Positions 1 to 64,000 of a DNA stretch of 64,000 nt are shown in pieces. Location: the NCBI RefSeq assembly GCF_032854445.1, contig NC_088303.1, positions 27,569,265 to 27,633,264 of the forward strand, written 5' to 3'. The number at the start of each line of letters is the position of its first letter. Position 1 is the stretch's first letter. This stretch comes from Liolophura sinensis. Taxonomy: Eukaryota; Mollusca; Polyplacophora; Chitonida; Chitonidae. The notes below the pieces were generated by a model. It saw only the letters and a list, made by a program, of their open reading frames with translations, made no database searches and was not told the DNA's origin. The position numbers were made by a program, and so were the translations under genes.

Positions 1-160
1 GCTGGAATAAGCTAAATGCGGCTTTTCAGCTGGATTTTCAACAGTCCATCTGAAGTCGCTGTTGCACGACTGCCATTATACGCGATGCTGTCTTCAGCTG
101 CTGTAATTATGCCGTTGCTGTGCGTGGGGTGACAGTACACAGTGTCTGTCAGTTCGTTTG

Positions 161-421
161 GGGGCCTCCGTGGCTCAGTCGGTTAGCTCGCCAGCATAAC
201 ATAATGACCCAGGAGCCTCTCACCAATGCGGTCGATGTGAGTTCAAGTCCAGCTCATGCTGGCTTCCTCCCCGGCCGTACGTGGGAAGGTCTGTAGGCAA
301 CCTGCGGATGATCGTGGGTTTCCCCCGGGCTCTGCCCTGTTTCCTCCCACTAAAATGCTGGCCACCGTCGTATAAGTGATATATTCTTGAATACGGCGTA
401 AAACACTGATCAAATAAATAG
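161..421 (+). mobile_element. tRNA-derived SINE, full length
   Basis: Starts GGGGCCTCCGTGGCTCAGTC (A-box part), has the B-box GTGAGTTCAAGTCC, the body with CCTGCGGATGATCGTGGG and AAGTGATATATTCTTGA, and an AAATAAATA tail. This is the common SINE of the window, referred to below as SINE-1. Confidence 0.92.
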
Positions 422-529
422 AGTGATGCACATATCATTATGAAAATTTGCACTTGCAAATCTGTTCAGTATTTACCTATATTTCTGACTAAGTAGGTAC
501 GAAGTTGTTATGTGGCCTAGAGGTATTAC

Positions 530-735
530 GTACTTTTAAAGCTTCCAAAGGAGACTATTTATGTGTATTTTTGTACAAAGCTTCCAATGGGGCCTATTTA
601 CATGTGTTTTTGTACAAAGTATCTGATGGAGCAAGTTTTTGGCTCAAAGGTTCTCATGGGGCTTATTTGCAGGTATTTTGTACAAAGCTTTTGATGGAGT
701 CTATTTACTAGCACATTGTATTTTGTACAAAGCAA
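530..735 (+). repeat. Degenerate tandem repeat
   Basis: TTTTGTACAAAG recurs at about 570, 609, 677 and 722 with similar stretches between (CTTCCAATGGGGCCTATTTA). A 68-residue frame at 505-711 follows this repeat. Confidence 0.7.
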
Positions 736-1740
736 AAGGTACTAACATCTGCGGTTATGCCGGACATGCGTTATCTTCACCGAACAGTCATAGTCCACGA
801 GGCTAGAACTGACCCATCAAGTAAGGCAGGACAGCTTTGCTATGCACTCTATCCCAGTGTTATTCCATTCAATCATTCTTTCATCCGTGTCACGTGATAT
901 GTGCGGATTGATTATACCCTGATAAGCTTATCCGCTCGATAAGGACACACGTCATGCACGCACACTTTATGACCCTTGGTAGCTTTCCGCTCTTCTTATC
1001 TGCCATTCCCGTGAGGTGTATTCTACATCAAATCAATTTGCCATTTCAAGTGCGTATATAGTTTTACTGTATATAGTTTTACTATCCTCAGCGCAGTGGT
1101 ACACTGTGGTTAGGCCAGCCAGCCAGTCTGATAACCGTATATATTCGCCCAGCTCACAGTGTTACAGATTCTCGGGCTAAAATATTTTAATATAAATAGT
1201 TCCTGAGACAAGCTATGCCTTTCCCCCATTTCATTCTTACATGCGCTATATGGTATGACAAAAACACCGCAATATACTGGAATATCAACTAACAAATACT
1301 TAATAATTATTTATATATTCATTCTTTCATCTGGTCTGCGACGTACGTGCATGCATACAGCGGCAAGTCAAAACTAGTGCTGGCTGTATAGCGTAACTTA
1401 AAACATTGCTTAAGGTAGGAATTTCAATAGCTTGTAGCTTATTTCAAAAATAGAACGAAATTTAAAATACAAAATATCGCCGTCCGCGCATGTATTATAT
1501 GCTTCAATCATCATTTATGAGGAGCAGATGAGGTATCACCCACAATATACAGACACGCGCAGACAAGATCAATTCTTTCTCGATCCCAAGAGAGACGTGT
1601 ATGAAGAAATGCCGGTTTGTAAATTTGACTTTAAATTGATCAGTCTATAGACGTTTGCCGGTCACATAAATTCATATTGTCTAGAAACAGCAGTATTATC
1701 ACTATGCGGCGATTAAGGAAAACAGTGCATACATACTCAC

Positions 1741-2476
1741 CTATTGGAAGGAAGTTTCAATTTTGTCACATCGGCACAGATAAATTCTACGTTTCCAAAA
1801 TGACTGTTATCTTTTCTGTTCTTTTCCACAAACTTTTCCATAAAATCCACAGAGACGACTGATTTAGCGGATTCAGCGAGAACTCTAGTGTAACGTCTGA
1901 AAGGGAAAAAAGGAACATTTACAAGGTTTACCAAAATTATACGTCACCGATTCCTTAGCGAAGATCTGACAGCCGTCCTGATGAGGGGCCAGAAGCGCAC
2001 CTTAGATGAATTAGTCAACGGGCGAAGAGGAAAGGGCCGGCATTGCCAAAAAAGCGTCTCCACGCATATCCACATAGGCCCCTATGCACATTTTGGTCCA
2101 CAACACTGTAAACATTCACCGTCCATTCGCTATAATGCTACCTGTGTTTTGTGAGCAGACTTCCTGTGAAAAGTTTTCCGTAATACAGGATAGATCACAT
2201 GCATATAGCTTTTCACATCTAGGGAACTTCCAGGAACATCGCTTTTATGTGCCAGCGTGTATCAGATGTACGTAAGTTATATGTCCAAGAACACTCACCC
2301 TATTCCGGCGCCTAGCTCGATCAAGTCCTTGCCGGCCACACTGGGAAGGTACGACATAATTTCAGGTACCTCTGTTTTTGTCAGTTCGTCAGCGTTCGAA
2401 TCCAGCATCATGCTTTTGTTGGTAACATCTTTGTCCGAATGTGTCTGCCAGAAGTCCGTCATAGCGGACCGTACGG
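1741..2476 (-). CDS. PMT: Phosphoethanolamine N-methyltransferase, 5' part (partial gene)
   Basis: SAM-dependent methyltransferase that methylates phosphoethanolamine towards phosphocholine in the cytosol. Two exons are visible. Exon 2299-2462 starts at an ATG at 2462 (MTDFWQTHSDK...), behind a short 5'UTR piece and an acceptor at 2477. It ends at a GTGAGT donor in phase 2. Exon 1741-1896 follows and ends at another GTGAGT donor in phase 2. The 106 residues hold the family signatures MMLDSNADELTK, the SAM motif I ELGAGIGRYT split across the intron, VDFMEKFVEKN and FGNVEFICADVTKLKLP. This matches the N-terminal methyltransferase domain of invertebrate PMT enzymes. No later exon (for example the FSNWLLMYL block) is found at 1-1740, so the rest should lie left of the window. 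A non-coding first exon is implied upstream of 2477 but was not identified. Confidence 0.85.
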
Positions 2477-4400
2477 CTACAATCAGGAATAAACACAGGT
2501 TGAGGATGACACGAGCTTATAAGCATGTATATGAAGCGAAACTTAATCTATGGTATATTGTGTGAGGGGGTTGTACAATGAACTTTACTATTTAATCCTC
2601 CAAGTAAATCAAACGAACTACCCACAGCGACAGCACCGCTGCCTACTCTTGCTTTATCATCTCTGCAAAACCGATGCAGATGCCAAATCACACACAACAG
2701 TTTTGAACTATTTACGCAGATCGAGCATATAGAATGAGTATTACTTTTCACATATTCCTTCTGCTTTTTAAATAGCCACTTGAAACTCATTTGTATCGAA
2801 AGGCGTTAAAACTGATCCAAAAAGTGCGCGTACAGTGACCAATAATGCCAACAGTTTTGTAACATATATGCACGATTAAACTTATGCATGCAGTATTGAT
2901 AGCTCACCATATCAAGGGGTATAACTCTGACCGGTTTCTAACACAGCTGCGCAACCTGTTACTTTGCACCTGCATTTTTGGACGTTGAAGTAAGGTATGC
3001 ATCCTTTAATGGGGGTCTTCTAATAACGAGATGCTTTAGAAATATGCCTATATACGTCAATTTAACATGTGTGTATTGAAAACTCGTCTAGGCGTGACTC
3101 CGTGGTGTCTCGAAGCTGTGTGCAGTTTTTCGTATAAACTTCACACTTGGCATTTTTGCAATGATGGATTTGTCACGTAAACCAGTGCGTCTTCATAATA
3201 GTGACGTGTGATTGTGTCTGTATCATATGAACTATTATACCCTGTAGGCCCTATATACAAAAGCCTGTCGGGCGCTGTGATAATGTGGCCTATATCCTAT
3301 TGCTGCTGTTGTAAATGCACATGACTTCTCCGCGACTCTTCTTTTTTTAAGCGATGCGGAACATAAGTTTCGTTAAACAAAAACCAGAATTGTTTGCATG
3401 TGTATGAAATTGCCTTTGTCTTATTACTTATCCATTTACACTACACTATGGTGTCATCATGCACGATTCAATGGTTACTGCCAACCTATTACATGTCAAG
3501 ATAACGCTTCTCGTACAAACTGAAAATGTACTGTTTCAGAAGTTGGCTGATTCATTAACATGACTTTAATGCGTAATAAACTGCACTAATACGGTTGGCC
3601 TCAATTACGGGGCCATTTCAGACTATAAAGTCTTCAACTTTAATGTTCTTTATAAAACCAAATGTTTGAAGCTAGATGAGAAAACTTAGCTGACATTGCA
3701 TACCACTGCATAGAACAATGCTTCACTCAAAATTTTATCGATTTTATGCAATTTTAGGCTATAAAACTCTACAGTATATATCTTGCAGATCAGACATTAT
3801 ATATCTGAACCGCCGTCGAATAAAGCTCAGGTCACGCTTTCAGGTATATGTTGTATCGACGTATTTTCATAAATGTAACAAAATCTGAAACGTCACTCTA
3901 TTTTCGTCGAAATGTACAAATAGTTCGAGATGAAAGTCAAATGTATTTATGTGTACATTCTAACCGGTATCGGTAAAGCTATTGTAATGTATAAGTCAAA
4001 AAATATATGAGCTTTATTCTGCATAAAATGTGAAATTTTAACGTTCATTCACATTTATTTTGCAATTTAATGTTTAATGTGCGCTTGCTGTAAACGTAAA
4101 CGTATATTGTTTGTATATAATACAATTAAACTGCCACAAATAAATATTGCATATGAAAATAATTAACTGATTAATAGATGCTTTTATGTGGAACGAATCT
4201 GTGCCTCCGGACAAATGCAGACCATAATATATACACGCTGCATAAAGTAAGACTTCACGGATGTTTACAAATGTACATGATGCAACGATCCCTCGAATGC
4301 AGTTAGGCTTATTCACGCATGCTTCTGCATGCGCATGCAGGAAATGAGTACGTAGACTGTTAATCTTATGTACCGGTACGGAATGAAACAGAACACAGAT
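2477..4400. other. Spacer upstream of PMT, nothing recognised
   Basis: Should hold the PMT promoter and non-coding first exon. Short open frames at 2548-2790 have no family likeness, and no other repeat or gene stands out. Confidence 0.5.
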
Positions 4401-4419
4401 GTATGTGTCTGGGGTTCTG

Positions 4420-4790
4420 TTAATGATCCTATATACAGATGATGTAATCAGGCAAAAATTACATACAAATGCTAAAATGATCCTATATACAGTTAATGTA
4501 ATCAGGCAATAATTAGATATAAATACAAAAATGATCCAATGTACAGTTAATGTAATCAGGCAATAATTAGATATAAATACAAAAATGATTCTATATACAG
4601 TTAATGTAACCAGGCAACAGTTAGGTACACATACAAAAATTATCCTGCAGTTGATGTAATGAGGCAAAAATTACATACAAATACAAAAATGATCCAATGT
4701 ACAGTTAATGTAATCAGGCAACTATTAAGTATTAATACGAAAATGATTCTATATACAGATCATGTAAACAAGTAATAATTAAGTACAAAT
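4420..4790 (-). repeat. 54-bp tandem array with an in-phase open frame
   Basis: About seven units with ATGATCCTATATACAGTTAA plus TGTAATCAGGCAATAATTAG. Because 54 is a multiple of three, a 197-residue minus-strand frame (4074-4667) stays open with an 18-residue repeat (VYRIIFVFISNYCLIT...). I judge the frame incidental. Confidence 0.85.
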
Positions 4791-5700
4791 TATACCTAAA
4801 TTATCTTACCGACTTTCCCAGACATTTTCGACCCCAGGAATTATTGTGCGGTATTTTACGCTACCGGTATGTATCACGTTTAGCCGCCTTACGATATAAC
4901 AGAGGTGAGAATACAGAAATTGCTGATGAGAGGCAATGACCTAGCCCAGGAGATGTCAAGAAATAACTAAGAGGCACTAAGAACGAGTCTCTTTTAAACT
5001 GTCAAATTGATGAGTAGACAGGTCAACTGAGCATTGAGACCCGGTTTTAAAACATCCTCTTATCGTTAGGTGTAATACGTCTCAATAAAGGGACAACCTT
5101 TTATATGAACAAACTTTCCATCATTCGCTATATTCGCTCTGAAAGGTCAAGGCCATGCATGCGTGGCACATAGCGTGATAGACTACAGCGCGTAAATCGT
5201 TATGCCCCTACATACTGAATGCTGTGGAACTGTACAAAAGCTATATGACAGACCTACGTGTGATCGCTGACGGATGGATCATACGTTGTAGAGCGCGTGT
5301 TCCCCTCTCTAGGCTCGCTTTACATGACTGCCACCATTAGACAAGCTGTCGGCATCTACGTTCGCTTTACCTCATGAGCCTGTGAGACGTACGTAGGCTT
5401 CTTTATACATAGGGTTAGCCTTACCACTAGTGTCCAAGCGTGGGACCACTTTCTCAGCATCTTCATTTAAATTGTTTCAGGTATTGGTTGTAATCATATT
5501 GTAGATACTTTAGTTAAATAGAATGCATGTGTATGAAGTATTGTTTTAAACAAAGGTTAAGACAGTATTTGTGTTTTCTGACATTATTTCCAGCCTCATC
5601 GCGCTAAGTATACATATATATTGTCTTGTATATACATGCATATACAATAGGACAGCATGTGGTTTCATAGCCTCACTCGGGGGACTTGTGTGCATGGCAG
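4791..5700. other. Spacer, nothing recognised
   Basis: Unique-looking AT-rich sequence. No coding exon or repeat identified. Confidence 0.5.
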
Positions 5701-5705
5701 ACTGT

Positions 5706-5931
5706 TCAGCGAGCTAGCGCAGCAAAATAAAACCAGCCTCACCTAAGTGCGCTGTGAGTGCAAGCCCAGGTCATGCTGACTTCTTCTCCGGTCGTACATT
5801 TACTTCGGAATTTCCTCAAGCAACCTGCGGATGACGGTGGGTTCCCCCCACCCACCCCCCAGCCAAAATGCTGGCCGCCGTCGTTAAAGTGAAATATTCT
5901 TGAGTTAGTAAAACACTAATCAAATAAATAA
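5706..5931 (+). mobile_element. SINE-1 copy, degraded
   Basis: Retains GCTAGCGCAGCA, a mutated B-box (GTGAGTGCAAGCCC), CAACCTGCGGATGACGGTGG and the AATCAAATAAATAA end. Confidence 0.85.
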
Positions 5932-6109
5932 TAAGTGAATACCGTAATTAAATATAGTTTCACACAAGTCTGTGTTCTCATCTAGCTCGACCATATATCT
6001 GATAGTCACATTCCTGTGTTAGAATTTGTCATGAGTTATGCCACGATGACATGTTGAGAAGTTTAAAAATGGCTTGTTTCTTACGTTAGATTGGATTACG
6101 TGTGTAATG

Positions 6110-6241
6110 TGGAATGTTTTTTTTTTTTTGTTGTTTTTTTTTTTCTTTGGATTGTTTGTTTTTTCTTTTACCTTTGTTTTTTGTTTATTTGTTTTTTTTA
6201 TCTTTTACCTTTTTTGTTATTTATTTTGTTTATTTTTTTGG

Positions 6242-6280
<39 letters not shown>

Positions 6281-6305
6281 ATATATATATATATATATAT
6301 ATATT
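6110..6305 (+). repeat. T-rich tract followed by (TA)n
   Basis: Poly-pyrimidine run rich in TTTTTT and TTTG from 6117 to 6240, then alternating TA from 6244 to 6304. The frames of 134 and 82 residues over it are low-complexity artefacts. Confidence 0.95.
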
Positions 6306-6444
6306 AAAGAACAGGAACGTTTCTCAACAATATGTTACAGCGATTTCCAGGTTCAAGTCTGAGCAGGCCTGTAACTTTCTCAGCACGTTCAGCGTTGATA
6401 ACCGAATGTTTACACGTACGTCTGCGTCTTTTAAGATGGGTCGA

Positions 6445-6702
6445 GGGGCTTCCGTGCCTCAGTTGGTTAGCGCGCTATCGCAGCGTAATGACTAAGAAGC
6501 CTGTCACCAATGCGGTCGCTGGGAGTCCAGCTCTTGCTGGCTTCCTCTCTGGCCGTAAGGGGGAAGGTCTGTAAGCAACCTGCGGATGGTCCTGGTTTTC
6601 CCCAGGCTCTGCCCGGTTTCCCCCCACCATAATGCTGACCGCCGTCGTATAAGTGAAATATTCTTGAGTACTGTGTAAAACACCAAATTAAATAAAATAA
6701 GA
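6445..6702 (+). mobile_element. SINE-1 copy
   Basis: GGGGCTTCCGTGCCTCAGTT head through AAGTGAAATATTCTTGAGTA and an A-rich end. Only 500 bp from the previous copy. Confidence 0.9.
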
Positions 6703-7562
6703 TGAGTCGAGATTTGACTCTGTATATGTCAAGTACCTTACGGTTATTATGTTCCCCCCCACCCTTACAAAATCTAATAACGATGTATCACAAAGGGCTA
6801 GGGTTTCCTCATTCTTTCATCATCTGACAACAGCGTATCGTGTCATACACCGTTAGGTTTTCTTCACCCTTACAAAATCTGACAATAGTGTATCATATAT
6901 GGCTAGGTGTCCTCCGTCCTTACAAAATCTGACACCTGTACTTATAATACTCGTATGCGGACCGAATTGCTCAAGAGTAACACTTTTTTTCCATGGTGAC
7001 CCATAATTTTACCATGGCCAGTTCTGTTTTTTAAAGTGTATTAATGTTGGACGACAAAACTGATTCCTTCTGCATTGTTAATTACAGATGCAACATGGGA
7101 GAACTAAGTGTAAACCTTGACACAACCTTGTGAACAACTGATTCAAGGTCATGACCTTGTGGAATATCAGCTCTGGTCTTATAGGGCCTACCATCATATA
7201 CGTGGCAATTAAAACCAAAACATCGTCCGATTCAGATGATAAATATTTCAGACACACTCATGTTGGATTCTTCCAAGACTTAATTGCCCAGTTTATGTGA
7301 AATGTATGGTGACAATGTGACTTATTTCCGGTCCTCGACCCAGGTATAATCGACTGACTTGATGGAGTGGCTGATTGCTGTTTAACGCCGTGTGGAAGAA
7401 TATTCCACTTATATGCTTGAGCGAGGTCAGGTTTATGTGTCAGACATAATCGAAGCTTCACAAGTACATACACGTATAAATGTATTGCGCAGCGAACTTT
7501 GAACATTGACATGGTTAGAGCTCAAAGGTGGTCCTTTGTCATTTTCACGGGAACATTTGCAT

Positions 7563-7811
7563 GTATTTATTTGATTGGTGTTATTGGTCGTACTTAAGAA
7601 TATTTCACTTATGCGACGGCCGCCAGGATTCTGGTGGGAGGAAACCGACCATAGAACTGGAGAAACCCACGACCATCTGCAGGTTGCTGACAGGCCTTCC
7701 TACGTACGATCGGAGAGGAAGCTGTACAAGCTGGACTTGAACTCACAGCGACCGCATTGGTGACAGGTTCCTGGGTCATTGCCCAGCCTTGGCGTGCTAA
7801 CCGCCTCGGTT
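7563..7811 (-). mobile_element. SINE-1 copy
   Basis: Reverse complement order: tail TTTATTTGATTGGTGTTA, body GAATATTTCACTTATGCGAC, then B-box GGACTTGAACTCACAGCGAC and the GCTAACCGCCTCGG head. Confidence 0.9.
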
Positions 7812-7854
7812 TACTCTACTATATTACTATAAACAAAACAAATCACAACCAAAA

Positions 7855-8325
7855 GGTGAGCGCAAAATACGAGCTGACCGGTGTGCTGCCAAGCACATCA
7901 CGACAGGCGCAAACTGCGAGCTGACTTGTGTGCTGCCATGCACATAACGACAGGCGCAAACTACGAGCTGACTTGTGTGCTGCCATGCACATCACGAAAC
8001 GCGCAAATTACAAGCTGACTTGTATGATGCCATGCACATCACGACAGGCGCAAACTTTGAGCTGAATTGCGTTTTGCCAAGTGCATCACGAGAGGCGCAA
8101 ATTAAGAGCTGACTTGTGTGTTGCCATGCCCAACACGACAGGCGCAAACTACGAGCTTATTTGTGTGTTGCCGTGCGCATCACAACAGGCGCAAATTATC
8201 AGCTGATGTATGCTGCAATGGACAGAGTGACTGGCGAAAATGACGAGCCGTGGTGTGTGTTACTAAGCGCATCACGAGCTGGAGCCTGTGTTGCCATGGG
8301 CATTACGACAGGTGCAAATTAGAAA
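7855..8325 (+). repeat. 47-bp minisatellite
   Basis: About ten units of CGACAGGCGCAAACTACGAG plus CTGACTTGTGTGCTGCCATG. It starts about 45 bp from a minus-strand SINE and lies in the spacer between PMT and C20orf96. Confidence 0.9.
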
Positions 8326-8699
8326 CAGCTTTTTAGAAATCGGAAATTATTTAACCAGAGCCGTTCACTATATACGCCAATAACACGACATGGAAATACT
8401 GTAAGGGTGAACACTACGCGAACAGAAGGGACATTGTCTGGCGGATGCAAACAAGTCAAGGTAATGGTACCCAGACACACATTCTTAAAACTTGGTAAAT
8501 CAGATTTTCATAATATTTCTTCTATGTAAGGTTTCCTTGTGGCTGCATAAACAAGATAACGTTATTTACAAAAACTATTACCAGAAAAATAATTCAAAAA
8601 GCTTTGAAAAAAAAAATGGCCGCCCAGCTCCATTCTAAATCCTGAGCAAAGTTCAAAGTTTACACAAGATCGTTTTAGTTTTTAACGAAATAAAACAAC

Positions 8700-8705
8700 T
8701 TTAAT
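8700..8705 (-). promoter_or_regulatory. Candidate poly(A) signal for C20orf96
   Basis: ATTAAA on the minus strand, about 260 bases after the TGA. Confidence 0.4.
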
Positions 8706-8961
8706 CCATATACAAAATTATTATACACAAATATTCGAGGCGAAGCCATAATCGCTGCTGACAACAGTTACAGAAAGATTCTGATGCTGTAGACAGTCAC
8801 ATTCCAACAGCTCGCTTCTTTCTGGACCTTTGGCTGACCGCGGGTATTCTGACTCAGGTTCCAATGTTTCAGGTATATTAATCATCCACCGCCGTGTTCT
8901 CTCGAGCATGCACTGAAGGATGCAGCAATAGTCCCATGTTGTACAGCATGATGTGGACATC

Positions 8962-11900
8962 TCAGATCGGTAACCACTGATGGACAGGGATGTCCAAAAC
9001 AACGTCCATGTCCGGTGTGCATCTGAAAGGACAAAGAAACGAATAGCTCTGTATAGACACTAAACACATGCTGTTCGTTTACAAGTCCAGATAGCCACGT
9101 TTAGTCACTACGGGAACCAATATATATAATGTGTATGTGTATGTGTGTGTGTGTGGGGGGGGGGGGGGGGGGGGGGTCTGTAAATATGTGCATATACTAA
9201 AAAAACAGGCGAAAAAAGCCTCATAAGGTTATTGTACAAATACGTCAGCTTTACCATTTCTGATAAAAGGAAACAATGGTAGTTTTGATATTTCGAACAC
9301 TGGCTTCACCAACGCATCGAATAAATCATTCGGACAAACCTGAGATGTGTGGACCGGAAAACATAATCCATGGTCCTAATGTCAACGAACTCAGAATGAG
9401 TTTTTGAATGAGCAATCTGAATGAAAGTAAGCGAGGTACAGAAATAAATCTGCTTCATGAATTTTGCAATTTTATATTCCTATAAAGAATGTATGTATAC
9501 ATGCTTTTGGCATTTACATGGTACTTAAAAAATTTTCAGTTATATGACGAGGAGTGATCATTAGGTGTGTGTATACAAAAACTTTGTCTTCTGGTGGCAG
9601 ATAAAATCCCCAACAATGCATACTACCACCACAGAAGTATCATGCCGAAGACACCACACATGACAACCCCACCCAGATACATTATACCGACACTGGGCCA
9701 ACTAGTCCTGTTTTCTCGCTAAGCGAGAGTACCATTTATTAGTTTTCGGTGACCCCACCAAGTCTGATCCCTGGTCACCCGATTTCAATGCGGGCACTTT
9801 AACCATTAGGTCACCGAAGCGGTCTCGTATGAAAACTACGTATTAACAAATTCAATATATATAGTTTAATAAGTTATATAGCACAACTCAAGTCTTACTT
9901 TTCACGAGTCGGGAAAAATTCCGGAAACATCTGCTGCCTGAAGTTCGTTCTGGGATCAAACAGTAGTTTATTTACTTCAGCTGTTAACTCCATCGTGGCT
10001 CTCTCTAAATCTTCCTTTTCTCGTCGGTGAAACTCCACTTCCTGTGAAGACAAAAAAAGAAAGTTTTATAGAAAAGTCCGTTCACTGAATAGTGCATGCC
10101 TTGTACAAAGATATAGCCAAACCGTCTTATAACAACACGTTTCCACTTAAATGGAAAACTTCCATTAGCTCCCAGTTTTGCAATTGAAATGGCACATCAT
10201 GCTTGTTATTCAACTCGTTACAAAAGGCAAACAAAAGCTTCCCGTTCACATAACGCCATCGTTGTGTGCCTCAGCAGTCATGCATATAGAATTATACAGC
10301 AAAACTCGTAGTAGCTATCAGATCTGTTTCATTCTTCCCGTCTTAGCCTTCTTGGTCAGGCTTCACGAAATTTTCTAATTTCAGTTACTTGCTTAAAGGA
10401 TTAGTGTCCAGACTTATTATTTATTTATAATTACACACCCTATATCAACTGTTAATTAGAGATAAAAAAAATCTGAAATGGTACAGCAAGTAAGACAACA
10501 CTTATAATCATTAGATAATGACGATGGTTTATGCCTATTTTCCGCCAACAGTCGGTAATCTCCGTCCATTTACGTCATACAAGACCAACCGTTACAATCT
10601 GCCAGAGCTTCGCCGTTTAGCTCAGTGTTAAAAAAAGCTGCAAAAGTGACAAAAAGCATATCGAAATTCTCCACGCACTGGTTTGTTGTTCTACAGGGGG
10701 TTGTTAAAACAAGTTATCGAACAATTAGTTTTTCAAAGTTTCCAGTTGATTGGGCAGCATGATCTATAAGCACTTTCCACAATGCCACCTGTACACAACG
10801 ATTAGAAAATACAATAAAACTGAACTAAAACCCGAATCACGTACAAGATAGCAAATCTCTGGGTACACTGACGCCAACGTCCACGTCGTCTTTGTAGCCT
10901 AAACCACTACATGGGCAAAGGCTATTCGAAATGATAACCAAAACAGTTGGCATCGCATACAGGTGTGAATTTAGACTCCCTCAAGGAAAGGGATTAGGTT
11001 TACTGTAAAGAGGACTGTGGCAAAAATATAAAATAAGTATTAAAACTTAAGATATACACACGAAATGTAACACAGGACAAGGCCATAGCTTACCCGTCCG
11101 TATTACAACTGCGCCTGAAAATACCTGGACACATATCAAATTCATCGTCTGAAAACTCAGAACGTCATGTCTAGTCAGAGCAGTTGGCATCATAAATCGA
11201 ACTATTGGTTCAAACTGATACATCAGAATGTATATGCTACTCTATAGTTGAATTCGATCGCTAAAGTAAAGATCGTTTTGATAAAAGTTAGCCAGTTCTA
11301 GCGTCCCCTCTGAGCCGTACTGGCAGCCGGCTGGAAATCGGCTAAGGCAGGATATCTAATATTTAGGTGGATTATAGTCATTACTGCCTTTCTCCGGAAC
11401 CATTCCAGTGATATTATTGTTCACATGGGTTATAATCTTGGTAATCGGGACCATTTACCAAATTTAGACACAATCCTTTACTGTTTTGTCTAAGCCCAAA
11501 ACTTAAATAAGTGTGGTATTATGTTGCTTAAGCAAAACACTTTTAAACTAATGAAGTTTTATGAAAACCGGCCCCAGAAATACAAATAAATGTGAACGTA
11601 GAGCTGGGGACATAGCCAATCGATCTCAGCGGTAAGTAAGTATACAAAGATGAGGTTCAATATAATTCAAACCGTTACATTGTTCACATTGGTCTCCCCA
11701 TGTGTTCACGTGGTACATGTACGATGAAGCAGAATTACGCCGTGCACAAATACTGCTGCATGCGTGGGTCTCAGGGCGACCTATATACTTCGTGTTCATT
11801 CATCAGGTTTGTTTCGTATCTTATCTGCGCGGTTATATGAACACGTAGTTTTCATTAAAGCACTGTTAGACACTGCAGGGATGTTGCTGCGTCATGCCGT

Positions 11901-14900
11901 CTCAGATATATAACGTAGTCATAAGGACCCTAACTCTGGTTCAATCAGTTCTTTGTATGTAATTCATATGGAAACCGGATTATGCAGTATAAGAGCGGAG
12001 ACTGTTGTGCCGTGCAGTCTAGAGATACGACATTAGCTCTATTTCATCCCTAAGGCATATTATTTGTTGTACTGTTCGGGTGAAAGCAGGATCTATATGC
12101 TTTCTACAGAACCAAAGTATTAACTTTACTTTCTTCCTGTAGAACGGTTTCTTCCACTTCCCGTCGTCATATAAAATTCTTGAGCACTAATCGAATAAAT
12201 AAATAAATTCATGTGTTTTGTTCCTTGTTTTGAGGCGTCTTGCCGTCTAGATCGTATACAGTATGAACTTAATTCATTCTTACGGTATGTTGTTTGTAGG
12301 CCTATCCCTAGCTCTGGTGAAACCCGGGTTACGTAGTACACGGGTAATCCTGCGTAATGTACTACAGTTTTGACAGCATCATGCAGCAGATAATGTCAAC
12401 ATCCGGAAGAAAAGATTGCTGCGTCATGCTGTGCAGGAACAACGGTTATGCATGTAGCTGCACTGAGTACACTTTATTTTAATTCTAATACGGGAACGTC
12501 CAGGTAATTGATCTTTTATTGCGCTTTTCGCCACAAATTTCAAAGAAGTAATCAAGGATACGGTACGACGTTTGAAGGCAACAAAGTAAAACCTCTACGT
12601 TGTAATACTTCGTAGATAAATACTTTGATGTAAAGAATGTGAGATTTTTACTGTATAAACAGTTAGTAAGAAAAATGTACATGCAATAGAAGTTATCGTC
12701 CAGAAATTACCAATTAGCAAACCCTAAATGGTAGCTTTTTGTGTTTATATTTACTCGTGAAAAACAAATAAGATATTCAAATTTCACTGACTTACAATTA
12801 CTGAGACAGCTGTCTTTTTAGGATGGTGTAATGGTTCACCCAACAAATATGTTTGCATCTACCAGAGAAATCTTGCTTACCTTCTTCATGACAGCATTCT
12901 GTACAGCCATATTTTTGAGACTTGGGTGCATATTGTTTATAGCTTCCTGAAAGTGTGAAGGAAAGTTGATTTTTGAGACATATTTGAAGGTATGGGGGCA
13001 GATGACTAGCTGATTGGTTAATTGATTGATTGGCTGCATGACCGATCGGTTTACAAATCTGAACGAAATTTCCAACAGCGTACCTACTACATTCAGGCCC
13101 TTGCATATGTCAAGCAAAATGCCTGCAGGTATATCTATGGCGAGTTTTCACAATTTATTATGTGATACCTCATGAATAGTCTAACTGTATTCCTTATTCA
13201 CTGACATCTATACAGTCGTATTTTCGACAAAATTCTGGAATATCCAGTATTTCTTTCGGAATAGTATATTACTGGTTCCCTTGTTAACCAGTGGAGTTCT
13301 AAGTTATAATGTACAGGACAAATCTACACTATCCAATTCCTCAACCTTTTCGCACATGAAAGAGCAAACTTTATCTGCACTTTATGCGTATGTTTAATTT
13401 GATTTTGGAGAAAAATCTACATTGGTTGGAGTGGCCGGTGTTAGGGTTTCATAAAAAGTATAATTTTATACTTTTTTTCACAGAATAGGGACATCAGAAT
13501 GTGCTTGAATAAACACCTTGCTAACATGCGATAAAGTTGAGGAAATACACTATATCAAATGTGCAAGGCCGTATGAACTACCTACAGGTGTGGCAGAACA
13601 ATTAACTGAACTCAAAGAGACTTGTCAGGTGCATTGTATAGTGAAGGGCCTTGCTTTCGCATGGGCTCTGCCCAGTTTCTCCACCCATAAAGCTGACAGC
13701 CGTCCTATAACTGCAATATTTTTGAATGCCGAGCAAATTTGTGTAAAAAACATAAACTACAGACCTCGGTGACTTGTTCGGTTATTTCTTGAATACTCTT
13801 GTTCTGTTTTTTGGTATATTTGTCGATTTCTGTCTTTATAATGTGTTCCAACTCATCAACATCTTCCTGCAAAAAAATACAAAAAGTAAACATAATAACC
13901 GGCAAATACTTACGCCACAAGTGTTTGTATCATATCCTAACTATTTATTAGAATCCAACTATGTTAAACCTTGAGAAGTTGAACTAAAGTACATTTTAAT
14001 ACCATTCTCAGCAAGTGTCTATACAAAATCTCTTGTATTACTCAAACGTATAATTGTTTAACCTTGGAATGAGATGGATATACTAGTATGTCTTCATCCA
14101 AATGTTGGCTATATCAATCATTATGCCCTTGAAGATCACAGTTTGTTGTCAGATCAATCAAAGACAACTTGTCATAAAAAATATCTTAGATTGATTTGAT
14201 TGGTTGATTATACATCGCACATCTTCAGTGTCCGCTGAGTCGAGTAGAGCTGAGCAGATCTGAGGCAGCTCGGGCCATCTGAGAAACTTTACATATACAT
14301 ACAATGTACTGTTACACCAATATGAAAGAGAGAAACATTTAAAACCAACACCTTATTTTAAATCTTTTGCTGTAAATATATCCAATGACAGAGCCCGAGT
14401 GACACTGTATATTGCTGTCCACTACTTCTGAAAACCATCACTTCTGCTTTCACATATTAATTACTGTACCTGGTTGTTAATTTTCAGTTCTTCCAACTCT
14501 TTCTTCAAATCAGCAATTTCAATAGCTTTAACAGGGTATTCCTTGTCCTGGAAGAGAATGTTACTAAAGCATATAGGCTTTTGTTAATTGGATTCTAACT
14601 AATGTCACCGAAGGTGTAAATTTAGAGACTTAAACTGTAAAGTAAAGCAGTTGTAAAACAAAAATGAACAGTTAATTCATGTAAACTCAAAGTGACACGT
14701 CTGAAATTTGAAGACCAAATCGCTATGTTAATACACTTTTAAAGTAAGTTTACAATGGGAATTTTAACAAGAAAACATTTCCTTGTACAGCTTTTACAAT
14801 TTTACCTACACTTTAAATTCTTATTTATGATGTTTATTACAGAGCTACAAGATAACAGTCAGAGTCATACTGGAAGAGTTCCAGTATGAGATAACTACCA

Positions 14901-17900
14901 AGTAGAAGTGGAAGAGTTCCAGAACCAGATAACAACCAGATGAAAGAGTTCCATCACAAAATATCAACAGAGTGGAAGAGTTCCAGCATAGGATAACTAT
15001 GCAGTGGAAGAGTTCCAGCATATATAAAAGATAACTAACCAGTCTAAGAGTTCCAACATAGGACAAACTAAACCGTGGAGGAGTTCCAGAATAGGATAAT
15101 TAACTAGCCAATGGAAGAAATGTAGCATGAGATTACTAACCAGCGGAAGAGTTCAAGCATAGCATGACTAAGCAATGGGGGAGTTCCAACATATGATAAC
15201 TAACCAGTGGAAGAGTTCCAGCATGTGATAACTAACCACTGGAAGAGTTCCAGCATGTGATAACTAACCACTGGAAGAGTTCCAGCATATGATAACTAAC
15301 CAGTGGAAGAGTTCCAGCATGTGATAACTAACCACTGGAAGAGTTCCAGCATGTGATAACTAACCACTGGAAGAGTTCCAGCATATGATAACTAACCAGT
15401 GGAAGAGTTCCAGCATATGATAACTAACCAATGGAAGCATTCACCTCACCTTATAACTGGATAACACCTGAAGCGTTTTCATTTTCTCCTGAACTGACTT
15501 ATCTAAGGTTGACACCTCAGACTCAAGAGCTGTTAAAATAAAAGTTAATAGCTATTAATACCGCAACCAGGTGACTACATTGTGAAAACTTTCAAACATG
15601 ATTTCACTGGGTGAACTACTTTGTGAACCAACTTGCCACATCTGATGCAAAATGACCACAGACAAGTTATTTATGCACAAGCCTACATTTACCTGTGATA
15701 AGATTTTCAGATTCTCATCCTGATTGCTGCACTGAGTTTGTACAAATTTTTAGGACTGACACCAAGTACACTAATAAGTCTAGCTGGAACACTATTTTAT
15801 TAGGTATGACAAGTGAGTTTATAAAGTTGTTCTCTCTGTCTGTCAATGGGTTCATTGGTCAGTTGGTATTAACATGTCAAAGTTTTGACATTCTGTCTTT
15901 AATTTTACACGGGTCATTCACTTAACCATCGGCCTTGGTGCATGACAACGTTCACATTTTGTTTTATCACAAATCTACGCTTGTTATTTATATTATGAAA
16001 GGAGCAGGTCATGATAGGAAATGTTGTGGGTCTATTCAGCATTTGTAGATGATCACTTTTATTTTTATCAACATGGTCTGCATATCTGTACGTCACAAAC
16101 GTTTGAAAGCAACTTGGCAAAAGTTGTTGGTTAACAGATTCCTTCATCCATAGAACTGAACATAATCGTATCAGTGAGAAATTCTTGACCATAGTCTTAA
16201 ACAAAAATCCAATAAATCAATTCAATAAATATATAACAGATAAAGATGTCTGAATACCATAAAAGTGATCACAGGTTTGAAATCTGAATGTTTGAGGTTG
16301 CCTTCGCCCATCCTGGTCGTCTAAATATTTGTGATATTTAAATTTCCTACAGTGCTGTTGGAAACAGGGGCCAAGGCATCCGACAACCCCCACCCAAATA
16401 TGCTTGAGGGCCACCTCACACTCCCAACACCTCCCCACCTCCCTCACACATTTTATGTATCTGGGACCTAGGTGGATCAGGTACGCTCTCCTATAATATG
16501 ATGGCCTGCCAACATGTACCATTCTTTCGAGACCACTCCAATACAATCATTCATTTTTAAAAATTATATCTGAAAAAATCAGTTTTGAAAAGCAGAAAAG
16601 TGTTGCACAATACAAGAATCCCTAATATGACGTACACACCTGACAGAGCTTTCTCTAGACTGTGCTGAGTGATTTCAAGGCTCTCTCTGGCCTCCCGTAT
16701 TTCCTTGCTGGCTAAATTGGTCAGGTTAGAGATCCCACTCTGCAAGATTAAGCCGGCTAATTATAATTTAATTTCAGTCTGCACAACCATTTCAGCGTCA
16801 GAGAGGGCAGCTTCGTTTCAATAGTACATGTAGTAGAAAATTTCTGTTTAAATCACTTAAACATTTTTGTGCAATTTGAACAACAAGTCGTACTGAAGGC
16901 TGAAAGATCACAAGAATTAGCATGTGAATAACTGTAAATCACATACAATTTCACACGATTTTTCATCAACTTAGCAGGCTTCAGCTGGGCAATCATGGTT
17001 GGTGAGAATTCCATAATAGGTGATCTACAGTAATCAATAAGTAAATCTTGATTCAAGGTATGAATTACAAATATCTGTAAGTGTACAACAACTGCAAAAT
17101 GAAAAACAATCAAGGTACGGTGTTGCATAATTTACCACAAAAACTTAACTGTCACGGAATGAGAATCGGCCATGATTTACTGCTAGGGTTAATCCTGGAC
17201 TTTTGAGTGAACAATGCAAATGTCAAGAAAGTCACAGAAAATAGTAATAGTACCAGTAAAACCAAAACATCAATGAATATTCAACAAGGCCGGTACACTT
17301 GGTCTACTGTACATGTGAACTTCTGAAAGCACCTTACTTGAGAAGATTGCAGAAAACTTACCCTGAAACTTTCATACTTTCTCAAAAGACCTTTGACAGT
17401 TCCATTTGTAGATTTCTCCCTATCCTGTATTTCCTTTCTTAACTTCATGTTATCAACAAGTCTGATGGTAGGATTAAGGGCATTTGCTCTAATTGTTTCT
17501 GACGAACAAAATAAATCGAAAATAAGACAACTTGGACGCATATATTAATCCTGACTTATTGCCAGTTCCTATCTTCTTACGAAAAATGATGAAATTATTA
17601 ACACATATCAGTTGTCTTCGTTCCACATGTCTGATTAAATCAACCACCACTGCAATCAATATTTTGAAACATTCTGAGAGGACTCTGGGCTGTAGAGAAA
17701 TAATCTGCACAATTTTCAGAAGTTTGCATCTTTAATGACACAAAGAAATCATTTTGGTGTCATTTTCATAATAACTGTATGCAGAAAAAAGTACTTTAGT
17801 GGATGAAAAGGTTGAATATCTTTAGTGGCATTTGTATTCGCTTTCACATTATGTTAATATTGGTCTTACACATAAACTTATCTGCCTTTAATGCTAATTT

Positions 17901-19065
17901 ATATCTATGCTGGGAAAGAAAAAGCTCTCTAGAGCTTTATTGTTGTAAATTTTGTTCTAAACACCACTGTGTCACACACATAGTTTACTGGCGTATAAAA
18001 CCAACCATTCGAAAAGGATACAGAGTTCTTTGTCGCCTGATATACTCTTCCAGTGTCTTTTTTCGGGTGACAATTCTTAACTGGAAAAACAAAACAGAGA
18101 AAGTTTAAATATATGTACAATCATATTGGTCATTTAAAGTTATGTTATGTGTGTATGTATGAATGCTTGGGGTTTTACGGCACACTCAAGACTAATTAAT
18201 ACACAAACTACACAGCCACATATGTATATAGCTTTTGCACATTTCCCTCAAAGCAAAAAATGTAATTACATATATAAAGCTGGCCAGCTAAGGTACTTTG
18301 TAAGCAGTTTGATGATCAGGCCACATATGTTACCCACCTCTAAAATTTTCAACCTCTCTACCATAGCCAGAGCTTGCCTTTCTGCTCTTCCCCTAACCCT
18401 ATCTTCTCGACCCCTGTTTGCAGAGCAAGGCCTCTTAAATCCATGACCATGGCCGACCGTCAGCAAATGTTTATCAACCGCAGCCACTATAAACAGGATG
18501 AAAAAAAAAAGGTCAGGTAAAAGTCTAATAAGCACCATGATTTTGACTGTACAATTACACAACACTAAATTTGGCTACAAAAAAGACTTCATCTCAAAAC
18601 ATTATGGAATTTAATTCAAAAATCTTCAAAATAGATCTGGTTTCGAGTGTGGCAATATGGATTCACATGAAAGAATAAGCCAGAAAGCTGGCATTAATAA
18701 TTATGTTATCCGTTTTTGCATAATTACATGTAATTATATAGAACACGGCACCAATTTATTAATTTCTAACGCTAATTAACACCTATAACCATTAACAAGT
18801 TAATGAGTACAAAAGAGAGCCTGATCGGTATAAGATCCTAAATAATATTAAAATTCATTACTGAACTAAAAAATACAAGTCTTACTGTGTACTTACCAGG
18901 CAACTTTGTGACCTTTGATTTTGGCTTTGGTTTTGTAGTTCTGGTCCATTGATCATAGTCTGAAAAGTCCACATTAAACTGTCCTCCCAAGGTCATTAAC
19001 AGCTCATCCTGACCATACTGATTACGGTCGATTTTTCCTGCCGCACGTCGCCCCCACCCTGCCAT
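8962..19065 (-). CDS. C20orf96: C20orf96-family coiled-coil protein (DUF4618), 11 exons, 368 aa
   Basis: Coding exons on the minus strand: 18897-19065, 18338-18486, 18022-18080, 17362-17461, 16640-16739, 15450-15529, 14470-14547, 13765-13866, 12881-12946, 9899-10041 and 8962-9022. All phases close, giving 368 aa, close to the human protein (about 363 aa). The middle is charged coiled coil. Family landmarks, recalled from human C20orf96, are DNMKLRKEIQDREKSTNG, then LSSYKDKEYPVKAIEIADL, and the C-terminus KCTPDMDVVLDIPVHQWLPI. Start is ATG at 19065 (MAGWGRRAAGKIDRNQYGQD). The molecular role of the family is not established as far as I know; a ciliary or structural role would be inference. Intron 3 (17462-18021) has U12-type signals. 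Intron 6 holds a 32-bp minisatellite. An ATTAAA on the minus strand at 8700-8705 could be the poly(A) signal. The choice of exon 3/4 borders rests on the U12 reading; a weaker GTTTTA donor at 18001 joined to an acceptor at 17499 would also keep frame. Confidence 0.83.
9130..9176 (+). repeat. (GT)n followed by a 22-base G run
   Basis: A GTGTGT stretch passes directly into 22 consecutive G (9155-9176), 60 bases upstream of the C20orf96 last-exon acceptor side, inside its last intron. It could form a G-quadruplex, and its length is uncertain in most assemblies. Confidence 0.95.
9602..9832 (-). mobile_element. Second tRNA-derived SINE type (SINE-2)
   Basis: On the minus strand a tRNA-like head (GCTTCGGTGACCTAATGGTT with CAGGGATCAGACTTG in the B-box position) is followed by a body with CAGTGTCGGTATAATGTATC, GTGTGGTGTCTTCGGCATGA and TGGTGGTAGTATGCATTG. 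Distinct from SINE-1. I recall similar bodies in molluscan sequences. Confidence 0.75.
10042..12880 (-). other. C20orf96 intron 9
   Basis: 2.8-kb intron without a recognised gene, apart from an old SINE-1 fragment at 12130-12210. Confidence 0.7.
12130..12210 (+). mobile_element. SINE-1 3' fragment, old
   Basis: CGTCGTCATATAAAATTCTT and CACTAATCGAATAAATAAAT match the SINE-1 end. In C20orf96 intron 9. Confidence 0.65.
13334..13546 (-). mobile_element. MITE family B copy
   Basis: Ends CAATTCCTCAACCTTTTCGC and ATGCGATAAAGTTGAGGAAA are inverted. Internal CACATGAAAGAGCAAACTTT pairs with the copy at 32351 read in reverse. Confidence 0.75.
13648..13745 (+). mobile_element. SINE-1 middle fragment, old
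   Basis: CATGGGCTCTGCCCAGTTTC and AAGCTGACAGCCGTCCTATA resemble the SINE-1 body. It ends about 20 bases from the C20orf96 exon 8 donor. Confidence 0.65.
14870..15440 (-). repeat. 32-bp minisatellite in C20orf96 intron 6
   Basis: Units of GGAAGAGTTCCAGCATGTGA plus TAACTAACCAGT (plus strand) run from 14870 to within about 20 bases of the exon 6 donor at 15449. The copies nearest the exon are almost identical; those further away are degraded. The core GGAAGAGTTCC is nearly palindromic. Confidence 0.9.
17462..18021 (-). other. U12-type intron (C20orf96 intron 3)
   Basis: The donor read on the minus strand is GTATCCTTTT, a full match to the minor-spliceosome consensus. GCCCTTAATCC at 17471-17480 is a U12-like branch site about 12 nt before the CATCAG acceptor. 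The intron interrupts a codon in phase 2 (CT|A). Using these borders makes the protein continuous (RRQRTLLVDNMKLRKEI). Confidence 0.8.
17636..17817 (+). mobile_element. MITE family A copy
   Basis: About 180-200 bp non-coding element with short inverted ends (TTCAACCTTTT and AAAAGGTTGAA). Internal markers are TTTTGAAACATTCTGAGAGG, GAGAAATAATCTGCACA and ATCATTTTGGTGTCATTTTC. Lies in C20orf96 intron 3. Confidence 0.75.
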
Positions 19066-19856
19066 CCTCGCTCAGACGTTCACTAAGCGGACCTAGGGTC
19101 TGGGGCTGTGTACAAACTGATGTAACAGCAAAACGACCTTCAACCATTCCTGAAGAAATAAGATGACAAAACAGTTTAAATCATTAAGTCATCAGCTCTC
19201 ATTTTTCTCAGGATGTACAAGATGTCTGTTTCATCTTCGTCACTTTCTTATAAGGAGCATCTAAGGTAAGAAAGTCTGTCACAACTTTGCCAAAGGTCAA
19301 TATTTAATCGGGGCACTCCGGTTTCCATAAAACTGACTTCAGACTGTTATGACATGAGTGAAAAGTTCTTGTCTATGTCTAAGCAACAATCAAATACTAA
19401 TTAATAAATAAATTAGGCCTACTTCCTTTGAGCCTTACAACTGCCACAGGCAAGACAGGCAAAAAAGAATTTACAAATGGTCCTTATGTTCAAGCATAAA
19501 CATATCGGTGCATGAAAAACAGCGCTCCGACCTACATACGCTTTTTTTAACTGTTTCATGACAAATCAAACAATATTTAGATCAGCAATCATGTTCCTTA
19601 ATTCTGAGCTTACCGGACTGAAAATTCACGGGCTAAATTTACCTTAACACAGATAGAGAACGCCGATTTGCATGCCCTTGCTCTCTTTCACAAATCGAAC
19701 AGCGCACATGTTGTTTACGCTGTCATAGTAACTCCTCTAACGGGAGAGCTTCGTGAAGGGAGCTAACTCATACTGCACAACCAGCTATCCGCGTTTTACA
19801 TGTAGGCTTTTTTCCTTGTTCCTTTTTTATCCTTTAGTCGTTCTGTGTGCGGAAAT

Positions 19857-20020
19857 TATTTATTTGTTTATTTATTTATTTGATTGGTGTTTTATGCTAT
19901 ACTCAAGAATATTTCACTTATACCACGGCGGCCAGAATAATGGTGGGAGAAAATCAGGCAGAGCCAGGGGGAAACCCATGACCATCCGCAGGTTGCTGAC
20001 AGACCTTCCCGCTCGGAAAT
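19857..20020 (-). mobile_element. SINE-1 copy lacking the tRNA head
   Basis: Tail TTTATTTGATTGGTGTTTTA, then AAGAATATTTCACTTATACC, ending at GACAGACCTTCCCGCTCGG. Confidence 0.9.
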
Positions 20021-20151
20021 TATCTTCCCAGGAAATACCAGTCACATATCTATATACAACTCTATATTTCCTCCCAATGGTCGCATCTGTCAGCTTTATG
20101 TATTCACTGCATTCCTCTTGCAGTAGTCTTTAAAGGCCATCTACTTTGATT

Positions 20152-20306
20152 TATTTATTTATTTGATTGGTGTTTTACGTCGCACTCAAGAATATATCAC
20201 TTATACGACGGCGGCCAGCATTATGGTGGGTGAAAACCGGGCATAGCCCGGGGGAAACCCATGACCATCTGCAGGCTGCTGACAGACCTTCCCACTTACG
20301 GCCGGA
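20152..20306 (-). mobile_element. SINE-1 copy lacking the tRNA head
   Basis: Same orientation and same 5' truncation point (CTTCCCACTTACGGCCGGAG) as its neighbour 130 bp to the left, so the two may come from a duplication. Confidence 0.9.
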
Positions 20307-20436
20307 GCATCTACTTTGAAACCAGGATAACAAAACTGAACTGGTAAAAGGGAAGCTCAGTAATGTAGGCCGATACCAGATTGTAAGAAGCCTATTACCA
20401 CTACACTGTATTGTCTTGGTTTTTTGTAAGTTGGAA

Positions 20437-20520
20437 ATATACATTGTGAAAGAAAGAGGCCTTATTAGCTCGGGATTTGAATCAGCGATGTTAGGGTTTC
20501 CAGTCCATGCTTCCACTAGT
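20437..20520 (-). mobile_element. Second copy of the tRNA-Trp-like SINE head (SINE-3)
   Basis: On the minus strand GGAAGCATGGACTGGAAACC and GATTCAAATCCCGAGCTAAT align with the copy at 60655, sharing TTCAAATCCCGAGCT and a following AGGCC. Confidence 0.65.
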
Positions 20521-21630
20521 GTCTTAAAAGTAAAATTCCCTCTATCCTGTGGGTAGACAACAGTTATCTATCACCCTGTTACAGCAGTTTGGTATCTTTG
20601 TCGTAACTGTTATTCAACATCAATGACTGTTCTTGTGCTGAACGAGTACAACATAAATCCACCTCGTTACCTTTTCAGTACAGAGAGATCAGAGCCCTGC
20701 AGCCATGGTTTCTCCCACAGGCCCATTTTTGGCTTATGCCTTCCACCAGATATTATATTCAGGCCTAAAGTTCTTCCAGAATAGATGTACTAAAGTTTAA
20801 AAAAAGTCTAAAAAACAAAAACCTCTTAGTCAATAACCACCCTGAAGATTTCATCTTTCCATTCTGGTTACTTAAGTGCACACAGGTGTGATTGTTGGGC
20901 ATTTACAATTAAGTTTAACACTTCTCTTTTCCAGCTGAATTACATGACAAATTTAAACATGTAGGCCTACCTCAGTGAGCCACTAGACAGTTAAAATGCC
21001 CCACCCCTTCACGGCTTATAAGCAGAGTCGGCATTTCAGGAGTCTTTGCGAGTTCACACAGGTTTGGACAAGGCAGGGTGGGAGCTTTCACAAACTATTG
21101 CAGCTAACAAGAAATGATTTTACAGTAGCTGCTCAAGATCAGACATGATTGTGGTGAACCAAGAAAATAGCTGAAATTTACTATCATAGCCCAAAAAGGC
21201 CGGGGTCCAGGGGCCGCCTAGGCCCCGGAAGCTAGAAAAATCTGCGGAAAACAGGTAAATTAATCGAAACTGAACAAAGAAAAAGCGGAATTCCGCTAAA
21301 AAGCGGAAAAAAATTATGTCTGCAAGATGCTGTTTGGGCCCCGACAGACCCAGATATGTGAGATGTTTATTATTCAGTCTAGCAAGTACCGTAAAAACTG
21401 ACCCATTCAACTTATATGGCCAGTTTTTTAAGTAAAATTTCTTAAACTTAAATGAGAATTTTTTTTATAACACTGTTATAGGAGCCATTACTGTATTTCA
21501 CCTGTACAAATGCAGAAGCACATAAAGGCCTTAAAATTATATATTTGATGTCAACACTTAAGTTTTTCTGATAAGAAATTAATGGAACTTCACAAAAACT
21601 CTAAATCGCCATATAAAGCAGAAAAACCAA

Positions 21631-21826
21631 TTTTATTTATCCGATTGGTATTTTATGCTGTACTCAAGAATATTTCACTTATACCACGGCGGCCAGCGTT
21701 ATGATGGGAGGAAACCAGACAGAGCCCAGGGGGAACCCACGACCATCCACAGATTGCTGTCTGACCTTCCCACTTACGGCCAGAGAGGAAGCCAGCATGA
21801 GCTGGAGTTGAATTCACAGCGAACCA
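21631..21826 (-). mobile_element. SINE-1 copy, 5' truncated
   Basis: Reaches the B-box (GGAGTTGAATTCACAGCG) but lacks the A-box head. Confidence 0.9.
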
Positions 21827-22567
21827 ATGGAAATCAAGCAAACTGTCACTAAACTAGAGCTGAAATATAATTTTTTGGTCAGTCACTGATTTCATCAACT
21901 AATACTGACTAATAAAAAGTGAAATATTGAAACATCCTTATTTCATTTTAAAAAAAAAAAAATCCTACTGGTACATCTCTAGCTGAAGTTAGGGAGTCTA
22001 CTCTAACAGGCAGAAAACTAGTTCTGCAGTACATGTAACCCAGTCATGTCTGGAAATACACAGCAAAGCTCTACATATTCGATTATTCCCACGAGGCCAG
22101 ATAAAAGAGCAATGCTGGGGGTAGGGAGCAGGATGGTTTCTTCCTACTTCGTCTGCAATAATATTGTGTACGTGCATCTATTCTATAATAGACACACTGC
22201 TTGATTATATATTCTAAGGGAGTTAGTGACCTTGCACCAACCACCCACCCCTCCCACTTCCTCCAAATTTATAATTTGTTTTGTGTGATCTTTCCGTCAT
22301 GGGACACATGGGAAAAGCTTTACAAAGCCCAAGACTTCAACCCTTGGAACAAAAGAAGACAAGAAACAAGACTTGTCTGGTTTACCGGTATTTATTTAGC
22401 AACAATAACAAATCGCTGCCAACAAACATAATGTTGCTTTAAAAATCAAGACAACTTGTACACGAAACGGATAAGTTTACAGCTAGTAAAGCCTTAGTTG
22501 AATGTATTGGCTCAGCTATCAAGAGCTCAGGGCTGTGAGACTAAAAAAGCTGTTTTGACCGAGCAGG

Positions 22568-22573
22568 TTTATT
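22568..22573 (-). promoter_or_regulatory. Candidate poly(A) signal for COX4
   Basis: AATAAA on the minus strand, about 130 bases past the stop codon, a usual 3'UTR length for this gene. Confidence 0.5.
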
Positions 22574-22704
22574 AAGCTGGGAATGACGTTCTCTTCCACT
22601 GAGAAATGCACACGAAAGCACTAGTTTATATAAACATGTACATCCACACTTGTAGAATAAAGACTATTTATATATTTAAGAGAATTGTTCTAAGTGGTCT
22701 ACTT

Positions 22705-25700
22705 TTAAGATTTCCATGTATTTTTGGAGTAGTCCCATTCGGAAGCGATTCCCTCTACGCGGCCCTGGCCCTGGCTGATCATCTTGCGCTGTTGGTCAAT
22801 CTGCCATTCCCTGGTGATGGTGGAAGGCATGGGTGGATACACTGTCAAGGACAAACCAGTTTGTGGTACAGCACAACAAATCACATACATATTTACCATG
22901 ACAGTTTTATTATTAGCCAGACTTATGATTGACTGCTGGAAAGTTATATGCATGACAATGGAAAGAAATCTGAGAAATAACTTGTAACACGGAAAGTAAA
23001 ACCACACCCCGTGTTGCATAGACCAGCATTAGCGACTCCAGGTTTTAAATCACAACCAGTGAGAACATAAACCCTTCTTAGTAGCTGAAAATCTGACATC
23101 TCCCATCCTGTAAGTGATAATTTGACATGCCCCATCCAGTAACTCATAATCTGACATGTCCCATCCAGTAACTCATAATCTGACATGCCCCATCCAGTAA
23201 CTCATAATCTGACATGCCCCATCCAGTAACTCATAATCTGACATGCCCCATCCAGTACCTGATAATCTGACATGCCCCATCCAGTACCTGATAATCTGAC
23301 ATGCCCCATCAAGTAACTGATAATCTGAAATCTCCCATCAAGTAACTGATAATCTGAAATCTCCCATCAAGTAACTGATACTCTGAAATCTCCCATCCAG
23401 TAACTGATAAATCTGGCTTGCTACACTCAGCAACTTGATAATCTCACATCATCCAATAACTGATAATCTGATATGCTCCACCGAGCAACTGATACTCTGA
23501 CTTACCGCATACAGTAAGTAACTATCTCAATTGCTCCACCAAGTAAGTGATTATCTGACTTGCTCCAGACAAGATTTCTTACCATATTTTTTCATCCATA
23601 TAACAACCCAGCCTGTAGCAGACAGCGCCAGCAGGACAGTTGCTAGAATACTTTTCCACTGTCCAGTAGGAGCATTCATCTCTGCGTATGTCCTGCAGAA
23701 GCTTGCTCTGTACACTGGCAACAATGCAAGGGAGAAAATTCATTACAAATGGTGAACAGCTAGACTGATCAAAAAGTTTATTGCAAGTGAAGTCTGGCAT
23801 AAGGTTGTAACTCCTAAATTCTATGGGTTTAAACCAATGTGAGCTTGATTTGAAGTACCATGAGCTGGACTGATCTAATATGAATTGATCTGAACTAACC
23901 TAATTCTTCAACCTTTGTAACGACCACATGTGATCAATATTTTGAAACATTCGGAGAGAACTATGTGGTCTGGAGAAATAATCCGCACAGATTTTTTGAA
24001 GCTTGCATCTTCGATAACAAAAAATCATTTTTTTATGTCATTTTCATAATTGTATGCATAAATTCAACTGAAAAAAGTACTTTAGGGCTAGAAAAAGTTG
24101 AAGACAAAGTAACACAAGCTGGATTTGAACTAAGGTGAACTGGAGTTGAACATGGGCTGGATTTGAATCAACGTGAGCTAGAACGTTCCACCTCACTGGT
24201 AAAAACTTCAGGAAACTTCTAGAAGCTATAGGTTCCTCTCAGCATCTGAGGGCCGATTTTTCATTCAGTGCCTTCCTAGCACACGTAAGCTAATGTTTCA
24301 CATTAATATGAACAGCACATGTAATACACTGCTGGAGTCTTTTCATAGCCTAGAGCTTAGCATGCTAGCACAGTAGAATGACTCAGGAAACTCTCACCAA
24401 TGTGATCGCTGTAAGTTAAAGTTCGCTCATGCTGGTTTTCTATCCGGTCAAACACTGGAAGGTCTGCCAGCAACCTGAATATCAGGGGTTTCCTCCAAGC
24501 TCTGCCCAGTTTCCTCCAACCATAATGCTGGCAGCTGTCATATCAGTGGAATATTCTGAATTATGGCGTAAAACTTCGATCAAATAAATAAATATAATAC
24601 AATCCTAAAATATATTAATACTGCAGATATTTACACTTCCTCAATACATACAGGCTTTTTTGTCTTCTATTGACAGTTTGCTCCAGTCTCCTTTTTCCTT
24701 CTCTCGGAGGGCCAGCACAGCAGGGGTGTTCTCCCCAAAGCGGATGGCTGGGCATGGAAACTCTGTCCTGTCCATGTAACTGGCTGTACCATTGAACCCA
24801 AACCCAACCACATCCCGGTTACCTGACAAAAATAACCAAACAAATCACTATTACAACATCCCAATTACCTGCAAAAAATAAACCAACAAATCACTATTAT
24901 AAGATCATGGTTAACCAAGATTAAATAACTGTTATAACATCCCAGTTACCCAAGATTAAATAACTGTTATAAGAGTTATGAGAGACTATCAAATAGTGAA
25001 TCAAATGATGGAATATTAACTATCATGATCATAAAATGTAGTGGCAACATATTTATAGAGATAAAATACACTGCTTAGCGCTGAGCTACATATGTATCAA
25101 TGACAATGGTTTGTCCCCTGTTCCACAACGCTTACGGCAGGATCTCAACGGCCTGAAGTCCTGTGTGGCACAAATCTCCATGTTCTGTCTTTGAACAAAA
25201 ACATGTTTTATAGCCATTCGATGTCACTAGTCAATGTTCACATCTGGCCAAGAAGGTTTTAATTTTGCTGCTGTAAGCCAAACTTTACCAAGCTTTAGAC
25301 TCCTGTGAGACAAAATTACAAACCATGTTTGCCTTGAAAGGGCTGAGGCTATAAGCACCACTTAAGATCAGAGACAGGGAGTCAGTGAGACCACATGAGT
25401 TCAGTCACAAGTGCAACTATATTGTAAGAATTTTGAACCTTTCTTTCAAAACACAACCTAAACTAAAAAACACAAATATTGAGTGGAATCGAATATCGGC
25501 TCGTCCAGAAAATTTCTATAAAAACCTGACACAGGACATATTTTGATTCTGTTGAATTTTGCGAGTAGGTACCGCCAAAAAACTGGCAGAATTAACAAAG
25601 GCCATACCTAACTTTGGATAAATTCGGTCTCTTGCCGCAGCATCTAGAGCCACCTCCTGTTGTCTGGAAGCGGATATACTGATACCCCGAGAACCTTGGT

Positions 25701-25752
25701 TGGGTAGCGTACGTGCCTGGCGGGCAACAATCCGTAGTAACTGGCTGCTCAT
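22705..25752 (-). CDS. COX4: Cytochrome c oxidase subunit 4, mitochondrial precursor, 4 exons, 194 aa
   Basis: Nuclear-encoded subunit IV of respiratory complex IV in the inner mitochondrial membrane. Exons 25608-25752, 24652-24822, 23583-23714 and 22705-22841 join in phase 1 throughout and end at TAA (22705-22707). The N-terminus (MSSQLLRIVARQARTLP) is a basic, amphipathic mitochondrial presequence. Family landmarks follow: SYMDRTEFPCPAIRF, ALREKEKGDWSKLS, LYRASFCRTYAEMN, a single membrane helix (SILATVLLALSATGWVVIW) and the tail GIASEWDYSKNTWKS. At 194 aa it is longer than the human 169-171 aa precursors, mostly in the leader and matrix part. An in-frame upstream ATG exists, but the ATG at 25752 gives the expected leader. 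A minus-strand AATAAA at 22568-22573 is a plausible poly(A) signal. Intron 3 holds a 29-bp minisatellite beginning about 12 bases after the exon 3 donor. Confidence 0.95.
23085..23570 (-). repeat. About 29-bp minisatellite in COX4 intron 3
   Basis: Units CATCCAGTAACTCATAATCT plus GACATGCCC on the plus strand. The array begins about 12 bases after the exon 3 donor (23582). The units close to the exon are the most divergent and the distal ones nearly identical. Confidence 0.9.
23904..24103 (+). mobile_element. MITE family A copy
   Basis: TTCTTCAACCTTTG at one end and AAAAAGTTGAAGA at the other; shares TTTTGAAACATTCGGAGAGA and TGTCATTTTCATAA. In the COX4 intron 2 region. Confidence 0.85.
24346..24592 (+). 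mobile_element. SINE-1 copy, diverged, in COX4 intron 2/3 region
   Basis: AGCTTAGCATGCTAGCACAG head, GTGATCGCTGTAAGTTAAAG in the B-box, GGAATATTCTGAATTATGGC and the AAATAAATA tail. Lies between COX4 exons at 23583-23714 and 24652-24822. Confidence 0.85.
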
Positions 25753-26571
25753 GATTCTACAAACATTGAAGTACATCAGATCAAAATCATTCATACACTC
25801 TTTTATATTACTCCCTGAAATCTTGCATCAGCAGGATCTGAACATGAGACTTAATTCGTCAAGCGCCCAAAAGTTGCAGCGAGACAGACCTCTTACCATC
25901 TGAGCCAATGAGGAATGAATGATTATGGCGTAATGACACACAAAAGAAAGTAGCACGCACACAAAACTATTGGAGACCGGCTTAATGTCGACTGACAAGG
26001 CAAATGTCAGAATGTTATATCAGAAGGGAGATCATTTAGATTGCTGAAATACCCATAACGCTGGAATCTGTTCTTCAAAACTTGGGGAATAGATATTAAT
26101 ACGGCCTATAAAAATATTTCTCAGCCTACTAGTCACAAGCCACTTTCTTGAAACTATGCAAGCCATACTTTTCGAAACTATTTTGTCTGTCTAGGTTTTA
26201 GTTCCAATTAGGCGATATAATTTAAATTTAGTCTGGTGAAAGAGGGCCACAGCAGAACTAGTTACAAAGTGGAGTAACTCATCGAGCAATGCAGTTACGA
26301 TAATTATGGACAGAAGCAGCCCCAACTGTGTTGGATTGACGGTTAGGAATATTTACCGCTGCACACACATGCATTAAGTCTTCCCAACCTCAGCCGTGAG
26401 ATATATGTACCAACAGGGTCCATGGGAATCACGTCTGATCTGTTCATGCAGTATAATCACATTTTCTGAGCCTGTACCAGTTAGTCAGTTATCAAGATTG
26501 CGGCGACAGTGGAATAGATCCTGAAAATGTTCTTTTTTATCAGTTTGTGTGACAATTTTTGGTTAGGTCTA

Positions 26572-26957
26572 GTAGTGGAATGTAACTCTTAAATCGAACA
26601 GGACAAAGTGTTGGGAGAATTACTGGGAGTAACTGCTTCAAATGTATCAGATCAACAGTAAGACCCATCTACCGTACGCACCACAGTGGATGTAATGTCT
26701 GAAAATGTATTCATTTTGTGAAGTTGTGCAGTAGTCATCGATCGATTTTGGTTCTGCGAGACTCAGAACAGGTTCACTGATTATGGGGGCCATTCAGTTG
26801 ACATGGATTTACGCTAGGGCAGTTAATGCACCTGTGAAAATGCGTTAATTGTGGTTTACGCTTGATCAGACACATTTGAAGCAGTTACTTTCAGTAACTT
26901 TCCCAACACTTTGTGCTGGTCTATTTCAGACTTACATTCCGCAACAAGGTTAGGATA
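26572..26957. mobile_element. Foldback element with about 90-bp inverted arms
   Basis: The left arm (GGAATGTAACTC... ACAAAGTGTTGGGA... AGTAACTGCTTCAAATGT) recurs inverted at about 26868-26952 (ACATTTGAAGCAGTTACT... TCCCAACACTTTGTGC). About 200 bp of unique sequence lies between. No coding capacity seen. Spacer between COX4 and SYS1. Confidence 0.8.
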
Positions 26958-27950
26958 GCCTAAGAACAGGTTAGTTAATTTGTTAATAATGCAGTTGACA
27001 TCGATTTATGTTAGAAAAGAATTAAATGCACATGAACATGCACGTGTAAATGCTCCTTAACGTCAAGCCGACACAGAACGAGAAAGAGATGGTTTCCAAT
27101 ACACGACTTCCTTCATTGGTTAAGGGTTTAAAGCTTAAAACGGAAGCCAGGTGGCTTCTGAACCAAATGACCTCTGAAACTAAACTTTCCACTTTCTCCA
27201 GCAACAAATTACTTCATTTTAATCAACCGATTTTTAAGAAATGAATCAAAAACTCTGTCAAGAAGAAAAGAGTGCATTATGACAACTGTTGTTGTTGCAT
27301 TGTAGCGTGTGTCCTCTATCGGTATCAATGTCGTTTGCAAAAAAACGGACCTGAACAACAGCACGCGCCCAGCTTCTATGCTATTAAGGCAACAATTCAA
27401 AGAGCCAATTTTTACAGTCCATTTGTTAAAGCTATCTCTCCACAAAATGACCTAACAGCTCCCACACGGAAATGCTGATATTCTAACATAACAACTCACT
27501 TTGCGTAACGGTGCTGTCGGCGTACAGATCAGCAAAATGGCAGAAAGTAATTGCCACAGATCTCACGTGAATCTACGTGACGTTTTTAGAGGAGAGTATA
27601 CCAAGCAGCGCAAAGTAAAACTCGGAACTCTGGCAAACTTTGGATTTTTATGCCTAACCTTATGAACATATATTGAGGAAAACGGGCGTTTTATTTTAAT
27701 GTACAACGTGAAAACCACTGAAGCACCACCTATTTGCTCTGACACAAAAGAAGTTTGATTATTTTCGGGAATTGTGGGCATGTCCCTAACTTCGTTTCTA
27801 ATATTTCGTGAATGAATTCTGTTTAAAATTCTAGCCAAAATGATTGTGGAGTTTGGACAAATATGTTGTACAATAAGTCCTCTTTAAATCAGAGTTACAC
27901 TACTGATGCGTTTAACTTAATGTGGTTAAATAATGTTGAATATGTGCATA

Positions 27951-28000
27951 GTACTAGCTGGGACTATTATATCTATATATAATAGTCCCAGGTACTAGCT
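27951..28000. repeat. 32-bp hairpin insert flanked by 9-bp direct repeats
   Basis: GTACTAGCT stands at 27951-27959 and 27992-28000. The 32 bases between read GGGACTATTATAT, CTAT, ATATAATAGTCCC plus one base, a near-perfect palindrome. Confidence 0.88.
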
Positions 28001-28459
28001 TCAGAGATTTTGTTTGTGACACACTTATGCCGTCAGTCACTGGCAGGAGTTTGATGTGCAACACCGCAACAACGTCAACACATATCCGGAACCGTGGAAG
28101 ATGTGATAAGATGATCTCATGACAACGAAATCCTAAAAGCTAAGAAATGTATGACCATGCGATGACATATGTCGCCATTGGCCTGGATTTTAAAGTGTAG
28201 TTGTCATGGTGTGTGCAGCAGACTTGAAAAGAAAACTGACGCCATAATTGGTAGTAACATTACAACAACAACAACAACATCACAGCACGCCTAGTCAGTA
28301 GACAGTGCTGGCACGGAAGATCTGCACGGAAAAAAGAAGGCAGTTGTATGACCAAAACAAATCAAACTTGTTATAAGTTTGTATTACTGGGGATCATTGT
28401 GTCAGTCTGCTGGAGCTAATGTAATGCTGGATTTACTAAGAGGTTCGAGGCGACGAGGA

Positions 28460-31400
28460 ATGGCTGGTGGACACTTTCGTAGCAACGTATGGGACCCAGT
28501 GCTCATCCTGGCCCAGATCCTGTGCATGCAGAGCTTTTTCTACACCTCACTCGGCCTGTGGAGTAGTGTGATTGGCAGTGATTTGTTTGGAGGCGTTGAT
28601 AGGTCTCTGGACCAAGTCTTCAATAATGCTGTACGTTTTAATTCATAGCTGCTTAGTCAGAGATTGCTCTGACTTTATATTTGGCAAAAAGTGTGTTCGG
28701 CCAAAGTGTGTGCTCTGACATAGCCTTAAAGCCATGTCAGAGCACGTTACATGTAAAAGCCTGAAATATGTTAAACATTTTTGTATAATGGGTCCATGCG
28801 GCAGAGTATAAACGATCGATGTTGTTCATGCTATGAATCAGCACCCTTAAAGATAAGGCACATAAATGTCTGCAATCTCAGGGACACGAAAACATATTTT
28901 ATAGGTAATTTTTGTCTCAGACACAGTGACAGACTGCGGCGGCAATTGTGTTGGGTGTTTAAATAGAGTTTGCTCTGACAGTGGATTGATGAATATGAAA
29001 ATATGTGGCAAAATGTGTTTTATATTGTATAAGATCCAAGACTTTCTGAAGCCATGGACTCTTGCCAGGCTTGACAGGTTATACCTGCCGACAAGACCGC
29101 CACCTCCCAACACACCACACCCCCTCTCTACCCCCCCCACCCCCAACTGCTCGCATCCATGTTTTCTGACAATAACAGCCGGTATTGTGAAAAGTCTGAT
29201 GGCATGCTGCAGTCTGTGTTTAAAGTTAGATGCAGATTTATATGTATAACATATACGGTACATTTTTTGTGGGACATTTGTAAGTTTGTAATTTAGTTTG
29301 GTAGATTACTTCGGGCACTACGGTTTTCTCCACCCATTAAATTGAAGAATATTTATATGTGAAAGTGAAGGATGTGAATATCTCATTTTTAATATCTTAC
29401 ATCAGCATAATAATAAGTAAAATGATACAATGATTTTTGCCCTCAGAATCTGGATATCCTGGATATTATTGGTCGAACAGCCGTGATAGCATTTGCCCTC
29501 AATTCATTAACATGGTAAGTTATTTGACCAAATCTGGTTAGGTATATTCATGACTAAACTGTCATTTAGTTAATAAATATCCACTGTCAAATTGCTTTGT
29601 GGGTATGTTGACGTTTTTGATACAATCATCTGATGTTGGATTAAATGACTAGAGTCTGTAGATACCCAAGATGGTAGACACTCGGTATAGATATACACAA
29701 CAGCAGGTAGACACCCATACAGACACCAGTGTATGTTGACATCCAAGGATACAGACACCAGTGTATGTAAACACCTAAGTACATGTATACAGACACCAGT
29801 CATACCACTCAAGTATGTAGACACCAGTGTATGTAAACACTCAAGTACACAGATTCCAGTGTATGTAGACACTCAAGTACACAAACACCAGTGTATGTAG
29901 ACACTCCAGTATATAGACACACCAGTATATAGACACCAGTTCGTGTAGACACTTAAGTATGTAGACACCAGTATTGGTAGACATTCAAGTATACCAGTGT
30001 ATGTAGACACTCAAGTATACAGACACTAGTGTATGTATACACTCAAGTATACAAACACCAATGTATGTAGACACTTATGTACACAGACTCCAGTGTGTGT
30101 AGACACTCAATTATACAGATACCAGTGTGTGTAGACACTCAAGTATACAGACACCAGTTTGTGTAGATGCCCAGGTATACAGACACCAGTGTATGTAGAG
30201 ACTTATGTACACAGACTGTAGTGTGTTTAGACCCTCAAGTAGACAGACACCAGTGTATTTGACACTTGTGTACACACACTCCAATGTACGTAGACACAAG
30301 TATGTAGACACTCAAGTAAATAGACACCAAATGTACACAAACTCGTGTGTGAAAACGCTCAAATATATAGACACCAATGTATGTAGACACTTGAGTATAT
30401 AGATACCAGTGTATGAAAACACTCAAGTATATAGACACCAGAATATATGCCGTATAAATGGCAAAGTGGTAGATATCCAGAAAACCTGTATAATATTTTG
30501 TAGTGTTTTTATATAATGTTTACATGTATGTTACAGACTTTTTCTGATGTTTTAGTTTGACAAAAACAATTAACACAACAGGTTATTGTTTCTTACTATG
30601 TCATGAATATACTAAAACACATACACTGTATGGAGAGGCTCATGGTCACATAGTTTTATGGTACTCGCCTCTCAATAGGGAAACACCGAATTACCTCCCT
30701 TAAGGTCACTCTCCAGTTTAATAGTTGCGTTTTTAGTAGTAAGCTGTGGTTAGATGGGACTTTAGAAAATGGCCAGTGGCTAATCTCGCAGTTAAAGTGG
30801 CATAAGTTAGTTGACGACCTAGCTTTAAGACAGATTTTAATTTTATAAAGGTATTTGGAAGCCCAGGATAAACTTTGGGCATTTTTTTTTATCCATTTGG
30901 AGGTAATTCAAAATCCTGGCCTTAATGTAATACATTGGACAGCTTCAGCAAACTCATGAACATATATTCTACCTTAAGCTGAAAAACATCTTCATTTGAG
31001 ATCTCTCTACATTTTCTGTTGCATAGAAAATATATTTGTGAGTGTGGTGACATAACCTACATCCTGCATGCTTTAATGGGTGGGGTCCCAATTCTCGTAG
31101 TTTCACGCCTCTGAAAGTCATCATAGTCGCTGTCGTGTAACAAGGGAGCTAATTCAGAGCAAGCCTATGAAACCTGCTAAAGATGGATGGTTGGTTTCAA
31201 AATAATGAAGTAAATACATGTACATTTGTTGTATTTTCTGTTGCCAGTGCTGTGGGGATGTGGTACATAGTTCAAAGGACGAAGCAGTGCCTGGATTTCG
31301 CCACAACCATGTATTTCATTCACTTGGTGTCATGTACAGTGTATATGGGAAGAGTCCCGCAGACTGTCTCTTGGTGGGTTGTGAACATTTTGTGTTTGGC

Positions 31401-31488
31401 TCTGACCACTGTTTTTGCGGAATTCCTCTGCATGAGAACTGAAATGAGGGCCATCCCCCTGAACTCTGCACCCAGAGCGGACCTCTGA
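28460..31488 (+). CDS. SYS1: SYS1 Golgi trafficking protein, 3 exons, 159 aa
   Basis: Four-pass membrane protein of the trans-Golgi that recruits the ARFRP1 GTPase (family knowledge). Exons: 28460-28630, 29447-29514 and 31248-31488, with phases closing, total 159 aa against 156 in human. Start at ATG 28460 in a good context (aggaATGG), chosen because MAGGHFRSNVWDPVLILAQI aligns to the family start. Two in-frame ATGs upstream (28379, 28424) could give a longer N-terminus, which I consider less likely. Hydrophobic stretches include ILAQILCMQSFFYTSLGLW, TAVIAFALNSLTC, ATTMYFIHLVSCTVYM and WWVVNILCLALTTVFAEFL. The C-terminal signature is CLDF, then FLCMRTEMRAIPLNSAP. Intron 2 contains an 800-bp tandem array. 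It lies head to head with COX4, 2.7 kb away. Confidence 0.95.
29655..30450 (+). repeat. About 30-bp minisatellite in SYS1 intron 2
   Basis: Degenerate units such as AGACACCAGTGTATGTAGAC plus ACTCAAGTATAC. Several minus-strand open frames rich in Cys, Leu and Val cross it but follow the repeat period and are not credible genes. Confidence 0.9.
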
Positions 31489-31920
31489 GAAAACTTCCCA
31501 GAGACCCTTACAGATGTGATCACGTTTCACCTTGTTCACCTTGTACATTTGTCATCAGATGCGTTAGACAGTTTTCATTCTGCTTTTTCATTTTTCAGGT
31601 TGTCATAGAAACTGCCGCGCTCAGGATTCCTGCATAATAAGAGCCGAGTAGATTTGCCCGCTCTCTCTCTCTCACTGCTTGTAGAGCCTTTATGACGATT
31701 AGCCTTTGACAATGCTTGGTGGCTGATTTCGCAGCCTTAAGACCACTGGCCTCCCACCAGTATGGTGTGCATACCACTACTTCACATGTGCGAAAGCTCA
31801 TCAGTAACTTACCAAAGAATAGTGGTTTATGCTAGGCACTCTATTTTTTTCCAACCTGGAAACTAACTGCCATCTTATCAGTGAAAATTCTTGATAATGG
31901 CATTATTAAACGAACAGTCT

Positions 31921-32184
31921 GGGGCCTCCGTGGCTCAATTGGTTAGCATGTAGCGCAGCATAATGACCCAGAAGTCTCTCACCAATGCGGTCGCTGTGAG
32001 TTCAAGTCCAGCTCATGCTGGTAACCTCTTCGACTGTACACGGGAAGGTATGCCAGCAACCTGCGGATGGTCATGGGTTTCCCCTGGGCTCTGCCAGGTT
32101 TCCACCCACCATAATGCTGGCCGCCATCGAATAAGTGAAATATTCTTGAGAACAGCGTAAAACGCCGCAAATAAATAAATAATA
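31921..32184 (+). mobile_element. SINE-1 copy, full length
   Basis: GGGGCCTCCGTGGCTCAATT head to AAACGCCGCAAATAAATAAA tail, 430 bp after the SYS1 stop. Confidence 0.92.
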
Positions 32185-32350
32185 AGCACAGGCAGCCTGA
32201 CATAATTTGGCTCTACTTTCCAGTGGGTGAAAATTATTTTGTGCTGAAAGTTGTCTAGTAATGTATCAAACTGTTATTGTGAACTTAGACTTAATACGCT
32301 GGCACAAGTAATGACTTACAAATCAAGATAACACAATATATGTACTACTG

Positions 32351-32563
32351 TAATTCTTCAGCCGTATGATATGTTTGCAAGATGTTCATTCAGCCGCATT
32401 CAGAGGGCATTGTCATGTTTCCATTACTGGATCCTCATCAAATTACACTTTTTGCGAAACAGTGAAATTGGCCACCACAAGCAATACAATTTTGTTTACA
32501 AGGGTAAAATGCATAAATATTGCTGAAAGTTGCTCTTTTATGTGTAGAAAGGTTGGGGAATTT
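32351..32563 (+). mobile_element. MITE family B copy
   Basis: TAATTCTTCAGCC at the left, AAAGGTTGGGGAATTT at the right; internal GTTGCTCTTTTATGTG shared with the 13334 copy. About 213 bp in both. Confidence 0.75.
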
Positions 32564-32857
32564 GATAGATTTCTCAGTGAATTGAAGGTATACTGTATCA
32601 ATGTCATCTGTCCCAGCTGGAGATAAACTAAAGTGGTGATGGTTAGCTTGAGTAATGGCCTAACCAGCGGGCTTGTGTTTCTTGAAATTTAAGTTCTTAT
32701 AAGTGGGTTGGTGTGGGTTTAAATTAAATTTTACTGGGAAATCCTCTTCCCAGAAACTCTTCAATATAACATCAGCAACATATTTATTTATGTATTTATT
32801 TATATGTTCTCAAGAATAAGAAGCAACAGTGTACAGCTGTATGTAACATAAAATTTA

Positions 32858-32935
32858 TACCTGGGAAAGTCTTCCAGCAACCTGTGGATGGTTGTGGGTT
32901 TCCCTGGGCTCTGCCCAGTTTCCTCACACATAATA
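32858..32935 (+). mobile_element. SINE-1 middle fragment
   Basis: CCTGGGAAAGTCTTCCAGCA through GGCTCTGCCCAGTTTCCTCA. Confidence 0.8.
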
Positions 32936-33194
32936 TTAAGGTATTTTTATGAAAAGTTGGTTTTTTATGTCTTAATAAGCAGTGTAAGAAAATGTCTGTG
33001 CCGGGACAAAGCTTTACATGTTTATATATTATGAGAACTCCACAAGACAGAGATAAATACGGAAAAATCTTTGCCTCTTCAGAAACATCTGTGCAAATTA
33101 CATGTTCTCTTCCTTCTGTGCGACAGTGAAGGCAAGCATACTGCACCCTGTACAGGCTCACCCCAAAGAAGCCTATTCAGAGTGTTGTCAGACT

Positions 33195-33740
33195 TGATGA
33201 TCTATGTGCATGTAATATAATCCTCTTCATCCAAGTATTATTATTGTGAACATGGATGCTTATGTGATGTAATCATGGATGTTCATGTATTGTAATCATG
33301 GATGTTCATGTATTGTAATCCTCTTCGTTTCTGTATTAGGATTCTGTTAATTTCTGTATTGTGATCATGTATGTTCATGTGTTGTAGTCATGGATATTCA
33401 TGTGTTGTAATCAAGGATGTCCATGTGTTGTTATCATGTATGTTCATGTGATGTAATCATGGATGTTCATGCATTGTAATCAGGGATGTTCATGTGTTGT
33501 AATCATGGATGTTCATGCATTGTAATCAGGGATGTTCATGTGTTGTAATCAGGGATGTTCATGTATTGTAATCATGGATGTTCATGTATTGTAATCATGG
33601 ATGTTCATTTATTGTAATCATGGATGTTCATGTATGGTAATCCTCTTCATTTCTGTATTGGGATTCTGTTAATTTCTGTATTGTAATCATGCATGTTCAT
33701 GTATTGCAATCATGGATGCTCATGTATTGTAATCATATGG
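33195..33740 (+). repeat. About 23-bp minisatellite between SYS1 and NAPG
   Basis: Units of ATCATGGATGTTCATGTATT plus GTA repeat more than 15 times. A longer variant containing CCTCTTC...TTTCTGTATT appears twice (about 33320 and 33645), hinting at a higher-order unit. Confidence 0.9.
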
Positions 33741-34569
33741 TCTCTCTTTTTGATATGTTCGCCAAGGCTAGTGTCCACAGAAAGGCAGAAGGGTATTTGT
33801 TGTTATTTTATGATGTCGTTAAGAGTAAGGACTGGATTATGTGGGATTGTTCTGATCATGTAACATGACATTAAATTTGAGCATAGAAATGTAAAGAAAA
33901 CAAAAAGAAGAACAAAATTTAAAAAAAAAAACATAGATATACATAGGCCTAGCTCATATTTGCTTGAAACACAAAGGAAAATACACATGATTATTTTCAT
34001 GGATATATTAAGTTGTAAAATAATATTTTTGGCAAACAATTGCATTATGTTTGCATCGTGTGGGATGGGGAGTTGAGGGATGTTTTGTATATACATGTAC
34101 GTGATTTATACATTTCCTGATTTTCCCGGCTCTCACATGATCATGGGACGTGAATACAGAGCAGTTGTAGAGGAATTTCCTTCCCCAAAGATGACTGTGA
34201 ATTTTGTGTGGGAATGAAAGCTGATTTGCACATTCACGCTAACTAGTGGCCATCCACCGGATATGTACAAAGAAAATATGAAACCATATCAACTGTGCAA
34301 ACTTGTTTGAGTATGAAGAATTGCTTGGCTGTTTCTGAACTTTTTTATTAGATCCTGCATCTGTGAGATATATATATATATGACCTAAGTAGATATTACT
34401 TGTATGAAATACTCTTAAATGCATACTGTTATACACACAAACAGAAGTTGAAGAAATAAACAAAAATTATAAAAAGCCTAAAGACACATGTGGATGTTTA
34501 TGTCTTAATATGTTTGGGACTCACAAATTAAATACTGTACAGTTTCTTCACTAAAATGAACATTCAGGT

Positions 34570-34606
34570 TAATATCTTGATGTTGATTGATTGATTGATT
34601 GATTAT
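34570..34606 (+). repeat. (TTGA)n microsatellite
   Basis: Five to six TTGA/GATT units in the spacer between SYS1 and NAPG. Confidence 0.9.
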
Positions 34607-35031
34607 CAGTATCATATTACTGTATACATAATACGTATGGTAGAATTAAAACTTCATATGTTTCATACATGCATTTATTAAAAACATGATTCAAATTCAT
34701 TCAGAGCGGTTACCAGTATTCAAAGCTGTCGTAATACATCTCTGATGATGTAAATGGTTACAGCACTGTTCCGATGTAGCTTTCAGGCCCCTGGCTGATG
34801 GCTGATGGCTGATGAGGCCATTATGTTTGAATCCAACTCTCACTGTAAAGTCTGCAGCTTTAAATCAGGAGGTTTGTTAGGTAGGTAGGCATACAGGGCA
34901 AATGTTGATTGTTTCCTCCACCTATAAATGTGACTGCTGTCATGTAAATGAAAAACTTGATAATGAGTAGCGGTGCTGGGTTTCAGATTAATCGATAAAT
35001 TAGTCAATCAAAATACAAACTGGGCCAAAAG

Positions 35032-35124
35032 AACATTTAAACTGTAGGGCAACGTAGGCCTAATAGCCATCCTAGGCAATCACAACATTTAAACTGTAGG
35101 GCAACGTAGGCCTAATGGCCATTT
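35032..35124 (+). repeat. Two-copy tandem duplication
   Basis: AACATTTAAACTGTAGGGCA ACGTAGGCCTAAT occurs twice about 53 bp apart upstream of NAPG exon 1. Confidence 0.85.
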
Positions 35125-35174
35125 AAAATTTCATGTTAAAGAGGTAATGCAAACTTTTGGAGGAGTGTTCATCC

Positions 35175-35360
35175 CTCGTGAGTGGAAGAACAAGTGTTAT
35201 GAGTTGGACGAGTGCTTACCTAACACAGGACCTGGTGTCCGTGTAGTGTGATTGGAACTAGTATCCTATCAGGTGTCACATTTCACTGAGGCAGCACAGT
35301 AAGTGTGTTGACAGTGGAAGTCGCCTACTACAAGGAGACATCATGCTGTTACAAAAATCA
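35175..35360 (+). mobile_element. Possible SINE-2-related fragment
   Basis: Contains TCACTGAGGCAGCACAGTAA and CTACTACAAGGAGACATCAT, which resemble body segments of the SINE-2 type as I remember them. No tRNA head was recognised. Confidence 0.4.
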
Positions 35361-35891
35361 TTTTAAAAACAATGTGAAGTAAACAAACAAAAGTAAATTT
35401 TATTAAATAAATTGAAGACAAATTTTCAAGCATATAGATCTATGGAAAAATATATCCATAATTGTTCAGAATTTGGCGCCATGGTTAATAATGGAGTAGG
35501 GCTAGATTGACCGTGTGGCAGTCAACTGACCCAGGTCACCGAGGTTGCAGGATCGAATTCAGCTCTCGTAAATTTGGCATTGGCTGGAAGTCCGGAGATT
35601 TTTCAGGTACCGTACAGGGGTGCATGGTTCACTCCATCTGCTGATCAAGTTTTGTAACGGTCAACATCATTTTTTTTGGTACTTCAGGCGGGGAAATGAT
35701 TCTAGTCGAAACAGGATGGGTGGGGTGGGGAGGTGGTGCAACCAGAATTAATTTTCTGGTTCTGTTACAACGGCAACAGCTACCTTCCCCTGGCCAAATA
35801 TTTCAAGGGAAACCACTGAGAATTAACTTAGAACAGGGATGAACAAAATTCGGTTATCTTTCCTTTGTTGGTAAGCAGACGAGAATTAAGG

Positions 35892-38800
35892 ATGGCTGGA
35901 CAAGTGGCAAGTGACAGGAAAATCTCTGAAGGCTTAGAGCACATCAGACAAGCTGAGAAATGGTAAAATGACACAGAGATTCTAGTAAACTCAGATTAAC
36001 ACGTACATCGTGTGGCAAATGTCACACTGATGTCCACAGTGACACGTCCGTAGAGTCGAAAGTTCTCATTAATATTACAACAACAACAACCGTGTGATGA
36101 ATCAATTACTCAGCCACTGTAGTCGACTAGTGCGACGGAATTTAGATCAGATTGATGCTGTTGGAGACAACACTGTATGCAGCCCACCTGATTTCTGATA
36201 AAGTCAAGTTTGGCTTATGTTTATACCGTTAGGCACCAGTACTCAAGAACCAAGAATTCTATCGATCAGCTAATTTAACAACGTTAAATGTCCTACCTCT
36301 ATATTTTGTGTTTCTGACATTCTGAAAAGGTAAATGTCAGGAATGTTAAATAAGGATGAGATCATTTAGTTCGTTGAATTATTTATCACCAGTTTTGGGT
36401 CCGAGGTGGTTAACACACCAGCGCAGTGCACTGACCGAGGAGCCTCTCACCAATGTGATCTCTGTGAGTTCAGCTCATGCTGGTTTCCTCTTCATCAGTA
36501 AGTGGGAAGGTTTGCCAGCAACCTGCAGGTGATCATGGGTTTCCCTCATTTTATGCCTCCTTCATATGAATCCCCAAGAACATTGCATTCCTTGCAACAT
36601 GCTCTTAATTTAACCACAAAAAGTAAAACAAGCAGTCTTTAATATGTTGACAAAATAATAAATTATCGTAACTTCATAAGCCAAATAGGAGTTTCAACCA
36701 CCAGTGTTAAAAATGCTAGACTGGGTAGTTTTAGATGGGAAAATGGAATATATTATTGTGCAGCATTTATAATGCATTGGTTGTTTTTATACAGATCTAT
36801 AATCCATCTCAGTGGCTGAGGTTGTGCTAGCAGTAACTGCTCTATGAACTGTCAACCTGTATGCAGGAAAGAAAAGACAAAAATTTTATGTCCTGATGTG
36901 ATTGTTTCACAAGGAGAGTAACCCCGGGAAGACATTATTTGGAGTCAGGATGAGTTTGTAATGAAAGAAAGGAAGGGGGTCTTTGTACTGTGCACGATCA
37001 AGTAAAATTATTACACACTTGAACACCCTCCCAAAGCTGTAAAGGCCTCAGAATGGTACTTTTGATGTCAGCAATTAAGGTTTTCAAAGTTCACCAAAAA
37101 AAAATAAAAAATCCTAAGTGTCAATATAAGTTGGATGAATCAGTCAGAATCAAGCAAAGTGTGTCACTTGAAAAAGGTTTTAAAGAGAAGTGCAGTATTT
37201 GTATTTATGTAGTTACTCTATGTTTATTTCGGTCTGGCCTGTTGCTGGCAACTTTCAGAAACATGTAAGGGTCTCCAAATGATAATTTGATGCGAACAGT
37301 TACATATATCATAACTCCAAAGAGGCTAGTTCAGTGATCGAGTTCAGTAAACTGCCACACTATATATTTCTGTATTGCAGCTTGAAGACATCTCTGTTTA
37401 AATGGAAGCCAGATCATGATGGGGCATCGTCTGAGTATACGAAAGCTGGTACGTTCATTTCTTTTCTTTTCTTTTGTTTTTCTGTCCTCTTGATGCTGAA
37501 GTCAGTCTAGTTCTGATGTAGTTACACATTTATGGCATCATGTCAGAGAGTACGTCATCGTGCAGTGAGGAACAACTGGTTTCTCCAAATGCTACCTGGC
37601 TTCCTACAGTTCCGTTTCTGTTATACTACGGTACAAAAAGATCCTAGCACAGTTTAGCACATTCCTGAACCTTACTATACAGTTTAGACATTTGTCAGTT
37701 TCTAAATTTGTATATAGCTCATCAGTACTTTGAGTTTCTGTAATGAGTCAAATTTCTGTGCATTATATTACTTGGACTACCCTAATTCTTTAAGGGCTCA
37801 TGTAAGTGAAATATTCTTAAGTACAAATGTGAGTGAGTGAAATATTCTTGAGTACAACATAAAACACAAGTTGAATAATTCAAATAAATGATTTTTCAAC
37901 CTTTTTAAACACCTGTGAAACAAATGTTTGAAACATATTGAGAGAGAACTGAGGATTGTAGAGAAATACTTTGCTTGCATCTTTAGTGACACGAAGGAAT
38001 CATTTTAGCATCATTGTTATAATTTTTATATGCATAAATTCCACTGATTAAAAGTGATTTAGAGGTTGAAAAGGTTGAACATTGACATTAAGGCGCAGGC
38101 ATGAGAATGAAATCTAAATATCTGTGGTTATACATGTATTTTCTTTTGATGTTTTCGTCTAATGTAATCATGCATTACAAATGAGAGGATATTGATGGAG
38201 TTTTTGGTCAGAGATAATAAGGCTTAAAAATGTGCAAGAAAGAAATGATTGTAGTGGTTATTGGTACTCATGAAATCATTTGAGGAATATTGTTGATGTA
38301 ACCATGTTAAACTACCATAATGTTGCTATGTGTCTGTACTGGTAAGAGGAAATTAACAGTTCTTCTTTGCCGCATCTGAAATGAGCGCTTTAAACAACTG
38401 ATATAGGCTCAGTGTTCAGTCATCTTGATTGATCATCGAAGATGTCCTGTGTCATCCTTGGTTTTCTTTGTGTTAAGTTTGATTGCATCGTGTGTACAGT
38501 GTGCTTTCATGTTGCATTCAAAATAATTTTCGTGAATCGAGTAAAAATTGTATGTTTGTATTTCTGTTCCAGCGACATGTTTTAAGAATGCCAAGGCTTA
38601 TGAGGAGGCTAAGGAATGTTACGTGAAAGCTGCCGAGAGCCAGAAACACATGAACTCGTATCCTTCATATATGTGTAATGGTAGAACGCACAGGCAGAAG
38701 TGCATTCTTCAGAACATGTCAGAGTGCTATGAATTCTGAGAAACTTACGAAGTATATACTGTACAGTGTATAAAACATGGCCACCGCTGTCTGATCTTTG

Positions 38801-41800
38801 AGATTCACTTTACTCAGTGTTGACTTGCCTTCCATCAAAATGGCATACATATTGAGCTAGGACTCTTGACTGATGTATGTTACTTGACTAAAGCTAGTAA
38901 TTTACTCCCTGCAATCGCTTTTCCACCACCCATGAAACTGCCATGTTTCACCTAATGTTTTGTATGGAAATATGCTCATTTAGAAGCACACAAGAACCTT
39001 AAACATATTGAAATGATACTTTTAATGTCTACACTTACGTTTTTGTATAAAAAAAAAAAATAATCAAAGAAATTAATTAGAACTCCTCAAAAACTCATGA
39101 GTGGCCCTTTAAGGTGAATGAATCAGTTTAAATCAGGCGAAATGTGTTACCTGAAAATAGTGAACTTCAGGTGAGTTGCTAAATGTCACTTCTGTTGTGT
39201 ACGTGGAATACTTCTGGAGTAAGCTGTTTAATACACACCTGACAGTTACTCTCTATCTTCGTCTTGTTCAAGACCAGAACAGGTAGGCTGGCCTACATTA
39301 TGTATGCATTGAATCATGTATCTCAGTATCTGGATCAGATCAAGTATTGCGATTAAGTCCCTTTAATGTCATAGTCAGTTTTCTCCTTAACCAATTGTAC
39401 AGACCATTTCATGCAGCCAAGTGAGTATTTTATGTATGACCTAAGCAGAAATTACTTAAGATATAAACTTAACAAGCACCATTCATTAGTACATGTATTT
39501 TATTCATTTATTTATTTGATCAGTGTTTTATGCCGTTTACGCTGAATATTTCACTTATACGTCAGTACATTTATACTTGAATATGTATACATACAAATGG
39601 TTAAAACTGTGTTTTTAAATATGTATTTGAGTAGCGTTTAGTAATATGTGTAGTACTATTTTCTGATAACTGTAAGAAGAGCACTTTGCTGTATTTATTA
39701 AAGTTATTAAGAGGATTTCTCGTAAAACTGTGAAAACTGAGTCTGTAGACATTGAATTCTATATTTCTGTATTTAGCTGAGGAAGCAGCTGTTTATGTTG
39801 ACTGTCTCTGTGTCAGGTCGTACGAGCAGGCAGGACTGATCTGTAAGGAGAACAAAGAGCTGAGTGAGGCGGCGGACCTGATGGAGCAGGCAGCATTCAT
39901 GTTTCAGGAGAATGGCACTCCAGACACAGCCGCTCTAACCCTGGAGAAAGGCGCTAAGTCAGTCACTCTATTGCTCTATGTAAAACAGTATTTTAAGACT
40001 ATACACAGGTCTAACATGTAACACTCTTCCCGCGCTCATAAACTTCCCTAACATCTATAAGTTAAACATTTTTGAAAACAAATCAATCAGTCAGACATTT
40101 CCAAGGATAGGTATTAGTAACTATTAATTATCACATTTAGACAAAAAATGTTGTGTTTAGTATTTAGTCACTGTGGTTTTCAGGAGTATAACTGTGGCAT
40201 CGAGTTTATTTTTCTGTTCACTTTCAAATAATTTGTACTACATTACCAGTTTTATCACAGATAATCGCATCAAATACAGGAATGAACAACAGTCTGCATA
40301 AATAAGGCCCGAATAACTTCAGGAAAGAAAATGTTCCCATTGAGATCTCACAAGTTACAAAGCTTAGAGAAATATTAGTTAAAACAGTCATAGTTTGGTA
40401 TTGAAACACCTGCTGAAGGTTAAAATGTCAACAAACTTTTTAACCATGGTTAATGCTAGGAATATATATGCTCAGGGACTTTAAAACTGTCATTGTATTT
40501 CTTGAAGATTCCTGGAAGAAGAAAGTCCTGACCGTGCCATCTACCTGTACACGAAAGCTGTGGACGTGTCTGAGGTAAGTCTGTCCGTGCCATCTACCTG
40601 TACACTAAAGTTGTGGATTTGTCTGAGGTAAGTCTTAATGTGCCATCTACCTGTACACTAAAGTTGTTGATGTGTCTGAGGTAAGCCTGACTTTGCCATC
40701 TAACTGTACACTAAAGTTGTGGATGTGTCTGAGGTAAGTCTGACTTTGCCATCTACCTGTACACTAAAGTTGTGGATGTGTCTGAGGTAAGTCTGACTGT
40801 GCCATCTAACTGTACACTAAAGTTGTGGATGTGTCTGAGATAAGTCTTAATGTGCCATCTACCGGTACACTAAAGTTGTTGATGTGTCTGAGGTAAGCCT
40901 GACTGTGCCATCTAACTGTACACTAAAGCTGTGGATGTGTCTGATTTAAGTCTGGCTGTGTCATCTACTGCTAAAGTGATGCTCTGAAATCCTACTAAAA
41001 AATTGCAAACTTTGGGATATGTATAGAAGTTAAGGATACAAATAATATCCTCGCAGTGCCTTTTCTAAGAGAATTATGTAGTGTGTTTTTTCTATTCCGT
41101 TTTCAGATAGAAGATAAACCGCGGCAATGTGCAGAGGCAGCTGGTAAAGCTGCTCGGCTGTTGATCAAATGCGGAAGGTAGATGTGTAATCTCAAAACTC
41201 CTTATTTTAAGTGTGTGGAAACTTGATTATATTTTATGTATTTTATTATAGAAATAGGTTAGCAGGGAAATTAGTAATCAGACATGGAAGTGGTGTGGAA
41301 TTGATAATCTGTTGGGGAAGTACAGTGTATTGTGGAAATTGATAATCTGTTGGGGAAGTATTGTGGAAATTAATAATTAGCTGTGGAAATAGTGTGGAAA
41401 TTTATAATCTGTTGTAGAAATAGTGTGGAAATTTATAATCTGTTGTGGGAATATTGTGGAAATTTATAATCTGTTGTGGGAATATTGTGGAAATTTATAA
41501 TCTGCTGTGGGAATATTGTGGAAATTTATAATTTGTTGTAGAAATAGTGTAGAAATTTATAATCTGTTGTAGAAATAGTGTGGAAATTTATAATCTGTTG
41601 TGGGAATATTGTGGAAATTGATAATCAGGTGTGGAAGTAGTGTGCAAATTGATAATCAGACAAGAAAGTGGTGTGGAAATTGATAATCTGTTGTGGTAGT
41701 AGTGTGAACATTGATAATCAGCTGTGGAAGCATCATGGAAATTGATAATGGAAACTGTTATGGAAGATGGTATGCCACTTGTAGATAATTAGATGCAGTA

Positions 41801-44431
41801 ATGCTTTGCTGTTTGTTCTTGCAGATTGGACGAGGCTGTGGAAATGATAAAGAAGGAGATGGAGTTTTACGCTCAAGTTGACAATTATGCGACCATCTGT
41901 AAGCTGGTGCTGGCACTGGTGCTTCTCCATCTGCATAGAGGAGATTATGTGGCTGCTGATCAAAGCTTCAAAAGTTCACTCAGGTCAGTGTCACTGTCAG
42001 TGACAGCAGCTTTTGTATACACCATGTCAAAAGTTCACTCAGGTCAGTGTCACTGTCAGTGACAGCAGCTTTTCTATACACCATGTCAAAAGTTCACTCA
42101 GGTCAGTGTCACTGTCAGTGACAGCAGCTTTTCTATACACCATGTCAAAAGTTCACTCAGGTCAGTGTCACTGTCAATCACAGCAGCTTTTCCATACACC
42201 ATGTCAAAAGTTCACTCAGGTCAGTATCACTGTCAGTGACAGCAGCTTTTCCATACACCATGTCAAAAGTTCACTCAGGTCAGTGTCACTGTCAGTGACA
42301 GCAGCTTTTCTATACACCATGTCAAAAGTTCACTCAGGTCAGAGTCACTGTCAATCACAGCAGCTTTTCTATACACCATGTCAAAAGTTCACTCAGGTCA
42401 GTGTCACTGTCAGTGACAGCAGCTTTTCTATACACCATGTCAAAAGTTCACTCAGGTCAGTGTCACTGTCAGTGACAGCAGCTTTTCTATACACCATGTC
42501 AAAAGTTCACTCAGGTCAGTGTCACTGTCAATCACAGCAGCTTTTCCATACACCATGTCAAAAGTTCACTCAGGTCAGTGTCACTGTCAATCACAGCAGC
42601 TTTTCCATACACCATGTCAAAAGTTCACTCAGGTCAGTGTCACTGTCAGTGACAGCAGCTTTTCCATACACCATGTCAAAAGTTCACTCAGGTCAGTGTC
42701 ACTGTCAGTGACAGCAGCTTTTCTATACACCATGTCAAAAGTTCACTCAGGTCAGAGTCACTGTCAATCACAGCAGCTTTTCTATACACCATGTCAAAAG
42801 TTCACTCAGGTCAGTGTCACTGTCAGTGACAGCAGCTTTTGTATGCACCATGTCAAAAGTTCACTCAGGTCAGTGTCACTGTCAGTCACAGCAGCTTTTC
42901 TATACACCATATCAAAAGTTCACTCAGGTGAGTGTCACTGTCAGTGACAGCAGCTTTTGTATACACCATGTCAAAAGTTCACTCAGGTCAGTGTCACTGT
43001 CATCTCATGTTATGGTAACAGTGCAGTGGTGTGTAATGTTACCTGATTAAAAGATTTGTGGAATCTATATTTGCATTTTATTTGTTTAATTTTTTTGAAG
43101 TTCATCCACAATTATGAAAAATTATATGTCAAAACTTGTGGATGTCTTAGGTGAACATACTAGTACTGTGTGGGCTCTGTAACTCTGTGGGTCATCCTAA
43201 CGGTCGATGGGTATGGCTCTATCTGACGGCCACAGCAGTTCACGTTCTTGTAGTCAAGTGCCATGTTTGGTACATGTATCACTGGCTTGTCTTCTTAATT
43301 TTAGCTACCCTGGGTTTGGGGAGAGTGAAGAGAGCATAGCAGCAGAAGAATTACTGACAGCCTATGACTCTGGGGACGAAGAAAAAGCCAGAATTGTCCT
43401 CGGCCTGCCTCTTTTCAAGTACATGGATAACGCTGTAAGTATTGGCACTGTTCTTGGATAATATTGTATTTCCAGAGTCCATTAATAATGTTGAGAATAT
43501 TACCACAGTCCATGGATAATGTTGTGAGTATTACCACTGTTCATGGATTTTTTGATTGATGTTTTACTCCATTCTCAAGAATATTTCACAAATACGACGG
43601 CGGCCAGCATTATGGTGGGAGGAAACCGGGCAGAGCCTGGGGGGAACCCACGACCATCTGCAGGATGGTGACAGACCTTCCCACTTACGGCCGGAGAGGA
43701 AGCCAGCATGAGCTGGACTTGAACTCACAGCAACTGCATTGGTGAGAGGCTTCTGGGTTATTAGGCTGCGCTAGCGCGCTAACCAACTGAGTCACGGAGG
43801 TCCCACACTGTTCATGGATAATGTTGTGAGTATTACCACAGTCAATGGATAATGCTGTGAGTATTACCACTGTCCATGGATAATGCTGTGGGTATTACCA
43901 CAGTCCATGGATAATGCTGTGAGTATTACCACTGTCCATGGATAATGCTGTGAGTATTACCACTGTCCATGGATCATGCTGTGAGTATTACCACAGTCCA
44001 TGGATCATGCTGTGAGTATCCCACTGTCCATGGATAATGTTGTGGGTATTACCACTGTCCATGGATAATGTTATGGGTATTACCACAGCCCATGAACAAT
44101 GTTTCGAGTAATACCACAGTCCATGGATAATGCTGTATAACCACTCCAATTTGAAAAGTTCACACTGCATCCACTCCAACCTGCTCTGAGAACCTGTTCT
44201 ATTTTGTTTACAGTAAAAGAATGTAGTATTTCTGAAGAGAAAGCAGAATCAGATTAAAGTCTGATGGTTTCATTCAGTTCTTGTCTTTGTTTATGATGAA
44301 AATGCTTCTGTGTCCTACAGTTTGCTAAGTTGGCCAGAGACTTGCGGTTGCCGGAAGGTGGATCATCAGGCGGGCGTTCAACAGGCGGCGAGGGTCAAGA
44401 CGATGACGAGTTTGCAGGCGGCCTGTGCTGA
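35892..44431 (+). CDS. NAPG: Gamma-SNAP (NSF attachment protein gamma), 10 exons, 306 aa
   Basis: Soluble adaptor of the NSF/SNARE disassembly machinery built of TPR-like helical repeats. Exons: 35892-35962, 37381-37448, 38573-38657, 39403-39420, 39817-39957, 40508-40574, 41107-41177, 41825-41983, 43305-43434 and 44321-44431. Phases close exactly, giving 306 aa (human 312). Landmarks are KISEGLEHIRQAEK, SLFKWKPDHDGASSEY, FKNAKAYEEAKECYVKAAES, FHAAKSYEQAG, MFQENGTPDTAALTLEK, LLHLHRGDYVAA, PLFKYMDNA and the acidic tail DDDEFAGGLC. The second last domain (YPGFGESEESIAAEELLTAY) matches the family region YSIPGFNGSEDCAALEQLLEGYD. Intron 3 has U12-type signals. Introns 6, 8 and 9 hold tandem arrays that copy the upstream exon end plus its donor. 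Downstream, an AATAAA at 46377-46382 could serve as poly(A) signal. Confidence 0.93.
36399..36551 (+). mobile_element. SINE-1 fragment (head half) in NAPG intron 1
   Basis: Keeps GAGCCTCTCACCAATGTGAT, AGTTCAGCTCATGCTGG and CAGCAACCTGCAGGTGATCA, and ends after GGGTTTCCCTC. Confidence 0.85.
37796..37888 (+). mobile_element. SINE-1 3' fragment with a short internal duplication
   Basis: GTGAAATATTCTTAAGTACA is followed at once by GTGAAATATTCTTGAGTACA, then CATAAAACAC...CAAATAAATGA. Confidence 0.75.
37892..38079 (+). mobile_element. MITE family A copy
   Basis: TTTTTCAACCTTTTTAAAC start, GAGGTTGAAAAGGTTGAAC end, internal TTGAAACATATTGAGAGAGA. In NAPG intron 2. Confidence 0.85.
38658..39402 (+). 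other. U12-type intron (NAPG intron 3)
   Basis: The donor GTATCCTTC at 38658 matches the U12 consensus. TCCTTAAC at 39384-39391 is an exact U12 branch site with its adenosine about 12 nt before the acceptor at 39402. The intron is in phase 2 and directly precedes the 18-nt microexon. Confidence 0.85.
39403..39420 (+). CDS. NAPG: 18-nt microexon of NAPG (exon 4)
   Basis: Bounded by an acceptor ...TTGTACAG and a strong GTGAGT donor. It adds one base to the preceding TC (TCA, Ser), then CCA TTT CAT GCA GCC, then AA completed by the next exon (AAG). The join reads KHMNSPFHAAKSYEQAG, matching the family segment LFHAAKAYEQAG that is otherwise missing. The intron before it carries U12-type signals. 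Gene-prediction programs often miss exons this short. Confidence 0.88.
39498..39565 (-). mobile_element. SINE-1 3' fragment
   Basis: TTTATTTGATCAGTGTTTTA and GAATATTTCACTTATACG, between the NAPG microexon and exon 5. Confidence 0.75.
40533..40975 (+). repeat. 53-bp tandem array copying the NAPG exon 6 end and its donor
   Basis: Eight units including the genuine exon end. Each unit has about 42 nt of exon 6 (TGCCATCTACCTGTACAC... TGTCTGAG) plus about 11 nt of intron (gtaagtctgac). GT-AAG donors survive at 40575 (the real one), 40628, 40681, 40734, 40787 and 40893. Two copies have lost GT (40840 and about 40946). The period is not a multiple of three. Confidence 0.93.
41240..41760 (+). repeat. 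About 31-bp minisatellite in NAPG intron 7
   Basis: Imperfect units of the form TGTGGAAATTTATAATCTGT plus TGTGGGAATAT fill most of the intron up to the exon 8 acceptor. The core resembles TGTGGAAATGATAA in exon 8 (41825 onward), so derivation from that exon is possible but weak. Confidence 0.85.
41968..43005 (+). repeat. 59-bp tandem array copying the NAPG exon 8 end and its donor
   Basis: Eighteen units spaced at exactly 59 bp from the real donor at 41984 to 42987. Each holds 16 nt of exon 8 (TCAAAAGTTCACTCAG) followed by intron sequence GTCAGTGTCACTGTCAGTGA and a CAGCAGCTTTT tract. The unit at about 42928 carries a stronger GTGAGT donor than the real exon. Long open frames across it (for example 42013-42711) are products of the repeat, not a gene. 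Confidence 0.95.
43417..44140 (+). repeat. 31-bp tandem array copying the NAPG exon 9 end and its donor
   Basis: Units CATGGATAATGCTGTGAGTA plus TTACCACTGTC repeat about 20 times. The first unit is the exon 9 end itself (CATGGATAACGCT|GTAAGT, encoding YMDNA). Most copies keep a GTGAGT donor in the same place. A minus-strand SINE (43549-43804) interrupts the array. Confidence 0.92.
43549..43804 (-). mobile_element. SINE-1 copy inserted in the NAPG intron 9 array
   Basis: Nearly full length on the minus strand. CACTGTTCATGGAT lies on both sides, fitting a 14-bp target duplication, though it is also part of the host repeat. Confidence 0.9.
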
Positions 44432-44869
44432 GAAGAAAGGCTTTGTCTGATTGGCTGCCTCAAAGGTTAGCATTCTATGTTGAGGTACAACAGCTTGGTG
44501 GGTCATAGCTCTCATACAGCAAAAGGAATGGTTGGAGCCACATATATTCCTGCAGGGCTTGATAAAATGCATAACGTTAAGCATGAACAATTATGTAGCA
44601 ATTTATCATTTTCCAGGGAGAATTTTGAGCGTACACCGCCAGAGGTAATACACATGCTTTTTTTTTAACCCTAGACAGACAAATTAATTTGACTGAAAGC
44701 CAGAAGGTATTGACAGAGCTGTGGGATTTAGGTTGGCAAACATTTTGGGATGTCATAGGATATTTCATATAATTATGGGATATTTCTTTGAGAGACATAT
44801 TTGGGATAGTACATGTGTGTGATATGAGATATTTCATGTTTTACATGTATCATAGGATTGGTCATGAAT

Positions 44870-45560
44870 GATGTCTGATGATATGGCATGGGATATGTTA
44901 CATTATCATGGAATATGTCATGAGTTATATCTGATGATATGCCAGGGATATATTATCATGGAATATGTCATGCATTATGTCTGATGATATGCCATGGGAT
45001 ATGTTATATTATCATGGATTATGTCATGAGTTATGTCTGATGATATGCCATGGGATATGTTATATTATCCTGGAATATGTCATGAGTTATGTCTGATGAT
45101 ATGCCATGGGATATGTTATATTATCCTGGAATATGTCATGAGTTATGTCTGATGATATACCATGGGATATGTTATATTATCCTGGAATATGTCATGAGTT
45201 ATATCTGATGATATGCCAGGGATATATTATCATGGAATATGTCATGCATTATGTCTGATGATATACCATGGGATATGTTATATTATCCTGGAATATGTCA
45301 TGTGTTATGTCTGATGAAATGCCATGGGATACGTTATATTATCATGGATTATGTCATGAGTTATGTCTGATGATATACCATGGGATATGTTATAATATCA
45401 TGGAATATGTCACGTGTTATGTCTGATGAAATGCCATGGGATACGTTATATTATCATGGATTATGTCATCTGTTATGTCTGATGAAATGCCATGGGATAT
45501 GTTATATTATCATGGAATATGTCATGAGTTATGTCTGATGATATGCCATGAGATATGGTA
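44870..45560 (+). repeat. 56-bp minisatellite downstream of NAPG
   Basis: Units with ATGTCTGATGATATGCCATG plus GGATATGTTATATTATCATG recur at 56-bp spacing. It lies 440 bp after the NAPG stop, possibly within its 3'UTR if the AATAAA at 46377 is used. Confidence 0.9.
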
Positions 45561-45724
45561 TGTGAGTATTAACACTGATTTTGATTGTACATGTAAATTG
45601 ATGTTCTGTTAGATAGTACGTCTTACCTAGAGGTCGTCTTTGTTAACTCATTTTAACTGTTCACTAAAAATAGAGTCAATATAAATGGTCCGTAAATGTA
45701 GCTGAAGTGTCTCTTAAAATACTG

Positions 45725-45798
45725 TAATTCTTCAACCCAGTAGGTACATAAATCACACTGAAAATTGCCCTTTAATATGCGAAAAGGTTGAGGAATTG
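45725..45798 (+). mobile_element. MITE family B, deleted short form
   Basis: TAATTCTTCAACCC and GCGAAAAGGTTGAGGAATT ends with only about 40 bp between, including GCCCTTTAATATG. Confidence 0.7.
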
Positions 45799-46376
45799 GG
45801 GTAGTCAATAATAATGTCAGCAAATATATCTCATCATGCTTTGAATGATTTTATTATTTTGAGATATGCTCTCTGACATTATGAGTGTACATATTAGTTT
45901 GCCACACACACTGGTAAAAGTTGTGATTTTGGCCTTCATTGCCTGCAAGTCATAGTTTGCGGGAATTTTTTTTTCAAATTTCTCGCCTGTCATGAACATA
46001 CTTGTGAGTTTGAAAAGTATCAGTGTTTCTTTTGCATCCAATATTTGTGTGTTTTAACATTTTAAGTCTAACAAGTAGGTACTTGGTCCAGTTGTTCAAA
46101 AGTGTATGAGTAGTCCAGCTCAGTATTGACCTTAGTCTGGACTTATATGCCCATGAGTTTTGTAATAGGCCGAGACTGGTATTAAGATTTAGGCCTGGCT
46201 TAACTTTGAATGCACTTGTGAAAATCTTGTTCCTGATAACTAAATTATGTGCATGTGTGAGCAGTTTCTCCTGCTAATGAAGATTAAGAGTTGACTTTTT
46301 GTGTGCATGTAAACGTACTGGTAGTATCTTTTGTAACAGGCATAACTGATGTTCATTTATTATGGTCACAAACTTA

Positions 46377-46382
46377 AATAAA
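46377..46382 (+). promoter_or_regulatory. Candidate poly(A) signal for NAPG
   Basis: AATAAA, 1.95 kb after the NAPG stop, the first clear plus-strand hexamer outside repeats that I noticed. Weak evidence without transcript data. Confidence 0.3.
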
Positions 46383-46955
46383 CCTGTACATTTATGTATA
46401 TATTAATTTGCCATCTCTTGTTATATAGACATTTGCGAAGATTTTTCTGCGTGTTTTTTCCTTTCCCATCTTATATTTATGAAATGTTTTATTCTGTACA
46501 GCTGAAGTCAGAATTTAGATTAGTACGTTTACATGTATAAATACATATAATGTTTATATTCAACTGAGTCTTAGGGGTTTTTTTTATTATTTAAAGATCA
46601 GTATATGTTTGTATATAAATAGTTTGTTACCAAATGGCGTGTAACTTAAAATGTATTTAATAGTAAGTTCTAATTGTCATGTACATGGGTTATGTTTTTA
46701 TTTTGTTCGTGTTTTAACCTGCATATTTGAGGATTATATTTTACTTGTGACAGTGTGATCAGGTTTATGCTGTGAGGAAAACAGATGAGAAAAATCCTGC
46801 TTATCAATAGCATGCACCAAACATTGAAATCAAGCTGTGAATACATTGGTCGTAGAGAACATGTGTATATGTATCTTCATTGTATTCAGTTGATAAAGAT
46901 TTATTTAAGTGATTCTATTCCAATGTATTAACTGTACAAATACTGTCTTTCATCT

Positions 46956-47146
46956 AACGCTGTGAGTTCAAGCCCAGCTCATGCTGGCTTCCTCTCCGAC
47001 TGTACGTGGGAAGGTCTGCCAGGAACCTGCGGATGGTTATGGGTTTCCCCCACGCTCTGCCCGGTTTCCTCCCACCATAATGCTGGCCGCCATCGTATAA
47101 GTGAAATGTTCTTGAGTAAGGCGTAAAACACCAATCAAATAAATCC
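46956..47146 (+). mobile_element. SINE-1 copy, 5' truncated
   Basis: Starts at the B-box (CGCTGTGAGTTCAAGCCCAG) and ends ACACCAATCAAATAAAT. Confidence 0.9.
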
Positions 47147-47369
47147 AATAACAATCTTTCATCTAAAGTTTAGCATTTTTCTGTCGACACATTTTTCTTG
47201 ATTCATCCGTCTTAAGATGGCCGCTGAATTTCTTATCAGTAACATTTAAGTGTGAGCATCAAAAGTATCAGTGTACGTCCTTTATGTGTTTCTGAAAGTG
47301 CATGTTTACATAGCAAACTTAAGATGAAATACAGTACTGTAAATGACCTAATATTTTGCCCAGTACTGT

Positions 47370-47550
47370 AAATGACCTAATATTTGGCAAATAAATGTTA
47401 CAAAATATTACTTTTGGTGCAGAAACTTTCTGTCTTGTAGGATATCATGCTGCTTTCCAAACAAACCTCAAAATACCTTGCTGCGATCAACAGAACTTTC
47501 AGAATGTGGCAAAATGTGCAACTGTCCTGGGCGAAGTTTTAGGTCATTTG
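47370..47550 (+). mobile_element. MITE family C copy
   Basis: AAATGACCTAATATTTGGC and TTTTAGGTCATTTGCCA are inverted ends. Internal ATCAACAGAACTTTCAGAAT and TACTTTTGGTGCAGAAACTT. Confidence 0.75.
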
Positions 47551-47692
47551 CCACAATTTGTTTTATGTGCCTAGATGTGATTAGATCATATGCTGAGTAC
47601 AAACTGCTTACCTGACACATTTTGTCTGTGCTGTCCCCATGACTGTAATCCAGGAGGCCTATAACACTGGGGGTAAGGACTGGGAATAACAT

Positions 47693-47787
47693 GACGGCTG
47701 CCAGCATTATGGTGGGTGGAAACCTGACACAGCCCGGGGGAAACCCACGGCCATCCGCATGTTGCTGATAGACCTTCCCACGTACTG
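47693..47787 (-). mobile_element. SINE-1 middle fragment
   Basis: GCCAGCATTATGGTGGGTGG to GACCTTCCCACGTAC only. Confidence 0.85.
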
Positions 47788-48591
47788 GGGAATAACATGC
47801 ATGTAAAAGTGTGACAAGTTGTTGAAATTTGTTGTTGATTTCAGTTTAGATTTTTATTTGCCTGCAGACATCATTCCTCCAGGAAAGCGTCCAGATTAAT
47901 GTGTTCTACTCAGAGCATTCTATAGCTCTCAGTTCATCTGTTGGTTCATGTCTTTAATATCCTACATGAAAAATTTCATAGACATGTGTGTACATGTAGG
48001 CCTACTTCACTCAACTGCTCAATAAATTGACAGAAAGTAGATTCTGGTTTTGTTGTCATTTTATGTCAAGAGTTATAAGTCATAATGGGTTGACTTTGTG
48101 ACATGTAGACCAATACAAATCAGAGGTTATGAAACATGGTGAAACAGTGTACTTGGTAAGACAAAGGGTTGAAGAAATTTTGAGCCAACAGCAGGGGTAA
48201 ACTCACATAAACTCACATGGAAATACCATCTTCACAGAGATTTGTCTCTTTGATTTGTTGATTGAAGGGACAAGGTCTTTTCAGAGGCTGCAGTGGGAAT
48301 CCTACAAATCCTATGAAACATGCTTGTCCTGTTTTCTGTATTTCACCTAAAGTTTACCTTGTATTTTTTTTTTTTGCATATTTCTGACTGATTAGTCCAC
48401 TTCCTAGAGTCACTTAATAATGTGTTATTACAAAGTTTTACCAACTTCTCCCCAGAAATTACCAGTAAAAGTTGTTGTTTAAAGCCTTTATGTGCTTCTG
48501 GAATTGAATTTAACTTACCAAACTTAAGAGGACACAGTAAATAAAACAAATTGACTGTCCAAGTTCCACAGTACCACAACTGAACAGTTTG

Positions 48592-48720
48592 ATTTGTTTA
48601 ATTCTTTGGTGTGCTTTACATCACACTCAAGAAAGTTTGAGTTTATTGTTAGAAGAAAAGTGTGAACTTAAGACCCTTAGCAAGGGATAGACCTATCAGA
48701 TCTCCTGACTGAAGGCCAAA
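48592..48720 (-). mobile_element. Old SINE-1-like fragment
   Basis: TTTAATTCTTTGGTGTGCTT and ACATCACACTCAAGAAAGTT resemble the minus-strand 3' end. Confidence 0.45.
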
Positions 48721-51092
48721 GTGGAGCAAGCCAAGGCAGAATTTGAACCTTGACCATTTCTGGTCATCAGAATGTACCTGAGAGACCTTCAATCTTCTTG
48801 ACATGAAGGTGTATATTTTAAAAATCATGTAACTTCCAAAACTCAACTATCATAGTCACATTTTTTTGGACCATTTTACTTTTATAATAATGATTGTGTT
48901 TTCATTGGTACATTCACAGTTTGATATTTGAGTAACCTATGGTTAATACTGTAGGAACTCAAGCAGTTTTCACATACCAGTACTGTGCAATAGCAGTCAG
49001 GTTTATTGGTGGAAGAAACCACACAGAGCCTGCAGGAAACCACACAAAAGCCCAAGGAAACCACCTGGTTTGTCTGGAAACTCAAAAATCCCTTGACACA
49101 AAGCTTCTGCCAAACCAACAAGACATTGATTTTCAACACTCTTCACTGGATGGAAGTTTGTGTTTCACCTACAAAGCAATCGTCTTCGTGTGGAGGAAAT
49201 CAGACATTGTGTGACAAACTACCCCTCAAAATTCTTGACAGGAAGCTTTATTATATTAAAATCACATAATCTCACTGACTTAACACTCTGTTATTTATTT
49301 CAATGTTGTTTCATAAAATTGTAAAAACGCTTGAATAATTAAGAGAATATCATTACTTGTTATTTTGTTGCATTTTCGATTATGTTGTATAATATTAACT
49401 GTTTAATCAATACTACTTAATGTTATAGTGTACATGCCAATGCTACATTTGGGCAAATTTGCCTGTGCTTGACCGATTGGTCGAATCGGTGTTCATGTAA
49501 ATGGAGAAAACACAAAACACCTGAAAAACCTCTTTATTTCAAGCTACAGTCAAAACAGCTAGAGTCTGATTTGAACAAGTGGTTTGTCAACCTAACTGGC
49601 CCAAATATGGTCCAGAGCGTTAAAACCATCAGAAACAGGCCAACCTCAGAACCCGACAAACTTTCTGACATGCCTGCATCTTTAAGTGTTTACAATATAT
49701 CAGTGCACAACATCACTAAGTCCTATAAATACAATAGAATTCAAATTTATTACCTATATTTAATATCACAAATTTTAATATGACATGAAGCAATAATTTT
49801 AAAGAAAAATAATTTTAAAACAATGAAAGACAATGATTATTGTCAAAATGAAATGTTAAAAAAATGGCTTTCATTCCATAGTGAAAACAGAAGTCTTAAA
49901 ATGCTATTATAAAAAAGAAGGTCAAGGTCAGAGATCATGTATACTTGTACTAAAGCCATCAAGAGATTCCAAACACCGTGGAAAGCTTATACAAAATGAT
50001 CCATATGACAGATTTTCAACAGCTTTTTTTTGCTTGACCGGATGCATACATTAGAAATGATGTAAACACTAATGCTTCAAGGCCTTTGGGGCAAAAAGAG
50101 TTGACAATGAGACAAGAGTTCTTCATATTGATGATATTGCATGTTCATGTAAGCTGTCACTTTTTTAACCTTGCAATTTTAGGCTGAACTATAAACAATC
50201 GTGTATGCAAAGTAAATGGTGGGACAAAAATGTCCGTATCACAGACATTAGATACATTCTGTATCTGACACACATACACATATCTCATGATGTTCAACAT
50301 TACGAGTAATTAAGCATCCAAGATCAAAATTGTGTGTTCACAGCTAATTATTACAAAATCCACCCAGTGACATTTGGCTTGAGCAAGGTCAAAGTCTTTC
50401 AATAAAGTTATTTGCCACCACTGGCAAAATATGTGACATGGTTTTGGCAGACACGATTTTAATTAAAACCTTCAAGGTCATGATCATCATAAATTAACAT
50501 AACTGAATGACCTTGAAAAAAAATATCACAGTCATCAAGGTCACAATCTTTATTAGTTAGGGTCATCGCCTTAACAAACATGTTGTGTATATGACATTTA
50601 AAAACTTGGTACCTTTGCCTTTAAGAAAAAATTATACATGTTTAAATAATAAAATCTCGCATCCAATTTAACAAAATATATCACAGTTGTCATGGGGTTA
50701 AAAAAGGGAGCATTTGTTGACCTTTGGTGGTGTTTTTCACCATTTCATGTTAGTGTGTGGCGCAGAGTGCTTCCATGGCAACAAAAGTATATGCTGATAA
50801 CAGTTAGAGAGAAACTATTGAAATGAACCCATAATCATGCAGTTACTTACATGTATTTGTTTATTTGTAGATTATCATCTTGATCATTTATAATGATGAT
50901 TTAACCAACCAAACTTTGATTTTGCCAAAGGTTAGTCTGAATGCCGTCATATTAACAATACTGACACAAAATGCCTTGAAGATGACGCCAGTCTTAAGAC
51001 TCTGCTTATTGATAGCATGCTGTCTTCTCCATTTTATCAATCAAGTTAGCTGACATGTTTATCAACACAAATAGCTCGAGTCATGTTGTTTG

Positions 51093-54000
51093 TCACGTCT
51101 TCTTCAACATTTCCACTAACTTATACATTTCCCGCAGCTGTTTTCTTCTTTCATTCTTGCAACCTGAAAAGAAAATAAGATCATTAGCTTACTGCTATCC
51201 TACAATCTGTTTTACAGTACATTTTCTGTATGTTTCACCTCACCTTCTACCACAGAAGCTAAACTAGTTTGTGCTAAAACTAGCTTGGGTGGTCGTAGCA
51301 CTACTTGGTAGCCTCAGTGGCCGTAGCACTACTTGGTAGCCTCAGTGGCCGTAGCACTACTTGGTAGCCTCAGTGGCCGTAGCACTACTTGGTAGCCTCA
51401 AAGGCCTATATGTGCATCATGTAGCGAAAATTAAGAAGCCAGTGCTTATCGTCATGTAAAGATGACATGTGCCATGTAAAGAAGACGTGTCATGTGAAGA
51501 TGACGTGTCATATAAAGATGTCATCTTTACATGATACGTGTCATGTGAAGATGGCATGTCGTGTAAGTTGGCATGTATCATGTAAAGATGACATGTTTCA
51601 TGTAAAGTTGACATGACAAAGATGACGAGTCATGTAAAGATTAATGAACTCACAAGGGAGCATGTAAGATTTTGCCAATCATCGCATAATGTGTTGACTG
51701 GAATTACGATAATTAACATTGTACCCACAATTTTAAAATCATTTCTTTTGAAGCTAGAATATCATGTATGTACCTTCCAAAAAAGATCAACAGAACCCTC
51801 AGAACCAGACAAAATGTCCAACCTGCTCAAGGTGTCAAGAGACCCAAGCTAAAGTGAGCTAAAGTAATGTCAAATCTGTAAAGGTCTCACTTACATGCTG
51901 TTGGGATTATATGCTATAGACTTACCGAGGAAGGAGTTCGCGACACTCTCCACTGTGGACGTTCCGCCGTCAATCTGTAGACTGGCCTCCTCTGCTAGCA
52001 CTGGTCCATCATCCCAGAGGAGGTCAAATCCACCCACATGCTTCTCTCTGCCCGTTAGTCTGGTCAACACAGATCAATACAGTCAGGTAAACAAACTCAC
52101 CCACACGCTTCTCTCTGCCCGTTAGCCTGGTCAACACAGATCAACACAGTCAGGTAAACAAACTCACCCACACGCTTCTCTCTGCCCGTCAGTCTGGTCA
52201 ACACAGATCAACACAGTCAGGTAAACAAACTCACTCACACGCTTCTCTCTGCCCGTCAGTCTGGTCAACACAGATCAACACAGTCAGGTAAACAAACTCA
52301 CCCACACGTTTCTCTCTGCCTGTCAGTCTGGTCAACACAGATCAACACAGTCAGGTAAACAAACTCACCCACACGTTTCTCTCTGCCCATCAGTCTGGTC
52401 AACACAGATCAACACAGTCAGGTAAACAAACTCACCCACACGCTTCCCTCTGCCCGTCAGTCTGGTCAACACAGATCAACACAGTCAGGTAAACAAACTC
52501 ACCCACACGTTTCTCTCTGCCGGTCAGTCTGGTCAACACAGATCAACACAGTCAGGTAAACAAACTCACCCACACGCTTCTCTCTGCCCGTCAGTCTGGT
52601 CAACACAGATCAACACAGTCAGGTAAACAAACTCACCCACACGTTTCTCTCTGCCGGTCAGTCTGGTCAACACAGATCAACACAGTCAGGTAAACAAACT
52701 CACCCACATGCTTCTCTCTGCCCGTCAGTTTGGTCAACACAGATCAACACAGTCAGGTAAACAAACTCACCCACACGCTTCTCTCCGCCCATCAATCTGG
52801 TCAACACAGATCAACACAGTCAGGTAAACAAACTCACCCACATGCTTCTCTCTGCCCGTCAGTCTTGTCAACACAGATTAACATAGTCAGGTAAACAAAC
52901 TCACCCACATGCTTCTCTCTGCCCGTCAGTCTGGTCAACACAGATCAACACAGTTAGGTAAAAAAGCCACCCATACACTTCTCTCTGCCCATCAGTCTGG
53001 TCAACACAGTCAGGTATATAAACTCCCACCCCCACCCCCACCCACCCCCCGCCCAAACACACTTCTCTGTCTGTCACTTCGGTCACAGTCAGCTAAACAA
53101 ACCCATACATACGCTTCTCTCAGCTAGTCAGCCTGGTCAACACAGTCAGGTAAACACACCCACCCACACACTTCTCTGCCTGTCACTCTGGTCACAGCCA
53201 GCTAAACAAACCCATACATACACTTCTCTCTGCTCGTCAGCCTGGTCAACACAGTCAGGTAAACGCCGCTCACCCCCCTCCCAACATGCCTCTCTCTACC
53301 TGTCAATCTGGTCAAAACAGTCAGGTAAACAAACCTCTCTCTACCCATCAGCATGGTCAATACAGTCAGGTAAACAAACCCACCCACATGCCTCTCTCTA
53401 CCTGTCAATCTAGTCAATCCAGTCAGGTAAACAAACCCACCCACATGCCTCTCTCTACATGTCAATCTGGTCAAAACATATCAACACAGATTATTTAAAA
53501 CAAACCTACCCACACCCAGATCATACCTGTTCTCCAGATCAAGTATATTTATGACATCCGTCAGAAGGCCGTATTTGAGCTGGTAATCTTCTTTACCACT
53601 GGCTGTCAGTGATGGGGATGCATTGATTTCAATCAGCCATCTGCAACAACAACCATATAGAAGAATAATTATAAAGATGAATATGAACATGAAGTCATGC
53701 TGGCACCAGTATTTGCCAAAGATTACACCAGTAACATCTCTCACAACAGGAATCCTTATAACATACAATGTACAATTCAAACCACCGCTATCACACATGT
53801 GTCCCCCAATTTTTCCACCAAATTGTCGTGGCACGATTCTTGCATATTGAATTGTTTAAATTTCAGAAGAGAAGACCCGAAAATTTTGTGTAGGTCTATG
53901 ATGTACTTATTCATGAAAACCTCTGCTCTTATAATGAACATCTGATATCACACTTTTATGGTCGTGGGTTTCCCCCAGGCTCTGCCCGGTTTCCTCCCAC

Positions 54001-57000
54001 CATAATGCTGGCCACCGTCGTATAAGTGAAATACTGTTAAGTACGGCATAAAACACCAATCAAATAAATAAATAAATAAATAAATATCACACTTTTCCAC
54101 TATTCATGTTTATATATGTGACACCGATTATTACAGGGTAAGTATAGGTAAGTGTGTTTTTCTGATTGTTGTTTAACGCCGAAGAATTTTTCACTTATAC
54201 AACTGCAGTCAGGATTACCAGTGGAGGAAAGCAGAGTGCCCAGGGAAAACGACTGACCTTTGGCAAGTTACTGATGAGCTTTCCAGACACTGATGGACAC
54301 TTTATTGGTAGAAGAGACATCTTCCAATAGACGAAACTGAACCACCATGACTCCCACAAGCAGTGAAAACAGAAGGATCTACAATTTCCCTGTGCCAGGA
54401 TGGGGTTGGAACTTGAACCTCAAACACTAACTGGAGTGAAAGCACCTCTCAGCAAAGGCCTCCTCCCCAGTTAATTATGATTAGAATACCCCGAACATGG
54501 TCTGACCAAACAAACAAAAAAATGAGAATAACTTACGGTTTCAGGTCACTGTCCAGTAAGATATCATAACCATACATTTCAAAGCAGTGCTTGTCATTGA
54601 TGATGAGTTTCTGGACACTTTGTAAGCTCTTAATGATAATGTTGTCCACCTGCTTGAACAAGGTCTTCACCTGTAAGAAAACAGAACACATTATATTTCA
54701 TGAGCTGAAATTGAAAGAAAAATTGAAGTCATAATTGAGGCCTCTGTGGATCAGTTGGTTAGCGCGCTAGCGCAGCGTAATGACCCAGAAGCCTCTCACC
54801 AATGAAGTTGCTGTGAGTTCAAGTCCAACTCATGCTGGCTTCCTCTCCAGCCCTAAGTGGAAAGGTCTGCCAGCAAGGTCTGGATGGTCAGGGGTTTCCC
54901 CGAGCCCGGTTTCCTCCCACCATAATGCTTGCCGCCATCATATAAGTGGGATATTCTTGAGTACGGTGTGAAACACCAATCAAATAAAATAAATAAATAA
55001 ATAAATGTAAGACATAATTTATTATACCATTCGTAGTTTATAACAGCCTGATGCCCTGGATTACAGTGGATATGATTTGAATGGCTTCTTCAGTAAGACA
55101 CCATATATTCACATACTGAATATTTTGATGAATTATTGAGTGAATTTGATTGTTTGGTTTTAAAAAAAAGGCATTCTGCACTGCAATATATGTTAAACCA
55201 TTGGTTCAAGCCATCAGAATAATAGCCATGTCAAGGTCCTTAACAAAATCAAAAATGCCAGAATTTTGTTGAAAATGGTCCAAAAACCTTGAACAATAAC
55301 TCATCTTGGTGAATTCATGTACCAAGCAATGAACCATTATGAAAGTCCAACAAACTGTTTCACGGCAGGTTGATGGACACACTCATGGACAAACAGACAT
55401 GACAGATTGATGGACTAACACACTCAGACAGACAGGCAGACATGACAGACTGATGGACTAACGCACTCACGGAAAAACAGACATGACAGACTGATGGACT
55501 AACACACTCATAGACAGACAGACAGACATGACAGACTGATGGACTAACACATTGATGGACAGACAGATATGACACACTGATGGACTTACACACTCACAGA
55601 CAAACATGACACACTGACGGACTAACACACACAGAGACAGACAGACATGACACACTGATGCACTAACACACTCACAGACAGAGAGGCATGACAGACTGAT
55701 GCACTAACACACTCACTGACAGACAGACATGACAGACTGATGGACTAATACACTCATAGACAGACAGACATGACAGACTGATGCACTAACACACTCACAG
55801 ACAGACATGACAGACTGATGCACTAACACACTCACAGACAGACATGACAGACTGATGCACTAACACACTCACAGACAGACAGACATGACAGACTGATGGA
55901 CTAACACACGCACACAGACGAACAGACAGACATGACAGACTGATGGACTAACACACTCACAGACAGACATGACAGATTGATGGACTAACACACTCACAGA
56001 CAGACAGACATGACAGACTGAATGACTGACACACTCACAGACAGACAGACATGACAGACTGAAGGACTAACACACACACACAGATGAACACACAGACATG
56101 ACAGACTGATGGACTAACACACTCACAGACAGACATGACAGATTGATGGACTAACACACTCACAGACAGACATGACAGATTGATGGACTAACACACTCAC
56201 AGACAGACAGACATGACAGACTGAATGACTGACACACTCACAGACAAACAGACATAACAGACTGATGGACTAACACACACACACAGACGAACAGACAGAC
56301 ATGACAGACTGATGGACTAACACACTCACAGACAGACATGACAGATTGATGGACTAACACACTCACAGACAGACAGACATGACAGACTGATGGACTAACA
56401 CATTGATGGACAGACAGATATGACACACTGATGGACTTACACACTCACAGACAAACATGACACACTGACGGACTAACACACACAGAGACAGACAGACATG
56501 ACACACTGATGCACTAACACACTCACAGACAGAGAGGCATGACAGACTGATGCACTAACACACTCACTGACAGACAGACATGACAGACTGATGGACTAAT
56601 ACACTCATAGACAGACAGACATGACAGACTGATGCACTAACACACTCACAGACAGACATGACAGACTGATGCACTAACACACTCACAGACAGACATGACA
56701 GACTGATGCACTAACACACTCACAGACAGACAGACATGACAGACTGATGGACTAACACACACACACAGATGAACAGACAGACATGACAGACTGATGGACT
56801 AACACACTCACAGACAGACATGACAGATTGATGGACTAACACACTCACAGACAGACAGACATGACAGACTGAATGACTGACACACTCACAGACAGACAGA
56901 CATGACAGACTGAAGGACTAACACACTCACAGACAGACAGACATGACAGACAAGGTGTAATCCCATAGACCCCTCAAGGATGGGTGAGGAACTAATAAAA

Positions 57001-60000
57001 CATTATTTAAAACCGGCACAAAAATGCAGGAGTCAGATGAACAGATTGCCCAGTTAAGGTTGAATGCCATAAAATTATATTTTTTGAGCGTGAGGTGGAA
57101 ATGATAACCTAAGAATCATGATTTTATTCTGTAACCCTTTTACTTTATAAAAATTTTTTACACTCAAAATGCAGGAAGAAAACAGGAGCCAGATAAAGAG
57201 ATTTAACTGATCAATTCATCATACATAATGGGATATTTTCCACAACGTGCAATACAATCACTATATGAATACCTGTCTACAGCTGTATCAGCAACAACTC
57301 GCTGTCGGCAAGAACTACTGCACTGGATTTATATTTGTCGTTTCCATCATCAAAGTAGTACACATGGCATTTATTTATGACCTGATGTCAATTACAATCT
57401 AGTCCATATATTAATATCATCTCAGAATGGCCAAACACAGACCCCCACAAATGGTAATAAAAACACTGCAAGTCTTACTGCAGGAAGTCCGTGTTTAGCT
57501 GTCAGGTACTGGCGTAGCTGTTGGGTCGACCACTTGCAGCCCTTCTCCGGGTCGTAATCCGGCGCCGTCTTCTGAATGGCTACATTGGTCAGATGGACGT
57601 CTGAGCCGAAGGTCAAGGCCATTGTGTTACAGATTAGTGCATCTTTCATGAGCAATAACAAAAGAAGTCTTTGTCATGCATGTGTGATAGGTACATGTAG
57701 AAGTCCCATTGACGTCCACACATTTTACATGTGAAAACTAAACATAAACAAAGGGAGAGAATGGCTAAGAAGTCTACAACTACATTCTGTCATGCACTTA
57801 ACACACAATAGAGAGTATTAAGGGTAAAAAACAGTTTCAGACAGTAAAAACTGGAAAATAAACTTTCTATACCGTAAACCTTTTTGATCTGTGATTTAAA
57901 AGCACTTTTTTAGTTGAATTCTTCCATACATTTAGTATGAAAATGACGCTAAAATGATCTGTATGTGTCATAACACTGTGCAATTATTTCTCTACCCCTA
58001 TAGTTCTCTCAGAATGTTTCAAAATATTGGTTTCAGAGCTGGTTGCAAAAGATGAAGAATGATAGTACTTTAACTTATTCTATACATGCATGTACTTATA
58101 TACACCCTCCATGTTTTATAGGGAATAAATCCAGACCAGAGAAAATTTTGCCATAACTGATATCATAAGACGGCACAGGCTAATAAGACAAATATTCAGT
58201 ATAATCTTGACATTCATACGGTTTTAAAGTCACATTTAGATGCAATTTAAGCAGTAAAACAATTACTGCATAGCCGTATAAATACATCTTCAAAGCTGCC
58301 CAGTTGTTTGCACATTACACTGTCACATACAACATCTACGAGCAGAGAATAAGAACACAATTTCTATAACTTCAAAGTATAGAAGAATAATAAAGAAGAT
58401 AATAGAAGAAATAAAGAATAAACACAAGGTCAGCATCAAGCATATGTTTTTTTGGGGACAACCAAAATGACCCACCCAAAAAAGGTTCCCCACCTAAAAA
58501 GTTCCCACTGGGTTTTGGGCGGGAATTTCTTTTTTACTATTTCTTAATGTCAGCTTTTTGAAATCCAGAGGCCTCTACTGCTCAGTTGGTTAGTGCGCTG
58601 GTGCAACGTAATGACCTCTCGCCAATGCGGTCATTGTGAGTTCAAGTCCAGTCCATGCTGGCTTCCTCTCTGGCCATACATGGAAAGGTCTGGCAGAAAC
58701 TTGCGGGTGGTCATGGGTTTTCCCCGGGCTGTGCCCGGTTTTCTCCCACTACAATGCTGGCCGCCCTCATATAAGTGAAATACTAGTATTCTTGAGCACG
58801 GCGTTAAACATCAATCAAAATAAATAAATAAATATATATAAAATCCATATCCCTTTCTTCAGCCAGAATCCTGATCTACCTTATTTTTCTCACAGGGCTG
58901 GGTTTTCTCTAATAAATAATTTTTTGAAGATGGCCTATTAGTTTATATGCATATGTTACCCTCCACTCATGAGCAAGAGTCATTTGATGACTTGTCAAAA
59001 AGGATACAAGCATCCTCAATAGAGTCCAGGGAAAATCGTGTGTTGGAAAACCGAGCAAATCCACTTCTATACAACCAGACCTTCAGTGGCATGAACTACA
59101 GGTACGAAAAAAAAAGAATAACAAGAGTGCTTTTGATAAACAGCTGTAACGGGATTATCTACACAATTAGCATTCTTTTTCAAGGAGTCTTGTTTCAATC
59201 CGTAAACGATTTTAGTATAGATATTATAAAGACTGAAATACTATTTAAAAAAACAAACATGTGCATACACTTTAACATTCACAACTTGAAACAACTCAAT
59301 ATCCACACCAAATCTCCATCATTATAAAGCATGTATGTGCATACACAACCACAGCTTTTGAACAAATTAGTTGAACCAGTTCTCTGTAAAATTGGGGCCT
59401 CCGTGGCTCAGTTGGTTAGCACGCTAGCGCAGCATAATGACCTAGGAGTCTGTCACCAATGCGGTCGCTGTGAGTTCAAGTCCAGCTCATGCTGGCTTTC
59501 TCTCCGGCCGTATGTGGGAAGGTCTGTCAGCTACCTGCGGATGGTCGTGGGTTTCCCCTGGGCTCTGCCCGGTTTCCACCCACCATAATGCTGGCCGCCG
59601 TCGTATAAGTGAAATATTCTTGAGTACGGCGTAAAACACCAATCAAAAAAAAAAAAAAAAAAAAATCTCTGTAAAATTGCATTGTTAATATGAACATTTC
59701 ACACTTTTTTCCAAACATTTGCCAATGTGAATGAATAAACAAATCAACAAATGATTATGGCTTAATGCCACCTTGGCAATACTGTAACCATATTGTGGTC
59801 AGAGCATTGTTTTAAGCACAAGACAGTTTCTGAAATATACTCTAAATGAGCTCAGATTTCGCCCACATAACTGTAGTTTTAGAGGCAAATAAATGTAACA
59901 AACTTTTATTTTTGGTGCTGAAACATACAATTTTCCAGTAGAATATCATCCTAAGTTCCAAATAAACATCAAAACTTGTTTCTAAAATTAATAACACTCT

Positions 60001-60726
60001 CAGAATCAGGAAAAATAAACAAGTTAGTCATAGACGAAATATATGGTCATTTAGGGAAAGCCAAAGCTAGGTGGCTTGGATTAAACCACGGTACTTACTG
60101 ACATGACCAAGGCATAGATCCTGATATCAAACTTCCTGCCTCCAATCAGGTAAGGTCTCTCCAGGTAACGCTGCACCACATACGTCTCTGGCAGCTGCTG
60201 ATTGGGGTCGGGCTGAGGTTGATACTCTCCCTTAGAATCAGAGGGGTAAACAATCAAAAAAGGTGTTCTTTAATAGCTCTGTTACTAGTAGCTAACAAAA
60301 AGAGCTGAAGTTTTTAAAGTGCCACAGAATGCTTAAGCTTAAAAAAAACTTGATTTCTTTGTTTATTCAAAGAAAAACAAAACTTGTTGCTTTGATCATT
60401 TCTCAATTAAATCTGAGCCACACTGTTTTTTCAGAGAAACCTGGTCCTTCACAATTTTTGAGAAAGTTTTACAATACCTATGGTAAACAGATCATGATTT
60501 ACTAAATGCCATTCATCTATGTACTCCGGTGGTAAACCCCCCAAAAAAGGGGGACTATTATCTTGAAGTCACATATTACATAGATATCAATACGTGTGTA
60601 ACAGGATATATACGTGTAAGTGCTTTCTACCTCCAAGCTGGAGGGAATTTCCATTTAGTCTAATGGTAGAAGCACAGACTCCAAACCCAGAGAACATTGG
60701 TTCAAATCCCGAGCTGATAGGCCCGT

Positions 60727-60776
<50 letters not shown>

Positions 60777-62752
60777 GACTTTATCATAAAGAAGCATGAA
60801 GAATTGATGAAGATTATTGACAAATGCAGGTTATCCCATGAAATCCCACCTTTTTCCACTCTGTAATGTCACGAAGTTTTCGGAACAAAAAGATACCCTT
60901 CCCCTGGGACTTGGCCGCCGGTTTCATGATCCATGTCAGGCCTGGCTGCTTCTTAAACTCCTCCACAAAGATGTGATACTCTGACTGAACGCAGACAACA
61001 AACAGAATAGGTTCAGCAAACTTGAAATTTAAGACACCACCATTTAAAAAAACACATACTGCTCAGTAAAGAACACAGGGGTATGTAAAAACAGACACAA
61101 AGATACATGTGTGAACAGAATTTTTGAAATATGAGGACACATAGCTGTGACAGTTTAGAATTTAGTATGAATAATCTTGTGAGGGTATAAAAATACATTG
61201 ATTAATATGCCGGTAGAAGGTATTCTCCTTACATTATCACACACAAATCAAATCAAAACTGTTTTGTACTTACGGGAAGCTCAAATGTGGTTGGAAAGAA
61301 GTCAAATCTTGTCCATAATTAAGGCAAATTCTGTAACACAAACTTCTTTCAAAAAAGAATTAATTTATATATTTATTTGATAGGTGTTTTACACCGTACT
61401 CAAGAATATTTCTCTTACACAATGGCGGCCAGCATTATGGTGTGAGGAATCTGGGCAGAGCCCAGAGAAAACCCACGACCATCTGCGGGTTGCTGGACGA
61501 CCTTCCCACGTATGGCTGGAGAGGAAGCTAGCCTGAGCTGGACTTGACCTCACAGCGACCGCATAGGTGAGAGTCTCCTGGGTCATTGCGCCGCTCTGGC
61601 GTGCTAACCCCCTCAGCCACGGAGGCCTCCTTCAAAACAGATATATTTCTCCAAATCACTACAACCTACAGCAGGCCTCAACATAAGCATAAAAGGTTGA
61701 ACTATAGGGTTATACCATGGATGATTGGCAAATTCAAGCAAAATATTGTCATCCAAACAACCTAATGCTGACACCAGGCTTGATGAGTATTATATCTGTC
61801 AGCTGCATTATCCTGACATTATGTCCATCAGTTACATTATCCTGACATCATGTCTGTCAGTTACATTATCCTGACATTATACCTGTCAGCTGCATTCTCC
61901 TGACATCATGTTTGTCAGCTACATTCTCCTGACATCATGTCTGTCGGCTACATTCTCCTGACATCATGTCTGTCAGCTACATTCTCCTGAGATCATGTCT
62001 GTCAGCTACATTCTCCTGACATTATACCTGTCAGCTGCATTCTCCTGACATTATACCTGTCAGCTGCATTCTCCTGACATCATGTCTGTCAGCTACATTC
62101 TCCTGATATCATGTCTGTCAGCTACATTCTCCTGATATCATGTCTGTCAGCGACATTATCCTGACATCATGTCTGTCAGCTACATTATCCTGACATTATG
62201 TTTGTCAGCTATGTTGTGCTGACATCATGTCTGTCAGCTGCATTATCCTGACATTATCCAGAAAATAGTCATGTAATCCCTGTGGAAATCTCTGATTAGG
62301 AAGGTCATGGGTTTCCCTGAACTCTGCTCGGTTTCTTCCCACCGTGATGATCGGCACCATTGTAGAAGTGAAATACTATCGATACACCATAAAACCACAA
62401 ATAAATAACTACATCTCTGATTAGAAGGATACATTTGGCCCTCTGCTTTCCCCACCTCTCTCTCCACCTGTTTCTTCATACGTTTCAAATTTTTCACCAT
62501 CAGGTTTTTTCTTGTAAGCTATAATGAAATGCGGACATTGATGAGCATGTATCAATACAAATGAAAACCAAACAGCATACATGTTGTCATAATTAACGCA
62601 AATGAATGGGAACGAGGTATTTCTATCCATGATGTTCTACCTCGTAGTGGTTCCTGAAGTGAAGTATTTTCTGATGTTCCTGGAGATACGTGGAGTCGTA
62701 GTTGTCCTTCAGCCATTCACGGTCACACCAAAAGAAATCCCAATCTCCTTCT
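51093..62752 (-). CDS. TTLL9: TTLL9-type tubulin tyrosine ligase-like protein, 11 exons, N-terminus missing at window edge
   Basis: ATP-grasp amino-acid ligase family that modifies tubulin tails, TTLL9 being linked to ciliary axonemes (family knowledge). Minus-strand exons: 62641-62752, 62433-62518, 61274-61307, 60850-60984, 60099-60230, 59008-59095, 57479-57600, 54537-54670, 53527-53640, 51926-52059 and 51093-51163; phases close for 386 residues ending in TGA. Landmarks: [48 protein letters not shown], the ATP loop [93 protein letters not shown] and the catalytic [18 protein letters not shown], then [18 protein letters not shown]. The order and wording match human TTLL9 (439 aa) better than TTLL1 or TTL. 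About 50-60 N-terminal residues (an RPGW-type block) are absent and should lie right of 64000. Introns 2 and 6 of the visible part are U12-type. Confidence 0.93.
51285..51402 (-). repeat. 28-bp minisatellite in the last TTLL9 intron
   Basis: Four nearly identical units of GGTAGCCTCAGTGGCCGTAG plus CACTACTT. It lies between exons 51093-51163 and 51926-52059. Confidence 0.9.
51440..51650 (-). repeat. Short imperfect repeat cluster
   Basis: Units around CATGTAAAGATGACATGTGT of 17-20 bp, some inverted (ATGTCATCTTTACATGA), in the last TTLL9 intron. Confidence 0.8.
52022..53510 (-). repeat. 67-bp tandem array copying the TTLL9 exon 10 acceptor and exon start
   Basis: About 20 units, degenerate towards 53 kb, fill the intron between exons 53527-53640 and 51926-52059. 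Read on the minus strand each unit has GTTGACCAG|ACTGACGGGC, then AGAGAGAAGCGTGTGG and GTGAGT. The copy nearest the exon is the real acceptor and the first 30 nt of exon 51926-52059 ([10 protein letters not shown]). Each internal unit therefore carries both an acceptor and a donor about 26 nt apart. Confidence 0.93.
53956..54088 (+). mobile_element. SINE-1 3' half with long AAAT tail
   Basis: TGGTCGTGGGTTTCCCCCAG through AAGTGAAATACTGTTAAGTA and about seven AAAT units, in a TTLL9 intron. Confidence 0.9.
54161..54290 (-). mobile_element. Old SINE-1-like fragment
   Basis: TTTTTCACTTATACAACTGC and GGTGGAGGAAAG-like segments match the minus-strand body weakly. Seventy bases from the copy at 53956 in the opposite orientation. 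Confidence 0.55.
54738..55004 (+). mobile_element. SINE-1 copy, full length, probable target duplication
   Basis: GAGGCCTCTGTGGATCAGTT head to AAATAAATAAATAAATG tail. AAGTCATAATT before and AAGACATAATT after look like an 11-bp target duplication with one change. Confidence 0.92.
55365..56955 (-). repeat. Large minisatellite in TTLL9 intron 7 with an 851-bp higher-order duplication
   Basis: Basic units of about 37-41 bp (ACAGACTGATGGACTAACAC plus ACTCACAGACAGACATG). The stretch from about 55551 to 56075 recurs at 56402 to 56925, an offset of 851 bp, with the same rare variants in the same order (for example ATTGATGGACAGACAGATAT). Confidence 0.92.
57872..58060 (-). mobile_element. MITE family A copy
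   Basis: Reverse orientation: AAAATGACGCTAAAATGATC and GTTCTCTCAGAATGTTTCAA match the internal markers. In a TTLL9 U12-type intron. Confidence 0.8.
58568..58838 (+). mobile_element. SINE-1 copy, full length, in a TTLL9 U12-type intron
   Basis: GAGGCCTCTACTGCTCAGTT head, GTGAGTTCAAGTCCAGTCC B-box region, and ATAAATAAATAAATATA tail. Confidence 0.92.
59394..59665 (+). mobile_element. SINE-1 copy, young and intact
   Basis: Clean head GGGGCCTCCGTGGCTCAGTT, B-box GTGAGTTCAAGTCC and a pure poly(A) end. The 13-bp direct repeat TCTCTGTAAAATT lies at 59381-59393 and 59666-59678, a perfect target duplication. The best reference copy in the window. Confidence 0.96.
59842..60053 (+). mobile_element. MITE family C copy
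   Basis: Shares GGCAAATAAATGTAACAAA, TTTTTGGTGCTGAAACAT, AGAATATCATCC and the ATGGTCATTTA end with the copy at 47370. Confidence 0.7.
60655..60728 (+). mobile_element. tRNA-Trp-like SINE head (SINE-3)
   Basis: TTAGTCTAATGGTAGAAGC resembles an A-box, ACTCCAAA fits a tryptophan (CCA) anticodon loop, and GGTTCAAATCC is an exact B-box. The stems do not pair well, so this is a tRNA-derived element, not a tRNA gene. Followed by (TA)n. Confidence 0.7.
60729..60772 (+). repeat. (TA)n microsatellite at the end of a tRNA-like SINE
   Basis: About 22 TA units directly after the tRNA-like sequence at 60655-60728, in the intron between TTLL9 exons 4 and 5. Confidence 0.95.
61274..61307 (-). CDS. TTLL9: 34-nt small exon of TTLL9
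   Basis: Short exon between an AAG acceptor (intron side 61308) and a GTAAGT donor. It completes the split ATA codon and encodes [11 protein letters not shown], matching the family block CDFFPKTFEMP between the KNLKR helix and the EYHLFVEEF motif. Phases close on both sides. The upstream intron is U12-type. Confidence 0.88.
61368..61630 (-). mobile_element. SINE-1 copy, full length
   Basis: Tail TATTTATTTGATAGGTGTTT, body AAGAATATTTCTCTTACACA, and head CAGCCACGGAGGCCTCC on the minus strand. Confidence 0.92.
61785..62275 (-). repeat. 29-bp minisatellite in a TTLL9 U12-type intron
   Basis: About 16 units of TACATTCTCCTGACATCATG plus TCTGTCAGC. Nearly identical copies in the centre. Confidence 0.9.
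62298..62408 (+). mobile_element. SINE-1 3' fragment, diverged
   Basis: GGAAGGTCATGGGTTTCCCT and AAGTGAAATACTATCGATAC to CACAAATAAATAA. Confidence 0.75.
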
Positions 62753-64000
62753 CTGTATAAAAATGAAAAGTCATTGTGATTATCAGACCACTGATGGTAT
62801 GTTGTGATAAATCTCTTCAGTTACATGTGTTTATGAATTACCTGGATTCTTAAACCTTGTCACTGGCAAAAATAATAACAATAATAATTAAAGATGTTAT
62901 GTTCCTTACAGTGATATGGGTGACAAAGCATCAAGGCCCAACTGAATGTCAAATAAGAAAACACTATGAAAGTAATGCACTGAACTAATTTGCCATGATC
63001 AGAAAAATTAAGCTTTGGAAAACTTCTGTTTACCAACAGATGGTAACATTCATAATGACGAATAGCTTTATTCAACTGTCAAAGTACACAGACAATGGCA
63101 AATTCAACACTTTCAATCTGCGTGTACAAACTGTAACAGTATTTACAGAAACAGGCAACATGGAGAAAACGCATGACAAAAATGAAAAATAATCAACTGG
63201 ATTTGAACCCCATACTACCAGATACCATGTACAATGCATCCAGTGCTGAACTGAGTTAGGCCTTGGCCATCATCGCACCTGGTTAAGTATGTACATTTCA
63301 GGTTGATTGCCACATGGTGTGCAATCACCTCAAACTCTGGTTTGCCTGGGCTCAGTTCAGTTTTGAGAGCGAGTGAGGACAGAGTGAATGTAGACAGGAA
63401 ATATTAGGAATAGTTAGAAGGAATAAGCAGTGTTGTGTGTGTGTTTTTTTTAAGAAGATCCTCGGTCTAAATCCATGGCGTACACTTTCGTAATTACTTT
63501 TCTGTGCGGCATCCTAAAGCCTGTCTCTTCTTCACAGGCATGTAAGGTCTAGAATAGAAACTGGAAGCCGCCATATGTCTTTAATGTTTGAATTTAGCCT
63601 AATAAGAGTAACATGCTTTGGGCTCGTCATGACTCAAGGCGCATGTGTGGACAGACATTTTTGCATATTTCACCATGGCTTGGGACTTATATTCCTGATA
63701 GGATGGGGGTATGGTGTAAAGCCGTCAGGATTGTTGAGAATTACCCATGATGCATTGTGAACAGGGATGGCTTGCATGCAATCATGCAGCACATGTACAG
63801 TAATACACATTTACCTCCAAAGTCCATGTTAAATGCACAGGCGTGCATTTCTATTTCTGAAGTAAGGTGGTGTCATTTACACATTTCCAGCAAGAAAACT
63901 AACGATCATAGCTCAAATCTGTTGAGCATGTTACTGAAAGGACAAGTACTAGGGTACAGTTTGGTGCAAATTTCACATTTCTAGCTGCCATAGTTCTCAA
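62753..64000 (-). other. TTLL9 intron sequence at the right edge
   Basis: Upstream of the first visible TTLL9 exon. I looked for the conserved RPGW-type N-terminal block on the minus strand and did not find it, so this is probably intron. Confidence 0.6.

Follow-up and report, generated by a model that had tools for sequence, protein, structure and literature searches.

Minisatellite arrays that copy exon–intron junctions in the NAPG and TTLL9 genes of the chiton Liolophura sinensis

Four tandem arrays in the NAPG and TTLL9 genes of the chiton Liolophura sinensis are built from exon–intron junctions, and the exon edge and its splice site are present in the units of all four. We consider it likely that they are minisatellites of the type called mirages, whose seeding pays little heed to the junction and which are tolerated as splicing takes the outermost site. 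Arrays of this kind are not confined to the window: they were also found in 6 of 90 kinesin exons and at ankyrin and Mot1/BTAF1-like loci. The window, that is, the whole stretch of 64,000 nucleotides analysed here (C9:27569265-27633264), belongs to a 609-Mb genome. Joining the NAPG exons yields a protein identical to the gamma-SNAP entry of L. sinensis at NCBI, and its residues 8-306 align with the gamma-SNAP structure 2ifu. The modelled TTLL9 exons match the NCBI L. sinensis protein of 442 aa, except for one exon and the 5' end (Table 1).

Structure of the arrays and direction of copying

Arrays in the window were detected with TRF and read unit by unit. The two approaches agreed for all four arrays that the first-pass annotation had described as separate cases built from exon–intron junctions: the arrays with units of 53, 59, 31 and 67 bp all extend into an exon, and their unit spans the exon–intron boundary. 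When the similarity between unit and exon was compared with that of 200 shuffled units, none of the shuffled units reached the observed value for three arrays, and p was 0.005 for the 31-bp array. The 53-bp unit of NAPG intron 6 is almost entirely exonic, and its joints read GAGGT/AAGTC (the slash marks the joint), so that the donor is rebuilt at every joint; the internal donors of this array are intact in 5 of 7 cases. The exonic part of the 59-bp unit in NAPG intron 8 is 16 nt, and the array holds 18 CAGGTNAG donors, the genuine one counted in. The 31-bp array of NAPG intron 9, with an exonic part of about 13 of its 31 nt, has approximately 15 copies (4.4 + 10.7) with a SINE in between, fewer than the 20 or so that had been given for it. 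This SINE is flanked by a 12-bp repeat (ACTGTTCATGGA) and splits the array, which indicates that the array predates the insertion. The 67-bp unit of TTLL9 contains 29 exonic nt, and 18 CAG/R acceptors, including the genuine one, are present; together with its degenerate part, the array makes up nearly the whole of a 1467-bp intron.

Table 1. Features of the window, and array edges in the kinesin sample by distance from the exon
Feature	Position	Strand	Remark
NAPG (gamma-SNAP) gene, 10 coding exons	35892..44432	+	Joined exons give a 306-aa protein
NAPG exons 1-5	35892-35962, 37381-37448, 38573-38657, 39403-39420, 39817-39957	+	
NAPG exons 6-10	40508-40574, 41107-41177, 41825-41983, 43305-43434, 44321-44432	+	
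53-bp junction array, 8.4 copies, donor of NAPG exon 6 / intron 6	40523..40968	+	Exon 6 ends at 40574
31-bp array, NAPG intron 7	41327..41749	+	Exon origin unsupported by in-gene comparison
59-bp junction array, 17.5 copies, donor of NAPG exon 8 / intron 8	41968..43002	+	Exon 8 ends at 41983
31-bp junction array, part 1, donor of NAPG exon 9 / intron 9	43418..43548	+	Exon 9 ends at 43434
tRNA-like SINE within the 31-bp junction array	43538..43804 (approximate ends)	-	Recognised by eye; 12-bp repeat at flanks
31-bp junction array, part 2, NAPG intron 9	43806..44136	+	
TTLL9 gene, 3' ten exons modelled	51093..62752	-	12-aa exon and 5' end unplaced
67-bp junction array, 14.6 clean copies, acceptor of TTLL9 exon 52059-51926	52031..53009	-	Exon starts at 52059
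Degenerate continuation of the 67-bp array	53010..53478	-	Reaches almost to the preceding exon (53640-53527)
Kinesin sample, first intron 64-bp bin, 5 edges			L040, L099, L055, L085 acceptor side, L068
Kinesin sample, second intron 64-bp bin, 4 edges			L095, L105, L114 acceptor side, L048
Kinesin sample, third intron 64-bp bin, 3 edges			L114 donor side, L069, L039

In each array the outermost unit carries the genuine boundary, as the 5'-most donor in the NAPG arrays and the 3'-most acceptor in the TTLL9 array. The earlier statement that the first unit always carries it is true of window coordinates and fails along the transcript, in which the TTLL9 boundary comes last.

The unit in NAPG exon 6 codes for Ala, as do 113 of the 119 homologues listed (4 have Ser and 2 have Thr). 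Six of the seven full internal copies in intron 6 would read Val, and Ala is kept in the innermost one. Since Ala is the state of most homologues and Val that of nearly all internal copies, the exon state is the older, and on sequence comparison the exon is the seed of this array. A G and two C of the exon unit are T in 7, 6 and 7 of the 7 internal copies, respectively. The copies in mid-array have drifted in concert, and the units at both ends differ from them. Escape of the boundary unit from homogenisation was seen in NAPG intron 6; the units in intron 8 are too alike to tell.

Ordinary intronic minisatellites of the window lie in the same genes, and their period range and copy numbers overlap those of the junction arrays. 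Unlike the junction arrays, none of the seven set against the NAPG, TTLL9 and SYS1 exons matched a flanking exon significantly (best match to any exon, p 0.025-0.78). The array of NAPG intron 7 was considered as a fifth case owing to its resemblance to the start of exon 8, and was rejected: the aligned core is only 9 nt, and the best match is to an exon of another gene.

Recurrence in the genome and preference for junctions

The genome was searched for kinesin motor domains, and 132 exon matches were obtained. The first 93 matches by rank gave 90 stretches covering 91 matches, 30 with flanks of 1.5 kb and 60 with flanks of 450 bp; two matches in one exon were merged, two were passed over (one inside the L050 stretch and one in the open frame beside L080), and 39 lower-ranked matches were left out. 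The six junction arrays lie at the donors of L057, L076, L085, L100 (2.4 copies only) and L104 and at the acceptor of L044. The rate per junction is 3.5% of the 172 junctions located by script (95% interval 1.3-7.4%). Boundary or array positions in L044, L076 and L085 were corrected by eye, and L068 was added by eye. A helicase exon search of the genome located 76 matches, which stand outside the junction-array counts.

Tandem donor motifs were searched as three copies of MAGGTRAGT at a spacing of 20-50 bp, with the reversed motif as the sole control. The search gave 1180 matches against 350 for the reversed motif, matches within an array not being independent; counted as arrays over the first 14.9 Mb of C1, the numbers were 15 and 4 (p 0.01). 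These array counts replace a ratio of 7.3, which was derived from unequal stretches of C1 and was dropped, since arrays seem to be more crowded in the first megabases of that contig. At a spacing of 51-81 bp, 1469 matches were found against 333, and these were not taken as independent evidence, many of the listed places being every-second-copy matches of the 20-50 bp arrays. For the tandem acceptor motif YTTNCAGG, there were 2314 matches against 1651 for the control, and the arrays in the first 6.5 Mb showed no clear excess (6 against 11, p 0.33). Two of the eight distinct donor-motif arrays fetched on C1 begin in an exon confirmed by homology. One is the ankyrin exon of L010. The other, L023, has 35.8 copies and matches a PDB "helicase-like protein" with an E value of 1.8e-18; we take its exon to be Mot1/BTAF1-like. 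No tie to an exon was found for the remaining six of the eight. The C1 array L018, read by eye as a PKD2-type exon, had no Pfam or PDB match and was not counted. We estimate that a few per cent of junctions could alone be enough for the donor-motif excess, and a preference is not implied by it.

The first-pass annotation had proposed that arrays arise preferentially at splice junctions. Its four cases in the window are post hoc, and the kinesin sample did not bear the proposal out. Array edges near the junction number 6 per 64 bp in the exon and 5, 4 and 3 in successive bins into the intron, a smooth gradient based on 18 edges, some of which come from the two ends of one array (apparently L114 and L069) and some of which were placed by hand. 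The excess of edges inside the 90 kinesin exons was not significant (P(>=6 given mean 4) = 0.21). A junction preference smaller than about twofold may be compatible with these counts.

Birth coupled to splicing was weighed as the main alternative. It holds that in this lineage splice junctions, and active 5' splice sites in particular, are the favoured places for tandem duplications to start, through a process tied to transcription or splicing, for example by R-loops, stalled spliceosomes or AG/GTAAGT microhomology as at the GAGGT/AAGTC joint of intron 6. Thousands of junctions would then carry decoy donors, and the intron would grow from the exon edge inward. The 15 donor-motif arrays against 4 controls, set beside 6 against 11 for the acceptor motif, speak for such a process. 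So does the ratio of donor to acceptor junction arrays, which is 8 to 2 with the post-hoc window included (p 0.11) and 5 to 1 in the kinesins alone (p 0.22); purely random birth does not predict this surplus of donor arrays. However, the density of edges declines from exon to intron with no significant peak, random arrays in genes would also enrich the donor motif, the enrichment was measured against one control motif, and a selective loss of acceptor arrays would likewise explain the asymmetry. We regard preferential birth as unlikely. The donor-over-acceptor bias among junction arrays is suggestive only, and could reflect either biased birth or the removal of harmful acceptor copies. It is the most open and testable point of this study.

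Use of the splice sites

For both NAPG and TTLL9, the NCBI protein is the one expected from splicing at the outermost site of every array. This agrees with the earlier suggestion that junction copies are tolerated since splicing picks that site. Splicing at the outermost site fits these protein entries, which may themselves be predictions, and it would leave the mRNA unchanged, so that the array would be tolerated. Donor strength was scored with a weight matrix. In NAPG intron 8, the genuine donor scores 9.2, and the 17 copies comprise 14 with an equal score, two with 7.6 and one with 13.1. Because the last of these, the internal donor at 42928 (CAGGTGAGT), outscores the genuine one, site strength does not account for which donor is used. 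In line with exon definition, the choice would fall on the site nearest to the exon's opposite end.

NAPG exons 6, 8 and 9 were extended to 7, 17 and 8 internal donor positions, respectively, including 2 of the 7 in intron 6 at which no intact donor is present. A premature stop truncated the protein in 32 of the 32 extensions. The conservation of internal donors was measured in the three donor arrays of the window and in five fetched ones, 8 in all, with the genuine unit excluded; two of the 8 had originally been picked by means of the donor motif. At the nine positions of the splice site, departures from the consensus amount to 7.0%, against 5.4% for the rest of the unit (p 0.04, copies not being independent). 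The 8 arrays gave no sign of special conservation of the internal donors, which are if anything less conserved.

These data bear on whether the copies serve as a store of alternative splice sites, used to regulate isoforms or to cut the protein level through nonsense-mediated decay. Many copies have the full consensus, such as the 18 donors in NAPG intron 8, and most clean TTLL9 units have a strong internal donor (TGGGTGAGT) and are potential sources of 26-nt pseudo-exons. Function of this kind is nevertheless very improbable: the internal donor positions are conserved no better than their surroundings, every NAPG extension truncates the protein (although control through decay would need that too), and the best 120 matches, clustered at 90%, contained a single NCBI protein for each gene at this locus. 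That copies were collapsed or expanded during assembly is hardly credible, for although tandem repeats are hard to assemble and one amphioxus mirage is described as misassembled in a draft genome, the copies differ from one another, one array holds a SINE, and the same anatomy occurs in other genes and on other contigs, which reach 96 Mb (exact copy numbers may be off).

Origin of the arrays and relation to known repeats

The reading that we prefer is that of mirage-type minisatellites born with little regard to the junction. A short segment that chanced to straddle an exon–intron boundary would undergo tandem duplication, probably through slippage or unequal exchange, and the array would then grow into the intron. 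The exonic unit would stay under coding selection, and the intronic copies would drift and be homogenised among themselves. The copies would be inert decoys with near-perfect splice sites, and of the sites on offer, splicing would take that lying closest to the far end of the exon concerned, as exon definition predicts. As minisatellites abound in this genome, such an array would be present at a few per cent of junctions.

Repeats of this class have been named mirages in lancelets, and the novelty is less than the first-pass annotation implied. In PMC3087553, mirages are minisatellite-like duplications of intron–exon boundaries, on either side, which were known first from Adh3 and are described there for the globins of amphioxus; regular splicing is apparently unaffected, and the duplications are proposed as a source of introns. 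PMC3902484 reports similar repeats in lancelet PGBD5 and also cites TnC. As described in these two papers, the lancelet mirages (Adh3, BflGb6, BflGb9, TnC and PGBD5) are the same as the chiton arrays in that units span the exon–intron boundary on the donor or acceptor side and the splice signals are copied. Boundary units escape homogenisation there (same papers), as in NAPG intron 6 of the chiton. The chiton arrays differ in their mollusc host and in having more copies, with 35.8 in L023, compared with the 3 and 6 units that the two BflGb6 haplotypes have according to PMC3087553. In addition, several arrays occur in one gene, and a rate per junction was estimated. Copy-number polymorphism is known for the lancelet Adh3 mirage, whereas the chiton arrays were read in one assembly. 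No report of mirages in molluscs was found in the open-licence literature, as judged from listings. As far as these searches show, the class of repeat is already known, and the phylum and the per-junction rate are new within the literature searched; reported mirages are thereby extended from lancelets to a mollusc.

The genome offers a natural experiment, since at a few per cent of its junctions up to dozens of near-identical splice sites follow: the copies hardly vary in site strength, so position must decide. Exon definition and any asymmetry between donor and acceptor choice become testable in this genome. A related process is intron gain by tandem duplication of proto-splice sites (the Rogers model). 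In fission yeast, introns were gained from 24-nt tandem repeats according to PMC3629103, and the duplicated segments with AGGT or AGGC are likewise able to supply splice sites. Unlike that model, the chiton arrays lengthen existing introns. Array sequence accounts for almost all of the TTLL9 intron. Such arrays give introns a way to lengthen from the edges of exons, and perhaps to arise there.

Minisatellites and potential pseudo-exons

The window is rich in minisatellites (51 TRF rows over 1-64000, a count that takes in overlapping rows). The 67-bp array of TTLL9 is built on the acceptor side of an exon. Between 52100 and 52904, most of its clean units carry an acceptor followed 26 nt downstream by a strong donor-like TGGGTGAGT, so that, judged from its sequence, the array is potentially a series of 26-nt pseudo-exons. 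The genuine TTLL9 exon has GGGTGGAT where the array units carry the donor-like motif. The 41-bp array in a TTLL9 intron was compared with the exons of NAPG, TTLL9 and SYS1, and no significant match was found. On another contig, C1 (first 15 Mb), the arrays listed for the tested splice-site and control motifs seemed denser near the contig start than deeper.

A tRNA-like SINE family

The array in NAPG intron 9 contains a tRNA-like SINE, and multiple copies of its family were recognised by eye in the window, four of which serve as examples.

Repeat features in the window
Feature	Position	Remark	Basis
tRNA-like SINE	43538-43804	inside NAPG intron-9 array; 12-bp repeat on both flanks	
SINE copy	31920-32170		by eye
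SINE copy	54750-54995		by eye
SINE copy	58560-58830		by eye
SINE copy	59390-59660		by eye
41-bp array	55377-56951	TTLL9 intron; 1.6 kb	TRF

TTLL9 and its neighbours

The L. sinensis TTLL9 isoforms X1 (P0146) and X2 (P0164) share 68% identity with the TTLL9 of the window. Because their contig equals in size that of the window (C9), a second TTLL9 gene may lie on the same chromosome. From their sequences, we take the gene at 24641-24844 (minus strand) to resemble COX4 and that at 28424-31488 (plus strand) to resemble SYS1. Human chromosome 20 also carries SYS1, TTLL9 and a COX4 gene.
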